Origin: a virus | Reading direction: 5' to 3' (one strand) | Length of the DNA stretch: 64,000 nt | Virus record (IMG/VR): IMGVR_UViG_3300009157_000016 | Span: 44,378-108,377 of that record | In this document: piece after piece, positions 1-64,000 of the stretch | How positions within the stretch are numbered: the stretch's first letter is position 1 | Layout of the letters: each line of letters opens with the position of its first letter | Translations under genes and position numbers: made by a program | The notes under the pieces: model-generated | What the model was told of the DNA's origin: nothing | Seen by the model: the letters and a program-made list of their open reading frames with translations, nothing else | Databases searched by the model: none

Positions 1-1353
1 GCCGGCGACCCAATAGAACACCGCATCATAGTGTTCCTTGAGCCGGGCAATCTCATCCTGCGACTCCTCAATGTCCTTCTCATAAGCATTGATGTCGTCA
101 CGGCGCTTATCCAGCAGCGCCTCAAAGGGGTCCTGCGCCGCCTGTAGCGTGTCGTAGTCCAGTTGCGCCTTCTTCAAGTCGCGCTCAGCTTGCGTCAGGG
201 CGTTGTCGCAGTCCACGCGGGCATGGTGCGTCCCGGTGACCTTGTCGCTCGCCAATCTCAGGAGGCCGTCCGACTCTTCCATCTGACGCTTCAACTTCTT
301 GCGGCGGCCCTTGGCGCGCTCAAGCCGCTCATAGATGTCGTCAGCCTCCTGCTCATCCTTCTCGCGCAACGCTTCTATCTTGTCACCCTGCTTCTTAAGG
401 TGATCACCGTCCACGACCTGTAGGCACGTGGGGCAGATCTTGCCGCGCAGACTGTCGAAGTGCTTGTGGTCGTCTTGCAGCGCCGCCAGCTTGGCGGTCA
501 CGCGGTCGTAGTCGCCCTGCAAGGAAGCTGCGTCCCGGCGTTCGTCGAAGTAGGTCAGCTCCAATCCCTGCCGCCCCTGTTTCAAGCTGTCCAGCGAACG
601 CGCGGCGGCCTGCTCAGCTTTGCGCAGCGCCGGCAGCGCATCCTTAAGGTCGGTCACGCGCTCATCGTGTTTGCTGATCTGCTTCTTTAGGGCTTTCAGG
701 CTGACCTTCCTGTCGTCTACGAACTGGTCCGACTTGCGCCTCAGCTCTTTCAAGCCGGCAATGGCTTCCTCACGCCGCCCCTCAGCGCGGTTCAGTTCTG
801 CTTCCTCCTTGCGCATGTCAGTTGAGATGCGCTCAGCTTTGGACGAAGCGCGCTTGCTGCGCTCAAGCCAGAAGTCAAGCTGCATGATGGACGCGAACAG
901 TGACAGCTTGGCGGCCGGCAGCAAGTCAAAGAACGACGTGCCAAACTGCGGGATGAAGATGGCGTACTTGAACGCCTCATCGTTCATGCGCAGGAGCTTG
1001 TCAACTTGATCCTGCGTTGCCTTCTGTCCGTCAATGGTCAGGAAGTTCGGGTTTTGCCCGCGCGCTATGGTGAAGGTGCCGAGTCCAACGGTTACGTCGA
1101 CTTCCACCTTGCACGACTGCGTGCCCCAATGGACGACGTTCGCCGCTTTGATCCCCCGCGTGCTAGTGCCGTAGAAGCACCAATATATGGCGTCCACAAG
1201 AGACGTCTTGCCGCAGGCGTTCGCCCCAAGGCCGGGGCTGTCCTCGTTGCGGCCGGTGAGATAGTAGAGGCCAATGCCTTCCGGGAACCAGAACTCGTGT
1301 TCGCCGTAGTAGGACTTGAACCACCACATGCAGATGCGCAGGATGTCGAACAT
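1..1353 (-). CDS. SbcC/Rad50-like recombination ATPase (T4 gp46 type), partial
   Basis: Large ATPase subunit of an SbcCD/Rad50-Mre11 type DNA end-processing complex, partner of the phosphoesterase at 1642-2670. The N-terminus has a Walker A loop at residues 43-50 (GANACGKT) followed by the LVDAIYWCFYG segment typical of Rad50/SbcC. A CPTC zinc-hook motif lies at residues 307-310 (bases 424-435) inside a long charged coiled-coil stretch, so this is the first half plus the hook; the C-terminal ATPase lobe lies beyond the left edge. The ATG overlaps the TAA of the preceding gene (TAATG). Known role of the family: resecting or cleaving DNA ends for recombination-dependent replication and host DNA breakdown. 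Confidence 0.88.
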   Translation of the reverse strand, partial: MFDILRICMWWFKSYYGEHEFWFPEGIGLYYLTGRNEDSPGLGANACGKTSLVDAIYWCFYGTSTRGIKAANVVHWGTQSCKVEVDVTVGLGTFTIARGQNPNFLTIDGQKATQDQVDKLLRMNDEAFKYAIFIPQFGTSFFDLLPAAKLSLFASIMQLDFWLERSKRASSKAERISTDMRKEEAELNRAEGRREEAIAGLKELRRKSDQFVDDRKVSLKALKKQISKHDERVTDLKDALPALRKAEQAAARSLDSLKQGRQGLELTYFDERRDAASLQGDYDRVTAKLAALQDDHKHFDSLRGKICPTCLQVVDGDHLKKQGDKIEALREKDEQEADDIYERLERAKGRRKKLKRQMEESDGLLRLASDKVTGTHHARVDCDNALTQAERDLKKAQLDYDTLQAAQDPFEALLDKRRDDINAYEKDIEESQDEIARLKEHYDAVFYWVAG

Positions 1354-1679
1354 TAGCCGAAGGGCTCCGGATCGTGGTCGCCGTCACGCCATTGCTGGAA
1401 GGCTGCCTTGTCGCGCTCGTTGAGCTTCCCGTGGCCCATCATGCCCACGCTGTCGGTGATCTCGAAGCGGCCGTCAAGGAGCTGACGGATAGCGCGGGTG
1501 AACGGTACCGGCGACTCGCTGGATGTGTAGAAGCCATCCCATTCGTCCGTCTTGGCGTTCCACACGTAGTCGCTCAGCACGTAGTAGGTGTCACGTTCCT
1601 TGTGGTGGAGGACGTGGTAAAGCAAACTCATGTCCGGCACGTCACCGTTCTTGTCCGGCGTGTCGTAGTTGATCGGCAT
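1353..1679 (-). CDS. Hypothetical protein between the SbcD and SbcC genes
   Basis: A 108-residue soluble protein with no recognised domain. The start at 1679 has GGAGGAAGGAA just upstream and lies inside the last 38 bases of the SbcD-like gene; the stop overlaps the SbcC start. Being translationally embedded between the two subunits suggests a job linked to end processing, but that is inference. The C-terminus is polar and charged. Confidence 0.75.
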   Translation of the reverse strand: MPINYDTPDKNGDVPDMSLLYHVLHHKERDTYYVLSDYVWNAKTDEWDGFYTSSESPVPFTRAIRQLLDGRFEITDSVGMMGHGKLNERDKAAFQQWRDGDHDPEPFG

Positions 1680-2670
1680 TTCCTTCCTCCAGCAGTAAGG
1701 CCCCCTCACGCTTGAAAGGGGCGGATACCTTCTCGACGACAGTGAACTCTTCAAACACGACCTTGGGATCTTTTGAGGCGATCTCCTTGGCGCTGGCTCT
1801 GCGCCGCTCCTTGGCCTTTTGGACCTTCATCTCAACACCATACACTTCCAGGTCCAATCTGCGGCATTCGTCAAGAACTGCTTTCTTGACACGCTGCCAT
1901 TCAAAGGCTTCCTCGCGTGTGAGATCCACGGTGATCTTGACGTGGTCGCCTTGCTTCACCTGACCGTCAATCTCCCCCACTTCCCTGATTGTGAGGCTGC
2001 GCTTGGCGGGCGCTTCAAAGTGGATGTCGTCAAGCAGGTCGTGCTTCGTATCCAGCAAGACGCAGCGCGGCTGAAAATCGTCGCCAAAGCGCACATGATA
2101 GGGCGCGCCAACGTAGGCGACAGCGCCGACGTCCTGCGGGCGGTGTATGTCACCGGCCAATATGCGTTTGGCGCGTAGGCGCTCAATTGTCGCGGTCTCT
2201 AGGCCGTTCAGACGTGCCCCGGACTCAGCTATGGCCCCTTCAATGCATTGGTGAATGAGGATGTAGTCCGGTCGACCCTCCAGCCAGTTAAAATCAGGCC
2301 ATCCGTCCCATTGGTGCGGCACGCACAGAAAGTGGATGCCAGCGATTTTGAGCAGCATTGGCGTGGTGATGAAGCTGATCCCTTCCAGCCCGCTGAGGAA
2401 CTTGAAGAAGGGATTCGCAGGGTCAACGTAGTCGTGGTTCCCTTGCAGCACGTAAACCGGTGGAATTAGGTGCTGCAATCCTTCCACGATCGCGTTGACA
2501 AGCTTCGCGCTATGCTTGTCTTTCTTGTCAGTGAGGTCGCCAAGGATGAACGTGAAGTCGACATCGTGTTGCCGCTGTTGCTTGCGCAGCCACGGCCATA
2601 AATCGAAACGATACTTATCCTTCGGCCGGTCAGTCATGTGCAAGTCACTCGCGAAAAGACCTATGCTCAT
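1642..2670 (-). CDS. SbcD/Mre11-like metallophosphoesterase (T4 gp47 type)
   Basis: Nuclease subunit of the SbcCD/gp46-gp47 complex. A calcineurin-like phosphoesterase signature is visible in order: SDLHMTD near the N-terminus, GDLTDKKD, GNHDY and GDIHRPQ, which supply the Asp, His and Asn ligands of the two-metal site. The 342-residue length suits a phage gp47. I chose the ATG at 2670, which overlaps the TGA of the preceding gene (ATGA), over the in-frame ATG five codons upstream, which has no ribosome site. Partner ATPase at 1-1353. Confidence 0.9.
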   Translation of the reverse strand: MSIGLFASDLHMTDRPKDKYRFDLWPWLRKQQRQHDVDFTFILGDLTDKKDKHSAKLVNAIVEGLQHLIPPVYVLQGNHDYVDPANPFFKFLSGLEGISFITTPMLLKIAGIHFLCVPHQWDGWPDFNWLEGRPDYILIHQCIEGAIAESGARLNGLETATIERLRAKRILAGDIHRPQDVGAVAYVGAPYHVRFGDDFQPRCVLLDTKHDLLDDIHFEAPAKRSLTIREVGEIDGQVKQGDHVKITVDLTREEAFEWQRVKKAVLDECRRLDLEVYGVEMKVQKAKERRRASAKEIASKDPKVVFEEFTVVEKVSAPFKREGALLLEEGNADQLRHAGQER

Positions 2671-3233
2671 ATGTTGGGGATCCATTTTTGGAGGGGGGTG
2701 GAGCCATCCACGTATAGCGGGTGGCGGGGATGGCGGTCCTTGGTCGTGCCAAGGCAGTACACGTCCTTGCCTGAGTGTTCCAGGATGCCGGCTACCGCGT
2801 CAGCGTAGTGCTGGAGCTTATTTGGAACCTTCCCCCACGCCGCTATGATGAAGCTTGCCTTGGCCGCATACTTCTTGATCAGGAAGTGATTGTCGGCCGA
2901 GCAGGGTTCCTTGCCTATCAGGTCCTCCGGGTGCGTGAACCGCAGATCCATGACGTTCATCTTCATGTAGGAAGTCATGATCAGCTTGTCGGTGAACAGG
3001 CACTCCCGCGCAATGGTGGGGTCGTTCATGGTGGCAATGGCGGTGCTTGGATTCATGCCTATCCACAAGGCAAAGCGGTCGTCCTCAAACCGCCTTTGTC
3101 TGTTCCACCAACGGCGCAGTGTCAGTCGGTATTCCTGATTGCGGCCGGCGAACGAGGCGTCGCCGCCCATGCCGGCCGGCATCCTTAGGAGCTTCTTTCC
3201 GCCGGGGTCGTGCTTTGGAGCGAAGAACGTCAT
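2667..3233 (-). CDS. DUF1643-family protein
   Basis: A 188-residue protein with the features of DUF1643: GMNPSTA, DPTIARE, a middle block resembling TDKLI...MNVMDLR, and a C-terminal CLGTTKDRHPRHPLYV. The biochemical role of this phage- and bacteria-borne family is not established. The start at 3233 is preceded by GGAAAGG. It is coupled to the downstream SbcD-like gene by an ATGA overlap, placing it in the recombination operon. Confidence 0.75.
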   Translation of the reverse strand: MTFFAPKHDPGGKKLLRMPAGMGGDASFAGRNQEYRLTLRRWWNRQRRFEDDRFALWIGMNPSTAIATMNDPTIARECLFTDKLIMTSYMKMNVMDLRFTHPEDLIGKEPCSADNHFLIKKYAAKASFIIAAWGKVPNKLQHYADAVAGILEHSGKDVYCLGTTKDRHPRHPLYVDGSTPLQKWIPNI

Positions 3234-3453
3234 GACGCACCTTTCCACGTTCTTTTAGTTTCACTTTCCTTCCCAACGACCAGTAGACGACCAAGACCCT
3301 CTTCGATTGTCGCCACTTGACTATGTGGCAGGGAGCGAGGACACGTCTCATCTGCCAGACTTGTTCGAGAAGCTCCTTCAACGTGCAGCCGGGCTCACGG
3401 CGGAACTTCCCTTTTATGGGAATGCGGAAGAGGGTCGGGTCGTCATCCTTCAT
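3085..3453 (-). CDS. Small basic hypothetical protein, long out-of-frame overlap
   Basis: A 122-residue Lys/Arg-rich ORF whose ATG overlaps the stop of the PD-(D/E)XK-like gene (ATGA), supporting translation. Its last ~50 codons read out of frame through the start of the DUF1643 gene, so the C-terminal third may be of no importance or the true end may differ. Residues 62-67 (RKVKLK) loosely resemble the RVRL motif found in other proteins here. Function unknown. Confidence 0.45.
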   Translation of the reverse strand: MKDDDPTLFRIPIKGKFRREPGCTLKELLEQVWQMRRVLAPCHIVKWRQSKRVLVVYWSLGRKVKLKERGKVRHDVLRSKARPRRKEAPKDAGRHGRRRLVRRPQSGIPTDTAPLVEQTKAV

Positions 3454-3968
3454 AGGCGCACGCGATCACGCAGCGGCCGGCACTTGAGAAAATCATCCCA
3501 AAAGATGACTTGCAGATTGAGTTGTGGGTAGATGGCTTCAATGCGGAAGATGCCCAGCAAATGGAAGCCCTTCTTGGTGCTGAGGACCAGTATGGGGAAA
3601 TTGTTCTGGCGGGCAATGAGGAACGGTATCTTGTCGAACTTCTCAGCATCCCGGCACAAGGCAAGCCAGAAGTTGACAAGGTTCCCCCTGCGCTTAATCA
3701 GCGCATCAATGTCCAAGTTCTTGAAATGCTTTGAGTCGACGAGGAAGTTGTCGACGAATTTCATGCCGGCTGGATCAATGGCGCTTATGTCACCGGCTTG
3801 CGCAGAGAGGATTGTGCCGGACTTGAAGGCAATGCTGGCCCGGCCTCCTGACATGGCGGTGCGCCAGAATATGTCCTCACGCTTGCCGCGCGTGACCCAT
3901 TTGGATAGCTCACGGCAACAGTAGCGTTCGAACGTAGCGCCCTTTTTCTGACTACCGCCCTTCCTCAT
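3450..3968 (-). CDS. PD-(D/E)XK nuclease-like protein with C-terminal RVRL
   Basis: A 172-residue protein resembling phage recombination or resolvase-type nucleases: N-terminal GATFERYCCRELSKW helix, RREDIFWRT-like basic block with a Ser-Gly-Gly-Arg, then AGDISA and a DSKH segment that could supply the Asp and (D/E)XK residues. The family call is by pattern only. It ends in RDRVRL, the terminal peptide shared with many proteins in this window. SD GGGAG before the ATG; 17-base overlap with the preceding gene. Confidence 0.55.
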   Translation of the reverse strand: MRKGGSQKKGATFERYCCRELSKWVTRGKREDIFWRTAMSGGRASIAFKSGTILSAQAGDISAIDPAGMKFVDNFLVDSKHFKNLDIDALIKRRGNLVNFWLALCRDAEKFDKIPFLIARQNNFPILVLSTKKGFHLLGIFRIEAIYPQLNLQVIFWDDFLKCRPLRDRVRL

Positions 3969-4302
3969 CTACCCGCTCCCCTTTATCGTTGATAGGCCAC
4001 TTCTCACCGCTGATAAGACGGATAGTGACCATTTCCTGATGACGGTTCATCATGTCGACTTCGTATTCCGCCTTGCCGTTGGCGACCTCAATGGTGAACC
4101 GCATTCCCCTTAGCTTCTCGGGGTCGCTGATGTCCAAGCCGAACTCACGAAGCATTGCGAACGTCGTCGTGGTGGAGTGCATCCACGGAGTGTCTATTGT
4201 GGTGTAGCGCTGGCCGTAGATGGGCTCCACATCTTTGCCGAATGCGGTATCAGGAACCTCGCCGGTGTGCAGCGAGAATTGCATCCTGCGTAGCTCAACC
4301 AT
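3952..4302 (-). CDS. Hypothetical protein downstream of the recombinase
   Basis: A 116-residue protein of unknown function. The start at 4302 has GAGGAGGAAGT in front and overlaps the last codons of the recombinase gene by 8 bases. The C-terminal half looks like beta-rich sequence followed by an acidic tail ending DEEGR. Its place between recombinase and nuclease suggests a recombination accessory role, by context only. Confidence 0.7.
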   Translation of the reverse strand: MVELRRMQFSLHTGEVPDTAFGKDVEPIYGQRYTTIDTPWMHSTTTTFAMLREFGLDISDPEKLRGMRFTIEVANGKAEYEVDMMNRHQEMVTIRLISGEKWPINDKGERVDEEGR

Positions 4303-5347
4303 ACTTCCTCCTCTTGGGTATGAACTCGTCCTCGATCTCATTCCAGAGACGACGGACGACCTTGTTGACGCGACGTGTCTCGCGGTCAAACTCCTTGTCG
4401 CTCATGTCGTTCAGCGCGTCGCGGTACTGAGTGAACTCCTTCTTCTCCGCCGGTATGTCAGCCGCCTTGAGACGCTTGATGGACTTGAGCCAGTCCAGCG
4501 AAGCCCCAAGGTCATCAATCCCGTAGCCAAAGATGAAGTCCATGTCGCACGACCTGAACGGGAAGCCGACCTTGTTCTTCTTGCATAGGGCTTTGATGCC
4601 GATCCCGTAGACGCGCTCAACGCCGCGAATGGTGCGCTTAAGCTGCTCCTTGTGGGACAGCCAGAGGATGTGCGTGGCGTAGAAGTCAAGCGCTTTGCCG
4701 CCAGCGCGGCGGTGCTTCTCCCCAAAGCTGACGTTGATGTTGTCCCGCACCTGTGAGACGATAACAAGGCAGACGCGGGCCTTGCCGATCTTCTTGGTCA
4801 GCTTGCGGAACAATTCAGACGCCATCTTGGCCTTTGCCATGCCGTAGGTGGCGTCACCAATCTCACGCTCCAGTTCCTTCTCGTCGCTGAGGCCGTCATA
4901 GCTGTCCAGCACGTACATGCCGGGCACGTCGTCTTTGATGCAGTCGTCGCAGAAGCGTTCCAAGTCCCGTGCAAACGCTTCAATGGTGGTGATGGGGGCG
5001 TCCGGATCGCCGAAGTCTATGTCGTCAACCGGCGCGCCCATAGCCTGCGCATAGTCCATGTCGTAGGCTTCTTCTGTCTCCCGGTAGGCTGCCTTTCCCT
5101 TCGGGTAGTCCATGCAGAAGTTTGTCAGCCCCTCAGTGGCAAGCGCCGTCTTGGCCGTGCTCTTGTCGCCCACGATGTTGATCATACGTCCTAGGACGTA
5201 GCCGCCGCTGAGAACGTTATCAAGCAGCCCGCAGCCGCTTGACGTGAATTCCAGCTTCTCCTTTTCGGAGGTGAAATAGAGGTTGTCCTCTTTTCTCAGC
5301 TTGTCATAAGCCGTTTCATCCTCAAGCTTTACGCGCCGCTTTGCCAT
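4295..5347 (-). CDS. UvsX/RecA-like recombinase with N-terminal RVKL motif
   Basis: Strand-exchange ATPase of the RecA/UvsX fold, 350 residues. It has an SSGCGLLDNVLSGGY entry segment, a P-loop at 60-67 (GDKSTAKT, with Ala where the last Gly is canonical, as tolerated in phage UvsX proteins), Walker B in MYVLDSYDGLS, and VSQVRDN near loop L1/L2. The start at 5347 follows GGAGG; it begins MAKRRVKLED, the RVRL-type terminal peptide. It sits with SSB and a UvsY-like protein, a T4-like recombination trio. Confidence 0.9.
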   Translation of the reverse strand: MAKRRVKLEDETAYDKLRKEDNLYFTSEKEKLEFTSSGCGLLDNVLSGGYVLGRMINIVGDKSTAKTALATEGLTNFCMDYPKGKAAYRETEEAYDMDYAQAMGAPVDDIDFGDPDAPITTIEAFARDLERFCDDCIKDDVPGMYVLDSYDGLSDEKELEREIGDATYGMAKAKMASELFRKLTKKIGKARVCLVIVSQVRDNINVSFGEKHRRAGGKALDFYATHILWLSHKEQLKRTIRGVERVYGIGIKALCKKNKVGFPFRSCDMDFIFGYGIDDLGASLDWLKSIKRLKAADIPAEKKEFTQYRDALNDMSDKEFDRETRRVNKVVRRLWNEIEDEFIPKRRKYG

Positions 5348-5483
5348 CTGGCCTCCAGTTGTAGACACGGCGCTGCTTGGGAAGGGGGTTGACCGCCAGA
5401 TAATCCTGCCAGCCCTCGTATCCCATCGCCCGTATCTGACTTTGATCTCTGTCCAACCTTGCCCAAGGGATTTCGTCATCCAT
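5322..5483 (-). CDS. Possible small protein between SSB and recombinase genes
   Basis: A 53-codon ORF filling most of the otherwise empty 207-base gap between the SSB stop and the recombinase start, running 26 bases into the recombinase gene. It reads MDDEIPWARLD, then YEGWQDYLAVNP and a basic tail; this is not low-complexity and looks protein-like. The reading frame is open further upstream into the SSB tail and no strong ribosome site precedes the chosen ATG, so start and reality are uncertain. Confidence 0.4.
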   Translation of the reverse strand: MDDEIPWARLDRDQSQIRAMGYEGWQDYLAVNPLPKQRRVYNWRPDGKAARKA

Positions 5484-5554
5484 CTGCTCTGCAAGAGGGC
5501 GGTTATCTAGCTGGTGGGCGTAGATGACGCCCTCTTGCAGGAGGTAGGCAGCCC

Positions 5555-7126
5555 TTAGTCCCGGTCGCGCCTCCGGCGGTCCCGGTCGTCGTCCGGGTCG
5601 TCATAGCGGGTGCGCTTCTTGTCACCGCGATCGTCGTCACGGTCGCGCTTGCGGTCACGGTCGTCGTCATCATCCCGACCGCCGCGCTTCTCGCCGACGT
5701 CACGTTTGCGGTCGTCGTCCTTGTCCCGGTCCTTGCTGCGCTCACGCATCTCAGCAAGACGGTCCTTCACGTTGCGGCGCTCACCCTTGTCGTCGTCATC
5801 GCGCTTCCGGTCCCGGTCCCGGTCATCGTCATCACGGTCGCGACTGCGGCTGCCACGGTCAACGTCATCCCGGTCACGGCTGCGGCGGTCGTCCTTGTCG
5901 TCGTCACGGTCACGCCCGCGCCGGTCATCACGGTCGTCATCCCGGTCACGGCTGGCACGACGATCATCCCGGTCATCATCACGGTCACGCCGGCCACGAC
6001 GATCGTCGTCGTCTTCGCTCCTCTTCCGTGACGACCCACGGTCATCATCACGATCGTCGTCCCGGCCACGGCCGCGCACCGAACCACGATCATCATCATC
6101 CCGGTCACGCCGGCCACGGCCTGAGCCGCGTTCGTCATCATCCCGGTCACGGCTGCGCCCGCCGCGCCGGTCGTCATCCCGGTCACGGTCACGGCTACGG
6201 CCACCACGACGATCGTCTTTGTCGTCGTCGTCCGTTTCAACGCGGACGTGGCCGCCGAAGGCCGCTTCAATGTGGTCGTAGTCGTGGTATTGCAGGACAT
6301 CAGGGATGGGATTTTCCTTGATGTAGTCCAGCACGTCCTGCATGTCACGCTTGTTGTCCAAGATGGGACCGCTGGGGAGGATCTTCATCTTGGACGCCGG
6401 GTACTTGGTATTGCGGCCGGTGCCTTCACGGTAGAAGCGGATGTCGTTCCCGTCGTAAGGGTCATCAATGTAGATGAGCGCCTTGGTGTCCTCGTCAACC
6501 GTCAGGTTGGCGATGTCCTTGTCGAACGTCCACGCCATTGCCCAAAACTGAGCGCCTTCGTCAGGAGCGTTCTTGTCAAGGACCCACACGCCCTTCCGCT
6601 TCTTGGGCGTCAGGGCTTTGGCCAGCTTCTCGTCGCCGTCCTTTTCAGCATCACGGCGGGCCTCATCCAGCGGGTCCCTCTTGCCCAGCATCTTGCTGAG
6701 GCTGAGGTACGTCTGCGAGTCGACGCCAATGCCGTAGTTGCAGTAGATGTCGTAGCAGTAGTACTTCGCATCGTCCCACGTGGGCGGCAGGATGCGGATC
6801 GTGTTCTTGCCTTCCTTTGGCTTGAACACCTTGATCCCATCCTTTACGATGGAGTCGAAGTTCCCTCCGCTTTGGTTGGCGGCTTCCCGCACGGCTTCAC
6901 GCGACGTGCGCTTGTAGACAAAGCTACCACCACGACTGGAGCCGCGATCATCATCACGGTCACGATCACGCGAACGACCACGGTCACGATCCCGGTCATC
7001 GTCGTCCCTCCCACGGCTTGAGCGCCTGTCGTCATCATCCCGGCCACGGCGACGATCGTCGTCCCGGTCACGGTCGCGATCCCGGTCATCATCCCGGTCA
7101 CGGCGTCTATCGTCATCACGTGCCAT
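5555..7126 (-). CDS. gp32-like single-stranded DNA-binding protein with giant Arg/Asp tails
   Basis: Phage SSB, 523 residues. Residues 68-298 match gp32-like SSBs: SGGNFDSIVKDG, FKPKEGKNTIRILPPTWDDA, GIGVDSQTYLSLSKML, WTFDKDIANL, then FYREGTGRNTKY. This core is flanked by a 67-residue N-terminal tail and a 225-residue C-terminal tail made almost wholly of alternating Arg and Asp with some Ser and Gly. Typical phage SSBs have only a short acidic C-tail, so nearly 300 extra mixed-charge residues are unusual. Near the end it carries KKRTRYDD, a weak form of the RVRL terminal motif. SD GAGGAGAG. Confidence 0.85.
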   Translation of the reverse strand: MARDDDRRRDRDDDRDRDRDRDDDRRRGRDDDDRRSSRGRDDDDRDRDRGRSRDRDRDDDRGSSRGGSFVYKRTSREAVREAANQSGGNFDSIVKDGIKVFKPKEGKNTIRILPPTWDDAKYYCYDIYCNYGIGVDSQTYLSLSKMLGKRDPLDEARRDAEKDGDEKLAKALTPKKRKGVWVLDKNAPDEGAQFWAMAWTFDKDIANLTVDEDTKALIYIDDPYDGNDIRFYREGTGRNTKYPASKMKILPSGPILDNKRDMQDVLDYIKENPIPDVLQYHDYDHIEAAFGGHVRVETDDDDKDDRRGGRSRDRDRDDDRRGGRSRDRDDDERGSGRGRRDRDDDDRGSVRGRGRDDDRDDDRGSSRKRSEDDDDRRGRRDRDDDRDDRRASRDRDDDRDDRRGRDRDDDKDDRRSRDRDDVDRGSRSRDRDDDDRDRDRKRDDDDKGERRNVKDRLAEMRERSKDRDKDDDRKRDVGEKRGGRDDDDDRDRKRDRDDDRGDKKRTRYDDPDDDRDRRRRDRD

Positions 7127-7141
7127 ACACTTCTCTCCTCG

Positions 7142-7312
7142 TCAGGCGCTCTCGGCGCGGGTTTCTTTCTGCCCATGCTGGATAAGGCTCAGGAGTCCCT
7201 GAACGTATGCCAGCTTGGCGCGGTAGTATGCGATGAACACGAAGTTCAAGAAGCAATACAGCAGCGCCAGAACAAGGATCAGGACTGCTACGCCCAGTAC
7301 GTCCTCAGTCAT
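7142..7312 (-). CDS. Small single-pass membrane protein
   Basis: A 56-residue protein. After a short acidic N-terminus, residues 5-28 are strongly hydrophobic (VLGVAVLILVLALLYCFLNFVF), then a charged cytoplasm-like tail. It overlaps the stop of the UvsY-like gene by 8 bases and is preceded by GAGG. It lies between recombination genes, but a membrane segment argues against a direct role there. Function unknown. Confidence 0.7.
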   Translation of the reverse strand: MTEDVLGVAVLILVLALLYCFLNFVFIAYYRAKLAYVQGLLSLIQHGQKETRAESA

Positions 7313-7805
7313 CGTACCTCACCCTTCGTTTGGAACGGCCTTCAATGATCCGCTCCATGTTGCGCTTGGAACGATACTCGTCAGCCCGGCCGCCTTTGGT
7401 GGCGTCCGTCTGATAGTAGTTCGCTACGTACAGCCCTGCCAGATCCTTGAGCATGTAGGACCGCATTGAGAAGGACTCCTTCAACGTCTGGCACCTGTCC
7501 GCCCATTCCTTGGCGTCAAGGTAGCTCTTGGTGGCCTCAATGTGGTCGTCATGTATCTCAATGGCGTTCTTGATAGCCGCCTCACTGGCCTTGCCGTCCG
7601 ACCGTTCCAGTTCCCTCCTGCACTCAAAGTATAGGCGCGCGTCGATTTGGGACAGTTCCTCTTTGGCTGTGTCCCGGTCAGCGTTTGCCGCTGCCAATAG
7701 ATCGCCGGCTTCATAGAACAATTCTGGTTGCCTGACCAATTCCATGTCTAGGTCAAGGCGGTCAATTTGCAGCGCACGGCGCAGTTCGCTAGGTTTTGCG
7801 GGCAT
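7305..7805 (-). CDS. UvsY-like recombination mediator (tentative)
   Basis: A 166-residue, almost wholly helical, charged protein. Its pattern recalls T4 UvsY (137 residues): an ELFYEAGDLL opening, a coiled-coil middle, then SYLDAKEWADRCQTLKESFS with a conserved-looking RSYMLKDLAGLY end. UvsY loads UvsX recombinase onto SSB-covered DNA. The location next to SSB and UvsX-like genes supports the call. It ends KRRVRYDD, a variant of the RVRL terminal peptide. Start has GGAGGGG upstream. Confidence 0.5.
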   Translation of the reverse strand: MPAKPSELRRALQIDRLDLDMELVRQPELFYEAGDLLAAANADRDTAKEELSQIDARLYFECRRELERSDGKASEAAIKNAIEIHDDHIEATKSYLDAKEWADRCQTLKESFSMRSYMLKDLAGLYVANYYQTDATKGGRADEYRSKRNMERIIEGRSKRRVRYDD

Positions 7806-7837
7806 GGTTCACCCCTCCGTTTTCACATATACCTTTC

Positions 7838-8815
7838 CTAGGCCCGGTGGAGTTCCAGAACCAAGCCAATGGAAACGTAGAGGGGAGCGTACTTGGCGGA
7901 ATTGTCATAGGGCGTTGAGAAGCATTCGATGATCCTCAGCAGGCTCGCAGCGCGGCGGTGATCAGTCGTCTTGGCCGCCACCTTCGCCATGTAGTGGCAC
8001 GTAACGATGCGAATGCTTTCAGCGTCCTGATTGGCTTCCTCCATGTCCTTGCAGATGCGCATGGCGTCCTTCCATGTGCCCTTGGGCTTCATGAGGAACT
8101 GGCAGAAGTCATTGATTTCCTTCGTCTCACCGGCCAGCCTTAGCGCCTCACGCGCGTCGGTCACCGTTTCGCAGTACTCAACCTTCTCAAGGTAGGTCAA
8201 AGCCTGCCGTGGTGAGCCGCCGCTGTTCTCAGCAATCAGCTCTAGTATCTCATCCTCCACCTTGAGGTCCGCCTTGTCCATGACCTCGGCAAGGATGAGC
8301 AGAATTTCATCCTCACTGAGCGGCTTGAGATGGTAGTCAATGCACCGCGTCTTGATGGTGGCAGGAACCTTGCCGGGCAGCGTGGTGCAGAAGAACCAGT
8401 ACACGTGCTTGGGCGGTTCCTCCGTGGCCTTGAGAATGCTGTCCCATGCGTTGCTGGACAGCTTGTGGCACTCATCCACGATGATTCCTTTGACCGGACT
8501 GTCGCCAATTGCCCGGTAGTTGGCCTTCTGGACAATGCTGCGCATGGCGTCCACACCGGTATGCGTGGCAGCGTCCACGTCGAGGATGTTCGCCAGCGTG
8601 ATAGTGGCATCGTCGCTCTTGGCCCCAAGCAGGGCAAACTCGTTCGCCACAATGCGGGCAAGCGTCGTCTTGCCAAGGCCGGAGCCGCCCGTGAACAGGA
8701 AGGTGTGGGCACGCCCCTCCTTCACGACCTTGCGCAAGGACTTCACGACGGCGTCGTGTCCAATGACGTCCTTGAATACGTTCGGCCGATAGGCGGTGTG
8801 TAGTGACGTGCTCAT
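7838..8815 (-). CDS. DnaX-like clamp loader ATPase
   Basis: AAA+ clamp loader large subunit, 325 residues, similar to the ATPase part of DnaX or RFC small subunits. It has YRPNVFKDVIGHD, Walker A at 43-50 (GGSGLGKT), Walker B in GIIVDECHKLS near residue 110, sensor/arginine finger region IKTRC, and a lid domain with SGGSPRQALTYLEK. It would load the sliding clamp at 12046-13101. No separate small loader subunit was recognised nearby. ATGA overlap with the upstream gene. Confidence 0.9.
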   Translation of the reverse strand: MSTSLHTAYRPNVFKDVIGHDAVVKSLRKVVKEGRAHTFLFTGGSGLGKTTLARIVANEFALLGAKSDDATITLANILDVDAATHTGVDAMRSIVQKANYRAIGDSPVKGIIVDECHKLSSNAWDSILKATEEPPKHVYWFFCTTLPGKVPATIKTRCIDYHLKPLSEDEILLILAEVMDKADLKVEDEILELIAENSGGSPRQALTYLEKVEYCETVTDAREALRLAGETKEINDFCQFLMKPKGTWKDAMRICKDMEEANQDAESIRIVTCHYMAKVAAKTTDHRRAASLLRIIECFSTPYDNSAKYAPLYVSIGLVLELHRA

Positions 8816-9135
8816 CTTCGTTTATCCTTTCGCTTCCCCTGTTGGCTCATGTGAAATATACCGTTCGCACAGTCAGGGCGCTCCCCATTGCACGGCCTCC
8901 AGTAGATGTGTCCGCACAACGTACACTCAGTTGGCTTGTCACCGGGGAACGCTGGATACATCGTTCGGTGGTCACCGGCTTTGTACTCGGTCATGACCTC
9001 TATGGGTCCGTCGTCCAGCCTCACCCGCTGACGGTGCGGCGGCGGGGCGGGCTCAGGCAGTATCAGGTCATCTTCGTCAAGCCTGACCCGTTTGCGGGGC
9101 ACGACGGGCTCATCTAAACGCACTCGCTTTTTCAT
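8812..9135 (-). CDS. Zinc-ribbon-like protein with three N-terminal RVRL motifs
   Basis: A 107-residue protein. The first 47 residues contain three copies of the RVRLD peptide (KKRVRLDE, RKRVRLDE, RQRVRLDD) separated by acidic and Pro-rich linkers. A C-terminal part has CTLC followed by two spaced cysteines (ECTLCGHIYWRPCNGERPDC), likely a zinc site, and ends KRKDKRR. No family recognised. It sits between polymerase and clamp loader and is translationally coupled to the loader. Confidence 0.75.
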   Translation of the reverse strand: MKKRVRLDEPVVPRKRVRLDEDDLILPEPAPPPHRQRVRLDDGPIEVMTEYKAGDHRTMYPAFPGDKPTECTLCGHIYWRPCNGERPDCANGIFHMSQQGKRKDKRR

Positions 9136-9171
9136 CTGTTACCTCCATACGCCCCCGCAGGGCGCGGAGGC

Positions 9172-11889
9172 TTAGATACCCTGAGAATCGAATGACTTGT
9201 AGTTCTCGCTCCAGTACTTGCCCACGGGCTCAAGCTTGTTCCACTTCTTGCCAATGGACACTTCCACGCTCATAGGCACGTTGATGAAATCATACGGGAG
9301 CAGAAGCAGTTCGCGTGCCAAGTAGCTGATCTCATCTGCCAGTATGCTGTCCTTGTCAGGCATCATGAACGTCAGGTCGTCATGGATTTGCATGATGGGA
9401 TGACGGTAGCGGATCTTATGCTTGAGAGAGCTGCGGCTGATCCTCACCATGCCGTCGTTCACAATGTCAGCCGCCAAGGACTGGATGGGGCTGTTGTACA
9501 GTTCGTGTCGGCTCATGGGATAGTAGCGGCGGCGGCCGGTGAACGTTTCCACGTAACCCACGTCGTAGTAGGTCCGCATGGTCTCGTCCTGCCACTCCTT
9601 GAGGCCGGAGAACGTTTCCCAAAACTCCTCAAAGATGTCCTGCGCCACGTTGTCAGGCATGGCCTCGCCAAGGAAGGGTAGGAAGTAGCTGGCAACCGAC
9701 GGCTCAGCCGCACCAAAGATAACAGGGAACACCATCTTGTTCTTGACCAGTGAGCGCGCACCCTTCAATGCGTCCTCGTCATTCTTCCCCTGCTTCTCCT
9801 TAAAGTAGTCGAACAGCCACGGCCAGCGCTTGCCAATTTTGAGCGCCCATTCCTTGTGAACGTCGTATTCCTTCCACGTAGCACCGACCATGTTCTTGTC
9901 ATTGCAGAACATGCAGGCGGTACACCACTCCAACTGCCCAAAGTCCACGCTAACGAAGACGTGGCCTTCCAGCGCTTCAACTTGCTCCCTGATCCAAGCG
10001 TCCTTGTGCTTGGGCCAGTTCTGCATGTTGGGGTCGTCCGAACTGAGTCGGGCGGTGGTGGTGAAGGTCGTGTTGAAGGAAGTGTGGAGCTTGCCGTCGG
10101 GAAAGATGAGCGTGCCGTCAGGCAGGATCATCTGGTCGACGTACGTGCTCTTCATCTTCACTTTGTTGCGCAGCTTGATAATCAGCGGCGCAAGCGGATG
10201 GTCTATCTTCTCAAGGACGGCTTTGTCAACCTTCTCAGTGACTTTATCTGAGTCCTTTTTGTCCTTGACGAAGACCTCAGGCCGCTTTAGGTAGTCACGG
10301 AATATGGTAAGGACCTGCGGCTGCGACTCAGGATTGAATTCCCCTTTATGCTCACTGACATACTTCTTGACCACTTTGAGGCCAAGGATGTCATTTACGA
10401 TACCCTTGACTTCGTCTTCCAGCTTGCCTTGCAGGCGCTTGGCGGTCTTCTGGTTGATGGGGACGCCGTAGTGCTGCATGAGAGCCACCGCGCCCTGACG
10501 CGGCATGGCCATCTCATAGACATGCTCCTGCCTGATGTCCCTGATAAGCTTGTCCTGATGGAACCAGAGTTGCAGCGTGGCGCGCGTGTCAGCGCCATTG
10601 TAGATGAGGACCTGATCGTAGGGGCTTTTGCGCAGGTCCTTCTTGTCCAGCTTGAACTGGCTCTTGATGTCTATGCCGAAGTGCTGGCGTGTGAGGAAGC
10701 CTAGCTTTTGGTATTGCGAAGCGTGATCGTCCTGACCCTTCTCGTTTGGCCCTTTGCGGCCGTCAAGGATGTAGGCTTGGACCATTGTGTCTTCCCACGA
10801 GTTGTGGTGAACAATGTCTTCGCCAAAGTAGAAGATGTACCACTCCATCTCAAATGGAGAGTTGTGCGCAATCTTGGGGATGTCACGGCGGCGTATCAAC
10901 GCCTCAAGCCGGTCAAGGATCTTCTGCCGCTGCGCTTTGGACCAGTTGGCCTTGGGATGGTCGACTCCGAACGAAAACGTTCTTAGTTTTAGGTGCCTGT
11001 CATAGTAGGAAAAGGCGGCCGTCAGAATGATAGCGCCGGTGCGGTAGGGTCTGAGAGGCCACGTCTCAAGGTCGGTGGCGTAGCAGGCAACTCCTCTCTC
11101 AATGTCGTCGAACTCCCGCATCAGGGAGTCAAAGTCATCCTCGGGGCGCTCACCGCTGTAGGTGTTGACGTCCTTCTTGACAGTCTGCTGAGTCCATACT
11201 TCCGGCCACGGCGGATCGTCGTCCATGAACCGCCATATCTGCTCAAAGTCCAGCTTCCACGCGCCACCTACTCGGCCGTTCAGCGGGCGTCTGTCATCCT
11301 TGGCCGACCGCAGGACGTAGGCAGGGTGATTGGTGGGGAAGAACCAGCACTCATGCTTTCCAATGGTGACCGCAAAGAAGCGGCCCCGCATACCTTGCAT
11401 GTCTTTCGTGCCAAGCATCCACTGCAAGGCTGGGATGCCAAGGCCCACGATCAGCTTGGGGGCAGCTTCCTCAATGGCGGCGGTGACGTAGCCGCGACAG
11501 CACTCCTGCTCAATCCACTCCGGCGGCCGTATCTTACCCTCAGCGTTTTTGGGGAAGTGCCTGACTGTGTTCCCGTAACCGCAGTTGTCATAGTATTCGT
11601 TGGGGATCATGGACTTGAGAAGCTTGCCTGACTTCCCAATGAACGGTACGCCCTCCTGTTCCTCCTGCGGACCCGGTGCCTCACCTAGGAAGAAAATGTC
11701 GCATCTGCGTGGTACGTCTTCACGGACCTCATTGCCGGCACGTGAGAGGGGGCAAGCGCGACAGCCTAGGCGTTGCAGCGTTTCCGAGCTTTGCTTCGTT
11801 TGCTGGCCTACCGAAGACCGGCGGGGGCCGGTTTTGTCGGCGCCCTTTTTCGCGTTCGCCTTATCTGCTTTCTGGTAGAAGAAGCCCAT
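9172..11889 (-). CDS. Uracil-DNA glycosylase (family 4-like) fused to family A DNA polymerase
   Basis: Replicative polymerase, 905 residues. The N-terminal third resembles family 4 UDG: CRACPLS cysteines, GEAPGPQEEQEGVPFIG near 68, paired cysteines, NHPAY near 186. A 3'-5' exonuclease domain follows (DLET near 271, a HNSPFEMEW block, YNGADTRATL). Polymerase motifs are A VDFGQLE near 645, B RSLVKNKMVFPVIFG near 710, and C IHDDL near 833. The start at 11889 overlaps the previous stop (TGATG). The fusion would couple uracil recognition to synthesis; whether the glycosylase site is active cannot be told by eye. Confidence 0.92.
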   Translation of the reverse strand: MGFFYQKADKANAKKGADKTGPRRSSVGQQTKQSSETLQRLGCRACPLSRAGNEVREDVPRRCDIFFLGEAPGPQEEQEGVPFIGKSGKLLKSMIPNEYYDNCGYGNTVRHFPKNAEGKIRPPEWIEQECCRGYVTAAIEEAAPKLIVGLGIPALQWMLGTKDMQGMRGRFFAVTIGKHECWFFPTNHPAYVLRSAKDDRRPLNGRVGGAWKLDFEQIWRFMDDDPPWPEVWTQQTVKKDVNTYSGERPEDDFDSLMREFDDIERGVACYATDLETWPLRPYRTGAIILTAAFSYYDRHLKLRTFSFGVDHPKANWSKAQRQKILDRLEALIRRRDIPKIAHNSPFEMEWYIFYFGEDIVHHNSWEDTMVQAYILDGRKGPNEKGQDDHASQYQKLGFLTRQHFGIDIKSQFKLDKKDLRKSPYDQVLIYNGADTRATLQLWFHQDKLIRDIRQEHVYEMAMPRQGAVALMQHYGVPINQKTAKRLQGKLEDEVKGIVNDILGLKVVKKYVSEHKGEFNPESQPQVLTIFRDYLKRPEVFVKDKKDSDKVTEKVDKAVLEKIDHPLAPLIIKLRNKVKMKSTYVDQMILPDGTLIFPDGKLHTSFNTTFTTTARLSSDDPNMQNWPKHKDAWIREQVEALEGHVFVSVDFGQLEWCTACMFCNDKNMVGATWKEYDVHKEWALKIGKRWPWLFDYFKEKQGKNDEDALKGARSLVKNKMVFPVIFGAAEPSVASYFLPFLGEAMPDNVAQDIFEEFWETFSGLKEWQDETMRTYYDVGYVETFTGRRRYYPMSRHELYNSPIQSLAADIVNDGMVRISRSSLKHKIRYRHPIMQIHDDLTFMMPDKDSILADEISYLARELLLLPYDFINVPMSVEVSIGKKWNKLEPVGKYWSENYKSFDSQGI

Positions 11890-12044
11890 CACTTTTCCGC
11901 TTTGAGTTGGTCGAGTCGCTTGCGGCATGTGGCAAGCAAGTCACGGTTCGCGAAGTCACCGTGACGCTTGAGTTCTGCCTCCTGCACCGCCAGCATGACG
12001 TCGACGATTTCGATCAGGGCGTTAACCTTCTGCACATCCGGCAT
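11889..12044 (-). CDS. Small helical hypothetical protein
   Basis: A 51-residue helical, charged protein (ALIEIVDVMLAVQEAELKRH core). It has a GGAG ribosome site and its TGA overlaps the polymerase ATG. It lies between the sliding clamp and the polymerase genes, so it may be a small replisome accessory, by context only. Confidence 0.65.
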   Translation of the reverse strand: MPDVQKVNALIEIVDVMLAVQEAELKRHGDFANRDLLATCRKRLDQLKAEK

Positions 12045-12045
12045 G

Positions 12046-13101
12046 TCAGTCTCCGAAGTTGGACAAGATTTGGAAGAGGTCCGCCCCCTTCCGGTAGACC
12101 GTGAAGCCTTCCAGCACGGCCATCTCTGAGCATACGTCAATGCTGCGCGCCATCAAAGCCGCGTTGACCTTGATCTCGACGTCTGGATGATCCCCTTGAA
12201 GGTTGACCAGATCGCGCACCTCGCCCATGTCGGTGTTCGTGTATAGGCGCATCCGGCCTTCCTTGATGCTGATCTCAGTGGGCTGCGATTTGGGCTCAGC
12301 CACGACACGCGCCCGGCTCAGAGCGTGCTCAAGTCCTTTGGGGACCTTCATCCACGGGATCTCATCCCGCGTGGTCTTTTCGACCCACATGGCGTGGTCC
12401 ACCGGGTCTTCTGGTTTGATGACGCGGCCGTAGACCTTGTAGTCCTTCTCAAGCTCGGCCAACACCCATTCGTCAGAAGCGTGCAGCCGGCCGTTCATGG
12501 ACTTGTCGCTCTTGCAAATGCGCAGGACCGACTCGCAGAAGGAGTTGGGCATGACGAAGCTGTGCGGGTCGTTGTAGTTGGCTCCGTCGATCAGGTAGTG
12601 CGTGAGGCTGTCTGAGTCGCAGGAGTAGAAGCTGATCCCGTCACCGGTATCCAACGTGATGCCCATGAGCGCCTGTTGGCTGCTGTCCTTGCTGGTCGTG
12701 GTGAGGCAAATTTCCATCGCCTCAATCAGGCTGTCATCCAGGTCCAGCACCACGTCCCACGACTCGTCAGACGGTTCTTTGAACAGGAACTCTGACTCTG
12801 GCAAGTAGGGCAGGCGCATCTTGGACCGGCCGGCAATGAACACGACTTCGTGTTGCTGGTCGTCGAACTCAATCTCCACTTCCTCGGTGCGGCAGTTGCG
12901 CAGCAAGCCGAGCATGGTGTCGCCGTGGCAGGCGAAGGGCGCTACGCCGGACGTGCATTTGGCCACGATGCCTAGGTGGTCGTCCGTCGCGTACAGGGTG
13001 TCCCCTGTGAACACGAAGTTCTGGTAGACGGGAACCAAGTCCTGATCGGCCAAGGCGGGCTTGATCAGTTCCAACATCGTGACCAGTGCTTTGCGTCTCA
13101 T
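12046..13101 (-). CDS. DNA sliding clamp (DnaN-like)
   Basis: A 351-residue protein with the size and pattern of a bacterial beta clamp: an N-terminal LIKPALADQDLVPVYQNFVF helix and strand, YATDDHLGIVAK, a middle with regular beta-alpha units, and a C-terminal VEIKVNAALMARSIDVCSEM block. It would ring DNA and tether the fused polymerase; the matching AAA+ loader is at 7838-8815. Identification is by overall pattern; there is no short diagnostic motif for clamps. Its ATG overlaps the stop of the HNH gene. Confidence 0.7.
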   Translation of the reverse strand: MRRKALVTMLELIKPALADQDLVPVYQNFVFTGDTLYATDDHLGIVAKCTSGVAPFACHGDTMLGLLRNCRTEEVEIEFDDQQHEVVFIAGRSKMRLPYLPESEFLFKEPSDESWDVVLDLDDSLIEAMEICLTTTSKDSSQQALMGITLDTGDGISFYSCDSDSLTHYLIDGANYNDPHSFVMPNSFCESVLRICKSDKSMNGRLHASDEWVLAELEKDYKVYGRVIKPEDPVDHAMWVEKTTRDEIPWMKVPKGLEHALSRARVVAEPKSQPTEISIKEGRMRLYTNTDMGEVRDLVNLQGDHPDVEIKVNAALMARSIDVCSEMAVLEGFTVYRKGADLFQILSNFGD

Positions 13102-13541
13102 AGCCTCACCCTTCTTGCTAGTTTCCAACGGCGCTTGGCCGATTGCTGCATCTTTGCGATAGATTCGGATGTGTGCCGCGTACCATACCTTATGTGACCT
13201 ATACCTTTCTGCGTGACGCCGGAGTGACCCTTCTGAGATTTATGTTTGGCGTGACAAGAAGGATAGAGTTGATTCTGACTGTTGGTTCCATCAAGTAAGT
13301 GCGCGGCGTTGCAGCACGGATGAAATTCGCAGTCATGGAGAACCATTCTTGGCCATGCTGGCACGTAACCGTTCTCTAAGAAGAACGCCACGCGATGGGC
13401 AGTGTACTGTATGCTGTGACGAACTGAGAATACTCCATGCCCACTGGTTTGCGTTCCGCCTAACCAAGGCCAGCATTCGTCGGGGCCGCGTCGGTCAACT
13501 TTGGACCAGAAGCGCGCTATGTCTTTAGCGCTGAGGATCAT
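13098..13541 (-). CDS. HNH endonuclease with C-terminal RVRL
   Basis: Probable homing endonuclease, 147 residues. An HNH_3-type core is visible (VLHDCEFHPCCNAAHLLDGT, with N and H of the third element), after an N-terminal FWSKVDRRGPDECWPWLG block seen in many phage HNH proteins. The C-terminus has a DNA-binding repeat-like GTRHTSESIAKMQ and ends KLARRVRL, the peptide shared with unrelated proteins here. ATGA overlaps on both sides. Confidence 0.85.
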   Translation of the reverse strand: MILSAKDIARFWSKVDRRGPDECWPWLGGTQTSGHGVFSVRHSIQYTAHRVAFFLENGYVPAWPRMVLHDCEFHPCCNAAHLLDGTNSQNQLYPSCHAKHKSQKGHSGVTQKGIGHIRYGTRHTSESIAKMQQSAKRRWKLARRVRL

Positions 13542-14422
13542 TCTGGCTTCCTGAAAATCAAAAGGTGCTCGTGTCTCGGCACGAGCTTCTTACCGCGCCA
13601 TGCGTTGCCTGCTCTCTTGGCGGCGCTGGCGAAGTTTTTGGACAGGATAATGTCCTGCCAAAACAGGAAGCCTGCTTCACGGAAGTTCTCAACGGTATGG
13701 CTGCGGAAGTCGACCAGCTCCCCGGTCTTGTCACGGAAGTTGCCGACCACAATGCAGACGAACGCTCCCGGCTTCATGAGCGGCCAATGCGCGTAGGCGC
13801 ACAGCATCATGGAAGCGTTGAATTCTGCGTAAGAGATGGAGTTTGAGACATCGTCCCGCTGTTCGCTATACACCTCGAGATCAAAATAAGGGGGACAGGT
13901 GACAGCACAGTCAAAATCAGACTCGTCGATATCAAGATAGCGAGCGTCATCAAGGTGGTAATGCACGCGGTCAAGATTAAGGTCGGCGATAACCTTTTCG
14001 TTCTCATCTAACTGCTCCTGCCTGACGTCTACCCCGTGGTAGATGTGGCCCATGAGGGAAGCGGCTATGGCACGGGGCGGCCCGCCGCAGAAGGCGTCAA
14101 GGACCTTCGCCCTGCGCTCCTTGCCAGCGTAGCGTAGGTAAATCCATTCAGCCAAGGGAAGGGGGAACACGCTGTACGTGCCGGTGTAGACGCTGTCATG
14201 GTCAGCCCGGAACTTCTCAGCGCGTTCCCCGGTGTGGCCGTCCTCGTCAGTGACGCGACGCCAATCCCGCACGCGGCGCTTGATAGCCTCATCCACGTGC
14301 CAGATAGTCATGCTGGTCGAGAAGTCGAGCGTGGGGCGGACATACCCTTGCTTGAAGTCGGTCAGGGTCGGCCGAGTGATTTCCCGCACGCGGCCGTCAG
14401 GGAGAGTCTTCTTAAATAACAT
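13538..14422 (-). CDS. DNA methyltransferase (N6A/N4C type)
   Basis: A 294-residue SAM-dependent DNA methyltransferase. Motif I is VLDAFCGGPPRAIAAS with the SAM-binding GVDVRQEQLDEN strand after it; motif IV is TCPPYFDLEVYS, the (S/T/D)PPY amino-methyltransferase signature in a T-C-P-P-Y form. It would methylate adenine N6 or cytosine N4, protecting phage DNA or marking it. It is flanked directly by two HNH endonuclease genes. Specificity cannot be read from sequence. Confidence 0.8.
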   Translation of the reverse strand: MLFKKTLPDGRVREITRPTLTDFKQGYVRPTLDFSTSMTIWHVDEAIKRRVRDWRRVTDEDGHTGERAEKFRADHDSVYTGTYSVFPLPLAEWIYLRYAGKERRAKVLDAFCGGPPRAIAASLMGHIYHGVDVRQEQLDENEKVIADLNLDRVHYHLDDARYLDIDESDFDCAVTCPPYFDLEVYSEQRDDVSNSISYAEFNASMMLCAYAHWPLMKPGAFVCIVVGNFRDKTGELVDFRSHTVENFREAGFLFWQDIILSKNFASAAKRAGNAWRGKKLVPRHEHLLIFRKPE

Positions 14423-14801
14423 TCTGGCTACTCCTGTAACCCATGCGGCGGTTCAGCACGTGGTAGGCGTGTTCGATGTTCTTGCCGTGAGTTCCCCATT
14501 CAAGGTTATCCTCACAGTTATTCGACCGGTCGCCGTCGTCGCTCTTATGATTGACTTCGTGATCTGGACTCGGAGGGGGACCGTGAAAGGCTGTGCAGAC
14601 GAGAACGTGAACAAGGAATTGCTTCGTCACTCCGTTCTTGCTGAGCACGACAGGTACATACCCACCCTTGCGTGGACGCAGACTTAGCAATTTGCCAGCC
14701 TGCGTCCCGATAGCTTGGCGGTCGCGCCGCACGCGCCCAAGACTGGAAACGCTGTACCAGCCTTCGTAGCCGACCACTGGCTTCCAGACTTCACGGCGCA
14801 T
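14412..14801 (-). CDS. NUMOD4-HNH homing endonuclease
   Basis: A 129-residue protein that opens with a NUMOD4 motif (EVWKPVVGYEGWYSVSSLGRV) and then an HNH_3 core (EVNHKSDDGDRSNNCEDNLEW) ending in THGKNIEHAY. This is a classic free-standing homing endonuclease architecture in phages. It overlaps the methyltransferase start by 11 bases. The start at 14801 is chosen because NUMOD4 begins there; the upstream in-frame extension is not protein-like. Confidence 0.85.
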   Translation of the reverse strand: MRREVWKPVVGYEGWYSVSSLGRVRRDRQAIGTQAGKLLSLRPRKGGYVPVVLSKNGVTKQFLVHVLVCTAFHGPPPSPDHEVNHKSDDGDRSNNCEDNLEWGTHGKNIEHAYHVLNRRMGYRSSQNVI

Positions 14802-14812
14802 GACTGGCTCGC

Positions 14813-15070
14813 TTATGTAAGAGCGATGGGGGCGACGGCGGTAGTGCGGAGTTCGTGCTCCCGCGTGTAGGCCACCGCCTGTGCAAAGATGTCGGCTGCC
14901 CAAGCGTCAACCGTCTCCGCGTCCGTGAGCGGCTGGCCGTCCACCCCCGGTCCATACTTGATGCGGTGCGCGGCTACGAACCGTCCAAGGTCGGTAGCGT
15001 TGACAGTCTTGGTGACCGTCCTTCTGGTTGCCGGCGTCCCGCCGTTCACGTCAATGCTAATCGTCGCCAT
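14813..15070 (-). CDS. Hypothetical protein
   Basis: An 85-residue protein of unknown function; it opens with a beta-like TISIDVNGG stretch and has a helical C-terminal half. A GGAGGC-type ribosome site lies upstream, directly after the stop of the Cys-rich gene. No motif seen. Confidence 0.6.
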   Translation of the reverse strand: MATISIDVNGGTPATRRTVTKTVNATDLGRFVAAHRIKYGPGVDGQPLTDAETVDAWAADIFAQAVAYTREHELRTTAVAPIALT

Positions 15071-15071
15071 G

Positions 15072-15584
15072 TCAGCCTCCTTTCAGGCTATCCTCACGCC
15101 GCATCATCTGGTCGTAGATGCGGGTGTCCATGTTCATCCAGCGGTCACCGCCACCCCGATCAAGATGATTGGATAGGACGGCAGTGTCGTTGGAACCAAA
15201 CAAGGCTTCAAGGCTGCCTGCGAACACCACATACGCCGGCTCACCACGTTCCTTGTCGTAGCATGGTAGCAGCTTGTAGCGGTTCCGGACAACCAGTGTT
15301 CCGGAACGGTTTAGCATGAACGGGCTGACGATGCATCCGAGGGGGCGTTCGGGCAACCGCCAGAGGCCGCATAGGTGCCCCGCTGTCTTGGCCGGACAAA
15401 GGCGACAACCGGGCTCTGGCTGTATGAAGCCGCCACGAGCTTTGATGCCTATGCGGTGCAGCCTGCGGGCCTCAGACGGGCTCACGTGAACGCGGATGCC
15501 AGTGGGGCTCGTAGGGGCGTCGCAGCATTTGGCCGTGCAGCCCTTCTTGGCGATGCACTCTGGGCCGCATTGGATGAAACGCAA
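15072..15584 (-). CDS. Cys-rich hypothetical protein
   Basis: About 171 residues with clustered cysteines: CGPECIAKKGCTAKCCDAP near the N-terminus, then GCRLCPAKTAGHLC and LGCIVSPF. The pattern recalls YkgJ-type metal or Fe-S binding proteins, though the family is not certain. The frame is open up to 15647, but a strong hairpin at 15595-15624 lies there, so I place the start (TTG) downstream of it; the start remains uncertain. Confidence 0.55.
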   Translation of the reverse strand: MRFIQCGPECIAKKGCTAKCCDAPTSPTGIRVHVSPSEARRLHRIGIKARGGFIQPEPGCRLCPAKTAGHLCGLWRLPERPLGCIVSPFMLNRSGTLVVRNRYKLLPCYDKERGEPAYVVFAGSLEALFGSNDTAVLSNHLDRGGGDRWMNMDTRIYDQMMRREDSLKGG

Positions 15585-15594
15585 CCGACAAGAA

Positions 15595-15624
15595 GGGGCG
15601 GACACCCTTACAGGAGTCCGCCCC
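15595..15624 (-). terminator. Hairpin, likely terminator
   Basis: Perfect 9-bp stem GGGGCGGAC/GTCCGCCCC around a 12-base loop, just after the stop of the gene at 15649-15879 on the minus strand. No long T run, so it could also be an RNA-processing or stabilising hairpin. Confidence 0.5.
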
Positions 15625-15648
15625 GGTTGCGCGAAGAGTCCGCGCAAC

Positions 15649-15879
15649 TCAGTCCCGTTCGCGGTCGCGGTCGTTGTCGTTGTCGCCGGCGTCCTCGTCC
15701 TCGGTGATGGCGTCTTCGTCCCACCAGTTCTCGCAGGGCGTGCCGGTGCCGTCGGCGTAGCGGATCAGGTACTTGTTGTCGGCGCTGAGATACTCGGCGC
15801 GGCCAATGACGACGCCTTTGATCTCGATGTTGTCCTCGAAGATCACTTTGGCTTCGAGGTCGTACTTGAACTTCGCCAT
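15649..15879 (-). CDS. Small hypothetical protein with acidic/charged tail
   Basis: A 76-residue protein: a beta-rich SH3-like front (YDLEAKVIFEDNIEIKGVV, then DNKYLIRYADG) and a mixed Asp/Asn/Arg tail ending DRDRERD, echoing in miniature the SSB and 15967 proteins nearby. SD GGAG before the ATG at 15879. Isolated by hairpins on both sides, so probably its own transcript. Function unknown. Confidence 0.65.
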   Translation of the reverse strand: MAKFKYDLEAKVIFEDNIEIKGVVIGRAEYLSADNKYLIRYADGTGTPCENWWDEDAITEDEDAGDNDNDRDRERD

Positions 15880-15910
15880 TTCAACTCCTGTTGGTTGTGG
15901 CTGCATGATG

Positions 15911-15920
15911 ACTATACGCA
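15911..15920 (-). promoter_or_regulatory. GTATA-type candidate promoter
   Basis: TGCGTATAGT on the minus strand between the terminator at 15922-15947 and the gene starting at 15879, 32 bases before its ATG. One of about nine similarly placed GTATA sites in this window; no convincing -35 element seen. Confidence 0.35.
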
Positions 15921-15921
15921 A

Positions 15922-15947
15922 ACGGCCAGCCTTCGCAGGCTGGCCGT
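15922..15947 (-). terminator. Terminator of the mixed-charge protein gene
   Basis: Perfect 10-bp stem ACGGCCAGCC/GGCTGGCCGT with a 6-base loop, 20 bases after the stop of the gene at 15967 and followed on the minus strand by TTTGC. Confidence 0.7.
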
Positions 15948-15966
15948 CAGTTTCCTGGAAGGTCGA

Positions 15967-16908
15967 TCAGTCGTCGCGGCGGCGGCGGCTGCCCTTCCGG
16001 TCGTCATCGTCATCCTTGCGGCTGGACCGCTTGGAGTCCTTGGCATCGTCGTCGTCACGGCTGCGGCGCTTGGACGAGGAAGCCTCCTTGTCGTCGTCGC
16101 GGCTGCGGCGCTTGCCCTTGTCGTCATCGTCGTCACGGGAGCGGCGCTTGCTGCTGCCCTTGTCGTCGTCATCACGGGACCGCTTCCGGTCGCCGTCGTC
16201 GGAGTCACGCTCCTTGTTCGAAGCGGTGGTCATTTTCCGCTTCTGCGCCGAGGACAGGTCATCCTTGTGCGTGACCTTGATCAGACCGTCGTAGCGCTCG
16301 ACAAGGTGCCCATCCTTGGTCAGCTTCTTGAGCACGTTGTTCTGCGGGCCGCCGGTCTTGTCCTTGATGGTCTTCATGGACGCGCCGCCCTCGAAGAGCT
16401 TCACGGCGTCGGAGACCTTGGTGCCGACGACGAGCCCGTAGCGGTCGCGCTTCGCACCCTCGTAGTCACGGGGCGACTTCTTTTTGGAGCCCTTGTCGTC
16501 GTCCTTGTCACGGCCGCGGATGGATTTGCGGTCGTCCTTGTCGTCGTCCTTGGAGGAACGACGGCCGCGCCGGTCATCCTTGTCCTCGTCCTTGTCCTTC
16601 GACTTGGCCGACTTGCGGTCATCGTCGTCGTCCTTGGACGAACGCTTGCCGCCCTTGCGGTCGTCGTCCTTGCCGCCCTTCTCCTCCTCGAAGTCCTCGA
16701 TATCCTGGTCGGTCTTCAAGGCGTCCAGCGCGTTGTTCGCCCAGTCGGTCGCCGGGTCTGAGACCGCGTTGAACTCGTCGTCGGGAAGCTTGTTGACTTC
16801 CTTGGCGAGCGCGGCAAGGTAGTCCTGCCGGGTCTTGTAGTCGTCCTCGTCCTTCTTGAAGCCGGTCGCCTTGATCAGCTCCTTCTCGATTGCATGGAGT
16901 TTGGCCAT
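15967..16908 (-). CDS. Mixed-charge low-complexity protein with internal winged-helix-like domain
   Basis: 313 residues in four parts: a helical N-terminus (1-75), a Lys/Arg/Asp/Ser low-complexity stretch (about 75-150), a compact block at about 150-222 (YGLVVGTKVSDAVKLFEGG, then NNVLKKLTKDGHLV) that looks like a small winged-helix domain, and a second low-complexity tail of repeated KRRSRDDDD units. The compact block matches the C-terminal block of the protein at 55908-56654. Probably a DNA- or RNA-associated protein; the role is unknown. Shares its composition with the SSB tails. Confidence 0.8.
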   Translation of the reverse strand: MAKLHAIEKELIKATGFKKDEDDYKTRQDYLAALAKEVNKLPDDEFNAVSDPATDWANNALDALKTDQDIEDFEEEKGGKDDDRKGGKRSSKDDDDDRKSAKSKDKDEDKDDRRGRRSSKDDDKDDRKSIRGRDKDDDKGSKKKSPRDYEGAKRDRYGLVVGTKVSDAVKLFEGGASMKTIKDKTGGPQNNVLKKLTKDGHLVERYDGLIKVTHKDDLSSAQKRKMTTASNKERDSDDGDRKRSRDDDDKGSSKRRSRDDDDDKGKRRSRDDDKEASSSKRRSRDDDDAKDSKRSSRKDDDDDRKGSRRRRDD

Positions 16909-16925
16909 TTCCTACTGCCTTCCTT

Positions 16926-17498
16926 TCAAGCTGTTAACCACTCACGAAACGCGGCCACCAAGTCAGCGTCGCTATCCAGACCAAGAATGCGCTTGATCCT
17001 TGTGTTGAAGCTGGGGCGTGGAAGCCCACGGTGTCTCCTACTTGGTTTCCTAAGCTCTTGCAAGTGGCGGTCACTGGCGAACACGCTGAGAAGCAAAAGC
17101 ACTTCCGGAGGCGCGTTCGCCAAGACAATAGACACTGACCCTTCGTCGGCAAGATTGCAAGCTAATTCGCTCACATCTTCTACGCCGTCAACGAAGGCGG
17201 ACTTGCGTTCAATGTTCTTGTTTGCTAGGTCAATCAGCTCGTTCAGGAGAGCCGTCTTGTAGAGCGCCATGAAATGGGGCGCGTGCATGACGCGCGGATA
17301 CTTGACTGTGCAGCGCTCGAATACAATGTAGGCGTCTTGCAGGAGGTCGTCCATGCCACATAGGACTGGATCATAGCGCCATAGGTTTTCACGTAAGAAC
17401 TTGATCGTGTAGGCTTTTATCACCCCGTCCCATTCAGGATACCATTCAAGACGGACACGACTGGACAACTTTTCAAGCCGCACACGGCGCTTCGGCAT
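16926..17498 (-). CDS. Sigma-70-like protein with two N-terminal RVRL motifs (tentative)
   Basis: 190 residues. It begins MPKRRVRLEKLSSRVRLEW, two copies of the shared peptide. Residues 25-95 resemble sigma region 2: IKFLRENLW, GMDDLLQDAYIVFERC, then a PHFMALYKTALLNELIDLAN helix similar to the -10 recognition helix. The C-terminus could be a region-4-like HTH. If correct it would redirect host RNA polymerase to phage promoters. Other helical phage proteins could mimic this, so the call is moderate. SD GGAGAGG. Confidence 0.45.
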   Translation of the reverse strand: MPKRRVRLEKLSSRVRLEWYPEWDGVIKAYTIKFLRENLWRYDPVLCGMDDLLQDAYIVFERCTVKYPRVMHAPHFMALYKTALLNELIDLANKNIERKSAFVDGVEDVSELACNLADEGSVSIVLANAPPEVLLLLSVFASDRHLQELRKPSRRHRGLPRPSFNTRIKRILGLDSDADLVAAFREWLTA

Positions 17499-17633
17499 GG
17501 CCCTCTCCCCGACATAGAGCAGCGCCCCATTGCCCGGCTGCACTTCGATGTGGGTAATGGGAGCTCTAGCTGCGAAAAGTGAGCCAAGCACTTTCACGTT
17601 TCAGAGGCAAATGGAATCTTGTCATCCACACAG

Positions 17634-18200
17634 CTAGTCATCAAGCAGCCGGCGCAGCCTCATTTGTCCGGTCTCCATGAACTGGACTTCGAAGCCCTTT
17701 TCGTCCCCATACGCCTCATAGATGATAGGACCCTCGTGCGGAAGCTCGCCCCGAATGTAAACACCGTGGCGCTTGCAAAGCTTCTCAAGGTCCTCAGTGA
17801 ACTTGCGAATGCGGTCGCGGGTTTGCGACTCGCGTTTGTTCAGGCAATGAGCGGGATACATAAGCTCCAATTCAAATTCAGCTTTGCGAATTAACTCTTC
17901 GGTGATCTTGGGATCACACCTGAGAAGCTCCTCCTCAGTGGTCAGTCTGACGTCGCATCCAGACCAACCATCCGTGAATTCGACACTGCGCATGAACCCA
18001 CGCACGTCAAAGAACATCCCGTTGGAACGGTTGCCCGCGTGCATGAGTTCGTCGCCACGAAATATCCCGTAAAGTTCGCCGTATCGAAGCTTGCGTTGGA
18101 TGGCAATTGCGAAGGCCACGCAAAGCCCCATCATGTACTTTCCGGAGAAGATCCGGCGCGCCAGCTTTTGCCCGGTGTCATCCAGTTCCTTGAATCTCAT
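17634..18200 (-). CDS. Hypothetical protein
   Basis: A 188-residue protein of unknown function, mixed alpha/beta, ending MRLRRLLDD. The start overlaps the end of the next gene upstream by 23 bases, so it is co-translated in the primase operon. No motif recognised. Confidence 0.7.
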   Translation of the reverse strand: MRFKELDDTGQKLARRIFSGKYMMGLCVAFAIAIQRKLRYGELYGIFRGDELMHAGNRSNGMFFDVRGFMRSVEFTDGWSGCDVRLTTEEELLRCDPKITEELIRKAEFELELMYPAHCLNKRESQTRDRIRKFTEDLEKLCKRHGVYIRGELPHEGPIIYEAYGDEKGFEVQFMETGQMRLRRLLDD

Positions 18201-18495
18201 ACCGCTCTCCTGTCAACCAATCACGCTCCCCGGCCTTGATTTCCCGGTAAGTCATGACAGCCTCACGAATTTCGAAGTCGAAGTCGAGTATCCTGTCCAC
18301 TGTCAACGGCTCAACTTGTTCTGTGAACGCTTTGTGGATGCTCGCAATGGCATAGCACTCTCGCGCGTCGCGCGGCTGTGACTTGATAGGGGAATCAACC
18401 ATGATCTGCCGCTCCATGAGAACGCCATACCAAAGGACGCCGCCATAAGGAAGGTTGTACTTGCGCGCGATGTCAAGATAGACTGCTTTCGCCAT
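18178..18495 (-). CDS. Hypothetical protein downstream of primase
   Basis: A 105-residue protein with no recognised domain. It begins one base inside the primase stop, so it is tightly coupled to it. N-terminus VYLDIARKYNLPYGGVL looks like a helix-strand unit; the C-terminus is charged. Confidence 0.7.
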   Translation of the reverse strand: MAKAVYLDIARKYNLPYGGVLWYGVLMERQIMVDSPIKSQPRDARECYAIASIHKAFTEQVEPLTVDRILDFDFEIREAVMTYREIKAGERDWLTGERYEIQGTG

Positions 18496-19496
18496 TACAA
18501 GAAGCTCCTGACTAAGCGTTGCGTCAGCGTAGGCGTGAGCGCCCCCACGTCCTCAGTCACGAAGGACGGGTACTCACCTACTTCGAAGCCAGCCCCCATC
18601 AACAGGTCGCTGGCAAGAAAGACGGTCTCGACCTCAGTGGGGTCGTAAAGCAGGATGCGCCGCCTGTAGCGGCGTCCAATCCTGCCAATGATGTACGCCT
18701 GATCCGTGCTCATCCTTGTTCCCAACGGGCAACACGCATTGACGTTGTAGTTGACTCCATAGAAGTCCAGCTTGAGCACGTCAATGGGGCCTTCAACTAC
18801 GAACAGGATGTCACCGCCGCGACACTCATCCGCGTTGTAGACAAGCTGATTGCGGTCCACCGTAGCTGACGGCCCCACTTCCTCTTCCATACCGAGGATC
18901 TTGTAGCGGGGTGCGTCCACCACGTGCATGATGGCGCGGCCGGTCCAGCTTACCAATTCCCCATCCTGATAGATGGGGAATATGATCCGGTCCTTGTGCG
19001 GTCCAGTGGTCGCGTATTTGAGGTTGTACTCGCTGACAATGCCACGGACGTCGTCAAAGCCACGGCGCTCGAGGTAGTGCCAGAATCGCTTGGCTGTCCC
19101 GGTGCGGACAATGCGGTTGAAGTTGTCGGGCATGTGCAGGCGGCTGCGCCGCCTAGGGCCGCTTGTCGGGGCGCTGTCGTGGCCCTGTAGCAGCGCCACG
19201 GCGTCCTCAAAGGTCTCAGGATCCGCTTGGCTGTATTGAGCCGCTATCAGCTTGCTCTGTCCGAAGCTGCAACCCAACAAAGCACGGATGAGATTGTGTG
19301 GTTTCTTGCCTGCGTGAGCCGCTGAGCGCCAGCACCCATACAGCTCTTGCGACAGGTGGATACCCATGTGCTCAGATGGATCGTCTGAGCCGCAGAAGGG
19401 GCACTTGACGTTTATGTGTCCCTTCTTGACGTTGCGCCCCTTGCTGACATAGGGGATGTTGTGGTCCTCAAGGAACCTAATCCAGTCGATTTGCAT
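18495..19496 (-). CDS. DnaG-type primase (zinc finger plus Toprim)
   Basis: A 333-residue primase. An N-terminal zinc-binding site is visible (CPFCGSDDPSEHMGIH, then a Cys/His pair in YGCWRSAAHAGKKPH). A Toprim core follows, with LFVVEGPIDVLKLDFYG carrying the catalytic Glu and RILLYDPTEVE the metal Asp region. It would lay RNA primers with the DnaB-like helicase at 22533-24014. The start at 19496 overlaps the lipoprotein gene by 20 bases; the upstream extension in this frame is not protein-like. Confidence 0.85.
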   Translation of the reverse strand: MQIDWIRFLEDHNIPYVSKGRNVKKGHINVKCPFCGSDDPSEHMGIHLSQELYGCWRSAAHAGKKPHNLIRALLGCSFGQSKLIAAQYSQADPETFEDAVALLQGHDSAPTSGPRRRSRLHMPDNFNRIVRTGTAKRFWHYLERRGFDDVRGIVSEYNLKYATTGPHKDRIIFPIYQDGELVSWTGRAIMHVVDAPRYKILGMEEEVGPSATVDRNQLVYNADECRGGDILFVVEGPIDVLKLDFYGVNYNVNACCPLGTRMSTDQAYIIGRIGRRYRRRILLYDPTEVETVFLASDLLMGAGFEVGEYPSFVTEDVGALTPTLTQRLVRSFL

Positions 19497-19767
19497 AGAG
19501 CGTCTGCACCGTTTCGTCGTTAGTGCAATTTTTCCCGCACCTGTCCATCCACATAGTGTGTTGGTGCTGCGCGCATTTGACGAAGTAGAACGTTTTGCGA
19601 AGGCCGTCCCTGACACGCCAGATTCGACAATCGTCGACGCTGCCGATCATAACTGCCGTCACGTCAGAATTACCTGTCTCGCCACGTTCAATAGGGTCAG
19701 CGCCGCAGGCGGCCAAGAGCAGGCTAATTGAGAGGCTTGCCCATCTCCCTTTCCATGAGGCTTTCAT
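19477..19767 (-). CDS. Small lipoprotein
   Basis: A 96-residue protein with a signal peptide of lipoprotein type: basic MKASWKGRW, hydrophobic ASLSISLLL, lipobox LAAC at residues 17-20. The mature part has spaced cysteines (VDDCRIWRV, FVKCAQ, DRCGKNC). Phage lipoproteins are known in superinfection exclusion or injection blocking; here this is inference. Unusual to find it between the primase and other replication genes. It starts inside the previous gene. Confidence 0.65.
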   Translation of the reverse strand: MKASWKGRWASLSISLLLAACGADPIERGETGNSDVTAVMIGSVDDCRIWRVRDGLRKTFYFVKCAQHQHTMWMDRCGKNCTNDETVQTLYANRLD

Positions 19768-20017
19768 AGTATGCCTGTAGCTCCTCTGTCTTTTCCACGA
19801 CCTGGTACGCCACTGAATGGTCCATCTGGTTGAACAAGACGAACAGGTCACTGGCGTTCTTGAATTTGGCCTTGATGTCCTCCCGCAGGTTCGTGATGCC
19901 GGGCGGTTCACCCTCAATGGGCGGGATCTTCACGACGTCCATCACCAACTCACAGAAGTCACGAAACTCCATCCTCGGGCTTCTGCGCTTGCTGTGCAGC
20001 GACGCGATCTTTTTCAT
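19724..20017 (-). CDS. Hypothetical protein
   Basis: A 97-residue helical, acidic protein (start at 20017 with GAGGGAAG upstream). A second candidate start at 19972 has AGAAG upstream and would give 82 residues with a more natural N-terminus (MEFRDFCELVMD). It overlaps the genes on both sides. Function unknown. Confidence 0.6.
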   Translation of the reverse strand: MKKIASLHSKRRSPRMEFRDFCELVMDVVKIPPIEGEPPGITNLREDIKAKFKNASDLFVLFNQMDHSVAYQVVEKTEELQAYYESLMEREMGKPLN

Positions 20018-20465
20018 AGGCTTCTTCCCTCACTGATCTCTGATCACTCCATTTGCCCGGCGCGCCTTCGTAGACGCAGGGGTCGGCTAGCTTCCCCCAA
20101 CCGCCCGGCACGATGTCGGTGCATCCGCAGTTGATGCAGATCTCGTCAAACGTGGAAGCGTCCATGCTGACGCGGGTGACGTGGGACGGGTGCTTCGTTT
20201 TCCTAAATATATCCTCACCGGGCTGAATGACCGGCTTCGGTTCATGGACTTCCACAACCGCCGTGTCCTCAGGATAGTTGACAAGTGCTTCCTGCGCCAC
20301 GGCAATGCCATGCATGTTGATGACGGTGCCAAATTCCTCACTATCATCGAGCGCATGGTCGTAGCCGGCTTCCTCCATCTTGCGACGGATCTCGCGGTAG
20401 GCTGCTTCGCTAAGCGGCATAACGACGTAGGTGTGTGTCTGCCTCAAGTCACGTGGCGCTATCAT
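19959..20465 (-). CDS. Hypothetical protein with two-cysteine C-terminal block
   Basis: A 168-residue protein. The middle looks alpha/beta with an acidic loop; near the C-terminus CINCGCTD and a later Cys may bind a metal. SD GGGAGGAAG before the ATG at 20465. Family not recognised. Confidence 0.65.
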   Translation of the reverse strand: MIAPRDLRQTHTYVVMPLSEAAYREIRRKMEEAGYDHALDDSEEFGTVINMHGIAVAQEALVNYPEDTAVVEVHEPKPVIQPGEDIFRKTKHPSHVTRVSMDASTFDEICINCGCTDIVPGGWGKLADPCVYEGAPGKWSDQRSVREEAYEKDRVAAQQAQKPEDGVS

Positions 20466-20655
20466 TGTCTTCCTCCCGTTGGATAGAAACGGACCTGACC
20501 GTGACGCTGGCACGGTCAAGGTCGAAGAGAGGGTGGCCCATGTCGTATTGACCCTTCCATCCTCTCACCGCGTCCACAATGTACTGCCGCATCTGCGGCA
20601 TGGTGACTTTCCCCGGTAAATCCACCTCGACGGTGAATGTTCCTGTTCGCTTCAT
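20449..20655 (-). CDS. Small hypothetical protein
   Basis: A 68-residue alpha/beta protein (GTFTVEVDLPG strand, then a QYIVDAVRGW helix and TVRSVSI strand). ATGA overlap with the SNF2-like helicase stop. Function unknown. Confidence 0.7.
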   Translation of the reverse strand: MKRTGTFTVEVDLPGKVTMPQMRQYIVDAVRGWKGQYDMGHPLFDLDRASVTVRSVSIQREEDNDSAT

Positions 20656-22286
20656 GCTGCTATTTTCATCCTCTCAATCTTGGTACGGCCGTCAATGACC
20701 GCACGCAGGAGGTTGTGGCCGTCAATGTTCGACTGCCGTTGGTCTTCGTCTTTGGTGCCGCGCATCATCAAGTCAAAGATGAACACGGGCCAAAGGAGTC
20801 CTGGTCTCCATACCCTTCGCTCAGCCTGCTCGCGGTCAATGGCGTTGGTCGGCTGCTCAAAGAACACAATGTATTCGGCGCATTGCAGATTGAGGCTGCT
20901 AGAACCGGACGCCGTGTTGATGACAAGGAAGTTGACGTCGGTGCTCTGCTTAAAGCGCCGCAACTCTCCAATGGGGTCCTTCTGTCCGCCCCATATGCGC
21001 GCGTGCTTCAATTTCAGACGCTTGAGCTCGTCGCTGATTAGTTTGTTCGTGAACACGTAGTCATGGAAGATGATCATCTTCCTACCTTCCGGCATCGTGT
21101 CAATCAGCTCCTTGAGCGCCTCCATCTTGGGGTTTTCATCCAAGGCGACGAAGTGCTTCTCGCTCTTGCTGCCGGGGTCGGCGTCCTTGAGCGTCATGAA
21201 GCCACTGGAGAGCTGGCGTATGCGGTGCCAGTTCGACTCTATCTCACCGTAATTCTCCTTGCTACGGTTCTTGCGCAGGTCCTCAATGCGCTGGACGCTG
21301 GCATTGTAGTAGGCTTGGATGCCTTCTGTCGGCTGCACGTATTTGGGAACGTAGTTGCGCGGCGGCAGGTCGGCGCACTCAGTGATCTCATACCGGATGG
21401 ACCGGTTCTTGATGATACGGTGCAGCTCCTTCTTGAGCCGGCGCTTGAAGACCCACTTGAAGCCGCCCCAAAAGTTGTCCTTGCGCGTGTAGAACACTTC
21501 GCGGAAGAACCCCATGTTTTCGTGCAGCGTGTCACCGAGGTCAATTACGTGGAATTGCGCCCAGAGGTCCAACGGCTCTTTGCCGAAGGGTGTCCCGGTC
21601 AGGCCAAAGGCCCATTTGCATTGCGGCGAAGTGGATATGGCCCAACACAGGCGGTAGTAGAGACTCGTCTTGTTCTTGATCTTGTGGATCTCGTCCATGA
21701 CCAGCGTGTCGAATTCCTTGAAGATCTTGCGCACGCCGGCAGCGGCAAAGTTCCACTCAATTTTCTTGCGACCGGTCTTCGTCTTAACGCGCTTGCCGCC
21801 CTTGTCGAAGACCTCAAGCCGCTTGGAGCACATGGCCGCAGCGGTCTGGTAGGTCATGACGTAGATGTCACCCGGTTCGTTCTTGATCCAGTCAAGGTTC
21901 TCCTTGCTGCTACCCATCAAGGGAACGATGGTCAGATTGGGGGCGTGCGTCTCAACCTCGTCCAGCCACGTCTCAATGGCGGTCAGGTAGGGCACGAAGA
22001 CAATGGCCCGGACCGTCTCCCCACGCTGCTTGCGGTAGCTCAGAATCATGAGCGTCAGGCGTGTCTTGCCGCCGCCCATGTCCAGGAAGCACATGAAGCG
22101 TTCGAGGGTTATGATCAACAGGAAGCAGACAAGCTGATGCAGCCACGGCTTGGGCCGGCTGAACACAGGGATGGGGTCTAGGTCCTCCAGCGCGTCAAGG
22201 ATTTCATCACGCGGAGCCTTCTTCATCCAATCAAAATTGTCACGCTTCTCGTTGAGGAAGCGTTCCTTGACCTTCTCTGAAATCAT
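20652..22286 (-). CDS. SNF2/DEAD-like superfamily 2 helicase
   Basis: A 544-residue SF2 ATPase. Motifs in order: LHQLVCFLL entry, Walker A region MGGGKTRL, AIVFVPYLTAIETW (Ia), VMDEIHKIKN (DExH box), FGLTGTPF (III); second lobe RKMIIFHDYVFTNKLI, then NTASGSSSLNLQCAEYIVFFE and QAERRVWRPG (V and VI). It resembles phage UvsW/SNF2-type remodelling helicases used in replication restart. The start overlaps the previous gene by four bases. Confidence 0.9.
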   Translation of the reverse strand: MISEKVKERFLNEKRDNFDWMKKAPRDEILDALEDLDPIPVFSRPKPWLHQLVCFLLIITLERFMCFLDMGGGKTRLTLMILSYRKQRGETVRAIVFVPYLTAIETWLDEVETHAPNLTIVPLMGSSKENLDWIKNEPGDIYVMTYQTAAAMCSKRLEVFDKGGKRVKTKTGRKKIEWNFAAAGVRKIFKEFDTLVMDEIHKIKNKTSLYYRLCWAISTSPQCKWAFGLTGTPFGKEPLDLWAQFHVIDLGDTLHENMGFFREVFYTRKDNFWGGFKWVFKRRLKKELHRIIKNRSIRYEITECADLPPRNYVPKYVQPTEGIQAYYNASVQRIEDLRKNRSKENYGEIESNWHRIRQLSSGFMTLKDADPGSKSEKHFVALDENPKMEALKELIDTMPEGRKMIIFHDYVFTNKLISDELKRLKLKHARIWGGQKDPIGELRRFKQSTDVNFLVINTASGSSSLNLQCAEYIVFFEQPTNAIDREQAERRVWRPGLLWPVFIFDLMMRGTKDEDQRQSNIDGHNLLRAVIDGRTKIERMKIAA

Positions 22287-22561
22287 GCTCGCGCACCGGT
22301 AGCTGCCACCTTGCCTTTCTCAGTTATACAGTAGGTGATGGTGATCCCACTGGAATTAGGACTGAATTTGCGAATCCAGTCGTGAGCGCGAAGCCCGTCA
22401 ATCACGACGACGCTGCACCCCACGGCCGGTATGCCAGCCTTTGTCTTGCCAATCTTGAGAGTCTTGTGGCCGCTGGAGAGAAGCCCTTTGCCGCCCTGCT
22501 CTACCAGCCATGCCAGAACCTTACGCTGTACCTCAGTCGGACGAGTCCCCATAGTCGTCAT
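22283..22561 (-). CDS. Small winged-helix-like protein (tentative)
   Basis: A 92-residue protein with a helix-turn-helix-like front (RPTEVQRKVLAWLVEQGGKG) and beta-wing-like end, as seen in small phage DNA-binding proteins. SD GGGAG before the ATG; overlaps the helicase loader region by 29 bases and the SF2 helicase by ATGA. No specific family assigned. Confidence 0.6.
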   Translation of the reverse strand: MTTMGTRPTEVQRKVLAWLVEQGGKGLLSSGHKTLKIGKTKAGIPAVGCSVVVIDGLRAHDWIRKFSPNSSGITITYCITEKGKVAATGARA

Positions 22562-24014
22562 CTCGCTCTCCCTTGATGCCTACGTTCTTCTCGATCAACC
22601 GCCAGTAGTCGCCCGTGGTCCGGGCGCTGTCAATGGCAAACTGTCCTAGGGCATACTGTTGGGAGATGACAATAACTATCCTGTCCTCGTCGTTGCGGCC
22701 GGCAGTCACCGCCAGCCGGGCAAGGCCCATCGCATACTCGCTCTCAGTCTGGCTGTAGGTGATGACGATGTCTGCGTGGGCAATCTTGCTGTAGGCCTCC
22801 GCAACGTTGGCACTCTTGACTTGCTTAGCGCCCGCTGCGGCGCGGTGGGACTGGCTGACAACGGCCATAGCGGCGTTCCGCTTCACGGCCACGCCCCGCA
22901 GGCCCTTGAACGCCTCATCCAAGCTGGCGCGTATGTTGCTGGCGTCCAGTTGCATCAGGTCGGGGTAGTCGAACACAATCAGGTCAGGAGTGAAATGCTC
23001 AGTGACTTCTAGGTTCTGCAAGTAGGCTTCGAACTGTCCTATGGTCAGTGAGCCTGTAGGGAACCCTTTGATGATGATGTTGTCCAGGATGCGGTGCTGC
23101 CACTTCCGCATTAGGCGCTCAAGCTTGGCCTCAATGTCAGGGCTGTCAAAGGACAGCTCCGGCCGGACCTCATCCTCTTCAAAGTCAACGATAGGCTGCT
23201 GACGTGGGTCGTGTCCCCGTTTGATGCCCTTCTCAGTCAGCTTGCGTCGCTTGATGCGCGTGATCTTTATCTTCTCGTCGCGCTTGGCAATGCTGAACAG
23301 CGACATGAGATAGCGCTGGCTGGCCCGCTCCTCAGACATTTCCAAGGTCACGTGGAGCACCTTGAGTCGGTGCAGCACGGCCAGCTTTGCCAGCATGATC
23401 AGGAACCAAGTCTTACCCTTCTTGGTATCGCTGATGTAGAGCAGGAGCTCCTTACGGGTAGGCCCGAAGTTGCGCTTGTCAAGTTCGGGTATGCCGGTAG
23501 GGAACGCTTCCTCAAGGGTGCGCAGCCCTGCTAGGACACGTTTCCAGTTGGACAGCCGCAGGCCGGGGTCGAAGACCTTTAGGCTGGCAGTGTTCGCGGC
23601 AGCCATGAGCTTCCGCGCTTCCTCAAGGGACTCCTCAGTGTCGCGCTGTAGGGCCTTCGTGAGGTCCACCGCCACGCTGCGCAGGCTTTGCCGTATCACG
23701 AACGTCTCGACCTGAGACATCACGTATTCGGCATTGATCCCGTCGTTGGCGTCGTGGATCGCTTCCACAATGTCGGCATAAGCGTTCGCTTCACGCTTGT
23801 TGACCGACGTTATCTTGTCCTCAAGGATGTCCGGTAGGTGGTCACCGGGAGGCTTCTTATATTTGTCAATGAAGTCGTAGAGGCGGGTAGCTACCTCGCG
23901 GTACTGCCCGCCAAAGTTCTCAATGCCCACGGTTCCGCGTATGATAGGAGCCCGCTCCTTGTCATACGACAGCAACGTGAGGAGGTTTTCGGTAAGGAAG
24001 GTGCCTAGTGCCAT
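22533..24014 (-). CDS. DnaB-like replicative helicase
   Basis: 493 residues. An N-terminal helical domain is followed by a RecA-like motor: LPTGIPELD-type linker (AFPTGIPELDKRNFG), a P-loop near 194-202 (SDTKKGKTW, with Ser replacing the first canonical Gly), LHVTLEMSEERASQRYL (H1a), Walker B LIVFDYPDLMQL, and AMAVVSQSHRAA (H3). It would unwind the fork with the primase nearby. The atypical P-loop is notable but seen in some phage helicases. Confidence 0.85.
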   Translation of the reverse strand: MALGTFLTENLLTLLSYDKERAPIIRGTVGIENFGGQYREVATRLYDFIDKYKKPPGDHLPDILEDKITSVNKREANAYADIVEAIHDANDGINAEYVMSQVETFVIRQSLRSVAVDLTKALQRDTEESLEEARKLMAAANTASLKVFDPGLRLSNWKRVLAGLRTLEEAFPTGIPELDKRNFGPTRKELLLYISDTKKGKTWFLIMLAKLAVLHRLKVLHVTLEMSEERASQRYLMSLFSIAKRDEKIKITRIKRRKLTEKGIKRGHDPRQQPIVDFEEDEVRPELSFDSPDIEAKLERLMRKWQHRILDNIIIKGFPTGSLTIGQFEAYLQNLEVTEHFTPDLIVFDYPDLMQLDASNIRASLDEAFKGLRGVAVKRNAAMAVVSQSHRAAAGAKQVKSANVAEAYSKIAHADIVITYSQTESEYAMGLARLAVTAGRNDEDRIVIVISQQYALGQFAIDSARTTGDYWRLIEKNVGIKGERDDDYGDSSD

Positions 24015-24037
24015 GAGACCCTATACGGCGCAGGGCC

Positions 24038-24187
24038 TCATCCGAACAGCAACAGGCCCGCAACAAGAAGGATGAGGAACAGAACGCCTGCCGCCGTGTC
24101 ACGGGAAACCCGCCTGCGCTGCGGCAGGCGGGCACGTAACCTATCTTGACTGCGGCGTAGGAGTTCTTCTAGGTCCGGCTCAGCCAC
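24038..24187 (-). CDS. Tail-anchored small membrane protein
   Basis: A 49-residue protein with a GTG start overlapping the previous stop (TAGTG). The front is charged and helical; the last 17 residues form one hydrophobic span (AAGVLFLILLVAGLLLFG) at the very C-terminus. Function unknown. Confidence 0.6.
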   Translation of the reverse strand: MAEPDLEELLRRSQDRLRARLPQRRRVSRDTAAGVLFLILLVAGLLLFG

Positions 24188-24708
24188 TAACGGCGGCGCT
24201 TGCGGAGCATGGTCACGACGATATGTGCCATGCCGCACTGGAGGTAGCCGGGGAAGCCGTTGTCAAAGACCTCGCTCAGCCGGCCTATGTTGGCGGCGAC
24301 CGTGCCGTAGCTGCACGGGAGGTCACGTTCACGTAGTTCGTCGATCAGCATGGAGATCAGAAGGCGGCACAGGCTCATCTGTTCTCGTTGGCCCTTTACC
24401 TGCCCGTTGAACTCCTTGTTGAGGAAGTCCTCCAGTGCGGGCAAGCTGTCCCGCCAGTGGCGGTAATGGGCTGTCTTCCTGAACGCCACGAAGGGCATGT
24501 TGCGGCGGATACCGCGTGCCTCGAACTCAGCCGTCATGGCGTCGAACAAGACTGCCTCAAACCCTTCCGGGTGTATGGCTGGGGAACCGACTGCACCGTC
24601 CCCCAACAGCATGTCCAGTGCTTGTCGCACCTTGAGAAGTCCGTCATGACCGATTGACGGAAGATTAGAGACTACCATTTCAGCGCTTAGCCTAGTCATC
24701 GTTGCCAT
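24187..24708 (-). CDS. Hypothetical protein
   Basis: A 173-residue helical protein of unknown function ending in a basic RKRRR tail. Two starts are possible, at 24708 and 24699. A GTATA-type motif lies 33 bases upstream. First gene of the replication block after the gene at 24764. Confidence 0.7.
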   Translation of the reverse strand: MATMTRLSAEMVVSNLPSIGHDGLLKVRQALDMLLGDGAVGSPAIHPEGFEAVLFDAMTAEFEARGIRRNMPFVAFRKTAHYRHWRDSLPALEDFLNKEFNGQVKGQREQMSLCRLLISMLIDELRERDLPCSYGTVAANIGRLSEVFDNGFPGYLQCGMAHIVVTMLRKRRR

Positions 24709-24740
24709 TCTCCCAATGGAGTTTGCAGCTTACGGCAGGC

Positions 24741-24750
24741 TATACGCTGG
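24741..24750 (-). promoter_or_regulatory. GTATA-type candidate promoter
   Basis: CCAGCGTATA on the minus strand, 33 bases upstream of the ATG at 24708, in the short gap after the gene at 24764. Part of the recurring GTATA set. Confidence 0.3.
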
Positions 24751-24763
24751 AGGCAACAGAGTT

Positions 24764-25090
24764 TTACAGTCTAACGCGCTTCTTGCCACCGCCTTTGTCG
24801 AGGCTCTCCCTCAACTTCCTCATCGGATCACGTTCGCGCGCTTTTTCTGAGCGACTCATACCTTCGAATTCCCTCAGTTTAACTTTCCCTTTCCTGTAGG
24901 CGTCAAGTAAAGCCTCCTCGAGATCCTCACCTTGACCGTGAAAGTAGTCCCAAACGGAATGAGTGTGAACGAGAACGACGTCAAAGTACCAGTGTCTCCT
25001 TCCCTCCTTTCCGATGGGGTGGCGCTGATAGCATTGATGCAACATGAAGCCGGCATCGTTGGCCCGCTCAAGGACGTCTTCTACTGACAT
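24764..25090 (-). CDS. Hypothetical protein with C-terminal KKRVRL
   Basis: A 108-residue protein: a compact front half (CYQRHPIGKEGRRHWYFD, VHTHSVWDYFHGQ) and a basic tail ending GGGKKRVRL. It is the first minus-strand gene after the switch to the plus-strand virion block. Function unknown; carries the shared terminal peptide. Confidence 0.75.
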   Translation of the reverse strand: MSVEDVLERANDAGFMLHQCYQRHPIGKEGRRHWYFDVVLVHTHSVWDYFHGQGEDLEEALLDAYRKGKVKLREFEGMSRSEKARERDPMRKLRESLDKGGGKKRVRL

Positions 25091-25119
25091 GATACGATCT
25101 CCTCTGCTAGTTGCTCAGA

Positions 25120-25129
25120 CATACGGTTC
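25120..25129 (-). promoter_or_regulatory. GTATA-type candidate promoter at a divergent start
   Basis: GAACCGTATG on the minus strand, 30 bases before the ATG at 25090, inside the 80-base gap between the minus-strand replication block and the plus-strand virion block. Confidence 0.35.
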
Positions 25130-25170
25130 GCTTTACAGTCCGGCCTCACGCCGCGCAGTGGGGAGCAGCA

Positions 25171-25548
25171 ATGTTCCGGTTCATCTTCAACATCAGAGAC
25201 AATGCTGACTATACCTTCCGGTTCGTGTGGACCGACATCAACGGTCAACCCGTTGACCTTGAAGGGTCTGAATTCCTCATGCAGGGCAAGGTGACTCCCG
25301 GCGCACCGGGAGACCCGATCTTCGAATTGAGCAGCGCTGATGGCGAGATTGTGGTGGACCCGGACATCACGCCGACCAAGAACCAGTTCACCATAACCTT
25401 CGCACGTGGCATTGTTCCAATTGCTAACGGCTTCACCCAAAGTTCCTACTACTCTGACATCTTGCGCAAGGTAGACGACGCCGTCACCACGGTAGGATAC
25501 GGCGTCGTTGTTTGCTCGAAAGGTCCCACGCAATGGCCGCCTCCGTGA
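25171..25548 (+). CDS. Probable virion-associated protein
   Basis: A 125-residue beta-rich protein (FRFIFNIRDNADYTF, VDLEGSEFLMQGKV) of the kind encoded at the head of phage tail or baseplate modules. The start follows GGGGAG. It begins the plus-strand block that leads into the tail fibre; assignment is by context and by its beta-sandwich-like composition. Confidence 0.55.
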   Translation: MFRFIFNIRDNADYTFRFVWTDINGQPVDLEGSEFLMQGKVTPGAPGDPIFELSSADGEIVVDPDITPTKNQFTITFARGIVPIANGFTQSSYYSDILRKVDDAVTTVGYGVVVCSKGPTQWPPP

Positions 25549-26123
25549 TCCAGGTCTTCGGACTCCCGCTATACACCATTGAGCCAATTCCCAATGACCT
25601 GATTAGCGCTGTCTTTGGCGGCGATACAGGCACGATCCAAGACGTGCCTGAGAACATCATTACTATCTCAAATGAAGATGTCCAACAAATCCAAGAAATG
25701 CCGCAAGTTGACTACATCATCACGAACCCGGCAGGGCCGCCCGGTGCGCCCGGTCAGGACGGGGCGGCGGGAGAGGCAGTGGTTGTCCGCGAAGCTGCAC
25801 AAGCTTTGGGCGGGCATCGTGTGGTCAAGCCGGTGGCGAGTGACGAAGTAGATTATGCCAGTTCTGACATAGCTGGTGACGGCGACCTCATCCTTGGGAT
25901 CACGAAGGGCGCTGCTGCGGCTGGCGACGACGTGCAAGTGCAGGTCGGTGGCACCATGACAGAGGGTTCCTGGAATTGGATCCTCGGTCCCGTTTACTGC
26001 GGCCTCAATGGTGTGCTCACGCAGGTCGTCCCCACGTCTGGTTTCGTGTGCCGCGTGGCAAAGGCGCTGTCGCCTACCACAATCCTCGTCAACGTTGAGG
26101 AAGCATTTCTGCTCGCATCATAG
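25533..26123 (+). CDS. Virion protein with short collagen-like segment
   Basis: 196 residues. After an N-terminal helical/strand part comes a short Gly-X-Y run (GPPGAPGQDGAAGE), then a beta-rich C-terminal domain with repeated Val/Gly/Thr pattern typical of phage head decoration or tail proteins. Overlaps the previous gene by 16 bases. Function inferred from composition and place. Confidence 0.6.
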   Translation: MAASVIQVFGLPLYTIEPIPNDLISAVFGGDTGTIQDVPENIITISNEDVQQIQEMPQVDYIITNPAGPPGAPGQDGAAGEAVVVREAAQALGGHRVVKPVASDEVDYASSDIAGDGDLILGITKGAAAAGDDVQVQVGGTMTEGSWNWILGPVYCGLNGVLTQVVPTSGFVCRVAKALSPTTILVNVEEAFLLAS

Positions 26124-26134
26124 GAGGAAGGTTC

Positions 26135-26644
26135 ATGGCTGGATTGTCGTTTCTTAGACTGGTTGGCGGTGCTATTCAGGAAGTCCTTGGACTCCAGACA
26201 AGTGCCGGCGCTGGTGATGCGGGGAAGATTCCGGCGCTGGATGCGGGTGGACGTATCGACAACAGCATGATGCCGGTTGGCATTGGTGCGGATACGGCGT
26301 CCGTCGTCACAAGCGAGAGCCTTGCGGCCGGCGACTGGGTTAACATCCACGCGTCGACCGGTTCCAAGGCGCGCAAGGCTGATGCTACGACAGCCGGCAA
26401 GGAAGTGGATGGGTTCGTGCTGGCGGCGGTCACCGCGCCGGCTGCCGCCACGGTCTACTTCGAAGGGACGAACAATCAGGTGAGCGGCATGACGCCGGGA
26501 TCACCTGTGTTCCTGTCGACCACGCCCGGTGTCGGTGCTCATACTGTTCCTAGCGCGTCAGGGAACATTGTGCAGCGGATTGGCGTCGCGGTCAGTGCCA
26601 CCGAAGTCAACTTTGAGCGCGGTGCCCCGGTAACCCTCGCATAG
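26135..26644 (+). CDS. Probable virion structural protein
   Basis: A 169-residue Gly/Ala/Val/Thr-rich beta protein with GKIPALDAGGRIDNSMMP near the N-terminus, a phrase common in phage tail-tip and fibre-attachment proteins, and a C-terminal domain resembling head-decoration DUF2190 proteins (GDWVNIHA, GTPV-like PGSPVFLST, QRIGVAVSA). Strong ribosome site AGGAGG. Confidence 0.6.
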   Translation: MAGLSFLRLVGGAIQEVLGLQTSAGAGDAGKIPALDAGGRIDNSMMPVGIGADTASVVTSESLAAGDWVNIHASTGSKARKADATTAGKEVDGFVLAAVTAPAAATVYFEGTNNQVSGMTPGSPVFLSTTPGVGAHTVPSASGNIVQRIGVAVSATEVNFERGAPVTLA

Positions 26645-26656
26645 GGAAGTTTCTTC

Positions 26657-29600
26657 ATGGCGACCCGTAGACCCCTCGTCGTCGTCAGCGGGTTTTTCAG
26701 AGAGCTTCCGACTGGCGATATACTTCCCGTAGCGTTTGCTGATCTGACCAGCAAGCCGACGACGCTTGCTGGTTATGGTATCGTAGACGCCCAGCCGCTT
26801 GACGGGACGCTCACCGCTCTCGCTGGTCTGAACGCCACCGCAGGCTTGGTGGAGCAGACCGGTGCGGATGCGTTCACGAAGCGCGCCATTGGCGTCGCCG
26901 CCGGTACCTCTATTCCCACGCGCGCAGACGGGGACGCGCGGTGGCTTATCTCTACCGTGGCGGCGGCAGCCCTAGCAGCCCTGACGCCTGCGGCCGACAG
27001 GCTCCCATACTTCGATAGCACCACGACCGCAGCGCTGGCGACCTACACCGCCTATGCAAGAACGCTCGCCGACGATGCTGATGCTGCGACATCACGCGGC
27101 ACGCTTGGCCTAGGAACGGCGGCCACACAGAACACCGGTACGTCGGGTGCTAACCTTCCCTTCCTGAATGGCACCAATCAGTGGTCCGGTCAGCAAGTCA
27201 TTTCGCTGTCTACGGCTTCGGCTGTACCGCTGGTCATCATTTCGTCTGAGGCTGGTTCCGGGCAAGGCCCCTTCCTTGACATTAGAAGGGACAGCGCTAC
27301 TCCGGCCATCAACGACGACATTGGTGCGCTGCGTTTCCACGGACGCGATAGCGGCGGCACCAATACGAACTACGGTCAGATCGACGCACGCATTCTAGAC
27401 CCGGCTGATACTCTTGAGAGCAGCCGGATGCGGCTGCTTACCTACACTCTAGGCACCCTGTCCGCCGTTCTTACTCTCAACGTTGGCGCAACCATCGGTA
27501 CGGCCACCGATCAAGGTGCGAACACGCTCAATGCCGGAGCGCTTTACGAAGCTGGCACGGCGATCTCCACGAAGTATTTCTTGGCGTCAGGCATCTCAGC
27601 CTATGGCGCAACGCTTGTGGACGACGCGGACGCCGCCACGGCGCGCGGCACACTAGGCCTCGGAACTGCGGCGGTTCAGAACACCGGTACTTCCGGCGCT
27701 ACGGTTCCGCTGCTCAATACCGATCCTACTTGGTCAGGAAGCGTCCACGCACATATCCGCCCAAGCACGACCATCGGCACGGCGGTTATGGGCAACCAAG
27801 CCAATACGACGAACGCCGACATCTATCAGATTGCGTTCCGTGCGTTGGATGATGGCGGCAACGTGCATGACTACGCGCTCATGCGGGCTATTATCCTTGA
27901 TCCCGCAAATGGAGCGGAGTCAGGTGGCCTAGAATGGCGAACATCGGTCGCAGGAACGAGCGCAAGGCGCTTGAACCTTCGGCAGGGCTTGTACACGGAA
28001 GGCGTGACCGGCACCGATAAGGGCCTCAATACGATCAATGCCGGGACGTACTATGAGAACAACGTCCTTCTAAGCACGAAGTATCTGACGTCCGCAAGTG
28101 TGTCAGCTTACATCCTGACCCTTCTTGATGACACCGACGCAGCTACCGCTCGCGGCACGTTGGGGTTGGGCACTTCCGCTACCGTCAACACCGGCACGAC
28201 CGGTGCAACCATCCCGTTGCTCAATGGTTCTTGGACTGCTTCACCGGGACCGTTTGTCTTTCAGTCACCTTCTACTGACCAAGGTGGCTTTGCTGTCAAT
28301 TCGGCTTCCTCTGCCGGTCCTCCGAACCGCGTCTTTGCGGTTTACCGTGATGGCCCGCTGGACGACACGCGGCGCGTGTTCGAAGTTCTGCGCGCATCCT
28401 CCAATGCTGTGCTTGCTCACGGCTCAGTCGTGTGGACGGCTGCTACCTTGCCGGCCAGCGCATACTTCCTGACGTTGGCAGACGATGCGGATGCCGCTAC
28501 CGCACGCGGCACTCTAGGGCTTGGCACGGCGGCAGTTGAGAATATTGGCACGACCGGTGCTACGGTTCCGCTTCTCAACACTTCTGTTGTTTTCAGCGGT
28601 GCCACCTTTGGCGTCACCCTTGGAACGACGACTGCTTCTCAGATCAGTTTTGGATCGACGCTTGCTACGGGCGGTACGATCTCAACGATTTTCTTCAACG
28701 CACTGGACAGCGCGGCGGCGGGAGTCAACTACGCTGGCGTCCGCGCAACGATTATCAGCGCCACGGCGGGCGCGGCGACAGGCCGTTTGGAGCTGCGGAC
28801 GGCAAGCGCCAGCAATCTCACGACGCGTGTCAACATTGATTTGGGAATGTACACGCCGGCCGTGACTGGCGGTGACAAGGGAGTCAGCACTCTCAACTTC
28901 GGGACAGTTTACGAATCCAACAGCCGCGTCTGGACAGCGGCTACGCTTCCTGCAAGTGCCTTCTTCCTTACGTTGGCTGATGATGCAGACGCAGCGACGG
29001 CTCGTGGCACGCTCGGCCTTGGTACTGCCGCAACTCAGAATACCGGCTCTTCTGGCGCTAACCTTCCGTTCCTGAGTGGCACCAATACCTGGAGCAATCC
29101 GAACACGTTCGCTTCTACGTCGGCGAGCGCTATGGTGGTGCGCGTCCAAACAAGCGAGGATGGCGCGGCTGTTGGTCCTATTCTTGACCTTCACCGCATC
29201 TCTGCTTCGCCGACAGTGAACGATCTGCTTGGGCAGATTCGCTTCGCTGGTTTGGATAGCGGTGGTACATTTACTTCTTACGCTACCATCTTCACGCAAA
29301 TTCTTGTGGCCACTGACACGGCCGAATCTGGAATACTTAGCATCCAGACAGCGGTTGCCGGGACCACGGCTACCCGCATCCAGATTGCAGGAGGGCTGTA
29401 CACTGCCAGCGTCACGGGTGGTGATCAAGGAATTGGATCCATCAATGCGGCGACGCTTTACGAAGCCGCCGTGCGGGTCCTCACGGCCTCAGACGTCACG
29501 ACCTATACCCGCACGCTTCTGAATGATCCTGACGCCGCCACGGCGCGCGGCACGCTTGGCCTAGGCACCGTGGCGGTTCTGAACGTTGGCACGTCTGGTT

Positions 29601-30370
29601 CCAACGTGGTTCCTGTTCTCAGCGGTTCCAACGTGTGGAGCGCGGACCAGGAAATCACACGCGCTTCGACGACCATCACTTCGTTGACGTTGGGCAACCA
29701 GCAAAATGCGAACGCTCAAATCGTAGCGCAGATTGTGTTCCGCGGATGGGACTCCGGCAGCGTGGTCCATTCGTACGGTTCAATCCAAGCCCACATCGTT
29801 GACAACACCGACGGCAGTGAGGACGGCCGTCTTGCACTGCGGGCCTCCATCAATACGAATATGACGACAGCGGTGTTTGTTGGCGCTGGTCTCTACACTT
29901 CCAGTGTCTCTGGCGGTGATCAAGGTGCGAATACGATCAACGCAACCACGTTATACGAAGCTGGCGTTTCCTTGGTGGCGAAGTATGCGCGGCTGGGAGT
30001 GGCAAACATCTTCACTGCCGGGCAGACCATGCCGGCTGCGGTTCATACGCAGCTTGTCTTGGCGGATGACACTGCCGGTTCAATTACCCTCCTAGCGCCG
30101 GGTGGTTCTATTGTCGTGGTGAGCACGCGCGGCAACGCCGCTGCGACAGGATCACCTCGAGGAATGTGGTATGTAGCGACCAATGCGGCCACGCTCACGT
30201 CCATCTCATTCATCGCTGACGCGAACTTGAATTTCACGACCGGGGCGCTTACAGGTACAACCGGCACCGACGGAAAATTCACCATGTCTGTCCACAGCAC
30301 CGGCCTCTTCTTTGAGAACCGGATGGGGGCATCCCGCAGCGTGGACGTGTTTGTGATCGGTGGCTTCTAG
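26657..30370 (+). CDS. Tail fibre protein with six modular repeats
   Basis: A 1237-residue fibre. The N-terminus (SKPTTLAGYGIVDAQPLDGTLTALAGL) is the attachment-type motif of phage fibres. The shaft holds six copies of a module opening DDADAATARGTLGLGTAA-(x)-NTGTSGA and ending in a lectin-like beta region, each about 120-190 residues. The C-terminus (from about residue 1110) differs and is likely the receptor-binding or trimerisation tip. Adsorption to the host cell surface. Confidence 0.85.
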   Translation: MATRRPLVVVSGFFRELPTGDILPVAFADLTSKPTTLAGYGIVDAQPLDGTLTALAGLNATAGLVEQTGADAFTKRAIGVAAGTSIPTRADGDARWLISTVAAAALAALTPAADRLPYFDSTTTAALATYTAYARTLADDADAATSRGTLGLGTAATQNTGTSGANLPFLNGTNQWSGQQVISLSTASAVPLVIISSEAGSGQGPFLDIRRDSATPAINDDIGALRFHGRDSGGTNTNYGQIDARILDPADTLESSRMRLLTYTLGTLSAVLTLNVGATIGTATDQGANTLNAGALYEAGTAISTKYFLASGISAYGATLVDDADAATARGTLGLGTAAVQNTGTSGATVPLLNTDPTWSGSVHAHIRPSTTIGTAVMGNQANTTNADIYQIAFRALDDGGNVHDYALMRAIILDPANGAESGGLEWRTSVAGTSARRLNLRQGLYTEGVTGTDKGLNTINAGTYYENNVLLSTKYLTSASVSAYILTLLDDTDAATARGTLGLGTSATVNTGTTGATIPLLNGSWTASPGPFVFQSPSTDQGGFAVNSASSAGPPNRVFAVYRDGPLDDTRRVFEVLRASSNAVLAHGSVVWTAATLPASAYFLTLADDADAATARGTLGLGTAAVENIGTTGATVPLLNTSVVFSGATFGVTLGTTTASQISFGSTLATGGTISTIFFNALDSAAAGVNYAGVRATIISATAGAATGRLELRTASASNLTTRVNIDLGMYTPAVTGGDKGVSTLNFGTVYESNSRVWTAATLPASAFFLTLADDADAATARGTLGLGTAATQNTGSSGANLPFLSGTNTWSNPNTFASTSASAMVVRVQTSEDGAAVGPILDLHRISASPTVNDLLGQIRFAGLDSGGTFTSYATIFTQILVATDTAESGILSIQTAVAGTTATRIQIAGGLYTASVTGGDQGIGSINAATLYEAAVRVLTASDVTTYTRTLLNDPDAATARGTLGLGTVAVLNVGTSGSNVVPVLSGSNVWSADQEITRASTTITSLTLGNQQNANAQIVAQIVFRGWDSGSVVHSYGSIQAHIVDNTDGSEDGRLALRASINTNMTTAVFVGAGLYTSSVSGGDQGANTINATTLYEAGVSLVAKYARLGVANIFTAGQTMPAAVHTQLVLADDTAGSITLLAPGGSIVVVSTRGNAAATGSPRGMWYVATNAATLTSISFIADANLNFTTGALTGTTGTDGKFTMSVHSTGLFFENRMGASRSVDVFVIGGF
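27061..29640 (+). repeat. Six in-gene repeats of the tail fibre shaft
   Basis: The conserved opening of each module starts near 27063, 27613, 28116, 28471, 28969 and 29512. The protein motif is nearly constant while the DNA differs at many third positions, so the copies are old or under protein-level constraint. The sixth copy is the most diverged (NDPDAATARG, then NVGTSGSNVVPVL). Confidence 0.85.
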
Positions 30371-30383
30371 GTAGGAGGTAGGT

Positions 30384-30749
30384 ATGACAAAAGTGAACAA
30401 GGAAGTAGACAAGCCGCAACCGCGCAAGATCAACTTCGACGTCGTGCCCGTCATGATTGGCGGGCAGAACGTTACCCTGCGCACGGGCGCGGATGGGAAG
30501 CCAATTGACGCCACGTTGGGGGAGATCTGCATCTTCTGCCTGAACTTCTCAGACCAGATGGAGGACAGGTCCATTACCGGCGAGCAGAAATACAGCTTCT
30601 ACAAGCTGGGAAGGAAGCTCGAGCCGGGCGGTGAGATAGCTTTGCAGGCACAGGAGATTGTCTTGATAAAGCAGCGCGCAGCGAAGGCGCTTACGGCCTA
30701 TGGATACGGGGCGGTGTGCGACCTGATAGACCCGGCACCGTCAGAATGA
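30384..30749 (+). CDS. Hypothetical protein after tail fibre
   Basis: A 121-residue protein of unknown function; start preceded by GTAGGAGGT. Compact alpha/beta with one CIFC pair. Possibly a fibre-associated or chaperone protein because it follows the fibre gene directly, by context only. Confidence 0.65.
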   Translation: MTKVNKEVDKPQPRKINFDVVPVMIGGQNVTLRTGADGKPIDATLGEICIFCLNFSDQMEDRSITGEQKYSFYKLGRKLEPGGEIALQAQEIVLIKQRAAKALTAYGYGAVCDLIDPAPSE

Positions 30750-30943
30750 CGCCCTGCATCTTTGCGCCAAAGGGCTGCCGCTCGCCGGCAGCCTTCTTGG
30801 TCCTTGTCCCGGAGGGGTGCATCTGCTTCGAAGACACTGTGCAAGCGGTCTGTCATCAACACTTTGAGACGCTGGAGACGACAGGCTCGCTTGACGTGAT
30901 CGGATACTTGAACGGCGTGGTGCTGGACCCGGAACTGAACTAG
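30746..30943 (+). CDS. Small cysteine-containing protein
   Basis: 65 residues; its ATG overlaps the previous TGA (ATGA). Four cysteines (TPCIFAPKGC, EGCICFED, AVCHQHFE). Its TAG stop at 30941-30943 shares the palindrome CTAG with the stop of the convergent minus-strand gene. Function unknown. Confidence 0.6.
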   Translation: MTPCIFAPKGCRSPAAFLVLVPEGCICFEDTVQAVCHQHFETLETTGSLDVIGYLNGVVLDPELN

Positions 30944-31206
30944 TCGCCCCCGCCGCCGCCACCTCCCCCGCCGTCGCCGCACGCTGGGCCGCTGTCGGCC
31001 ACGCTGGGGCCGCAGTCCGCCCCGTGGCCGGCTGAGCCGCCTCCAAAGGTGTCGCCCCCTATGACGGGCTGGACATAGGCGCGGTCCTCATGACGTGATC
31101 TTGGGTACGTAGAGCGGCCTCCGCCACTCGATACGCCTAGTTCCATCTGCTGGCCCTGCTTGAGTCCTTTCCGTTGGCGCTTGCGGCCCAAGTATGGGAA
31201 CTTCAT
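30940..31206 (-). CDS. Hypothetical protein with poly-Gly C-terminus
   Basis: 88 residues: a basic front (KFPYLGRKRQRKGLKQGQQ), then a Gly/Ser-rich part with two cysteines and a run of nine glycines ending in Asp. SD GAAGGAGA. Overlaps the upstream zinc-ribbon-like ORF by 119 bases in another frame. Function unknown. Confidence 0.6.
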   Translation of the reverse strand: MKFPYLGRKRQRKGLKQGQQMELGVSSGGGRSTYPRSRHEDRAYVQPVIGGDTFGGGSAGHGADCGPSVADSGPACGDGGGGGGGGGD

Positions 31207-31309
31207 TGCACTGTTCTCCTTCGCAACAATGTTGATACCCCCCGTGGCAGTCAGGACAAGGGTGGCCACGTGGCAGCCATCTTGTCCCGTGGCAGGTTCG
31301 ACAGATCAT
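31088..31309 (-). CDS. Small DnaJ-zinc-finger-like protein
   Basis: 73 residues beginning MICRTCHGTRWLPRGHPCPDCHGG, two CxxCxGx units as in DnaJ zinc fingers, then two more cysteines. The ATG overlaps the stop of the previous gene (ATGA). The last third reads through the start of the next gene, so only the N-terminal zinc part is convincing. Confidence 0.5.
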   Translation of the reverse strand: MICRTCHGTRWLPRGHPCPDCHGGYQHCCEGEQCNEVPILGPQAPTERTQAGPADGTRRIEWRRPLYVPKITS

Positions 31310-31671
31310 ACCCCGAACATGGCTCCGTTCAACTGCGTGTAGCCGCAGTCGCGGCAGTGCATCTCGATCCGGTTCTTCTCCACGTTGAAGAAGGGATAGA
31401 GCGGCGTGTGGTTGCTGTTGGTCCCGCACGTCAGAGGATGCACGTTGTGCGGGATGGCCGGCTCAGGGTCGCCGGTAGGATGGTTATCGCCGAACCGCAC
31501 ACGGTTCGTCTGATGCATGGTGATGTTGTTCATCGCCGTGATCACTTCCTGCGACCGCCTGATATGGCCGAACAGGTGCATGACCTGATCCGGCGTCAAG
31601 AAGGATGCCTCAGCCTCCTTCTTGAGATGCTCTAGTTCGTGCTGCTTGAGCAGCGCCAAAGCTCTAGGCAT
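31306..31671 (-). CDS. Hypothetical protein with C-terminal zinc-ribbon-like block
   Basis: 121 residues. A helical front (ALALLKQHELEHLKKEAEASF) is followed by a C-terminal part with LTCG...HCRDCGYTQ, a likely zinc ribbon. SD AAGGAG before the ATG, inside the end of the previous gene. Function unknown. Confidence 0.65.
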   Translation of the reverse strand: MPRALALLKQHELEHLKKEAEASFLTPDQVMHLFGHIRRSQEVITAMNNITMHQTNRVRFGDNHPTGDPEPAIPHNVHPLTCGTNSNHTPLYPFFNVEKNRIEMHCRDCGYTQLNGAMFGV

Positions 31672-32338
31672 TGGGAAACTCCTTGTTGAGACTGTCCCGC
31701 AGTTCGACCAAGTCTTCCTTGGTGAGGAAGCCAACAATGGACGCGCCGTGGTTTGAGCCGTCCATTGCGTGCATGAGATACTCCGACCCACCGCCTTTGT
31801 AGAGGCGCAGGAGCGTCAGGTGCTTGTTCAAGGCAGGCATGGCGAAGATAGACGTCAGGGTGACGGTGCCTTCGTTATCCTTGACTTCCTTGTTGCCGAG
31901 CTGGGCGAACTGATGAATGGCGGTGATGGGCATCCCCTCATCGGGGTTGGCTTCCTTCCACTCACGCATTTTGCCGGCGGTCTCGGTGGCGCGGTTGATC
32001 TTCTCCTTTTCATGGGGCTCGTACATGTTCCGATCGGTGACCCACCGTTCTACCAAGCCGGGCGCTTGCGGGTCGCGGGCCAGCAAGATGAACGTTGGCT
32101 CATCCTCGAACGGGATGTAGACGACCCGCTCCACCAAGCGTGTGACGACTTCGTCCATCACCTGCTGGACTTGGGTTGTGATGAAGTTCGCGAGCGACTT
32201 CTGTGCCGTCTCGGGAACCGCTTCGAAGGCGGCGGGGTACATCTCTTTGAGATGCCGCACCGACGCCAAGGCAGCACCACGAATTTGTGCGTGGTTGCTG
32301 TTGACGAACTCCTTTATTTCGTGATTACGATCTTCCAT
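31664..32338 (-). CDS. Hypothetical protein
   Basis: 224 residues, mixed alpha/beta, no recognised domain. SD GAGGAGGTG before the ATG at 32338. An FEDEPTFILLARD block and a C-terminal helix are the most ordered-looking parts. Followed by 8-base overlap with the next gene. Confidence 0.7.
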   Translation of the reverse strand: MEDRNHEIKEFVNSNHAQIRGAALASVRHLKEMYPAAFEAVPETAQKSLANFITTQVQQVMDEVVTRLVERVVYIPFEDEPTFILLARDPQAPGLVERWVTDRNMYEPHEKEKINRATETAGKMREWKEANPDEGMPITAIHQFAQLGNKEVKDNEGTVTLTSIFAMPALNKHLTLLRLYKGGGSEYLMHAMDGSNHGASIVGFLTKEDLVELRDSLNKEFPNA

Positions 32339-32348
32339 AGACACCTCC

Positions 32349-33326
32349 TCATTCAACGCATTCGTTGGGCAGATACTTCCGGTACTGGCACCAGCCTTTG
32401 AGGTTCCCATGCTTCTCAGGGTGCTGCCAGTAGCCGCCTTCGAAGCCTATGCCATCGGCGCGCAGGTCTTCTGGAACCCACACGTCAGGAGTGGCAACCG
32501 ACTCGGACGGGCTGGCGTGGACCGGCATTGAGCCCACAAGAAGCTTGAAGCGTGCGAACTCCGCTTCATAGGCAGCGTTGCCGTCGAAGGGGGCAATGCT
32601 GACGCGGGCGATACGAGCCGTGCTGATCCTTCTCAAGTCATTGAGGCAGGCTTTGTTATCGTCACCGTGCATCAGCTTCACTTCGTCTCTATCTTCTTCG
32701 CTGATGTAGGGCATGTGCCATTCGCCGGGCTGGAGCAGCTTCGGCGTGCTCATGTTAAGCTCGGTCTGGATGCAGAACGCAAGGTCCTGCATTTCCTGTT
32801 GGGCGGCGGAGTGGTCCCTCAACGCTAGGAAGTTCTTCCAGTTGGTTGTCGACAGGACCAGGTCGATGTAACCAAAGAACTCCAGCGGTCTATTCGCCCA
32901 CTGCTTGTGGACGTCCATCTCATTGAACCAAGCCACCTCGTCCGCCACATGCGCGCACAGCTTGAGCCAGCGCGTCGTGATGGCGTCGAGCGTCTCAGGA
33001 TCAAACTCTTCACCGGGCGTCATGCCCTTGGCGTTGTGGCGAAAGGCTGGCACGTAAGGGTTCTCACGTGCTTCCTTTAGCAGCCGGTTGACCGGCACTG
33101 CCCGTGACGAACGTCCATTGCGGGACATGTCACGGTCGATGAGGATGGAGATGTCAGTCATGACGTCCAAGACCTCACCTTCATAGCCGGAGTGAATCCT
33201 GTGTGTTTTGCAGTCAGCGTGAACCATGCGCGGGAAGCGCACTTGCAGTGACGCAAAGCGGGGAGCGTATTGTCCAATGCTGTCAAGGATCATTGTGGCG
33301 CTAGCGCCGTGTCTCACAGTAGCCAT
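32349..33326 (-). CDS. thyX: FAD-dependent thymidylate synthase (ThyX)
   Basis: 325 residues. It converts dUMP to dTMP with FAD and methylene-tetrahydrofolate. Visible family features: HRIHSGYEGE, a RNGRSSRAVPV block in place of the signature RHRxxSxNExSxR, HKQWANRPLEFFGYIDLV and TTNWKNFLALR, then AAQQEMQDLAFCIQ. Together with the UDG domain of the polymerase it suggests control of uracil in phage DNA. The signature motif is diverged, so a modified-pyrimidine role is also possible. Confidence 0.85.
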   Translation of the reverse strand: MATVRHGASATMILDSIGQYAPRFASLQVRFPRMVHADCKTHRIHSGYEGEVLDVMTDISILIDRDMSRNGRSSRAVPVNRLLKEARENPYVPAFRHNAKGMTPGEEFDPETLDAITTRWLKLCAHVADEVAWFNEMDVHKQWANRPLEFFGYIDLVLSTTNWKNFLALRDHSAAQQEMQDLAFCIQTELNMSTPKLLQPGEWHMPYISEEDRDEVKLMHGDDNKACLNDLRRISTARIARVSIAPFDGNAAYEAEFARFKLLVGSMPVHASPSESVATPDVWVPEDLRADGIGFEGGYWQHPEKHGNLKGWCQYRKYLPNECVE

Positions 33327-33346
33327 CGTTTGCCTCGCTAGGAAAA

Positions 33347-33371
33347 CCTGCGGGGCTCGCCACCCCGCAGG
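33347..33371 (-). terminator. Rho-independent terminator of the endolysin gene
   Basis: 9-bp stem CCTGCGGGG/CCCCGCAGG with a 7-base loop, followed on the minus strand by TTTTCC, between the endolysin stop and the thyX start. Confidence 0.85.
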
Positions 33372-33386
33372 AAGGTGGAAAGGAAA

Positions 33387-34070
33387 CTACAGTTTGTCGG
33401 CGGTCTCCTTGCGGAGCTTGTCGCCGCAAGCCTTCGCGCCGACGACGCTTGGGTCGAACGACAGCCGGGTGTAATCCCATTTGCCGTCCTGCGCAATGCC
33501 AAGGTTGGCTTGCACCTCGCCGTGAGACAGGAGCTCCTTTGGTGTGGGGTCGATGTCGTAGAACTCACAAAGCTGAGCGCAGACGCTTGTGAGAACGTCC
33601 CATTGCGTCTTCGTCATGGGGTACTTGCCCGAGCTGAACGGGTTTTCCTGCGCGTCAGCCATGCAGCAGAGCGACACGCCGATGCTCTCGGTGTTCGAGT
33701 TCTTGGTGTGTGCGGCGTAGTCGTTGTCGCCAGTGCTGATGTTGTCCGCGATGGTGTGCGTGCCGCGAACGAGCGAGCCGTCACCTTCGATCAGGATGTG
33801 GTAGTGCTCCCGGTCGTTCTCACTGGCCTTGTGGGAGCCCGCCGTCCAATGGACGATGATCCTCGCCATGTGACAGTCGGACAACCAGTCATCCGGAATG
33901 ATGTCCATGTCGGCGCTTGGCGGTGGTGGTTCAGGCACTTCCACAGGCGGGGCATATTTGTCCAGCGCGTCGAAGACGGCTTCCTCAGTGAGGGTGCCGT
34001 ATATGCCGTCGATCTGACCGGGTTTGAATCCCAATGCCGTCAATCGCTGTTGCAGTTCGTCGGTTCTCAT
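33387..34070 (-). CDS. Endolysin: peptidoglycan-binding domain plus amidase
   Basis: 227 residues. An N-terminal PG-binding domain (LQQRLTALGFKPGQIDGIYG) is followed by a Pro-rich linker and an N-acetylmuramoyl-L-alanine amidase (Amidase_2) domain: IIVHWTAGS supplies a zinc His, the HYHILIEGDGSLVRG strand and LLSHGEV another His. No signal peptide, so export would need a holin; possible small membrane partners are at 35467-35661 and 37219-37461. SD GAGGAG. Confidence 0.9.
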   Translation of the reverse strand: MRTDELQQRLTALGFKPGQIDGIYGTLTEEAVFDALDKYAPPVEVPEPPPPSADMDIIPDDWLSDCHMARIIVHWTAGSHKASENDREHYHILIEGDGSLVRGTHTIADNISTGDNDYAAHTKNSNTESIGVSLCCMADAQENPFSSGKYPMTKTQWDVLTSVCAQLCEFYDIDPTPKELLSHGEVQANLGIAQDGKWDYTRLSFDPSVVGAKACGDKLRKETADKL

Positions 34071-34202
34071 AAGTGTCTCCTCAATGGGCCTCAAGGCAAG
34101 GCCGGTGCAAGCTTACCATGCCGCGCCGTGGCGCTAGGGCAGGGCGTACAGCGCCGCGCCGCCTAGGGCAGGGCCGCAGGGCCGGCGCAAGGTTAACGCG
34201 CC
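34071..34202. repeat. GC-rich imperfect repeats upstream of the endolysin
   Basis: 132-base non-coding gap made of near-duplicate units: GGCCGGTGCAAGCTTAC at 34100 and GGCCGGCGCAAGGTTAAC at 34180, and CTAGGGCAGGGC at about 34134 and 34163. It can fold into several GC hairpins. No ORF with a ribosome site. Confidence 0.55.
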
Positions 34203-34616
34203 CTAGGGGGCGGCGTCGTAGGCAACGATCAAATCGTTGAGCGCCCCCCTGAGAATGTTGACGGCGTTCTCCTCGGTCTCCTTGTACAGCACCCAAACTT
34301 CCAAGGCGCGTAGCGCCCGTAGCTGATGCTGATTTGAGAAACCGTTCTCCCGTATGTAATGCTCCATCGGGATAGGCTTTTGCCCGGCAAGGACTGGGAA
34401 GCACTGCGGGCCGTTCAGGTTGATCCTGATTTCGACCTCGTGCAGGGCCTTCTGGACGTCCTGCTTTTGATCCTTCCTGTCGTAGCGGCTAAGCCGCTTC
34501 AAGATGGTGAACGCCACCGCATCCCAGTCGTTGTGCATGGCGAACGTGAACGGTTCAATGCGGAGACCCTTGTAGTGGGTTCCACCGACTTGTTCGTCTG
34601 ACGGCTTGTAACTCAT
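34203..34616 (-). CDS. DUF3310-family protein
   Basis: 137 residues with the DUF3310 pattern: an N-terminal EQVGGTHYKGLRIEPF, then a helical WDAVAFTILKRLSRYDRKD and DVQKALHEVEIRI. DUF3310 proteins are common in phages near nucleotide-metabolism genes; the reaction is not settled. The start at 34616 has AAGGA upstream; an in-frame ATG exists at 34643. Confidence 0.75.
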   Translation of the reverse strand: MSYKPSDEQVGGTHYKGLRIEPFTFAMHNDWDAVAFTILKRLSRYDRKDQKQDVQKALHEVEIRINLNGPQCFPVLAGQKPIPMEHYIRENGFSNQHQLRALRALEVWVLYKETEENAVNILRGALNDLIVAYDAAP

Positions 34617-34644
34617 GACGGGTTCCTTCTTAATGCCCATCATG

Positions 34645-34658
34645 CATATACTGTTCCC
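34645..34658 (-). promoter_or_regulatory. GTATA-type candidate promoter
   Basis: GGGAACAGTATATG on the minus strand, between a terminator hairpin (34669-34692) and the DUF3310 gene, 28 bases before its ATG. Its place after a terminator makes it one of the best promoter candidates of the GTATA set. Confidence 0.4.
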
Positions 34659-34668
34659 AAAATGAATA

Positions 34669-34692
34669 GGGGCCGGAAGTAATTCCGGCCCC
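34669..34692 (-). terminator. Terminator of the TerB-like gene
   Basis: 10-bp stem GGGGCCGGAA/TTCCGGCCCC with a four-base loop (GTAA), followed on the minus strand by TATTCATTTT. Confidence 0.8.
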
Positions 34693-34715
34693 CCGTAGTG
34701 TGGCGCGAAGCTGTC

Positions 34716-35177
34716 CTACGCCGAGAGCATCTCGATCAGGCCGAGCTTCTTGAGGTCCACGTTGAGTGTTGTCGCGATCTTGTTGAGCACCGCGACCTCC
34801 GTGGCTTCCAGCTCGCCGTCGGCGTAGGCCACGTCAAGGCCGACCAGATAGACGTCTTCACCAATGGTCTCACCCTTGCCCTTGACGTCGGCAATCTCAC
34901 GCATCAAGCCGATGCGGCCCGAATGGGAGTCCGCCTTCTTGAGCATGGTGTCCATCGTCCGCTCAATGTCGTCTGACTTGTAAATTGTGGACAGACTGGC
35001 GTGGCTGCCGACGATCTTCATCGCCTTCGCACGCTCCTCCGGTTCCAGCGTCCCGTCGGCGTAGGCCACCAAGGCGACGGCCGCGCAGCACGCTTCCAGA
35101 AAGTCTTTGTTCTGGCCGTACTCCGCCTTCACTTCCTTGGTGGCGGCACCGACGATCTTCCGCAAAGATCCAAACAT
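34716..35177 (-). CDS. TerB-like protein
   Basis: 153 residues with the TerB pattern: CCAAVALVAYADGTLEPEE early and VGLDVAYADGELEATEVAVLN late, two acidic-loop helices thought to bind a metal. TerB is tied to tellurite and stress resistance in bacteria and is widely seen in phages with unknown role. A hairpin lies upstream at 35199-35219. Confidence 0.8.
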   Translation of the reverse strand: MFGSLRKIVGAATKEVKAEYGQNKDFLEACCAAVALVAYADGTLEPEERAKAMKIVGSHASLSTIYKSDDIERTMDTMLKKADSHSGRIGLMREIADVKGKGETIGEDVYLVGLDVAYADGELEATEVAVLNKIATTLNVDLKKLGLIEMLSA

Positions 35178-35198
35178 ATAGGTAGTCTCCTCTTGCCT

Positions 35199-35219
35199 GC
35201 GTAGCGGACCCGGCTACGC
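35199..35219 (-). terminator. Intergenic hairpin before the TerB-like gene
   Basis: 7-bp stem GCGTAGC/GCTACGC between the gene at 35225 and the TerB-like gene; no T run, so terminator or mRNA-processing element. Confidence 0.4.
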
Positions 35220-35224
35220 GCGGG

Positions 35225-35470
35225 TTACCGGAGCCTATCCAACTCTCGTTGGAGCTCCAATCTGATTTCGCTGTCCAAGGTCCCGCGTCGCCGCCACAGG
35301 CGGACCAGCTCTCCCAAGTCAGCGCCGAACCCCTCAAGCCCTTGCGGACCTTCCGTCCTAAGGATTGAGTTCTTGACGACCTGGTCCACGCCTTTCAGCG
35401 CTGCGCTGGACAGCATAGCGACAACGTGCGTAAGACCGATGACGTTCAAGGCACGATGGAACCGGTTCAC
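35225..35470 (-). CDS. Hypothetical protein
   Basis: 81 residues, helical, with an Arg-rich C-terminal half (RLWRRRGTLDSEIRLELQREL). Start overlaps the stop of the next gene upstream. A mildly hydrophobic front (ALNVIGLTHVVAML) could be a membrane association, not clearly a transmembrane segment. Confidence 0.6.
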   Translation of the reverse strand: MNRFHRALNVIGLTHVVAMLSSAALKGVDQVVKNSILRTEGPQGLEGFGADLGELVRLWRRRGTLDSEIRLELQRELDRLR

Positions 35471-35661
35471 GCCCGGCTAGCCTTGTAGCGCTTGGGGTCG
35501 GACAGGTAGGACTGCCACTCGCCCGAACCGATCTTGCGCATATAGCGCCGCTCAAGCCGGCGACCCACTGACAGGAAGATCCAGCTTGAGACGATCAGTA
35601 TGCAGACGAAGCCTACGATCTCCCCCAAATTGTTCGCAATGACCATACCAAAGAAACTCAT
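35467..35661 (-). CDS. Small membrane protein
   Basis: 64 residues with one strong hydrophobic span at about 14-31 (IVGFVCILIVSSWIFLSV) and a basic cytoplasm-like tail. Could be a lysis helper or holin-like, given the endolysin 1.4 kb away, but one span and a basic tail are not diagnostic. Confidence 0.65.
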   Translation of the reverse strand: MSFFGMVIANNLGEIVGFVCILIVSSWIFLSVGRRLERRYMRKIGSGEWQSYLSDPKRYKASRA

Positions 35662-35688
35662 CCGCTTAGCCTCCTAGTTGGCGCGTTG

Positions 35689-35931
35689 TCAGGACATACC
35701 TTTCCTAGGTATTGTTCCTACTTCCTCAACCGTGATGGACGTAAGCTTCGTCACTTCCTCAGGTGACAAAGCGTTGAGGATGGTGAGGCCGCGCTCGACA
35801 CAGCCTAGCGCGACGCCGGTGTTGAACAGCAAGTCGTCCTTGGTGACGTCTACACCCTTGCTGGTTCTGTCGTGGATGCTTTTCAAGGTGAGGAAGCACT
35901 CCTTGAAAGCTTTGATTGCTTCCTGATCCAA
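35689..35931 (-). CDS. Small helical hypothetical protein
   Basis: 80 residues, helical and charged (AIKAFKECFLTLKSIHDRT). No recognised domain. Separated by a short gap from the next gene. Confidence 0.6.
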   Translation of the reverse strand: MDQEAIKAFKECFLTLKSIHDRTSKGVDVTKDDLLFNTGVALGCVERGLTILNALSPEEVTKLTSITVEEVGTIPRKGMS

Positions 35932-35945
35932 ATTCGAAACCCTTT

Positions 35946-36245
35946 CTATGTTCGCCGGCCTGCTTTGCCGGCGTGCTTGGCGTTGAAATCTTCATCAGGC
36001 AATAGGCCGTCATCACCTTCATCCCCGACCCCGGAAAGGAAGAAGTCAGCCTCAGTAGGCTCACGCACCTTTACTTCGGGAAAGCCGATTTCCACGACGC
36101 CAACGACTTGCACGATCAACATGCGGCCGGGCTTGGCACTCCGTAGGTACTGCTTCTCAAGAAGCTGCCTGCCGTGGTTGGCTGCGTCTTCTTTGGTGTT
36201 GGCGAAGGTCCGTTGAATAGCGGACACGCAGCAGAACTTCTCCAT
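35946..36245 (-). CDS. Hypothetical protein
   Basis: 99 residues. The middle is beta-like (GRMLIVQVVGVVEIGFPEVKV), the C-terminus acidic then basic. No motif recognised. Confidence 0.6.
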   Translation of the reverse strand: MEKFCCVSAIQRTFANTKEDAANHGRQLLEKQYLRSAKPGRMLIVQVVGVVEIGFPEVKVREPTEADFFLSGVGDEGDDGLLPDEDFNAKHAGKAGRRT

Positions 36246-36246
36246 A

Positions 36247-36738
36247 TCAATCTACCTCCTCACTTCTTCGCATGACGTCTATGACGTCGGCTAGGGCGGC
36301 CTTGACCGCCCGGTCTTCTACTTCCTTTTCCCATGTGGACGGATCATCCAGGTCGACAAGGTTGAGGCAGTAGTAGTTCGGCTTGTATTCTTCGATCCAC
36401 GTGATGCCCCTGTTCGGGAAGGTAAACCCGAAGGCAGTGGCCACGGCCTTGAAGATCAGGTCAGGGGGCAGCGCGTCAGGTGCTTCAATGGAAACGCTGA
36501 TATGCTTGCACAGCCCCACCGGTTGTTCTTCGAACGCAATGCTCGCTCGGTATATGGCGTCCAGTATGACGTATTCTGACTGCGGCCGGTGGTGATCCGG
36601 CTTGCGGTCAATGAGGCGGACCAAGGGCCGCGCTTCAATCTTGGTTGGGTTGAGTACGTCTTCGCCTAGCGGCTTCGCACGTGCTTTCGCAATGGCCTCA
36701 GCAATGCGGGCCTTGGTGTCGGGATCATCGAGGTCCAT
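36247..36738 (-). CDS. Hypothetical protein
   Basis: 163 residues. Start at 36738 with GAAGGAGGAA upstream (the frame also has a TTG eight codons earlier, inside the ribosome site). Central part alternates strands and helices (ISVSIEAPDALPPDLIFKAV). Function unknown. Confidence 0.7.
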   Translation of the reverse strand: MDLDDPDTKARIAEAIAKARAKPLGEDVLNPTKIEARPLVRLIDRKPDHHRPQSEYVILDAIYRASIAFEEQPVGLCKHISVSIEAPDALPPDLIFKAVATAFGFTFPNRGITWIEEYKPNYYCLNLVDLDDPSTWEKEVEDRAVKAALADVIDVMRRSEEVD

Positions 36739-36758
36739 TCTATCAATTTCCTCCTTCT

Positions 36759-37217
36759 TCAATCACGCCCGAAGCCGAGCGGGAGCTCTATGGTTTCGAC
36801 CTCCTCGACGAACGTCTGAAATTCGTCAAGGTCAGGTGTGATGTCGATCTCACACGCAATAGAGTCAAGGTCTGTCGTGGTGTTGATCTCAATGGTGACT
36901 TCCAGGTCGATGTTCTGGACAGCCTCCAGCTTTTCACGGGTGGCCTCAGCCTTGGGCTCCTCCCATGAGTCGTATTCGGACTTGACGTCCTTCAACGACG
37001 ACAGGGCGTCTTCAATCCGGCCGGTGTGAACGCCGGCCTTCTCTTGGAACTCGTCGTAGAGCGCTTGCAGGTCTTCGGTCAGCCGTTCCTTGAACGTGTT
37101 GACACGATCTTCGACCATGCTGCGGTATTCCTCAACCAGCGTCTTGAACGGCTCAAACGCATCGGCTAGTTCCGTGTGGGCCGCACTCCACCTGTCCTGT
37201 CTGCTCTTCTTTGCCAT
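36759..37217 (-). CDS. Coiled-coil hypothetical protein
   Basis: 152 residues. Residues 10-110 are a long charged helix (coiled coil); the C-terminus is beta-like and acidic, and ends with a basic GFGRD. Unknown function; the helix-rich build suggests a scaffold or complex part. Confidence 0.65.
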   Translation of the reverse strand: MAKKSRQDRWSAAHTELADAFEPFKTLVEEYRSMVEDRVNTFKERLTEDLQALYDEFQEKAGVHTGRIEDALSSLKDVKSEYDSWEEPKAEATREKLEAVQNIDLEVTIEINTTTDLDSIACEIDITPDLDEFQTFVEEVETIELPLGFGRD

Positions 37218-37218
37218 G

Positions 37219-37461
37219 TCATTCTCCTCTCGATAGAAAGTGCCACACGACCGTTCCTGTGTATAGGAACGTAGTCAGTATCCAGAAGTTCATGATCAAG
37301 CGGCTGATCTTAACTATGCGCAACCAGTCATTGTATGTTGGAATGTTTCCAAGCTGGAGGAATAGACCAGCGTAGTTCTTGGACATATTCATCAAGCCGC
37401 GCCCCTGTAGGATGAGCGCCAGAAGTAGGGTGTAGGTGAATCCTACGGTGTACCAGTCCAT
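37219..37461 (-). CDS. Two-pass small membrane protein, possible holin
   Basis: 80 residues with two hydrophobic segments (YTVGFTYTLLLALILQG near the N-terminus and LIMNFWILTTFLYTGTVVW near the C-terminus) and a polar loop, ending SRGE. Size and two-span topology fit class II holins, but there is no sequence signature. The endolysin lies about 3 kb away on the same strand. Confidence 0.5.
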   Translation of the reverse strand: MDWYTVGFTYTLLLALILQGRGLMNMSKNYAGLFLQLGNIPTYNDWLRIVKISRLIMNFWILTTFLYTGTVVWHFLSRGE

Positions 37462-37781
37462 CAGCGCCTCCTTTGACGGGGCGGCTCCTCACGGACTATC
37501 TCCACCCCGTGGATCATTAGACGTTCGTTGTGGACCATGTCCATAGGGTCGAAGCCTACCTTGTTGGCATCTTCCCACTTTACCCACTTGAACCGTTTTA
37601 TCAGTTCGTAGAAGTGAGTATCGGACATGACTACGGTGAATTGCTTCAAGGACTGGTTCGTGTCACAGACGGACCTTATGTTCGCGCGTATGACCGCAGC
37701 AGCCAAGTCCTCAGGAGTGATGAAACCATCCTTGGGCTCTATTCTAGTCGGCACGTCCTGCGCAGTTGTCTCCTTGGGCAT
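37461..37781 (-). CDS. Hypothetical protein with Arg-rich tail
   Basis: 106 residues, mixed fold, ending EEPPRQRRR. Start lies inside the end of the previous gene by 38 bases. Unknown. Confidence 0.65.
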   Translation of the reverse strand: MPKETTAQDVPTRIEPKDGFITPEDLAAAVIRANIRSVCDTNQSLKQFTVVMSDTHFYELIKRFKWVKWEDANKVGFDPMDMVHNERLMIHGVEIVREEPPRQRRR

Positions 37782-38127
37782 TGATTGATTCCTCCCCGGC
37801 TATACCCATCTGCGTCCGCCACACGCGACGGTCAAGAGTCAGGTGGTGATAGGCGAACTTCTGGCAAGACCAGCTTTGCGCTCCCATCGTCAGGTAGCGG
37901 CAGCACTCAGCGCCCTGTCCCATCTTGCACACCGCCTTGGCGTATTCGAAGTCGATCCGCGTGTCCAACTCAGGCTTCTCTTCCGTGAAATGAAAGAGGC
38001 CCGTCTGATGGTTGTGGACGACCCACCGGGCAAGTCGGTTCCCTATGTGGGCACCGGGGGTATTGTTCCAGCCAACGCGCTCGGCGTTGGCTGTAGTGTT
38101 TTCGTATATGGTTTGGAACTCAGCCAT
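37744..38127 (-). CDS. Hypothetical protein
   Basis: 127 residues; four cysteines near the C-terminus (VCKMGQGAECCRYL, then SCQKFAYHH) suggest a metal-binding or disulfide site. Family not recognised. Confidence 0.6.
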   Translation of the reverse strand: MAEFQTIYENTTANAERVGWNNTPGAHIGNRLARWVVHNHQTGLFHFTEEKPELDTRIDFEYAKAVCKMGQGAECCRYLTMGAQSWSCQKFAYHHLTLDRRVWRTQMGIAGEESINAQGDNCAGRAD

Positions 38128-38145
38128 TACCCTCTCCCGTTGGTG

Positions 38146-38496
38146 CTAGGCCGGCAGTTGCTCTGTCGTCTCAGGCGGCGGTGGCGGCACGTATTCCTTG
38201 AACGTGACGTCCATTTCGAAGTCGTCCTCGGGATTCTCCACGGCCATGTTCCTGATGGACACGAAGGCGTGGGAGCCGTTGTAGGTCACCGCATAGATGG
38301 TCGGGTCAACCACGACGCCGTCCTTGGTGACTGTGTCCACGACGTTGTTCGGCGGCCGTGGCGCTTTGAGATTGACGTTGGCGACCGACTCCATCGTCTC
38401 GGTCATCGCGTACTCAACGTTGAGGACTTCAAGTTCCTCCTCTTCGACTTCAGTCTCTACGGTTTCAACCGGATCGTCTGCCAATTTAACCTCCAT
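38146..38496 (-). CDS. Acidic beta-rich hypothetical protein
   Basis: 116 residues: an acidic front with an EVEEEELEV run, then a beta-rich core (TYNGSHAFVSIRNMAVEN) and a Pro/Glu tail. Starts inside the end of the methyltransferase-fold gene. Could be a virion or tail accessory protein by fold; not certain. Confidence 0.6.
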   Translation of the reverse strand: MEVKLADDPVETVETEVEEEELEVLNVEYAMTETMESVANVNLKAPRPPNNVVDTVTKDGVVVDPTIYAVTYNGSHAFVSIRNMAVENPEDDFEMDVTFKEYVPPPPPETTEQLPA

Positions 38497-39148
38497 ACTT
38501 CCGCGCCAAACGTTGAGCCCAACAGAGCTGTGAGGCGCTGACGTGTCGTCTATACCGGGTCCGCAGTATTCCAAAGTCCTTCATGATCTGTTCGTCGATG
38601 ATGTCCCATATGTCGTGCCACGCCCAGTCCCATCTTGAGCCGGGTGGTGGTTCCCAGTCGAAGGCGTCAGCGTGAATGATCTCAACCTGATCCCCGTGCA
38701 AGTCCTTGAGATGAGGACCCACAAGGCGAATGATCCGCTTGTTGATCTCCACGACTGTCACATGGCTCACAGTTAGCTTCCGCAGAGCGGCGTCAACTGC
38801 CATGCCCAAGCCTAGGCCGGTAATCAGGACGCGTCCCTTCACTGCGTTGAGCATGGGAACCAAGTCCGCGCATTCGTCCAGTGTGTCTGACATGACCACG
38901 CCGCGTTCGGCATGGATGAGGCGGGTGTATGTTCCGTGAGGGGTCCATCCGCGTTCCCCTTTGACCAGTCCGCGAGCCGCTACCATGTCGGGCGGCTCAA
39001 CGAGCGTCCTGTCAATGGTCCAAGGACCTAAGCTCCCTTCCGGGACGCTGCATTCTGGAATGCGCTTGCGCAAGTCCGCAAGTTCCCTCTCCTTTTGCTT
39101 CTTGTAGCGCTCGATTTGTAGTGCGATGAAGTCCGCCGGGCTTGTCAC
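38486..39148 (-). CDS. SAM-dependent methyltransferase-fold protein
   Basis: 220 residues. A class I methyltransferase core is visible: VLITGLGLGMAVDAAL (motif I), VTVVEINKRI (acidic ribose-binding strand), HADAFDW, then a WDWAWHDIWDI block as in spermidine-synthase-like proteins. The GTG start at 39148 is preceded by GGGAGG. Target not predictable from sequence. Confidence 0.7.
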   Translation of the reverse strand: MTSPADFIALQIERYKKQKERELADLRKRIPECSVPEGSLGPWTIDRTLVEPPDMVAARGLVKGERGWTPHGTYTRLIHAERGVVMSDTLDECADLVPMLNAVKGRVLITGLGLGMAVDAALRKLTVSHVTVVEINKRIIRLVGPHLKDLHGDQVEIIHADAFDWEPPPGSRWDWAWHDIWDIIDEQIMKDFGILRTRYRRHVSASQLCWAQRLARKYGG

Positions 39149-39227
39149 GTGTCCTCCCTTCACAGCAGCCGCAGCACTCCTTCGTGATACGGCAGCACAT
39201 CCACTTGCAATCAGAAAACCTAGTCAT
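39012..39227 (-). CDS. Short Cys-rich peptide ORF
   Basis: 71 codons; the N-terminal 24 are very Cys-rich (CKWMCC, KECCGCCEG). ATGA overlap with the previous stop and GAGGGAG upstream support translation, but the last two thirds read out of frame through the methyltransferase gene. Only the N-terminal part may matter. Confidence 0.4.
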   Translation of the reverse strand: MTRFSDCKWMCCRITKECCGCCEGRTRDKPGGLHRTTNRALQEAKGEGTCGLAQAHSRMQRPGRELRSLDH

Positions 39228-39451
39228 GTCTCCCTCACCTGTCCTTTGACGTATCGCACCACGTCAACGGCGCGCACAACGAAGACGCTCTCAACGCCGT
39301 CGATGAGACTCATGGTATTGGCGGCCTCTAGGGCCGCCTTCTCCTCGTAGTGGATGAGACCAAGCGGCGAGCACGCCGCCTGTATCTCGGCCAAGTGACG
39401 CTTGCCGCGTACATGAAACGTAGGCTTGAGCAGGAACGTATCCTGTCCCAT
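39224..39451 (-). CDS. Hypothetical protein
   Basis: 75 residues, small alpha/beta protein (AALEAANTMSLIDGVESVFVV, then a VVRYVKGQV strand). Coupled to the next gene by ATGA. Confidence 0.6.
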   Translation of the reverse strand: MGQDTFLLKPTFHVRGKRHLAEIQAACSPLGLIHYEEKAALEAANTMSLIDGVESVFVVRAVDVVRYVKGQVRET

Positions 39452-39697
39452 TTATCTCTCCTTCCAGTTCTTGGGGTAGTTGACCGAGCGACCTTCAACG
39501 AAGCGGGCCGACATCAACGAGTGGTAGACGTCAACCCGCGCGCAGCCGGTCAGCTTGGATAGTTCAAGGGCGGCCATCTCAGCCGCATGGCTGGCGTTGT
39601 GGCGCAGACCCACCTTCCTGATCTTGGCCATCTGCTTGCGATCAGGCTTGTGGTCTGCCTTCCACACCACCGCGATGTGATAGAACGTTTCTCCCAT
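39452..39697 (-). CDS. Hypothetical protein
   Basis: 81 residues with basic character (KADHKPDRKQMAKIRKVGLR). The start at 39697 has GGGAGG eight bases upstream; a further in-frame ATG at 39727 overlaps the previous stop. Unknown function. Confidence 0.6.
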   Translation of the reverse strand: MGETFYHIAVVWKADHKPDRKQMAKIRKVGLRHNASHAAEMAALELSKLTGCARVDVYHSLMSARFVEGRSVNYPKNWKER

Positions 39698-39723
39698 TCT
39701 CAGGTGCCTCCCTGTTACCGGTG

Positions 39724-40122
39724 TCATTTCAGGTCCCGTGCCGCAGGCGGGATCCCCACGTCAACGACGTAGTACGGGTCCGTGAGGCTTGTGAGCACCA
39801 TTTCCACCTTCTCGACAAAGCCGGCAGCTATGCCCATGCAGAACAGGAGCTCCATCGAGTCACGATAGTACGTCCATTGCGTGCCGTTGCGCTTGCAATG
39901 GCCCATTGAGAACGCCCAACCGCCTCCCAGCTCCTTGTGGAACTGGTCGGGCAAGAAGCTCAGCATGAGACGTATGTGCTCCTTGTGGGCTTCTATGGCC
40001 TGCTTGTTGAAGGAGTATTCTTTCGTGACGCCGCGCACTTGAACAACGTTCTCAGGTGCGCAAGATGCGGAGTAACGACAGTACGCGTACGTCCGTTCCA
40101 CATTGGTTGCAGTCAGGTCCAT
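39724..40122 (-). CDS. Hypothetical protein
   Basis: 132 residues; SD GGAGGAAG. Mixed fold with several cysteines in the N-terminal half (YAYCRYSASCAPE). No domain recognised. Confidence 0.65.
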   Translation of the reverse strand: MDLTATNVERTYAYCRYSASCAPENVVQVRGVTKEYSFNKQAIEAHKEHIRLMLSFLPDQFHKELGGGWAFSMGHCKRNGTQWTYYRDSMELLFCMGIAAGFVEKVEMVLTSLTDPYYVVDVGIPPAARDLK

Positions 40123-40444
40123 TACTTCCTCCTGAACGGTGTGACGTTGTCGTGATTGGTGGTGGCCCCACGGCCAACCAGACCTTCATCTCCATACCGG
40201 TCATGACGGCAAGGAACTGAGGGTAGTCCGGGTCGTCAGTGCGAATGATGAAGGCGAGTGCCATAGCCGGCTGGAGACCGTCCTTGGCTTCAATCTCAAT
40301 TACTTCGTACTCAGTGGAGTGAGGCTGCGGGAGCTTGTCTGCTTCTGTCCTTGCCACATTGACGAACTCAGAGGCCGCCTTGTGTGGGTCGTCAGTCAGG
40401 AAGACAAGTGTCCCGGTGTTGCGTTTGTAGATGCGAAACCGCAT
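40052..40444 (-). CDS. Hypothetical protein with frame-overlapping tail
   Basis: 130 residues. The start at 40444 (AGGAGG eight bases upstream) is better placed than the ATG three codons earlier. The first ~105 residues form an alpha/beta domain; the last ~25 read out of frame into the next gene. Unknown. Confidence 0.6.
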   Translation of the reverse strand: MRFRIYKRNTGTLVFLTDDPHKAASEFVNVARTEADKLPQPHSTEYEVIEIEAKDGLQPAMALAFIIRTDDPDYPQFLAVMTGMEMKVWLAVGPPPITTTSHRSGGSNGPDCNQCGTDVRVLSLLRILRT

Positions 40445-40453
40445 AAGCTGCAT

Positions 40454-40990
40454 CCTCCTCTCTTAAGCTGTTTTATCCTTCTTGCGCGTGTACGTGTTCC
40501 ACGTCCAAGTCCAATTCTCTATCAAGAGAGTTCGACCTGTATCCACGGAAACCCCCCTACCCCCCTTAAGGGATAGAGGTGCTTCCCGTGGAACTCTATC
40601 AAGATGAGACAGACCTTGCAGAGCCACGGAGTGTCCTTGCGGATACACTATCCTAAGGTTTATCTAGGATGCGCCAACTAGGAGAGGCTTCGCCCTACCC
40701 TGCGCTTCGCCACCCGCCTAGAACTGGGACGGTGGACTTCGGAACAGCGCTTGCTGGATGCTACCGGTCGTGGAACGACAAAACGCTCATGCAACGGCTG
40801 TTGATGAGCACATACCCTTCCGGTGATGATCTTGGGGGGCTAGGATGAAGGAAGGCCGGAACCGTGCAGGGGTTCCGGCCTCCCAACTCTCGGTCAGCCA
40901 TCGGGAGAGGGCATGAGAGTGTCGCGAGCCAAGCGACAGGGCCTACCTAGCAAAAGCCGGCTAAGGACGCAACATGATTTGGGAATCGCA
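40454..40990. ncRNA. Structured non-coding island
   Basis: 537 bases with no supported ORF on either strand. It contains a train of inverted repeats: TCTCT-atca-AGAGA at 40516, ATCCTA/TAGGAT at 40649-40669, GCTCAT/ATGAGC at 40785-40809, a perfect 10-bp GGCCGGAACC/GGTTCCGGCC at 40854-40880 (likely the terminator for the gene at 40991), and GTCGC/GCGAC at 40921-40937. No tRNA cloverleaf found. May be one long structured transcript or several regulatory hairpins. Confidence 0.45.
40854..40880 (-). terminator. Terminator inside the non-coding island
   Basis: 10-bp GC-rich stem GGCCGGAACC/GGTTCCGGCC with loop GTGCAGG, followed on the minus strand by TTCCTTC. Confidence 0.65.
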
Positions 40991-41980
40991 CTACGCTCTC
41001 AGGTGTGCTTCTGTCACCTTGGGCTTCTGGTTCGGGTTCTCAGGGTCCCAATTGACAAAGTAGGATTCAACCAGCTTGGCTTTCTTCACCTGCGGTCGCT
41101 CCGGATCGTTCCGTGGCCCATGCCAGTAGTAGTTGATGTACGCCGGACGGATGTGAAACTGCTGCTTCCAGCCGGGAGACTCACGCTTAGTCCCGTCCCG
41201 GCTGTAGGTGTGGGCGACGCGTATCACTGTATGCCGTGGTATGGGATGCTTTCGCGCCTTGTGTCTCGCCTTATTGAGACGGGTTGGCTCTATGACTTCC
41301 TTATGAACGCCGCGTGTATTCAGCAAGACGATCATTGCCTCAAAGGCGTCCTTGCATGGCAGGAAGTCCTGAAAGCCGATGTCAGTTATGATTCGTGCCG
41401 CTTCCGGCCCCGGTTCAACGTAGGGCGCTGGCCCGGTCATGTAGTGGACGCCGAAGCCAGTCTCACCTCCCGGTACGCCTTCAATGTCTGCTTCGGTATC
41501 GAAGGCCAACCAATAGGTGCCCGGCGAAAAGATCAAAGTATCCTTTCCTTCCCAATTCACTAGCCTGAAAAGAATTGCCCTGAACGGATGATATACCTCC
41601 TCAATGGACATCTTTTCTTTGGTCTGCCGCTCGTGCAGCACGACGAAGTTATGCACGGTGCCCAAGCCCTGCTTGGTCCGGCCGTCAACCTCGCACATGA
41701 CGTCGTGGAACGGAAGGCGAGCGATGCCGGCCGCGTGCATGGCCTCAAGGCTCTTGGTAACGTCAGGACGACCGCATATCTCCATGAGGCTCGGTTCCAC
41801 GTAATACTTGGGAGTGTCCTCAAGTATGTCGAAGAGCGACTCCATCTCGTCGTAGGCGCGCGTGTTCTTATAAACTTCCAGCAAAGGCCGTGATCCCGGC
41901 CCCTGCTTGATGCCTACGCGGCCCGATGCGAGCGTCTCCCGGCAGCGGTGCCACCGCGTTCGGATGTTATCCCCTTTCAC
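40991..41980 (-). CDS. Conserved-looking phage hypothetical protein
   Basis: 329 residues from a GTG start overlapping the previous stop (GTGA) with GGAGG upstream. A hydrophilic front, a MHAAGIARLPFHDVMCEVDG segment, and a C-terminal block (HTYSRDGTKRESPGWKQQFH, IRPAYINYYWHGPRN) that recalls C-termini of uncharacterised proteins of alphaproteobacterial phages. Function unknown. Possibly a distant relative of the protein at 51698-52732. Confidence 0.7.
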   Translation of the reverse strand: MKGDNIRTRWHRCRETLASGRVGIKQGPGSRPLLEVYKNTRAYDEMESLFDILEDTPKYYVEPSLMEICGRPDVTKSLEAMHAAGIARLPFHDVMCEVDGRTKQGLGTVHNFVVLHERQTKEKMSIEEVYHPFRAILFRLVNWEGKDTLIFSPGTYWLAFDTEADIEGVPGGETGFGVHYMTGPAPYVEPGPEAARIITDIGFQDFLPCKDAFEAMIVLLNTRGVHKEVIEPTRLNKARHKARKHPIPRHTVIRVAHTYSRDGTKRESPGWKQQFHIRPAYINYYWHGPRNDPERPQVKKAKLVESYFVNWDPENPNQKPKVTEAHLRA

Positions 41981-42153
41981 TTTCGCCTCCTTGTTGCAGT
42001 GCCCAAGGTGTACCCAAGCCAAAGGGAGAAGCCGGCCATGAGGCCGTCTATAATGAAAACCCACGAAGGGTATCCAGCCCGCAAGCTTGAGAACATATTG
42101 ACGCTGGCTCCTATGATCCAGATGACAGTGAGTTGCGCAGTGGTGCGACTCAT
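41977..42153 (-). CDS. Small two-pass membrane protein
   Basis: 58 residues. Hydrophobic spans at about 7-20 (QLTVIWIIGASVNMF) and 32-48 (VFIIDGLMAGFSLWLG); basic C-terminus RRRK. SD GGAGGGG before the ATG, and its TGA overlaps the next GTG start (GTGA). Function unknown. Confidence 0.7.
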   Translation of the reverse strand: MSRTTAQLTVIWIIGASVNMFSSLRAGYPSWVFIIDGLMAGFSLWLGYTLGTATRRRK

Positions 42154-42154
42154 G

Positions 42155-42631
42155 TCACCCCTCCCTAGCTGGAAGCTGCATCAGCTCCTTTGCCATGTTG
42201 GCGGGCAAGTCAGCCTTGCCGCCGAGGAACGTCCGCTGGTTCCGCCACACGATGATGACGTGGTAGCGTTCGCGTAGCTTCTCAATGGCCGCTTTGACAC
42301 GGCCTTCGTTCCATGCGTTAGGATAGTCCTTGTGGACGTGAGCAACGATGATGGTCTTCTCATGCGTCCCTATGAACATGACCTTGGCCCTGTCCGGACG
42401 CAAGGACTCATCCGGCCAGTCAGTTTGCAGCCAAAGGCATTCGAAGTCCTGACAGGACTGGGGCCGGCTGGGATAGATCCCGCAGCCGACACCTTTCTTG
42501 GCGTGGGGACACCACCGGTCCTTCGGCTTATCCAGTTCTGTGACTGCCATTGCTAGGCAGCAGAACGTGCATCCCCCACAGGTGTTCTTACCCAAATAGA
42601 TACCTCCATAGCTTGAACTCCCAAGGGTCAC
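42155..42631 (-). CDS. YkgJ-like Cys-rich protein
   Basis: 158 residues with a CGGCTFCCLAMAV front (Cys motif typical of YkgJ/Fe-S or zinc proteins), WCPHAKKGVGCGIYPSRPQSC, then an alpha/beta rear. YkgJ-family proteins bind iron-sulfur or zinc; role in phage unknown. The start used is GTG; an internal start is possible. One of two such Cys-rich proteins here (see 15072). Confidence 0.65.
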   Translation of the reverse strand: MTLGSSSYGGIYLGKNTCGGCTFCCLAMAVTELDKPKDRWCPHAKKGVGCGIYPSRPQSCQDFECLWLQTDWPDESLRPDRAKVMFIGTHEKTIIVAHVHKDYPNAWNEGRVKAAIEKLRERYHVIIVWRNQRTFLGGKADLPANMAKELMQLPAREG

Positions 42632-42686
42632 CCCCGTTGTAGAGTTCTATCAACATGCCAGTCATGATGCCTATGATAAGGCCCAT
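42588..42686 (-). CDS. Possible tiny membrane peptide
   Basis: 32-codon ORF (MGLIIGIMTGMLIELYNGG, then DPWEFKLWRYLFG) with a clear hydrophobic helix, filling part of the 118-base gap before the YkgJ-like gene and overlapping its start. No clear ribosome site, so low confidence. Confidence 0.25.
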   Translation of the reverse strand: MGLIIGIMTGMLIELYNGGDPWEFKLWRYLFG

Positions 42687-42749
42687 GACGCAAGGAAGGA
42701 GGATGGACCAGCCATCCTCCTTCCACGTTAGCCTCCTAAAGGCCACTCG

Positions 42750-43070
42750 TCAGGGCCTTGTGCCGAACGGCAGCTTGCCGCCTTCCAACTGGAGGGCGAG
42801 CGTCCGGAGCTTGGTGCTCACGAGCCTGCGGTTTTGGCCGAGGTCGGTGGCGTTGTAGATGCTGGTTGCCTCTTCGAGCGAGATACCGAGCATGTTGGCT
42901 AGGTGCTGCTCGTTGTCCAGAACCGTGTCGTGCCACACGCCGAACCTGCGCTTGCAAAAAGCGTAAGCGCAAGTGTCAGGATTATCCATGCTGAAATCGT
43001 GCTTGGTATCCTGCTCAATGTCGTCGGCCAAAGCGCGCAGCTTGGCCGAAGGCGAAAGTGGTGCAAGCAT
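42750..43070 (-). CDS. Hypothetical protein
   Basis: 106 residues, helical; the CAYAFCKRRFG and VWHDTVLDNEQHLANMLGIS segments are the most distinctive. Possibly a small DNA-binding or regulatory protein, by composition only. Confidence 0.6.
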   Translation of the reverse strand: MLAPLSPSAKLRALADDIEQDTKHDFSMDNPDTCAYAFCKRRFGVWHDTVLDNEQHLANMLGISLEEATSIYNATDLGQNRRLVSTKLRTLALQLEGGKLPFGTRP

Positions 43071-43123
43071 TTCCTACTCCCTAGTCGGCAGACTCATTCA
43101 GCCCCGGAATGCCAATCCGGAAG

Positions 43124-43142
43124 ACGGCGGGCTTGCCGCCGT
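43124..43142 (-). terminator. Intergenic hairpin
   Basis: 7-bp stem ACGGCGG/CCGCCGT right after the stop of the gene at 43152 (minus strand). Confidence 0.4.
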
Positions 43143-43151
43143 TTCGTCAGG

Positions 43152-43379
43152 TCAACGTCGTTTTCCTTTCCCGCCCGATCTAATCTCCCAGCCACGAAGC
43201 CTGCGGGCTATTTCGGTTTCGTGACCGGCTTTCAGTTGCGCGAGCTGCTTGCGGCAGCTCTCAACCGACGCCAGAGCCGCCTTGAGGTTCTTGGCGTTCA
43301 GAGACAGGTCCAGCAGGCTGAACGTCGTCTCCGTGATCTGGTGATGCTGCTCTAGGTAATCCTGGTAGTTGAATTCCAC
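43152..43379 (-). CDS. Small helical protein with basic tail
   Basis: 75 residues from a GTG start with AAGGAGGGAG upstream. Coiled-coil-like helix, ending GGKGKRR. The upstream gene overlaps it by 119 bases in another frame. Unknown. Confidence 0.6.
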   Translation of the reverse strand: MEFNYQDYLEQHHQITETTFSLLDLSLNAKNLKAALASVESCRKQLAQLKAGHETEIARRLRGWEIRSGGKGKRR

Positions 43380-44043
43380 GCTCCCTCCTTACCTTGAACT
43401 TGACGGGCGGAACCACGATGTCGCGGTAGGCTTCGTCAATGTCAGGTGATTTCAGATACTCCATGACCTTTGCACGGCCTTCCTCGTCGTCAAGCTGGCG
43501 ACCGTGTATCCAGTATTCGACCACGCGGTAGGGCTGCTTGGGCTTGAACAAAGGAGCAACCGTTCCCTTGGTGAAGTCCTGTCCGACTGCCATGACGGCT
43601 ACGAAGACCAGCGGCCGGTTTGCCATCTGAGACTCGTCGATCAACACCTGACCAGTTTCAAGAGCGATCTTGCCGTCAGCTATCTTGCCTATGATGGCCT
43701 TCTCAGTGGTGGCGCTGCGCTTGTATTTGGACAGCGCCAGCCACGGGCAGACCAAGAGCGCATAGTGGGCGCACTCAAAGTGCATGGGCGCGTCAGAAAA
43801 GAAGCCGTGGGGATGGAAGGCGGACATAGGACCGCCAATGAACCACCGTCCACGGAAGAGCTTCCCGCCGCATATGCTGCACAGGTCGAACTTGGCGCAC
43901 ATGATACGCCTGTTCGTGTCGTTGATTGCCAGATGAGGGTTCCCGTTCTTATCTATCATCGCGACATAAAAGATCGGGTACCCCCGCGCGTCGAGCTTGA
44001 GATGCTGCATACGCGCGGGGATGGCTATGTCGGTGTGTGCCAT
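43261..44043 (-). CDS. Hypothetical protein with zinc-type CxxC block
   Basis: 260 residues. A LCSICGGKLFRGRWFIGGP block near residue 55 and later H/C pairs suggest a metal site; the fold is unknown. The last ~40 residues (after residue ~220) run out of frame through the next gene and look artificial. The start ATG is at 44043 after the XRE gene. Confidence 0.65.
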   Translation of the reverse strand: MAHTDIAIPARMQHLKLDARGYPIFYVAMIDKNGNPHLAINDTNRRIMCAKFDLCSICGGKLFRGRWFIGGPMSAFHPHGFFSDAPMHFECAHYALLVCPWLALSKYKRSATTEKAIIGKIADGKIALETGQVLIDESQMANRPLVFVAVMAVGQDFTKGTVAPLFKPKQPYRVVEYWIHGRQLDDEEGRAKVMEYLKSPDIDEAYRDIVVPPVKFKVRRERGIQLPGLPRAASPDHGDDVQPAGPVSERQEPQGGSGVG

Positions 44044-44044
44044 A

Positions 44045-44461
44045 CTACTCCTTTTGTCTACCAGACAGGACGGCGACCAGATGGATCAGGGCCTTCTGGC
44101 ACGGCCTTGAGCAGGCGTTGAAGTCTGCCACAAGCCTTCCCACGACGGTCGCCGTGTTCAGCATGTCGTCGACCTCAGCGCTAGGTGCCGTCCCTCTATA
44201 CTGCGGAGGCACCAAGTCGTTGATGGACACTTCCAGCGCATGGGCCATCGTAACCATGCGGGAGAAGCTGAGCCGGTTGGTTCCCTTCTCATACTTCTGG
44301 ATCTGCTGGAAGGTGATGCCGCACTTGTCGCCGAGCTGTTCTTGGCTGAGCTCGCGCATCTTGCGCAGTTGCCGAATGCGGCTGCCCATCACGATGTCCT
44401 CCTGGCGAGGCTCTTTGACGGACGTCGTTCCCTCAATGGCACGTTCCTTTGACTTGACCAT
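44045..44461 (-). CDS. XRE-family transcriptional regulator
   Basis: 138 residues with a helix-turn-helix of the XRE/Cro type: IRQLRKMRELSQEQLGDKCG, ITFQQIQKYEKGTNRLSFSR, then a dimerisation-like rear. The ITFQQIQKYEKG wording is typical of alphaproteobacterial regulators. It is divergent from the plus-strand RNase H and terminase block, so it may control one or both directions. Not, on its own, evidence for lysogeny. Confidence 0.8.
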   Translation of the reverse strand: MVKSKERAIEGTTSVKEPRQEDIVMGSRIRQLRKMRELSQEQLGDKCGITFQQIQKYEKGTNRLSFSRMVTMAHALEVSINDLVPPQYRGTAPSAEVDDMLNTATVVGRLVADFNACSRPCQKALIHLVAVLSGRQKE

Positions 44462-44477
44462 GTTCTCACTCCTACAC

Positions 44478-44488
44478 GAACGGTATAG
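44478..44488 (+). promoter_or_regulatory. GTATA-type candidate promoter (divergent region)
   Basis: GAACGGTATAG on the plus strand, in the 68-base gap between the XRE gene and RNase H, about 42 bases before the RNase H ATG. Confidence 0.4.
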
Positions 44489-44529
44489 ACCTGCGTAACC
44501 CTCACGCCGTTCACATGAGGCAGGATGCG

Positions 44530-44997
44530 ATGTCAGAGTTTGTCAAGCTAGTTGTCGACGGTTCATGCATACGTCAACAGGACTGCGGAGGCTGGGCCTA
44601 CCGCTTCGAATGGCATGACCGTGTATTCAAGGACAGTGGCGGTGAGTTCCCCGCTACAAACAACACAATGGAATTGGAGGCTGCGCGCCAAGGATTGATA
44701 GCTGTCAAGCGCCACACAAGGCGTGACATCCATCTCCTTGTCATCAGCGACAGCCGCTACGTCACACGTGGTGCTTCGGAATGGCTTCCCCTCTGGCGTG
44801 AGCGTAGGTGGATCACACAAGAGGGCAAGCCAGTCTCAAATCGCTCCCAATGGGAGGAAATAGACCGGCTTGCTACGTGGTTTGATCGAGTTGTATGGAA
44901 GTGGGTGAAAGGACATCAAGGCCACGAACTCAATGAGATCGTGGACGAGATGGCGCGGGACGCTGCGCGGCTTATGCAGCGTCAGCGTCCCGTTTAG
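44530..44997 (+). CDS. Ribonuclease HI
   Basis: 155 residues. The catalytic carboxylates are visible: VVDGS (Asp), NNTMELEA (Glu), VISDSRYV (Asp), and KGHQGHELNEIVDEMA with the final Asp. It removes RNA primers or RNA-DNA hybrids. It opens the plus-strand packaging block and runs convergently into the HTH gene at 44972, overlapping it by 26 bases. Confidence 0.9.
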   Translation: MSEFVKLVVDGSCIRQQDCGGWAYRFEWHDRVFKDSGGEFPATNNTMELEAARQGLIAVKRHTRRDIHLLVISDSRYVTRGASEWLPLWRERRWITQEGKPVSNRSQWEEIDRLATWFDRVVWKWVKGHQGHELNEIVDEMARDAARLMQRQRPV

Positions 44998-45262
44998 CGG
45001 ACCTCACTCTCCAGAGGTCCAGTCCCGGTGTCTTGTAGCCGTTCCTTGCGGCCCACCTGAGCACCGCCTTTTCCTGAAAGCGGATCAGGTCACGCGGGTT
45101 AGGTCCCTCGCTTCGCGGGTTGTTGGGAATGCGGATCTCAAGTTCGCTGAGACCCTTCTGACGCCAGCGGAATAGAGCCTGACGGCTGACCTGAAAAATC
45201 TCCAGCAGGTCCTCCATCGTGATCAGCTCTTCGATGGCGCTCTCCAGATCTTCTTGACGCAT
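44972..45262 (-). CDS. HTH/MerR-like small DNA-binding protein
   Basis: 96 residues. A helix-turn-helix of the MerR/excisionase type is visible (ITMEDLLEIFQVSRQALFRW, then RQKGLSELEIRIP). Divergent from the terminase genes, so likely a regulator of that promoter region. SD ACAGGAG. Confidence 0.65.
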   Translation of the reverse strand: MRQEDLESAIEELITMEDLLEIFQVSRQALFRWRQKGLSELEIRIPNNPRSEGPNPRDLIRFQEKAVLRWAARNGYKTPGLDLWRVRSAKRDADAA

Positions 45263-45316
45263 GTCTACTCTCCTGTCGAATTTACCTGTCCAATACAGGG
45301 TTTGAGTTTCGTTTCC

Positions 45317-45329
45317 GACCGTGTATATC
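45317..45329 (+). promoter_or_regulatory. Candidate promoter of the terminase operon
   Basis: GACCGTGTATATC, about 37 bases upstream of the terminase small subunit start; a TTGAGT at 45302 lies 17 bases further up and could act as a -35. Part of the GTATA set. Confidence 0.35.
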
Positions 45330-45365
45330 TGTCCCTCCGATGTGCTTTTCTTATCGGGTGTCCAC

Positions 45366-46052
45366 ATGCAGGGTAAAAATAAACGACGGGTTCGGCTAGA
45401 CGACGAGCCGCGACCGAAGCGCGTGCGGGACATGGAGCCCGCCAACCGCGCCCGTGACCGGGCTTATCGAGATGCACCGCGCGACACGGAAGGTCGCATG
45501 ATTCCCGGCTTTAGATACAAGCAACTCGTCGATGCATACGAGTCCGCCGGGCTGGAGCCGCATGTTCAGCGGGTAGACGACGTCAGCTTGACGAAGCGCC
45601 CCATGTTCATCTCAAACCCTGAGAAGGGTAAGAGGCTGATCAAGCTGCTCCGCAAGGGGTTGCCTTACACCACGTGCTGTCGGTTGATCGGGATCAGTCG
45701 CTCCACATTCATTGAGTGGATGGTGAAGGGCCGTGAAGGGCATCCCCATTACGTTGACTTCTACGAGAAGATCTGCAAGGCGGAAGGCCAAGCAGAACTC
45801 AGCAGGCTCAAGGAGCTGCGGCAGGATGGTAAGGGCGACTGGAAGTCGTCTGCTTGGCAGCTCGAGCGCCGTTGGCCTGAGCATTGGGGACGCCGCGACG
45901 CAGTGCGTGCGGAAGTTGTCGCCAACGTAGAAATCAGCGTAAAGGGGAAAGAAAAGCTGGCGCAGCAGGTCGCCACCGACGAAGTGTCGCGCGAGCTTGC
46001 GCGCCGCATGATTGACGGAACGGAATACGGCTACGAGGACCTCAGCAAATGA
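45366..46052 (+). CDS. Terminase small subunit with N-terminal RVRL
   Basis: 228 residues. Begins MQGKNKRRVRLDDEP; a second partial copy RPKRVRDME follows. A helix-turn-helix (CRLIGISRSTFIEWMVKG) and an AWQLERRWPEHWG block fit the small terminase, which recognises phage DNA for packaging. It lies directly in front of the large subunit, with ATGA overlap. Confidence 0.8.
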   Translation: MQGKNKRRVRLDDEPRPKRVRDMEPANRARDRAYRDAPRDTEGRMIPGFRYKQLVDAYESAGLEPHVQRVDDVSLTKRPMFISNPEKGKRLIKLLRKGLPYTTCCRLIGISRSTFIEWMVKGREGHPHYVDFYEKICKAEGQAELSRLKELRQDGKGDWKSSAWQLERRWPEHWGRRDAVRAEVVANVEISVKGKEKLAQQVATDEVSRELARRMIDGTEYGYEDLSK

Positions 46053-47665
46053 CCGGTCTGATTGAGAGCACTGGCCGGTTCCGCGTACGATTGGACGCTG
46101 AGGACCTGGAAGAGATTGAGGCCCGCCCCAAGCGCCGCGTGCGCTTGGGGACAGACGTAGCAGAGCTGTCGCAGGCGGCGTATGCCAAGCCGCTTGTCGA
46201 CACTGCCGGGAAGCCGCTGATAGTTCCCAACAGGGACTTGATGGGCAGGATCACACCGGAGGAACTGGCGTACGCGCTGCCCGGCGGTCTTGCCAAGCTG
46301 GCCTACCCCAAGTGGATGTATGCCCCCTACATCCGCTACGTTGAGAACCGCATCCTGCCCATCATTCAGGGCAACAAGTCCATCTACCTGATGTTCTCAG
46401 CGCCGCCTCGGCACGGCAAGACACAATTCATTTCCAAGGTGCTGCCGGCTTGGTATCTTGGGCGCAACCCTGACAAGCGTGTCCTGCTCGTCACCTACAA
46501 CACTGAGTTCTCCAAGCAGCAAGGTCGCGCTGCCCGGAACATCTTTGAGCAGTTCGGTCCCACGGTCTTCAACTTGAAGGTCGCGATGGACAGTTCGTCC
46601 GCTTCCCATTGGGACATTGAAGGACACCAAGGCGGTATGGAAGCCGTAGGTGCCGAAGGTTCCATCATGGGTAAGGGCGCGGACCTTCTGATCATTGACG
46701 ATCCGCTCAAGGGCTTTGAGGCTGCGATGAGCGAGACCATCCTACAGCGTGTGTGGGAATGGTTCCTGACCGACGTTTACTCCCGTCTGGAGCCCGGCGC
46801 TTCGGTCATCATTGTCATGACGCGCTGGACGCTTCTTGACTTGATTGGTCGCATTGAAGCGCGGCGCATTGAGACGCAGGAGGAGGTTGACGCCGGCGAG
46901 GAAGAGATTGTCGCGTTCGACGAGTTTGAGCGCATCAACTTCCCTGCCTTGGCGACCGACGACAACGACGTGCTTGGCCGCCTCACCGGTCAGGCGTTGT
47001 TCCCGCAGCGGTACCCCGCAGAGCGCTTGCTCAAGATCAGGCGCAACATGGACACGTACTGGTGGGAGGCCCTGTATCAGGGGAACCCCGTGCCGCTCAG
47101 CGGCACGATGATCGATATCAAGTGGCTGACCGGCACCGGCCGCCAGTACGTGGAGGAGATGGTCCGCAATCAGTTCGAGATGATCGTCATCTCAACTGAC
47201 ACGGCCAACAAGGACACCGAGCTGGCCGACTTCAGTGTGTTCGGCGTGTGGGGTATCCGTGAGGACCGTTACTACCTTTTGGACCTCATCCGTGATAAGA
47301 TGGAGTTCCCTGAGCTACTAGGCACCGCGAAGGCGTTGCTGGAGCAATGGGATCCGACCTTCTTCCTCATTGAGGACAAGGGCTCAGGAACCAACCTGAT
47401 CCAAATGCTCCGCAACGAGGGTGTGGACTGCGTGCGGCCCATAGACCCCGGTAGCGAGAGCAAGATCATCAGGATGAGCTCTGAGACCCCCGCGATGAGA
47501 GTTGGCAAGGTGAAGACTCCGAAGGACGCCTCATGGCTCGAGCCCTACCTGCTTGAGGCAAGAAGCTTCCCCCGTGGCAAAAAGGACCAAATGGACATGA
47601 CCTCGCAGTTCCTACGCTTCATGCGTGAGAACTCAAGCGGGATCAAAATGTGGACATTCCAATGA
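46049..47665 (+). CDS. Terminase large subunit with N-terminal RVRL copies
   Basis: 538 residues. Two copies of the RVRL peptide near the N-terminus (GRFRVRLDAED, then KRRVRLGTDV). ATPase: Walker A PPRHGKTQ near 118, Walker B LLIIDDPLKG, then the VIIVMTRWT coupling motif. The C-terminal nuclease has STDTANKDTELADFSVFGVW near 383 and a later VDCVRPID region. The packaging motor of the phage. Confidence 0.93.
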   Translation: MTGLIESTGRFRVRLDAEDLEEIEARPKRRVRLGTDVAELSQAAYAKPLVDTAGKPLIVPNRDLMGRITPEELAYALPGGLAKLAYPKWMYAPYIRYVENRILPIIQGNKSIYLMFSAPPRHGKTQFISKVLPAWYLGRNPDKRVLLVTYNTEFSKQQGRAARNIFEQFGPTVFNLKVAMDSSSASHWDIEGHQGGMEAVGAEGSIMGKGADLLIIDDPLKGFEAAMSETILQRVWEWFLTDVYSRLEPGASVIIVMTRWTLLDLIGRIEARRIETQEEVDAGEEEIVAFDEFERINFPALATDDNDVLGRLTGQALFPQRYPAERLLKIRRNMDTYWWEALYQGNPVPLSGTMIDIKWLTGTGRQYVEEMVRNQFEMIVISTDTANKDTELADFSVFGVWGIREDRYYLLDLIRDKMEFPELLGTAKALLEQWDPTFFLIEDKGSGTNLIQMLRNEGVDCVRPIDPGSESKIIRMSSETPAMRVGKVKTPKDASWLEPYLLEARSFPRGKKDQMDMTSQFLRFMRENSSGIKMWTFQ

Positions 47666-47934
47666 CGGATCAACAGCAACCACCGCAGACGATTGTACAG
47701 GCGGGAGGCAGGGTAGCTGAGGGGTTGGTCTCCTCGTTTACCGGAGCCCCAACGCTGCTTCTCATCGTGATCCTGAATATCACGATGATCATCATGGGTG
47801 GTTTCTTTTTGCTCAAGCAGGACGAGTTGCAAGCCAAGAACGTAGCCGAAGTTATTTCACTGGTCCGTGCGTGCATTTTGGAGACTGTTCCAACCACGCA
47901 TCTCAACAGGGAGTTAGACAACAATGGCCCGTAG
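47662..47934 (+). CDS. Single-pass membrane protein between terminase and portal
   Basis: 90 residues. Polar front, one hydrophobic span near 32-55 (APTLLLIVILNITMIIMGGF), charged rear. Starts on the terminase stop (ATGA). Possibly a holin or membrane-linked assembly factor; unusual place for a membrane protein. Confidence 0.6.
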   Translation: MTDQQQPPQTIVQAGGRVAEGLVSSFTGAPTLLLIVILNITMIIMGGFFLLKQDELQAKNVAEVISLVRACILETVPTTHLNRELDNNGP

Positions 47935-49558
47935 AGGAGCAACCGCCAAGGCGGCAAGGTCCGCAGCGCAGGCGCAGGGCGGACAACTGACGGCGTTGTC
48001 CAGCGTGGCCGCTGAGAAGGCGACGGTACCTGCCGTCGCCCCGCAGTTCGTCGGCCTTGGTTCGCAGTTCACTTCCCCACGGCGTGGCGTCAGGGAGCTT
48101 CTCAAGCTCTACAAGGACGCCCCGTGGCTGCGCGCCATCGTCGGAAAGATTGCTCGCCACGTTGCGGACACCGACTGGTTCATGGTGGCCGCCAAGGATG
48201 AGAACGGCAAGTACCGCATTGACAGCGAAGTTCGCAAAGCGGTTCGCACCGGTACCATCAACAAGCTGATTAGCGTGGGCAGAGCAGACAGGATTGAGAA
48301 CCATCCGCTGCTCACCATGCTGCGTGACGGCACCGGGAACCCGCGTCTCAATGGGCACGGCTGTCTTGCGGTGACGATGCAGCACCTTGACCTTGCCGGC
48401 GAATCCTTTTGGCTTTGGGAGCGCAACCAGCTCGGCGTTCCTTACGCCTTCTGGCCGCTGCCGCCGAATTGGGTCACGGACATGCCGTCAAGGGAGAAGC
48501 CCTTCTACCATGTGGCAGCGCCCGGCGGGTTGCAGATTGACATCCCGGTCACGGAGATCTGTCCGTTCATCGACCCGGACCCGGAGAACCCGTACACCCG
48601 TGGTGTCGGCACCGCGCAGTCCTTGGACGACGAAATCCAGATCGACGAGTTTGCGGCCAAGCATCAGAAGTCTTTCTTTCTGAACCGCGCCCGCCCGGAC
48701 ATCATCATCAGCGGTCAGTTCCTTTCGCAGAAGGACTCTGAGCGGCTTGAGAAGCAGTGGATGAGCGACCACCAAGGGTTTTGGAAGGCGTTCAAGCCGC
48801 TGTTCTTCTCGCAGAAGATCGACGTCAAGGAACTCACGCAGACCTTCGAGCAGATGCAGATGGTGCAAATGCGCAAGGCTGAGCGGGACACTTTCATCTC
48901 AGTGTTCGGCGCACCGCCTGAGAAGTTCGGCATCATTGGTGAGTCCAAGCGTTCGACCATTCAGGCGGCGGACTACTTCTGGACCAAGGACATCATTCAG
49001 CCGCGCGTGGAGATGCTGCGGCGTGTCCTGCAACAGGTCGCCGTGCCTATGTTCGACACGCGCTTGGTGCTGGCGTATGAGACGCCGGTCATCCAAGACG
49101 ACGAACTCAAGCTGGAGACCATGAAGGCCGCTCCTTGGGCCTACACGATCAACCAGTGGCAGGAAGCCGCCGGCAACACGTCAATGGGAGAGCGCGGTGA
49201 ATTCTTTGCTATTCCGCTGAACATGGTGCTCATCCCCGCCAAGGACCTCAAGGACTTTGTTCCGCACACGACGGAAGAGAACGATGAGGCCGCCCAAGCC
49301 ATTGCGGATCAGGCAGCGGAGGACGAGGCTGAGACTCCTCAGGAGGAGATGATGCGCATCCAGCGCATGGCGCTGCGGGCGCGCGGCAAGGCGCAGGGCG
49401 ACGAACTGGACGTTACGTCCCTTGCGCAGGCTATTGCCTCGGCCGTCACGTCTGCCATGTCTCAACCGCTGGCCGACATCAAACGACGGATCACGTTCAG
49501 GGATGCGTCGGTCGATGCGTTCAGGGATGGATCACCGGGGAATGGAAATGGACCGTGA
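47924..49558 (+). CDS. Portal protein (HK97-type)
   Basis: 544 residues. Portal features: an N-terminal wing with LLKLYKDAPWLRAIVGKIA, a central KPLFFSQKIDVKELTQTFEQ block, and a typical GAPPEKFGIIGESKRSTIQ stretch; a long C-terminal helical, acidic tail follows. It forms the ring through which DNA is packed and ejected. No capsid protease or capsid gene follows in the window. Confidence 0.88.
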   Translation: MARRGATAKAARSAAQAQGGQLTALSSVAAEKATVPAVAPQFVGLGSQFTSPRRGVRELLKLYKDAPWLRAIVGKIARHVADTDWFMVAAKDENGKYRIDSEVRKAVRTGTINKLISVGRADRIENHPLLTMLRDGTGNPRLNGHGCLAVTMQHLDLAGESFWLWERNQLGVPYAFWPLPPNWVTDMPSREKPFYHVAAPGGLQIDIPVTEICPFIDPDPENPYTRGVGTAQSLDDEIQIDEFAAKHQKSFFLNRARPDIIISGQFLSQKDSERLEKQWMSDHQGFWKAFKPLFFSQKIDVKELTQTFEQMQMVQMRKAERDTFISVFGAPPEKFGIIGESKRSTIQAADYFWTKDIIQPRVEMLRRVLQQVAVPMFDTRLVLAYETPVIQDDELKLETMKAAPWAYTINQWQEAAGNTSMGERGEFFAIPLNMVLIPAKDLKDFVPHTTEENDEAAQAIADQAAEDEAETPQEEMMRIQRMALRARGKAQGDELDVTSLAQAIASAVTSAMSQPLADIKRRITFRDASVDAFRDGSPGNGNGP

Positions 49559-49700
49559 ACTGGACATGCTTCGCCAGTTGCTATCCGACCTGCTCATTCT
49601 GGTTGAGAGGTTCGATGGTATTGTGAAGGGTGCCGCGCTCAGCTCCAAGCCGGGCAGAGCGTGGCACGAGCTAGGCGGCGCGTGGCCGCCTAGGCGCTAG
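49548..49700 (+). CDS. Small helical protein after portal
   Basis: 50 residues, helical front (LDMLRQLLSDLLILVERF), short Trp/Pro/Arg end. Start inside the portal's last codons. Function unknown. Convergent with the minus-strand gene at 49709. Confidence 0.5.
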   Translation: MDRELDMLRQLLSDLLILVERFDGIVKGAALSSKPGRAWHELGGAWPPRR

Positions 49701-49708
49701 CGGGCAGC

Positions 49709-50050
49709 CTACAGCCTGACGCGCTCACGTCGCGGCCTGTCGGCCTTGTCTGGCGGCGTGCGGTCAGCCTCAAAAGCCTGCCCCGCCTGCCGCTTACGAA
49801 GCATTGCTGTGATCTGCCGTTCCTGGTCGGCGAGGGCCTGCTTCATCAAGTAGAACTTCGCCGCCTCCAGCGCAGACCGAGCGAGGCCGTTAAGACCCCG
49901 CACATACTCGCCGTACATGTCGGGACCTACATCCTCCACGTAGTTGCCTTCCTGGAAGCGCGTAAGGTCATGCAGCTCGGCCATGAGGTCCTCGCACTTG
50001 ACAAGGAGCTCCTTCTGAGACTGTAGCGGAACGATTGACAGCCTCGGCAT
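49709..50050 (-). CDS. Hypothetical protein with C-terminal RVRL
   Basis: 113 residues, largely helical (SQKELLVKCEDLMAELHDLT; SALEAAKFYLMKQALADQER), ending PRRERVRL. Coupled to the gene at 50050. Function unknown. Confidence 0.75.
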   Translation of the reverse strand: MPRLSIVPLQSQKELLVKCEDLMAELHDLTRFQEGNYVEDVGPDMYGEYVRGLNGLARSALEAAKFYLMKQALADQERQITAMLRKRQAGQAFEADRTPPDKADRPRRERVRL

Positions 50051-50340
50051 CAGCGTGCTGCCTCGACGAATATGTGGGTCACGAAGTGCCCATGATCCAT
50101 GAGCACTGTGCCGACGTAGTTGAGGATGTTCTTGGCAGGGCCTTGGGCTATGCCTCCCGTGACCAGACGCTCGACAGTCAGGTCACGTGAGAACAGGTCG
50201 GTGTCGTCGATGTAGCACCATAGGCAAACCTTCCCGTGCTGCTCGTGGACGCTCAGCGTCTTGACGAAGCCGGGCACCGAGAGATTGGTGACGCTCGGAA
50301 GCCCGGCCGGCAGAGGGAACTTGTGAACCGTAAAGGACAT
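50050..50340 (-). CDS. Small beta-rich hypothetical protein
   Basis: 96 residues with a strand-rich pattern and a final helix; resembles uncharacterised small phage proteins (VHKFPLPAGLPSVTNL, CLWCYIDDTD). SD AGGAG. A GTATA motif lies 25 bases upstream. Confidence 0.7.
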   Translation of the reverse strand: MSFTVHKFPLPAGLPSVTNLSVPGFVKTLSVHEQHGKVCLWCYIDDTDLFSRDLTVERLVTGGIAQGPAKNILNYVGTVLMDHGHFVTHIFVEAAR

Positions 50341-50365
50341 GCTGGTCTCCTGTTACCACAAGGAC

Positions 50366-50378
50366 CATATACCTTCAC
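50366..50378 (-). promoter_or_regulatory. GTATA-type candidate promoter
   Basis: GTGAAGGTATATG on the minus strand, 25 bases before the ATG at 50340. Confidence 0.35.
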
Positions 50379-50899
50379 CACGCCAACTCTATTCCCGTGT
50401 CTTGCTTGTACGCAATCTTGGCGTCGAACATTGTTGGGAAGCACTTGCCCCGGAGCCAGTCAAGGAACACTCGATAGCCGGGGTGGTTCTTCTCGTAGGC
50501 TTCCAGCCCTTTGACCCACGCTTCCATGTTAGGCATCTCATACAGGACGTTGCCACAATGCGGACAGCATGGGAGGCGTATGCCATCCCCCCTGTTGGGG
50601 GTTCGGTCAATCTTGTCAATGGTGTCCCACCATAGGCAGCGCGCACCGTAGACGATGCGTGGGTCCTTCTCGCTCATGGACAATTTCTCCCCCCTTCTGT
50701 TCGTGTGCCGCACGTTGTGCAGCTTGAGACCGAAATTGGATATAGCACTCTTGATCTTGGACACGGTGAAATTCCGGCCGTGGAATTCGGCCTGCAATTG
50801 TGCCGTGATCAGCTCGCAGTCCGTCAGTTCCACTCGCACCAGCTCCCGTAGGCGCTGGCGCAGTTCAGGAGTCCACGTGATGTTCCCGTAGTCGGTCAT
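50375..50899 (-). CDS. GcrA-like DNA-binding protein with C-terminal zinc-type block
   Basis: 174 residues. The front (WTPELRQRLRELVRVELTDC, then AISNFGLK) resembles the helix-turn-helix of GcrA, the alphaproteobacterial cell-cycle regulator that binds sigma-70. The rear has CPHCGNVLYEM and a conserved-looking GYRVFLDWLRGKCFP. A phage mimic that redirects host transcription is possible; inference. Confidence 0.6.
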   Translation of the reverse strand: MTDYGNITWTPELRQRLRELVRVELTDCELITAQLQAEFHGRNFTVSKIKSAISNFGLKLHNVRHTNRRGEKLSMSEKDPRIVYGARCLWWDTIDKIDRTPNRGDGIRLPCCPHCGNVLYEMPNMEAWVKGLEAYEKNHPGYRVFLDWLRGKCFPTMFDAKIAYKQDTGIELAW

Positions 50900-51216
50900 C
50901 GCCGTTTCCTTTGATGCTTTGGCAAGCCCATGACGGCTTGGTAGCTTTCGACGAAGGTGTCCAGAGCTAATTCAAGCTCTAGGCGGTCACGCTCCAGCGC
51001 TGCCTTGGCTAGCTGCAAGCCTTCGTTGGTTTCTTCTCCTACGACAGCCAGCCACATCTTGGTATGGTTGATCTGGTTCTGACCTATTGCGATCAGAAGG
51101 TGCTCCATCTCGCGACGATACCTCGTCATCGCCATGTAGTGGGCATACTGCACAATCACGACCATCATGGTGACAACCGTGAAGATGAGTAGGAACATGA
51201 GCAGCCTAACTTCCAT
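50896..51216 (-). CDS. Membrane-anchored coiled-coil protein
   Basis: 106 residues: an N-terminal hydrophobic span (RLLMFLLIFTVVTMMVVIVQ) then a long charged helix, ending HQRKRR. The layout matches an i-spanin in outline, but partner and lipoprotein are not adjacent. Function unsettled. Confidence 0.6.
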   Translation of the reverse strand: MEVRLLMFLLIFTVVTMMVVIVQYAHYMAMTRYRREMEHLLIAIGQNQINHTKMWLAVVGEETNEGLQLAKAALERDRLELELALDTFVESYQAVMGLPKHQRKRR

Positions 51217-51406
51217 CGGTCAAGTCCTTGAGAACGTAGACGTTGACGATGGGTCGTGGCCACCGGACAGACATGGACTGAACGTGGTCCACTTCCGCCT
51301 CAATCCTCAGCCCAAGTTGTTCCGCCTCAGTGATCGCAGCGTTCAAGGCGTCCTTGAGTCCGGCGACCTTTGTGGCGGCTTGTGTGTAGACGTCGCTCTC
51401 AGCCAT
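51206..51406 (-). CDS. Small helical hypothetical protein
   Basis: 66 residues: an alpha-helical front (GLKDALNAAITEAEQLGLRI) and short beta rear. Overlaps the genes at both ends. Unknown. Confidence 0.6.
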   Translation of the reverse strand: MAESDVYTQAATKVAGLKDALNAAITEAEQLGLRIEAEVDHVQSMSVRWPRPIVNVYVLKDLTDGS

Positions 51407-51611
51407 GTGTTGTCCTTTCCACTTTCACATCTTGTTCAAGGAAGGTCGCGAAGTCACGCAGCTCTTTGGCGCGTGCTTCGACAATCTCTTCCCGGTGCTT
51501 GCCCCGTACGATCCCTTTCGTTCCTCCGATCGCGTTGGCGCGCAAACGTAGAAGCTCGCACACCCGCTGGATAGTTTGTTCGGGCGTGTCTGCTGGTAAG
51601 GTCCAATGCAT
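51399..51611 (-). CDS. Small hypothetical protein
   Basis: 70 residues; the ATG at 51611 is chosen because AGGAGG lies six bases upstream. Helical, charged (RVCELLRLRANAIGG). Unknown. Confidence 0.55.
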   Translation of the reverse strand: MHWTLPADTPEQTIQRVCELLRLRANAIGGTKGIVRGKHREEIVEARAKELRDFATFLEQDVKVERTTHG

Positions 51612-51697
51612 TTTCATCCTCCTGTCCCTATCGGATTCGGCAGATTCGCTTTCGTGAAAATTTTCAAGATTTTCATCGGTTCCAAACATGCAAGAAG

Positions 51698-52732
51698 TCA
51701 GGGCTCAAATTCGTAATCTTTGGTTACGAAACCCTTCGAAGCGTCACCTCTTTGAAATTCCTGACGCCATGTTCTAATGCCGCCGCATACTGTGCATTTC
51801 CAAGACGGCGCTGTGCCGTGGAGCTCAGGTTCGCGCGGCCAGTCATGCCCTTCCGGACGGGAGCAGTGATGTCTTGCTGACGCCGGGTAGTGAACGAAGT
51901 GACCGCGCACTTCGTGCCGTCGTGGCGATTCGCGATCACCGTGATGAACTGGAAACGCTCGCACTACTTCTTTTGTCATGCCGATTTCAACTGTGTGGTG
52001 AGCCGCGTAGACAACCGGCTTGCCTCGGACAATGCCGCGCTGAGGCGCGAAGCTTGTTACCACGGTCTTCGGCTGATTGAGCGTAAGAAGTGCGGCGAAG
52101 AGAATGAGCAAGTCGCCCATCGTATGTGACCATTCTCTTGGTCTGCATTTTGTGTTAAGGAGGGAGTGGCTAGACCATTTGAATATGATCTCTGTTCCAA
52201 TGCGTTCGTATTCTCCGCAATCGATCAAAGCCCGAACACCATCCGCTCCAATCAAGTGCGCTAGGCGGGCAAACTGCCAATCATCCTTTTCGCTTATGTC
52301 AGCATTCTCGAACACGTCCCTTATTGAATTGATTTCGCATGTGTATGGATCATGACCGAGCCTGACCACACCCATCGTTGCGAGGATTACGTTCCTCTTT
52401 CCGTGCAGTCCATGTGAGCACGTCCATACGCTATCTTTGGTGATTAGGAATCCAATTTGTTGGAAGACGTTCAATGCCTTCTTTGGCCGCAGCGTGTTCG
52501 CGATAGCATTGAGATCTACTTCTATGTATGTGACCTCGTAAGGCGCTAACGCGAATTGATGGTTCAATAGGATTAGGTCAGTAGCCGAATCCATTATCTC
52601 AGCCAAGCGAGCACTCGCCTCGGTTGGGAAAATGAATCGTCTGGCTTTAGGCAGGATCCGTGCCACCTCTCTCCAATTCCACCGGTGCCTCGGAGTGTCA
52701 CGTAGAGCTAAGTCAATAGCATGTTGTTGCAT
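51698..52732 (-). CDS. Conserved-looking phage protein with C-terminal zinc-type block
   Basis: 344 residues. N-terminal part alpha/beta; the C-terminal 100 residues carry RRHEVRGHFVHY, HHCSRPEGHDWP and WKCTVCGGIRTWRQE, suggesting a metal site. The middle (around 52100-52640) looks less GC-rich than its neighbours, hinting at separate origin. Function unknown; a distant link to the protein at 40991 is possible. Confidence 0.65.
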   Translation of the reverse strand: MQQHAIDLALRDTPRHRWNWREVARILPKARRFIFPTEASARLAEIMDSATDLILLNHQFALAPYEVTYIEVDLNAIANTLRPKKALNVFQQIGFLITKDSVWTCSHGLHGKRNVILATMGVVRLGHDPYTCEINSIRDVFENADISEKDDWQFARLAHLIGADGVRALIDCGEYERIGTEIIFKWSSHSLLNTKCRPREWSHTMGDLLILFAALLTLNQPKTVVTSFAPQRGIVRGKPVVYAAHHTVEIGMTKEVVRAFPVHHGDRESPRRHEVRGHFVHYPASARHHCSRPEGHDWPREPELHGTAPSWKCTVCGGIRTWRQEFQRGDASKGFVTKDYEFEP

Positions 52733-52749
52733 GGGTCCCTCCAGAAGTA

Positions 52750-52772
52750 AGAGGGGGCATGAGGCCCCCTCT
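52750..52772 (-). terminator. Hairpin between hypothetical genes
   Basis: 9-bp stem AGAGGGGGC/GCCCCCTCT just after the stop of the gene at 52777; T run weak on the minus strand, stronger on the plus. Confidence 0.55.
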
Positions 52773-52776
52773 GTTT

Positions 52777-53259
52777 TCAGCCCTTCCTTGCGAAGGGATG
52801 TGCGCCTATGCTGACCACGTTGGCGGCGTTGTCAGCATCATGCGGAGCGGAAAGCATTTCCAGATCGTGCAGAACGGTTGCACGCTCCTCACCGGACAGC
52901 GTCTTGCCGCGACTGTAGAGGCGGCGCAGTTGCTTGCGGCGCTCAGTCTCGTCCATATCGTGGACGGCGACCAGAGACCACGTTGCCTGCTTGCGCCGCC
53001 AGACGAGGTTTGGGTAGGCTTCCATGACACGCTTCCGCTTTGAGCAGAAACGCTGGAAGTTGCCGTTCACCGTCCAGACCGCCCATATGGGCTCGGAACC
53101 GCCGCTGAGGACGCACGTGTAGTGAGTCGCTTTCAGCCGCCCTTCCTTGTTGATCGTGCAGAGCGCATAGACCCCACGAAACGCCATCACGGCGTCAAGC
53201 GGAGGTGCTTGGAACTCAACTGGCCTTTCGGTTGCTCGGAAATGTTCTCTTTCAGCCAT
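52777..53259 (-). CDS. Hypothetical protein
   Basis: 160 residues. Central region beta-like with aromatic residues (IWAVWTVNGNFQRFC) and a charged helical rear. No family recognised. Confidence 0.65.
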   Translation of the reverse strand: MAEREHFRATERPVEFQAPPLDAVMAFRGVYALCTINKEGRLKATHYTCVLSGGSEPIWAVWTVNGNFQRFCSKRKRVMEAYPNLVWRRKQATWSLVAVHDMDETERRKQLRRLYSRGKTLSGEERATVLHDLEMLSAPHDADNAANVVSIGAHPFARKG

Positions 53260-53290
53260 GTTCTGGCTCTCCTGCTGATTGGTTAGGGTT

Positions 53291-53839
53291 TCAGATTTCG
53301 TCAGGTCTTGGCCGAGTCACCTCCCTTGTTGGTTCCCAAAGGGTGTCGGTCCCGTTCGCATTGCGGCGAACAAGAGCGTGGAGATCACGACGCCAGTAGT
53401 ATTGGCCGACATCGTCGCCTATGGGCAGGCCGCACAGGCGAGCCATGTCCATGACGTCCGCTTGGTTCGGACCTTTGCGCCGGTACCCGGTCATTGAGAA
53501 CGGAGCATCCGGCAGGTCCACGTGATCAGGAAGCGTGGTCAAGTCACGCACATCCTGCTTGTACAGCCATTCCAGGAATGGCAAGAACATGGGGCACACC
53601 CATATCCGGTGCTTTTCAAGGTCGGCTTGCGGAAGCCCGCCAATCTTGAAGATTGCGCCTTCCCCGGTCTGGAGGTCAAGCACGAGTTTGTGCTCACGCG
53701 TCCAGCCCCGGTCAGACAGGTGGCTGCGGTTTCCCACGGTGGCGACGGCAGATTTGGTCTGCCAATCGTCGTAGTCGAACGTGCCTATGGCGAACTTCCC
53801 CCAATTGCGGGGGCCGTTCGTCACTTCGATGAATTTCAT
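53291..53839 (-). CDS. Hypothetical protein
   Basis: 182 residues from the ATG at 53839 (MKFIEVTNGPRNWGKF), which follows the stop of the small membrane protein by five bases. Beta-rich front (GKFAIGTFDYDDW), mixed rear. No domain recognised. Confidence 0.65.
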   Translation of the reverse strand: MKFIEVTNGPRNWGKFAIGTFDYDDWQTKSAVATVGNRSHLSDRGWTREHKLVLDLQTGEGAIFKIGGLPQADLEKHRIWVCPMFLPFLEWLYKQDVRDLTTLPDHVDLPDAPFSMTGYRRKGPNQADVMDMARLCGLPIGDDVGQYYWRRDLHALVRRNANGTDTLWEPTREVTRPRPDEI

Positions 53840-53841
53840 CT

Positions 53842-54051
53842 TCAAATGTTCCTCCATATCTGCACAACGAAGAATAAGGTCACTGCCGCGTTGAGCCAAA
53901 GAACGAAGTCAAAGGCGCGGCAGAGATCGGTCTGACTTTCGTTCCACTGCCTCAGCGTGGGCCGTAATCCGCGCCAAGGATGAGTTTTGGGAACGAATGG
54001 CAGGATTGCACGGGTTAGCAGCCATGAGGGAAGGCACTGCCACGCTCTCAT
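53842..54051 (-). CDS. Small membrane protein
   Basis: 69 residues. A C-terminal hydrophobic span (FDFVLWLNAAVTLFFVVQIW) preceded by a basic stretch. Coupled to the gene at 54048 by ATGA. Unknown. Confidence 0.6.
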   Translation of the reverse strand: MRAWQCLPSWLLTRAILPFVPKTHPWRGLRPTLRQWNESQTDLCRAFDFVLWLNAAVTLFFVVQIWRNI

Positions 54052-54446
54052 AGCGCCCTCGCCTTCTGCGCACGAATGATCTCACCTATAGTCACCACGT
54101 TCTCGTCGAGGAACGACGGGTTGTGGTGCCTGAGGAAGTCAGACGTATTTTGCAGGACATGCTCTTGCTGATCCGACCCTTTGAGGGTCAGTTGGAAGTC
54201 AGCGACCCACCGCTGGCGGGATAGCTGCTTTTTGGCGTTCATGTGCAGTGCAGCGCCGGCGCAAAAGGAAGCGTTCAGCGAGTACTGTGCATAAACGTCG
54301 CCCGGCTCCACCGTCATGTGACATGGGAACTCAATGGCTCCTATGGCCTCAAGCATGTCGTTGGGAGACCAAGGACCCAACCATCCCCGCATTGAATCCT
54401 TGCGAAAAGGACACTCAATGCAGGGCTTCGTGAGTTTGCATTTCAT
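54048..54446 (-). CDS. DUF6283-like zinc-type protein
   Basis: 132 residues with CIECPFRKDSMRGWLG near the start, a CxxCPF motif known in small uncharacterised phage proteins, and a later FPCHMT. Possibly binds zinc or iron. Function unknown. Confidence 0.6.
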   Translation of the reverse strand: MKCKLTKPCIECPFRKDSMRGWLGPWSPNDMLEAIGAIEFPCHMTVEPGDVYAQYSLNASFCAGAALHMNAKKQLSRQRWVADFQLTLKGSDQQEHVLQNTSDFLRHHNPSFLDENVVTIGEIIRAQKARAL

Positions 54447-54851
54447 CTAGAGTTTCACCCTCCTTTTCCTGCTGTGGTTTTCTAGTCTAACACGCTTTTT
54501 AGAAGCGGGTTGCGGTTCCTCTGGTCGCTCACGCGCAGCAATTTTCTTGTTCCACGGCTTCTTGATGAAGTCGGGAACGTCCTTTGCGTCAGAGGATTCG
54601 AAACGCACTCTATGTTTCGGAGGGACCTTCCAGTCCACGTCCACGCCTAAATCCTGTAGCAGGCGGCGCATGGCGCGGTAGTCACGCAGCATTGCCGCGA
54701 AGGTGTCCCGGTTGAAACCGAACACGTCCTTGCGGATGAGCACGTTCCCTTTGTTGATGTCGTGCTTCTGCGCCTCATGGAAGGCGACCAGATCTTCCGC
54801 GTTCGTCAGATCGTCTTTCATCAGGCTCAGTTGAAGCTCTTCCCTGCTCAT
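54447..54851 (-). CDS. Hypothetical protein with three RVRL-type copies
   Basis: 134 residues. An HRVRFES copy in the middle, then near the C-terminus KKRVRLEN and finally KRRVKL. The front is helical (DLTNADELV-like, then FNRDTFAAML). Function unknown; one of the densest carriers of the shared peptide. Confidence 0.75.
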   Translation of the reverse strand: MSREELQLSLMKDDLTNAEDLVAFHEAQKHDINKGNVLIRKDVFGFNRDTFAAMLRDYRAMRRLLQDLGVDVDWKVPPKHRVRFESSDAKDVPDFIKKPWNKKIAARERPEEPQPASKKRVRLENHSRKRRVKL

Positions 54852-54877
54852 GCGATAGCTCCTTTAGCGAATGAAAA

Positions 54878-54946
54878 GACCGCGCCGGGGGCTTATCCCG
54901 GCACGGTCCCTAGGGAGGAAACGGCACCGGTTGCGATGACCGGTGC
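54878..54946 (-). terminator. Two tandem hairpins
   Basis: GACCGCGCCGGG/CCCGGCACGGTC (54878-54908, one mismatch) and GCACCGGT/ACCGGTGC (54924-54946), the latter followed on the minus strand by CGTTTCC, just after the stop at 54952. Confidence 0.65.
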
Positions 54947-54951
54947 GCCCC

Positions 54952-55206
54952 TCAGAATGAACCATCAGCCCACGCTTGTCTACCCGCTTTCAAGGCATCC
55001 GCGTGTTCGCCGTATGGCCCTACCTCGGAACCGTATGGCACTCCCGGTCCCCGCATCACTGACCAGTAGAATCCGTTCTTGGGATCGCCGTCGTCATCCA
55101 GCGCAAACTTGCCGTTTGCGTCAGGCCCCCACTCTGTGACTTCTAGGTAGGGTTCGCCGTCAAAGGCGAACCCGCCGCTTGTTTCGTCTGACTTCTTTTT
55201 GGTCAT
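54952..55206 (-). CDS. Small hypothetical protein
   Basis: 84 residues, beta/Gly-rich middle (GEPYLEVTEWGPDANGKF), no known domain. SD GAGGG. Starts inside the end of the RVRL-bearing gene at 55160, overlapping by 47 bases. Confidence 0.6.
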   Translation of the reverse strand: MTKKKSDETSGGFAFDGEPYLEVTEWGPDANGKFALDDDGDPKNGFYWSVMRGPGVPYGSEVGPYGEHADALKAGRQAWADGSF

Positions 55207-55462
55207 TGAACCCTCGCTTTGGTGGAACGACACCCTCGACGAAGGTGTCATGGACTCCCTTCACTGCATAGATAAGATATGGTCGGTTGTTCTCCTTCGC
55301 TAGTTGCGTTGCAAGGATGATTGCTTGCTCACGGTCATCCTTCTCATGACGCTCGTATCCCTTACCGGGACCCAAGTAGCGGACCACTGTGAAGTAGTCC
55401 GCTTCGTCAATGATACTGTTCTCGCGTGCTTCACGAGCTTCTTGATTGGCTTTGGACGCCAA
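55160..55462 (-). CDS. Hypothetical protein with C-terminal RVRL
   Basis: 100 residues, alpha/beta with YFTVVRYLGPGKGYERH front, ending RRNKRRVRL. The RVRL codons lie inside the out-of-frame overlap with the next gene, so the peptide is kept in spite of a second reading frame. Function unknown. Confidence 0.7.
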   Translation of the reverse strand: MASKANQEAREARENSIIDEADYFTVVRYLGPGKGYERHEKDDREQAIILATQLAKENNRPYLIYAVKGVHDTFVEGVVPPKRGFNDQKEVRRNKRRVRL

Positions 55463-55464
55463 TG

Positions 55465-55803
55465 CTATCCTCCTTTCTTCAACTTCGACTTGGGCTGCCG
55501 CTTCATGGCATGGAGGTCAGTTGCGAACTCCAGAAGCTGTTCCCTTGCCGTGCTGAATTCGAGCTCAGTCACCTTGTGGCGATGATAGCGGATTGCTATC
55601 GTGGCCGCCAGCATAAGCCCCACTGAGATATATACCCCCTGCCCCTCGTTCGCCGCTATTTGGCGAAGGTGGGAAAAAGGTATTGACGCTTCGTCCTTGA
55701 AGCCGTGACGCATGGCCTGTTCTGCTTTCTCAAGCAGCACAATCATGCGTTCGGTGAGTTGCAGGATCTCAGTGGCGTTAGCCAATGCTTCGTCCGGTGT
55801 CAT
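55465..55803 (-). CDS. Hypothetical protein
   Basis: 112 residues, helical, with one short hydrophobic span (VYISVGLMLAATIAIRY) and a basic C-terminus. Possibly membrane-linked. Unknown. Confidence 0.55.
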   Translation of the reverse strand: MTPDEALANATEILQLTERMIVLLEKAEQAMRHGFKDEASIPFSHLRQIAANEGQGVYISVGLMLAATIAIRYHRHKVTELEFSTAREQLLEFATDLHAMKRQPKSKLKKGG

Positions 55804-55843
55804 ACTGTCTCCTCAGGTCCGCATTTCAACGCACGAAATAAAA

Positions 55844-55871
55844 AAGCCCCCCGCCGTGAGGCGAGGGGCTT
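55844..55871 (-). terminator. Rho-independent terminator of the Ala/Lys/Pro-rich gene
   Basis: Stem AAGCCCC-c-CGCC/GGCG-a-GGGGCTT with loop GTGA, followed on the minus strand by a T run (CTTTTTTATTT). Confidence 0.85.
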
Positions 55872-55907
55872 CCACTTCGGAGGGTTGGGGCTGGAGCCCT
55901 CCTAGGT

Positions 55908-56654
55908 TCACTTGGACTTGGGCCTCCCTGAAAGGAAGTAGCGGGTGATCTCCCGCTTGCCCAAGCCCTTCTCCTTCTTTTTGCGAACGGAGCAGCCGCG
56001 CTGCTCCAGCTCGACGAGAACGTTGAGTTGCGAACTGTCCAACGCCTTCTTGACTTCCAAGAGCGTCGCGCCCTTAGCGCCGGCATACATTGCCGCCGCA
56101 CGGGACTTGAGCGAGCCCTTCTTGAAGCCGTAGGCGTCTTTCTCGACGCTGGAGGCCTTGGCTTTCGCCGGCTCAGCCTTGCCCTTGGCGGGCGCGGCCT
56201 TGCCCGGTGCGGCCTTGCCCGGTGCTTTGCCCTTGGCGGGCGCTGGCGCGGCCTTGGCGGGCGTTGCCTTGCCCTTGGCGGGCGCTGGCGCGGCCTTGCC
56301 CTTGGCCGGCGCTTGCTCAGCCTTGCGCATGGGGATGACCTTGGCGCTTGGCTTGGCGGCCGGCTTGGCTTCCTTCTTCACCGGGGCTTGCTTCGCCTCG
56401 GTGGGCGGCAGCCCTTCGGCAGCACGCTTTTTGGCGCGCTCCTCGTCGGCGGCCTTCTGTTGGGCCGGTGTGCCCGAACGGAGGGGCGGCTCCTTTTTGA
56501 CGGGCGCAACCGCTTCTGACGTTTCCGTCTTGGGGGTTGGCTCGGCACCGTTCACTTTCTTTTCGGGGACCGCCCCGGTGTCGGTGTTCGCCACTTTGTT
56601 CTCCCTTCTGAGGAACGCTGGTATTTCCAGGTCCTTTCCTGCTATGATGTTCAT
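55908..56654 (-). CDS. Histone-like Lys/Ala/Pro-rich protein with C-terminal winged-helix-like domain
   Basis: 248 residues. Middle 100+ residues are an (A/P)AKGKA-type low-complexity tract, like histone H1 tails, likely to bind nucleic acid. The last 70 residues form a compact block (YGFKKGSLKSRAAAMYAGAK, then NVLVELEQRGC) that matches the block in the protein at 15967-16908 by the same residue spacing. Possible DNA-condensing or regulatory protein. Role inferred. Confidence 0.75.
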   Translation of the reverse strand: MNIIAGKDLEIPAFLRRENKVANTDTGAVPEKKVNGAEPTPKTETSEAVAPVKKEPPLRSGTPAQQKAADEERAKKRAAEGLPPTEAKQAPVKKEAKPAAKPSAKVIPMRKAEQAPAKGKAAPAPAKGKATPAKAAPAPAKGKAPGKAAPGKAAPAKGKAEPAKAKASSVEKDAYGFKKGSLKSRAAAMYAGAKGATLLEVKKALDSSQLNVLVELEQRGCSVRKKKEKGLGKREITRYFLSGRPKSK

Positions 56655-56703
56655 GCTGTGTAACTCTCCCGATTCGGCTACTCGACTTGAGAGGCCGGCT
56701 CAA

Positions 56704-56722
56704 CCGGCGTGCTAGACGCCGG
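56704..56722 (-). terminator. Hairpin upstream of the histone-like gene
   Basis: 7-bp stem CCGGCGT/ACGCCGG with loop GCTAG, 14 bases after the stop at 56736. Similar build to the operon hairpins at 58613-63430 but with another leader. Confidence 0.5.
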
Positions 56723-56735
56723 CTGTGCGAGACCC

Positions 56736-57092
56736 TCACGTTTCACTAGGCGGCTGGCGCTCAGTGATGACCGTGAAATGGTTGCTCTCTTTTTCGAACC
56801 GCCCCACTCGCGGTCCAAGGTAAGCACGAACCTTGTCAGTGTCCAGTACAAGTCTTTCGCACCATGTCAAGGTGCATTGCCAGTACTGGCCACGGACGAG
56901 CTTGCCCGTGTAACCCGTGGGATCAATCTGCGTGGCGTTTCTGACCTCTTCACCGTGACGCCGTGCCAACTCCGCCTTGAGTTTTTCCTCGGCTTCCTCG
57001 TGGTCCTTGCGGATCTCACGAGCCTTGCCAATCATGTCAACAAGATCACGTTGGCTCAGGCGTCTCAGGTTTATCTTTCTGTCCTCGCTCAT
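56736..57092 (-). CDS. Hypothetical protein
   Basis: 118 residues: charged helical front, beta-like rear (YWQCTLTWCERLVLD). No recognised family. Coupled by overlap to the gene at 57089. Confidence 0.65.
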   Translation of the reverse strand: MSEDRKINLRRLSQRDLVDMIGKAREIRKDHEEAEEKLKAELARRHGEEVRNATQIDPTGYTGKLVRGQYWQCTLTWCERLVLDTDKVRAYLGPRVGRFEKESNHFTVITERQPPSET

Positions 57093-57598
57093 GCTTTTTT
57101 GTCCTCATTCAGGCGGCGCATGAGTCGCGCCGCTTCCCGTCGTAGAAATTCCTCAACTAGGTCCTGCACGTGCTTGACCATGTCGCCTTGGTCAGGAGCC
57201 CACTTCCAATGGGTCACCTGTTCGGAGTCGACAAGGTGTGGCCGTGAGATTTGGCCCTTCAAGATCAGTTGCTCGACCTCAGCCGGCGAATTGTGGAACT
57301 TGATAATGCCGAACAACGCCTCAAAGAACTCAGTGGGTACCGGTACGGTTTCCCCACGTCTATCAAAGCCGTAGATGACCGCGTCGTTCGCATATAGGTT
57401 GTTTTTGACTGAGAAGTAGTGCTGCTTCGCAGGGTCACGAAGAAGACCAAACTCATCCACAATGATCGCATAGCCGACAGCTAGCTTCCCGAAGTCAGCC
57501 TTGTCTGCATGGCCTAAGCTGAGCCAGAGTTCTTTCGGGTCGTTGGCCTGCACTGCTTCAATGGTGCGGCGCGCAGGACGTACCACCGCGAACTGCAT
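57089..57598 (-). CDS. Hypothetical protein
   Basis: 169 residues, from ATG at 57598 with AAGGAGAG upstream. Alpha/beta front, helical rear. No domain recognised. Confidence 0.65.
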   Translation of the reverse strand: MQFAVVRPARRTIEAVQANDPKELWLSLGHADKADFGKLAVGYAIIVDEFGLLRDPAKQHYFSVKNNLYANDAVIYGFDRRGETVPVPTEFFEALFGIIKFHNSPAEVEQLILKGQISRPHLVDSEQVTHWKWAPDQGDMVKHVQDLVEEFLRREAARLMRRLNEDKKA

Positions 57599-57990
57599 GA
57601 CTCTCTCCTTCCTCAAAGCTGAGGGGGGCGCTCCAGCAGGGAAAACGCCCCCCTCCCCCCGACCCGCAGGTCGAGGAAATGTGGGAGGACGGTGTCACAG
57701 CAGGTAACCACCGCCCTCCCCTCCGGCCGGGCCGTGCGCGAGCAACGGCAAAGAAACCGCGCACGACACTTCGCGCCGGAGTTTACGTGTGCTTCATGAG
57801 CACCATGTTCTAGATTCGAAACCGTATCTAGAAAGAGCTGCTCACTTCGTGGAAGCGAAGGTGATGCAGAGTTTGCTGTACCCTCTGCACCACCCCCGCA
57901 TGAGGGATCACCTAGAACCGGCAGCGGTTCTAGATGTCCAGCCAATGTGGCCCCAAGCCACACGCTTGATCCCCAATGCAGCTTCCATCA
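57599..57990. ncRNA. Second structured non-coding island
   Basis: 392 bases without a supported ORF. A train of hairpins: GAGGGGGGCG/CGCCCCCCTC (57621-57655), CGTGCGCG/CGCGCACG (57733-57765), TTCTAGAT/ATCTAGAA (57808-57833), GCAGAG/CTCTGC (57866-57888), CTAGAACCG/CGGTTCTAG (57912-57933), TGTGGC/GCCACA (57946-57962). Probably a structured leader or non-coding RNA; not a tRNA. Confidence 0.45.
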
Positions 57991-58449
57991 CTACCCTCCC
58001 TTAGTGACCTCCATAAAGTTCGTGATGACCTCCCGGATGCCGGGCTCGGCTTGTTCCAGCATCAGGCGTTTGGTATGCCATTCGCCTTCGTTGGAGTAGT
58101 CCGCCCAACACATGTCGGTGTAGTTGTGCGGGGAGAACATACCGAGGACCAAGCCGCCGTCGGCTATGATCTCCAGCATGTAGTTGCCCTCCTTGCCGGC
58201 TTCGTCATCACCGGCGTCGCTGGAGTCGGTGAGCATAAGCTGCGCGTAGCAAGTTGCGCCGTCCTCACGCTCAATCTTGGCAACGGCACCGTAGTTGTCG
58301 CCTGACTGATCCAGCTCCGCCCTGATGCCCCAAGGGTCAAGCGCCCCGTTCAGGAGCGTTTGCATCCACCCCTTGTCCTTCTTCCACCGACTCTCGTAAG
58401 CCGCCCAAACCTCCGGCTCGGGGGAGCTTGTTTCCGTCGTCGTTTCCAT
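57991..58449 (-). CDS. Hypothetical protein
   Basis: 152 residues, acidic, alpha/beta with ILGMFSPHNY-like loop (LVLGMFSPHNYTDMCW). Starts inside the previous ORF. Function unknown. Confidence 0.6.
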   Translation of the reverse strand: METTTETSSPEPEVWAAYESRWKKDKGWMQTLLNGALDPWGIRAELDQSGDNYGAVAKIEREDGATCYAQLMLTDSSDAGDDEAGKEGNYMLEIIADGGLVLGMFSPHNYTDMCWADYSNEGEWHTKRLMLEQAEPGIREVITNFMEVTKGG

Positions 58450-58615
58450 TGTCTCTGTCCTCTGTCATAAACTTTGGAAGTGGCTTCATTTCAGGAAGAT
58501 CGTAGCCGTCCTCAAGCGCCTTGATGGCGACATTAGTAGCCGCCAAGCGCTTTACCAAGTCCTGCTTTTTCACGCGAAGGATGGCTAGGATCTCTTCAAT
58601 TTCACCATTGATCAA
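58337..58615 (-). CDS. Small helical protein with out-of-frame tail
   Basis: 92 residues from a TTG start, with AGGAGG eight bases upstream. The front is a helix (EIEEILAILRVKKQDLVKRL). The last third reads through the next gene out of frame. Unknown. Confidence 0.5.
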   Translation of the reverse strand: MINGEIEEILAILRVKKQDLVKRLAATNVAIKALEDGYDLPEMKPLPKFMTEDRDNGNDDGNKLPRAGGLGGLRESVEEGQGVDANAPERGA

Positions 58616-58683
58616 TGTTCGTTCCTCCTGTCTGTGTTCTTGTGTAACACACTGCTACCGCCCGAAGGCGGTAGTGTCTGCTC
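58616..58683 (-). promoter_or_regulatory. Operon hairpin element 1
   Basis: Inner stem CTACCGCC/GGCGGTAG (58655-58674); its tetraloop reads UUCG in minus-strand RNA. The outer pairing is weaker and bulged. It ends in the ACAGACAGGAGG leader before the TTG at 58615. First of five similar elements. Confidence 0.5.
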
Positions 58684-59290
58684 ACAAGTCGAATTGCTGC
58701 AACCGTTTGACGAACTGACGCTGCACCTTCTTGAAGGTCTTCGGGTCATCTGAATAGTGCGGCAGCTTCTGTTGAGTCCACCACGAATACGTCCACTGGC
58801 TGGTTTTCTCGTCGTACTTGTCCTCCATGTCCACCCAAATGGGGTGTTCCTTGGGAATGCCGAAGGGCTTAAGGTAGGCCCGCATGTTGCCGCATCTAGC
58901 GTTGTCCAGCGCTTCAATGCGGCTGCGGATCTTTTTGACTTCCTCGCCGTTGTGAATGTCGTCAGGCCCCAACTCCTCGTCGAAGTTCATCTTGAGGGTC
59001 ATGGCCATGACCGCGCCGCCTTCGCAGACGTAGCAGACCTTCCTCGGCTCTTTCCTCGGCTCTTCATTGTCCTCGCCGGTCTCGTATTCATGGCGGATCG
59101 TGTGCCACGTGCTCATGTCGATCTTGTAGATCTTCGAGCGCTCAACCTTCTTGATGTCCTCAAGGGCAATCAGGATGAGCTCGCTCGGCTTCGCGGCAAG
59201 GATCTTGTCGCCGCCGGTCTTGTCGAAGTTGGCTGGTGGACTGGGCTTCTTGCTGGGCTGACCTGTAGGTTCCGTTCCCATATCACTCAT
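58682..59290 (-). CDS. Hypothetical protein
   Basis: 202 residues. Start at 59290 fits the GGAGAGAGAACATG leader shared in this operon. Front Pro/Lys-rich; a middle with a single CYVCEGG pair; rear alpha/beta. No domain recognised. Confidence 0.65.
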   Translation of the reverse strand: MSDMGTEPTGQPSKKPSPPANFDKTGGDKILAAKPSELILIALEDIKKVERSKIYKIDMSTWHTIRHEYETGEDNEEPRKEPRKVCYVCEGGAVMAMTLKMNFDEELGPDDIHNGEEVKKIRSRIEALDNARCGNMRAYLKPFGIPKEHPIWVDMEDKYDEKTSQWTYSWWTQQKLPHYSDDPKTFKKVQRQFVKRLQQFDL

Positions 59291-59361
59291 GTTCTCTCTC
59301 CTGCTTGTGCTTCTGAGCACATAGCTCCAGCGCAGTTGCCCGCGCTGGAGACTCTGCTCAG
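59291..59361 (-). promoter_or_regulatory. Operon hairpin element 2
   Basis: Outer stem CTGAGCA/TGCTCAG (59313-59361) and inner CTCCAGCGC/GCGCTGGAG (59325-59350), then the leader AAGCAGGAGAGAGAACATG. Confidence 0.6.
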
Positions 59362-59585
59362 TCCCGGTGTAGAAACTTCCAAAGCAGCTCGGCCGTTTTG
59401 TCACCGATCTTCGCTTCCCATATAGTTTGCAGATCGTAACGATACTTCGCCCGCAGCACTTGTGGCAGATGCCAATAGAGTGCCTTGGCGGCATGGGTAG
59501 CAACTCCTTTGCTGTACCCATGCTTTCGAGCGAAGGGCTGGATGACTCCTTGCCAATCGCTCAAGCTAAGCATGTCGTCTGCCAT
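59358..59585 (-). CDS. Small hypothetical protein
   Basis: 75 residues; its ATG overlaps the VWA gene's TGA (TGATG). Alpha-helical, basic (SKGVATHAAKALYWHLPQVL). Unknown. Confidence 0.6.
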   Translation of the reverse strand: MADDMLSLSDWQGVIQPFARKHGYSKGVATHAAKALYWHLPQVLRAKYRYDLQTIWEAKIGDKTAELLWKFLHRD

Positions 59586-60877
59586 CAGGTGTAGTCCACG
59601 AAGACCGTGTCCCCGAACGGTGCCTTGGAAGCCAGCCCCGCATAGCGGCGCTTGTCTCCATGCACCGCCCAAAGGACAGGGCAGCCGGGGTCCAGCCCAA
59701 AGTCCAGCGTGAGAAGGTCAGTAAAGAATATGACGCCTGCTACGTCGTCAACGTTCTGTTCCAACCATTCCCACACCGCCTTGAAGTGGGTCCCGCCGCC
59801 GCCCTTGGGATTCAGTTTCAGTTCGTCGTAGGCTTCGAAGATGTCAACGCCCTGAAACTTCGTGTCGGTGTAGATCACGTAGACCTCGTCCGCCACGCCT
59901 TCATCCACCATCGCCTTAATCTCGGTGGCCAGCTCGCTCCACAAGCGCGGAGTCATGCTGCCCGAGGTGTCGCCGATGACAGCGAGACGGTGCGGCCGGT
60001 CACTGACCTTCCCCGGCAAGTAGATCTTGCGGGGCAGGTAACGCTTGTCCGGTCGTGACCATGATGTATCCTTGCGCATTGAGTTCTGCGCCCAGATGCG
60101 TGTCACGTCCCGCCAGTCAATGCGCGGCTCAGTCAACGTTTTGTAGATGCGTTCCAGCTCGCCGGGAACGGAGCCCGCATTCGCCGCCTTGGCAACTGCC
60201 ATAGCGGCGCGCACGTTCTTGTCCCACTCGTCGGAAGCCTCCTTGTTGCCGTTGACGTCGGTGTGATCCGTCGCGTCAAGAACTTCGCCGGCCCCACCGG
60301 GGTCGTGTTCCTGCTGCGGCGTGCGTCCACCCTGACCTTGACCGCCTTCGCCGTCGCCGTCAGATTCGCCTTCGCCGTCATCACCCTTTTCGTCAGGCTT
60401 TCCGCCACCGCCGCCCTTCTTCGGGGCGGTCTCGTCACCACCCTGTTCGGGCGGCTTCGGCTTGGATTGCTCGTCTTGTTCGTCGAGCATTTCGTAGACC
60501 TGCTCGGCGCTCATGCCAAGATACTTGGCGTCAGTCACCGAGCCCGGTGGAAGCTCGAAGCCGGCTGAGAGCACGTCGTGATTGATGACGTACGCGCAGG
60601 CCAAGCTCCAGCGGCGTGGATCACGCCACTTGCGACGCATGGGATGCTTGTAGACGCAGCCCGTGACGGCCTGCGCCCATGAGCCCATGCGTTGTCCTTC
60701 CGTCAGGCCGAGGATGTAATCGGCGTTGTAGAAGTATGATTTGCCCTCGAAAGCCGTGGAAGCCGCCGCTGGCGACTCCTTCGGCTCCAAGTTGAGGGCA
60801 AGGCAGGAATAGAAGCGCTGCCGATATATCATCTGCGTGCGCGCCTTTATCACTGCCTTTGCAGCTTCTTGGTTCAT
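59585..60877 (-). CDS. VWA-domain protein (DUF2201-like), partner of a MoxR-type ATPase
   Basis: 430 residues. N-terminal helical/peptidase-like half, an acidic Gly/Asp/Glu-rich linker, then a von Willebrand A domain: IGDTSGSMTP gives the DxSxS MIDAS, later FFTDLLTLDF. MoxR-VWA pairs act as chaperone or protein-remodelling machines. The partner AAA ATPase is at 61707-62723 in the same operon. Start at 60877 follows the shared leader. Confidence 0.8.
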   Translation of the reverse strand: MNQEAAKAVIKARTQMIYRQRFYSCLALNLEPKESPAAASTAFEGKSYFYNADYILGLTEGQRMGSWAQAVTGCVYKHPMRRKWRDPRRWSLACAYVINHDVLSAGFELPPGSVTDAKYLGMSAEQVYEMLDEQDEQSKPKPPEQGGDETAPKKGGGGGKPDEKGDDGEGESDGDGEGGQGQGGRTPQQEHDPGGAGEVLDATDHTDVNGNKEASDEWDKNVRAAMAVAKAANAGSVPGELERIYKTLTEPRIDWRDVTRIWAQNSMRKDTSWSRPDKRYLPRKIYLPGKVSDRPHRLAVIGDTSGSMTPRLWSELATEIKAMVDEGVADEVYVIYTDTKFQGVDIFEAYDELKLNPKGGGGTHFKAVWEWLEQNVDDVAGVIFFTDLLTLDFGLDPGCPVLWAVHGDKRRYAGLASKAPFGDTVFVDYT

Positions 60878-60958
60878 GTTCTCTCTCCTGCTGTGTGAAA
60901 TGCTCCTAAGCACTTCGCCATACGGCGGCTCTCACCGCCGTATGTCACTGTGCTCAGT
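60878..60958 (-). promoter_or_regulatory. Operon hairpin element 3
   Basis: Outer stem CTGAGCAC/GTGCTTAG (60906-60957 on the plus strand, one G-U pair) around an inner 10-bp CATACGGCGG/CCGCCGTATG, then the leader ACAGCAGGAGAGAGAACATG. Confidence 0.6.
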
Positions 60959-61223
60959 TCTTGGTTACGCTTTCGGCTCCCGCCATTGCTTGCGTTTCCA
61001 GTTCGCTGACCTCCCGCTTGAGCTCTACGTTCTCAAGCGAAAGTTCGTTGTTGATCTCTTCCATCAGCCGTAAGGCTTCCAACATGCGCTGCTCAAGCTG
61101 CGTGATGATCGTTGGATCAGTCGCCGTCTTGTGCAGTGCTCCCATGATGGTTGCTTGGAAGTGGATCATCTTGTGCAGCACCTTGCGGTCGAGGTGGGCG
61201 GCTCTGCGCTCTCGCGCGTTCAT
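60954..61223 (-). CDS. Coiled-coil hypothetical protein
   Basis: 89 residues: basic front, then a long charged helix (MEEINNELSLENVELKREVS). Overlaps the next gene by four bases. Lies between the MoxR- and VWA-type genes; perhaps an adaptor. Inference. Confidence 0.65.
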   Translation of the reverse strand: MNARERRAAHLDRKVLHKMIHFQATIMGALHKTATDPTIITQLEQRMLEALRLMEEINNELSLENVELKREVSELETQAMAGAESVTKN

Positions 61224-61426
61224 CCGATCGGCCTCACTGCCACGACGTATTGGTTGCCCTTTGCATCCTGCATGAGGCGCGAAACCTCATGCGGTTTGAC
61301 GCACATGACATCCAATGGCTCGAGTCCCGGCAGCGCCTTGATCGCATCCTGCAAGATGACGGCCATGACTGCCGCCTTCTGCGCGTCCGTGCGTTGGCGT
61401 TCGAACACGCCTCTGATTACTGACAT
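61220..61426 (-). CDS. Small hypothetical protein
   Basis: 68 residues, alpha/beta (AVILQDAIKALPGLEPLDVM, then YVVAVRPIG). In the MoxR-VWA operon. Unknown. Confidence 0.6.
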   Translation of the reverse strand: MSVIRGVFERQRTDAQKAAVMAVILQDAIKALPGLEPLDVMCVKPHEVSRLMQDAKGNQYVVAVRPIG

Positions 61427-61435
61427 TGCAACCTC

Positions 61436-61696
61436 CTAGGCTGTCGCTTCTGCGAAGCGCGCCTGATAGTGTTGGAACAAATCCATCAGTTCCACCTGCT
61501 TACCGGCGAGCTCATATGTCTCGCCGGTAGCACTGTTGGTGAGCTCGATGCAGAACTCGTAGTATCCTTCCGGGTTCATGGTTTGCGGCCCTGTGCCGTG
61601 AACCCACCGAAAGAACACCGGTTGCCCGGCTCCGAACTCTCTGCGGGCGACTGTCTTTTTCAGCCGCCCGCCCGGTGACTTCTTTCTCAGTTCCAT
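61436..61696 (-). CDS. Small hypothetical protein
   Basis: 86 residues. Basic front (LRKKSPGGRLKKTV), then beta-like middle (PVFFRWVHGTG), helical rear. Unknown. In the MoxR-VWA operon. Confidence 0.6.
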   Translation of the reverse strand: MELRKKSPGGRLKKTVARREFGAGQPVFFRWVHGTGPQTMNPEGYYEFCIELTNSATGETYELAGKQVELMDLFQHYQARFAEATA

Positions 61697-61706
61697 TCAT
61701 GCTCCT

Positions 61707-62723
61707 TCACAGTTCGAACGACTGGTTGGCCTGCTTGAACGAGATGTAGGTCGGCGTGTCGCAGAGGGTGTTGTCCCTGCGGCAAGCGTCCATCACGGTC
61801 ACCGTTTCCAGTTCCTTGCCCAACCTGTCCGCATAGGTCATGATGGGCTTGAAATTCTGGCGGGTGGCGTGACGTGCGATGGCTCCTGCCACCGCATAGC
61901 GCCCCGCCGCCGTGTCAGGCACTTTCGCGCCCTTCGGGTCGGTGGTGATGTCCTTCAAGGAAGGGAGGTCGCTGAACGCCTCAATGAAGGTGCTCAGTTC
62001 GTTCTTGGGGCCTTCGCCCACAAGCCCTTCGATGTTCCGGTCACGCCGCCGCACGTCCTTGATCTGAACGTACTTGGCGCACTCCTCCCACGCACGGGGC
62101 GTGGGGAAGGCTTTCAGGTCGGTGCCCTCCATCGAGTGGATGAGCTTCGGCCTGAACCGGATGAACGCAGGCATGATGGCCGGGATGTGGTCCTGATCGT
62201 AGGCCCACTGGATCCACGTGTCAGGATCCGCTTCAATCTCAAGGTGAGCGAAGCGGTTTGCCAACGCCGTCGGCATTTTCTGCGCGGCGGCGCGGTCACT
62301 CTGCCTGTTGCCGGCTGCCGCGATGCGCCAGCCCGGCGGCAGGATGTAGTCGCCAACCCTGCGGTTGCCGAACGCATCCTTGAGCACGAGGCCGAAGCAC
62401 GCGACCTGCGTGGCGAGTTGCGCGGCGTTCAGTTCATCAAGGAACAGAACACCCTGCTTCCCATCACGCTTCTCGTTGGGCAGCTCGTCGGGCGGCAACC
62501 ATTTGGTCACTCCCTTTTTGCTGTCCAAGTCCGGCAGGCCCCTGAGGTCCACCGACTCCCGCAACGCTGCGCGGAAGTCGATGAATCCCCAGCCCTTGCG
62601 GCGGGCCTTGATCCGGTCTGCGAGGCCTTTGGACTTGCCCACGCCCGGCGGTCCCCAAAAGAAAAACGGGGTGTCGCCGTCAATGTAGTCGTCCGCACTG
62701 TCTAAAGCTTCTGCTAGGTTCAT
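61707..62723 (-). CDS. MoxR-type AAA+ ATPase
   Basis: 338 residues. Walker A GPPGVGKSKGL, a RESVDLRGLPDLD loop typical of MoxR, Walker B GVLFLDELNAA, then AAAGNRQSDRAA (sensor 1 / insert) and LANRFAHLEIEADPD. Works with the VWA-domain protein at 59585-60877. In bacteria such pairs mature metalloenzymes or remodel complexes; in a phage the target is unknown. Start 62723 follows the shared leader. Confidence 0.88.
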   Translation of the reverse strand: MNLAEALDSADDYIDGDTPFFFWGPPGVGKSKGLADRIKARRKGWGFIDFRAALRESVDLRGLPDLDSKKGVTKWLPPDELPNEKRDGKQGVLFLDELNAAQLATQVACFGLVLKDAFGNRRVGDYILPPGWRIAAAGNRQSDRAAAQKMPTALANRFAHLEIEADPDTWIQWAYDQDHIPAIMPAFIRFRPKLIHSMEGTDLKAFPTPRAWEECAKYVQIKDVRRRDRNIEGLVGEGPKNELSTFIEAFSDLPSLKDITTDPKGAKVPDTAAGRYAVAGAIARHATRQNFKPIMTYADRLGKELETVTVMDACRRDNTLCDTPTYISFKQANQSFEL

Positions 62724-62812
62724 TGTTCTCACTCCTGCTGTGTTGACGCTCAACGTGAACGTCGTCATCTCCACGGTTGCCCGTGGAGATGGGGTCGCTC
62801 ACTCTTTGCCGT
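62724..62812 (-). promoter_or_regulatory. Operon hairpin element 4
   Basis: Outer stem GTGAGCG/CGTTCAC (62755-62802, one G-U pair) and inner ATCTCCACGG/CCGTGGAGAT; the loop reads GCAA in minus-strand RNA (a GNRA tetraloop). The leader is ACAGCAGGAGTGAGAACAATG. Confidence 0.6.
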
Positions 62813-63004
62813 TCAGAGCGGTGATTGGGTTATGATGACGGCTTGTTCCTCATGTCCCGTGACTTCGTTCTTCAGGGTGCCTTGTGGAATAATGAAGGGT
62901 GCTTTGGTCCCAACACATTCCCAACGGTTACCCTGAATACCGACGTAGACGTTGATGTCGGGATCATAGGTTTGGAGGACGCTGATCAGTTCACCAACTG
63001 TCAT
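62813..63004 (-). CDS. Small hypothetical protein
   Basis: 63 residues, opening MTVGELISVLQTYDPDINVY, a phrase frequent in small uncharacterised proteins of phages and bacteria. Alpha/beta, no known role. Confidence 0.7.
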   Translation of the reverse strand: MTVGELISVLQTYDPDINVYVGIQGNRWECVGTKAPFIIPQGTLKNEVTGHEEQAVIITQSPL

Positions 63005-63007
63005 CGC

Positions 63008-63358
63008 TCAGGTATCCGCAGTCTGCTTGTCGAACTCTGCCTTGGCTGCCGGCGTCAAGGTGCCAACGCGCACATGGGAGTCACCCCGGCCGTAGTTGAG
63101 ACGCTTGCCGGTGTCCACGAGCACGCCTTCCTTGACGAGGCACTCAAAGGAGCCTTCGTACTGGTTGGCGTTCGCAATGAACACTTCTTCGGGCAGCGGC
63201 CGGTAGCCGTAGTCGAAGAGGCACACCGTTGGCTTGGACAGCGGCTCAGGAAACTCAACGCCGACGAGCTGGATAGCTATGCTCTGGTCGGCGAAGTATC
63301 TGCTGAACTGCACCTCGGCCTTTTCGTCGATGTATTTGTTCTTGAAATGGATCTGCAT
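63008..63358 (-). CDS. Hypothetical protein
   Basis: 116 residues, start at 63358 following the shared leader. Beta-rich middle (SIAIQLVGVEFPEPL), final alpha/beta part. Last gene before the switch to the plus strand. Function unknown. Confidence 0.65.
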   Translation of the reverse strand: MQIHFKNKYIDEKAEVQFSRYFADQSIAIQLVGVEFPEPLSKPTVCLFDYGYRPLPEEVFIANANQYEGSFECLVKEGVLVDTGKRLNYGRGDSHVRVGTLTPAAKAEFDKQTADT

Positions 63359-63360
63359 GT

Positions 63361-63430
63361 TCCTCTCCTGCTGTGGAGCCCCATGATAGGACACCGGTAA
63401 CGTCCGCTGGACGTTACCGCTGGCCTACTG
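63361..63430 (-). promoter_or_regulatory. Operon hairpin element 5
   Basis: Inner 11-bp stem CGGTAACGTCC/GGACGTTACCG; outer pairing weaker (TAGG/CCTA). The leader ACAGCAGGAGAGGAACATG is kept. Confidence 0.55.
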
Positions 63431-63461
63431 TAGCCTTCGCTGCCTTTCAGAGGAGAACGTG

Positions 63462-63755
63462 ATGGCATCGTCAATGCATCGGATCTTGGTAGGTTCTGAC
63501 GCCTACGTGAATGTCTCAAACGGGAACCTGAACTGCACCGTTTGGATGCCGCATAGCTGCCAGCTCCGCCTTGCCATTGCCGGCTCAGAGCCGCCCGTGG
63601 ACTACCCTGATTTCATTCCGCACAAGCAAGGTCCCAACAACGGGAAGTTCTCGGCGCGCAACCTTGAGGCCGAAGATGACTTGTGGGCTCGTGCTGAGTC
63701 CAAGGATGTCGAGTTGCAGGTCATGCGAGGCACGACCGTCATCGAGTTCAACTAG
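63462..63755 (+). CDS. Small hypothetical protein
   Basis: 97 residues; start preceded by AGGAG. Beta-like front (DAYVNVSNGNLNCTVW), mixed rear. Only plus-strand gene in the right end. Function unknown. Confidence 0.6.
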   Translation: MASSMHRILVGSDAYVNVSNGNLNCTVWMPHSCQLRLAIAGSEPPVDYPDFIPHKQGPNNGKFSARNLEAEDDLWARAESKDVELQVMRGTTVIEFN

Positions 63756-63758
63756 AAC

Positions 63759-63796
63759 GTTCCCTAGGCACGATTCGAAACCGTGCCTAGGGAAAC
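63759..63796. terminator. Strong terminator hairpin between convergent genes
   Basis: 12-bp stem TTCCCTAGGCAC/GTGCCTAGGGAA with loop GATTCGAAACC. It sits between the plus-strand gene and the convergent partial gene and could serve both strands. The loop also occurs in the hairpin at 57808-57833. Confidence 0.75.
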
Positions 63797-63805
63797 GCCG
63801 TAGCT

Positions 63806-64000
63806 TTACCGGCCGAGTGCGCCCAAGCGAGGCGGGGCGTATGATTCCGCCTTGCCTGACCGCCAGCCGAAGGAAGACCAGCGTTCACCCATCGGGACGC
63901 CCTTCGTGCTGTTCGTCATCAAGGTCACGCTGCGCTCCGTGCTCAGCTCCCGGTCATTGCACATGATGGTGACATCCTCTTGTGTGCAAGGCCAGCATTG
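63806..64000 (-). CDS. Partial gene at the right edge, C-terminus only
   Basis: 65 codons open from the right edge to a TAA at 63806. Reads CTQEDVTIMCNDRELSTERS then GERWSSFGWRSGKAESYAPP; natural-looking, but no family recognised. The start is outside the window. Confidence 0.55.
   Translation of the reverse strand, partial: QCWPCTQEDVTIMCNDRELSTERSVTLMTNSTKGVPMGERWSSFGWRSGKAESYAPPRLGALGR

Follow-up and report, generated by a model that had tools for sequence, protein, structure and literature searches.

The window, the whole 64,000-nucleotide stretch of DNA analysed here, makes up the final 64 kb of an IMG/VR record of 108,377 bases (IMGVR_UViG_3300009157_000016) from an uncultured phage. 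On its minus strand lies an operon that includes a gene for a MoxR-type AAA+ ATPase (61707..62723; phrog_1297 ATPase, E 9e-76, no Pfam match at E 0.001) and a gene for a VWA-like DUF2201 protein or putative metallopeptidase (59585..60877; PF13203, E 9e-31; PF09967, E 2e-16; phrog_1314). An initial annotation had described five copies of a double-stem RNA element in the main gaps of this operon, between 63430 and 58613 on the minus strand, each with an outer stem, an inner stem of differing sequence and a leader at the ribosome site. All five are present at that place and on that strand, and both stems and a purine-rich leader with a Shine-Dalgarno (SD) core are seen in each. The plan is not universal among the gaps, as short or overlapping junctions of the operon (e.g. 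61721-61696 and 61435-61426) are without it. As a total, five is an undercount: six more copies are present beyond the window, at contig positions ~306-2981 (L008) at the opposite end of the same 108-kb record, where a mechanical hairpin scan combined with a leader search had pointed to further copies, and this brings the number to eleven. Circularity of the contig would unite both copy sets in one operon, but the check at the joined ends did not establish it, as a frame stays open for only ~19 codons across the junction.

The element runs in the order strand A, inner GC hairpin, strand B, strand C, SD leader and start codon. The double stem of the initial annotation (A:B and the inner stem) exists, but the conserved architecture is one of three strands, because strand C, which is located between B and the leader and had been overlooked, is also complementary to B. 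Since B is common to A:B and B:C, the two pairings are mutually exclusive. A covariance model trained on nine copies of this phage (R2) recovers these nine together with two untrained copies, at 2888-2981 of the contig (E 9e-6) and at 63352-63430 of the window (E 0.0012). The latter (T1, minus strand; folding z -5.23) is the leader copy, situated in a divergent region ahead of this block's first gene, which starts at ATG 63358-63356. It has an inner hairpin of 11 bp with a 3-nt loop (63419-63395) and an outer stem GUAGG:CCUAU; no stop codon precedes it, and its C strand is weak.

The other four copies in the window, also on the minus strand, belong to the training set of R2. Copy T2 (62721..62815; z -6.72, 64.2 bits) lies 5' of the MoxR ATPase gene, with the upstream stop codon (62815-62813) 11 nt before A (GTGAGCG, 62802-62796), an inner hairpin closed by a GCAA loop (62792-62765), B (CGTTCAC, 62761-62755), C (AGCGTC, 62750-62745), whose partner is GACGTT of the B region, and the leader CACAGCAGGAGTGAGAACAATG. 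Copy T3 (60875..60957; z -6.81, 79.4 bits) lies 5' of the VWA/DUF2201 gene and consists of A (CTGAGCAC, 60957-60950, with the stop codon TGA inside), the inner hairpin (60944-60919), B (GTGCTTAG, 60913-60906), a competing hairpin of GAAGTGCT (60916-60909) with AGCATTTC (60904-60897) and the leader CACAGCAGGAGAGAGAACATG; GAAGTGCT and GTGCTTAG lie in one stretch, and pairing of the former with AGCATTTC precludes pairing of the latter with CTGAGCAC. In copy T4 (59288..59361; z -5.64, 53.5 bits), A (CTGAGCA, 59361-59355) likewise has the stop codon TGA inside and is followed by the inner hairpin (59350-59325) and B (TGCTCAG, 59319-59313), with a competing hairpin of TGTGCT (59321-59316) and AGCACA (59311-59306) and the leader AGCAGGAGAGAGAACATG. 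Copy T5 (58613..58688; z -5.71, 43.0 bits) has a leader that ends at a TTG start codon; its A (CTTGTG, 58688-58683) overlaps the stop codon TGA (58684-58682), the inner hairpin (58674-58655) has a UUCG loop, the outer partner is CACAAG (58644-58639), and the competing hairpin is formed by TGTGTT (58651-58646) and AACACA (58638-58633). The UUCG and GCAA loops, as well as the G-U pairs in outer stems, had been correctly noted from the start. The leader had been called near-identical; it is exact in no more than two copies, while the others deviate (CACAGCAGGAGAGGAACATG, CACAGCAGGAGTGAGAACAATG, CAGACAGGAGGAACGAACATTG); a CACAGCAGGAGNGAGAAC-type leader with small changes stands ahead of most of the eleven starts.

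Folding z values are -5.0 to -6.9 for all 11 copies, and none of 200 shuffles folds as well. The predicted anatomy is nearly constant, with an outer stem of 5-8 bp, a small internal loop, 2 bp, a mismatch and an inner stem of 8-12 bp; the closed helix of ~20-24 bp has a 2x2 internal loop and a 1x1 mismatch in nearly all 11 copies. Over A:B and the inner stem of nine copies of this phage, 84% of the cells are paired, and 12 of the 15 pairs have changed on both sides (0/500 shuffles). In an alignment of 28 copies from relatives (A3), the same helices are paired in 92.3% of the cells versus 73.9% in shuffles (0/500), 15 of the 18 pairs have changed on both sides, 75 cells have done so versus 19.5 in shuffles, and pairing drops sharply once the partner is slid by 1-3 columns. 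The initial annotation had read the stems as selected RNA structure and had named covariance support in relatives as the check; with stems that covary in the nine own copies and in the 28 copies of relatives (0/500 shuffles), that reading is upheld. The parallel it drew to RNase III sites and stabilising hairpins may hold as well, since the closed helix is like T7 R1.1 in size and in its small internal loop.

Compensatory changes extend to the third strand, as they are found in A:B, the inner stem and B:C of the relatives, each unmatched in 500 shuffles. B:C is paired in 80.9% of the cells there, with a covariation score of 0.231 versus 0.100 in shuffles (0/500), and several of its apparent failures are one-base register shifts (e.g. 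GTGTTGC-ACTC-GCAACAC). Inside this phage, the B:C covariation score gives modest support (3/500 shuffles). When strands are swapped between copies of the same genome, the pairing of A:B, the inner stem and B:C becomes weaker in 500 of 500 permutations (48 copies), a result that speaks to partner specificity and not to frequency, since membership in the 51-copy core set was partly hand-filtered; frequency is taken from the unfiltered gap test described below. In this phage only (8 copies), 1, 0 and 0 of 500 permutations are at least as good for A:B, the inner stem and B:C, respectively. Inner stems contain 22 G-U cells versus 1 A-C cell, which points to sense-strand RNA. In the aligned relatives, A:B and B:C are without this excess of G-U over A-C, partly because rows are misregistered.

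Relatives were found by an alignment search of phage contigs with MoxR. The same plan occurs in the MoxR-VWA operon of ~15 related uncultured phages (L007, L016-L020, L094-L110), and MoxR identity to this phage is 39-50% in the pairs measured among them. A model built from the relatives (R1) finds at least 52 copies in them, with 8-11 matches per better-covered record when both strands are counted, and whole-record searches of the relatives place strong matches only in the MoxR-VWA region. When the full plan is scored in gaps by one mechanical definition, it is found in 3 of 7 operon gaps of this phage and 24 of 68 operon gaps of relatives (35-43%), in none of 26 gaps of relatives outside the operon, in about 0% of shuffles and in 1 of 178 gaps of bacterial MoxR loci. 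R1 fails to pick up the copies of this phage, to which it gives 11 bits at best, and the case for common descent therefore depends on a plan and an operon that both sets have in common and on short motifs, namely TGAGCA in A and GTGCYCA in B (TGAGCA...GTGCYCA), as in L097 and L098. From these we infer, short of proof, that the two copy sets are akin. In some distant phages with a MoxR operon (L112, L113), the outer stem and a later hairpin do not overlap, and thus exclusivity is not universal.

At the DNA level, the 6-kb region matched nothing among phage records, the leader pattern had only two chance matches in viral contigs, both inside genes, and a query with the VWA protein found no relative. 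A search of a bacterial genome collection with the MoxR alignment gave only distant cellular homologues, at ~38-41% identity at best. Among cultured phages and plasmids, MoxR comes no closer than ~31-36% and the element consensus has no DNA match; no cultured phage with the element was found there.

The position of A is tied to the end of the upstream gene. Counted from A's first base, the upstream stop codon lies between -11 and +7 nt in 45 of the 52 R1 matches in relatives and coincides with that base in 26, in which case UGA pairs with UCA of B; in 5 matches no stop codon is found by this criterion. The next start codon is 73-115 nt downstream (median 98). The two pairings are close in predicted energy in 43 copies of relatives (mean dG of -9.7 kcal/mol for A:B and -10.1 kcal/mol for B:C), and A:B is favoured in 8 copies of this phage (-13.0 and -8.6 kcal/mol, respectively). 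Predictions also have B:C form when A is masked, as by a terminating ribosome. The element is very probably a two-state RNA: as judged by comparison of the copies, both pairings are conserved and covarying and have B in common, with A overlapping the preceding gene at its end.

The SD is predicted to be unpaired with probabilities of 0.75 versus 0.82 in the two states in this phage and 0.43 versus 0.47 in relatives. With accessibility nearly equal in both states, the output is probably not simple masking of the SD. A switch that sequesters the SD by A or C was accordingly rejected, as the predicted states show no consistent SD difference. Pairing of strand A with the SD is possible in L103, but as the leaders there do not covary with A, it was not adopted.

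The element probably governs cutting, protection or translation of the shared mRNA. In our main reading, to which we give a probability of roughly 0.42, each copy would be a cis-acting intercistronic RNA switch with a translation-gated processing or stability output. In the closed state, B would pair with A to make one long, slightly interrupted duplex of ~20-24 bp, and in the open state, B would pair with C in a separate small hairpin ~20-50 nt before the next start. A ribosome ending the upstream gene would cover A and thereby drive translated mRNA to B:C, whereas untranslated mRNA would close into the long A:B duplex. Most likely, the closed duplex would serve as an RNase III-type processing site at the gene boundary, and B:C, formed once the RNA has been cut directly ahead of B or while A is masked, would act as a protective 5' hairpin of the downstream message. 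Stability and expression of each gene within the operon might in this way be set by processing and by upstream translation. The translation-gated switch is favoured because the closed form matches RNase III substrates in size and B:C is a compact hairpin before the next SD; the processing and stability mechanism as such is proposed tentatively. It is more doubtful that a new class of termination-sensing RNA switch occupies most of the long gene junctions of a single phage operon, with the stop codon as one strand of the A:B/B:C switch. If it did, every ribosome finishing a gene would decide anew what becomes of the mRNA stretch that follows.

Close behind the translation-gated switch come processing alone and coupling alone. 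The copies might be constitutive RNase III-type processing sites and mRNA stabilisers that yield single-gene messages independently of translation, in which case A would overlap the stop codon only for the sake of compactness. A closed helix of ~20-24 bp with a 2x2 loop and a 1x1 mismatch is comparable to T7 R1.1, B:C would be a ready 5' hairpin once the RNA is cut before B, and SD accessibility is independent of state, all of which suits this explanation; by itself, however, it leaves unexplained why A stands only a few nt from the stop codon (45/52), and in at least one alphaproteobacterium RNase III has a preference for longer duplexes. We consider it rather unlikely. Translational coupling, in which the terminating ribosome or its 30S subunit is passed across the folded gap to the following start, or initiation at the next gene is gated by the fold, would account for an A that begins at the stop codon, for a nearly fixed stop-start spacing and for a conserved leader located at the SD, and the gating of alternative hairpins by ribosomes is well established in principle (PMC12548453). 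Coupling efficiency, however, usually declines with distance, the gaps here being 70-115 nt, and structure right after a stop codon is reported to lower it (PMC12548453). As the predicted SD pairing is also equal between the states, coupling seems unlikely to be the output.

Much less probable is that the copies act as DNA. Binding sites of a phage regulator, as proposed for the ESAS of Cluster K, plus an extended SD motif (SAS) would have the layout seen here, with the fixed leader CACAGCAGGAGNGAGAAC before starts, inverted repeats upstream and non-structural genes only. The arms, however, have no fixed sequence, as they differ between copies with pairing kept, and G-U pairs occur in inner stems, while for ESAS the authors report the opposite, namely departures that do not support pairing (PMC3203893). 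Transcription terminators or attenuators between genes might be suspected from GC-rich stems in gaps past stop codons, but the stems precede B and C and then a start codon with a strong SD. An intrinsic terminator was rejected because the inner stem is nowhere followed by a U-run, either in the copies of this phage or in those of the model set, and this whole class of explanation is highly improbable.

Intercistronic structure in phage operons is usually treated as single sites, as in the RNase III sites of T7 or in lambda cIII. Here there are 11 copies in one phage and dozens in ~15 relatives, with compensatory evolution in two competing helices, and this natural mutagenesis predicts the important bases. 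How a single polycistronic phage mRNA gives unequal amounts of its proteins is a long-standing question, which thus becomes testable with short reporter constructs.

No gathering-level match to Rfam release 15 (4227 models) is found in the window, the loci of five relatives have only chance-level matches at E <= 1, and no description of the element was found in the open-licence literature. Three known systems are parallels of mechanism and not families of the element. T7 R1.1 is similar in that it is an intercistronic irregular two-stem hairpin with a small internal loop and ~two helical turns, and the predicted closed folds here have the double-stranded RNA of ~two helical turns, internal loop allowed, that characterises an RNase III site. 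To our knowledge, R1.1 has no competing third strand. The R1.1 RNA, 60 nt long and with an internal loop of 4/5 nt, is described with no such strand (PMC6121014), whereas the element here has C. Cleavage of R1.1 has been demonstrated, whereas the likeness here is one of predicted folds only. The mRNA of lambda cIII adopts mutually exclusive alternative structures. Its conformation controls expression, with involvement of RNase III (PMC2777011), although it is a single site at one ribosome-binding site, in contrast to an intercistronic element that is repeated through an operon and does not mask the SD. In ribosome-gated attenuation or unfolding coupling (f1 VII-IX, MS2 coat-lysis and rpmI-rplT), the position of the ribosome can determine the hairpin that forms (PMC12548453), but these systems hide or free the next ribosome site, while the SD here is similarly accessible in both predicted states.

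The nearest described arrangement is SAS/ESAS of the Cluster K mycobacteriophages, where departures in the arms do not support RNA pairing, so that DNA binding was proposed by the authors (PMC3203893). Similar motifs occur in Microbacterium phages of cluster EF, and inverted repeats in clusters EG and O (PMC7302621). Both occur in many copies, both are associated with non-structural genes, and both combine an over-conserved SD leader at some of the starts with an inverted repeat immediately upstream. As in SAS, a highly conserved asymmetric sequence lies at the SD a few nt before the start, although the Cluster K consensus GGGATAGGAGCCC itself is not found here, the leader being of the CACAGCAGGAGNGAGAAC type. 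ESAS are 17-bp inverted repeats whose arms have a fixed, shared consensus with departures that lend pairing no support, whereas the arms here vary freely and covary, and there is a third strand, C, in competition for B. The element gives these mycobacteriophage SAS/ESAS repeats, themselves unexplained, a counterpart that is based on pairing.

In one related uncultured phage contig, L103, a dense run of near-identical copies of the intercistronic element of the MoxR-VWA operon (7153-14245) has copies of a CGTTTCG/CGAAGCG subtype alternating with copies of a CACTG/CAGTG subtype, which suggests that two switch families exist within one phage. In the relatives L016-L020 and L094-L110, a third hairpin is often present between segment C and the Shine-Dalgarno (SD) sequence, with a CUUGCA or CUAGCA loop on a stem of varying sequence. 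Because UUGCAA is self-complementary, a loop-loop contact via these hairpins is conceivable.

In the studied phage, a repeat-bearing region of about 2 kb, in which little coding sequence is evident, lies at the contig start, outside the window (3700-6050 of the whole record, L008), directly ahead of element-bearing genes. TCGAAAA...TCTAGCAA occurs there five times at spaced positions and CTTCTTTCTTC is also repeated; the region is possibly an origin or a promoter region. In the window, an isolated leader copy, TGTAGGAGTGAGAACATG, is found outside the operon (44459-44476, minus strand), where a search with the covariance model built from nine element copies of this phage gave no credible element (E 0.6). 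A perfect 13-bp hairpin (TTCCCTAGGCACG...CGTGCCTAGGGAA, loop GTTTCGAAT; 63760-63794) occupies the gap following the plus-strand gene at 63459-63755. A single protein encoded at 9172-11928 (minus strand) joins an N-terminal uracil-DNA glycosylase-superfamily domain to a Family A DNA polymerase.

A distinct, start-associated mini-hairpin is found in gaps before SDs of other MoxR-operon phages (L005, L006, L014, L015, L112 and L113), for example at 5336-5377 of L113. It consists of a constant CAAUNRUG core and a short stem of varying sequence, as in GCCAATCGTGGC, GATCAATTGTGATC and CGCAATCATGCG, and might be an RNA hairpin for protein binding.
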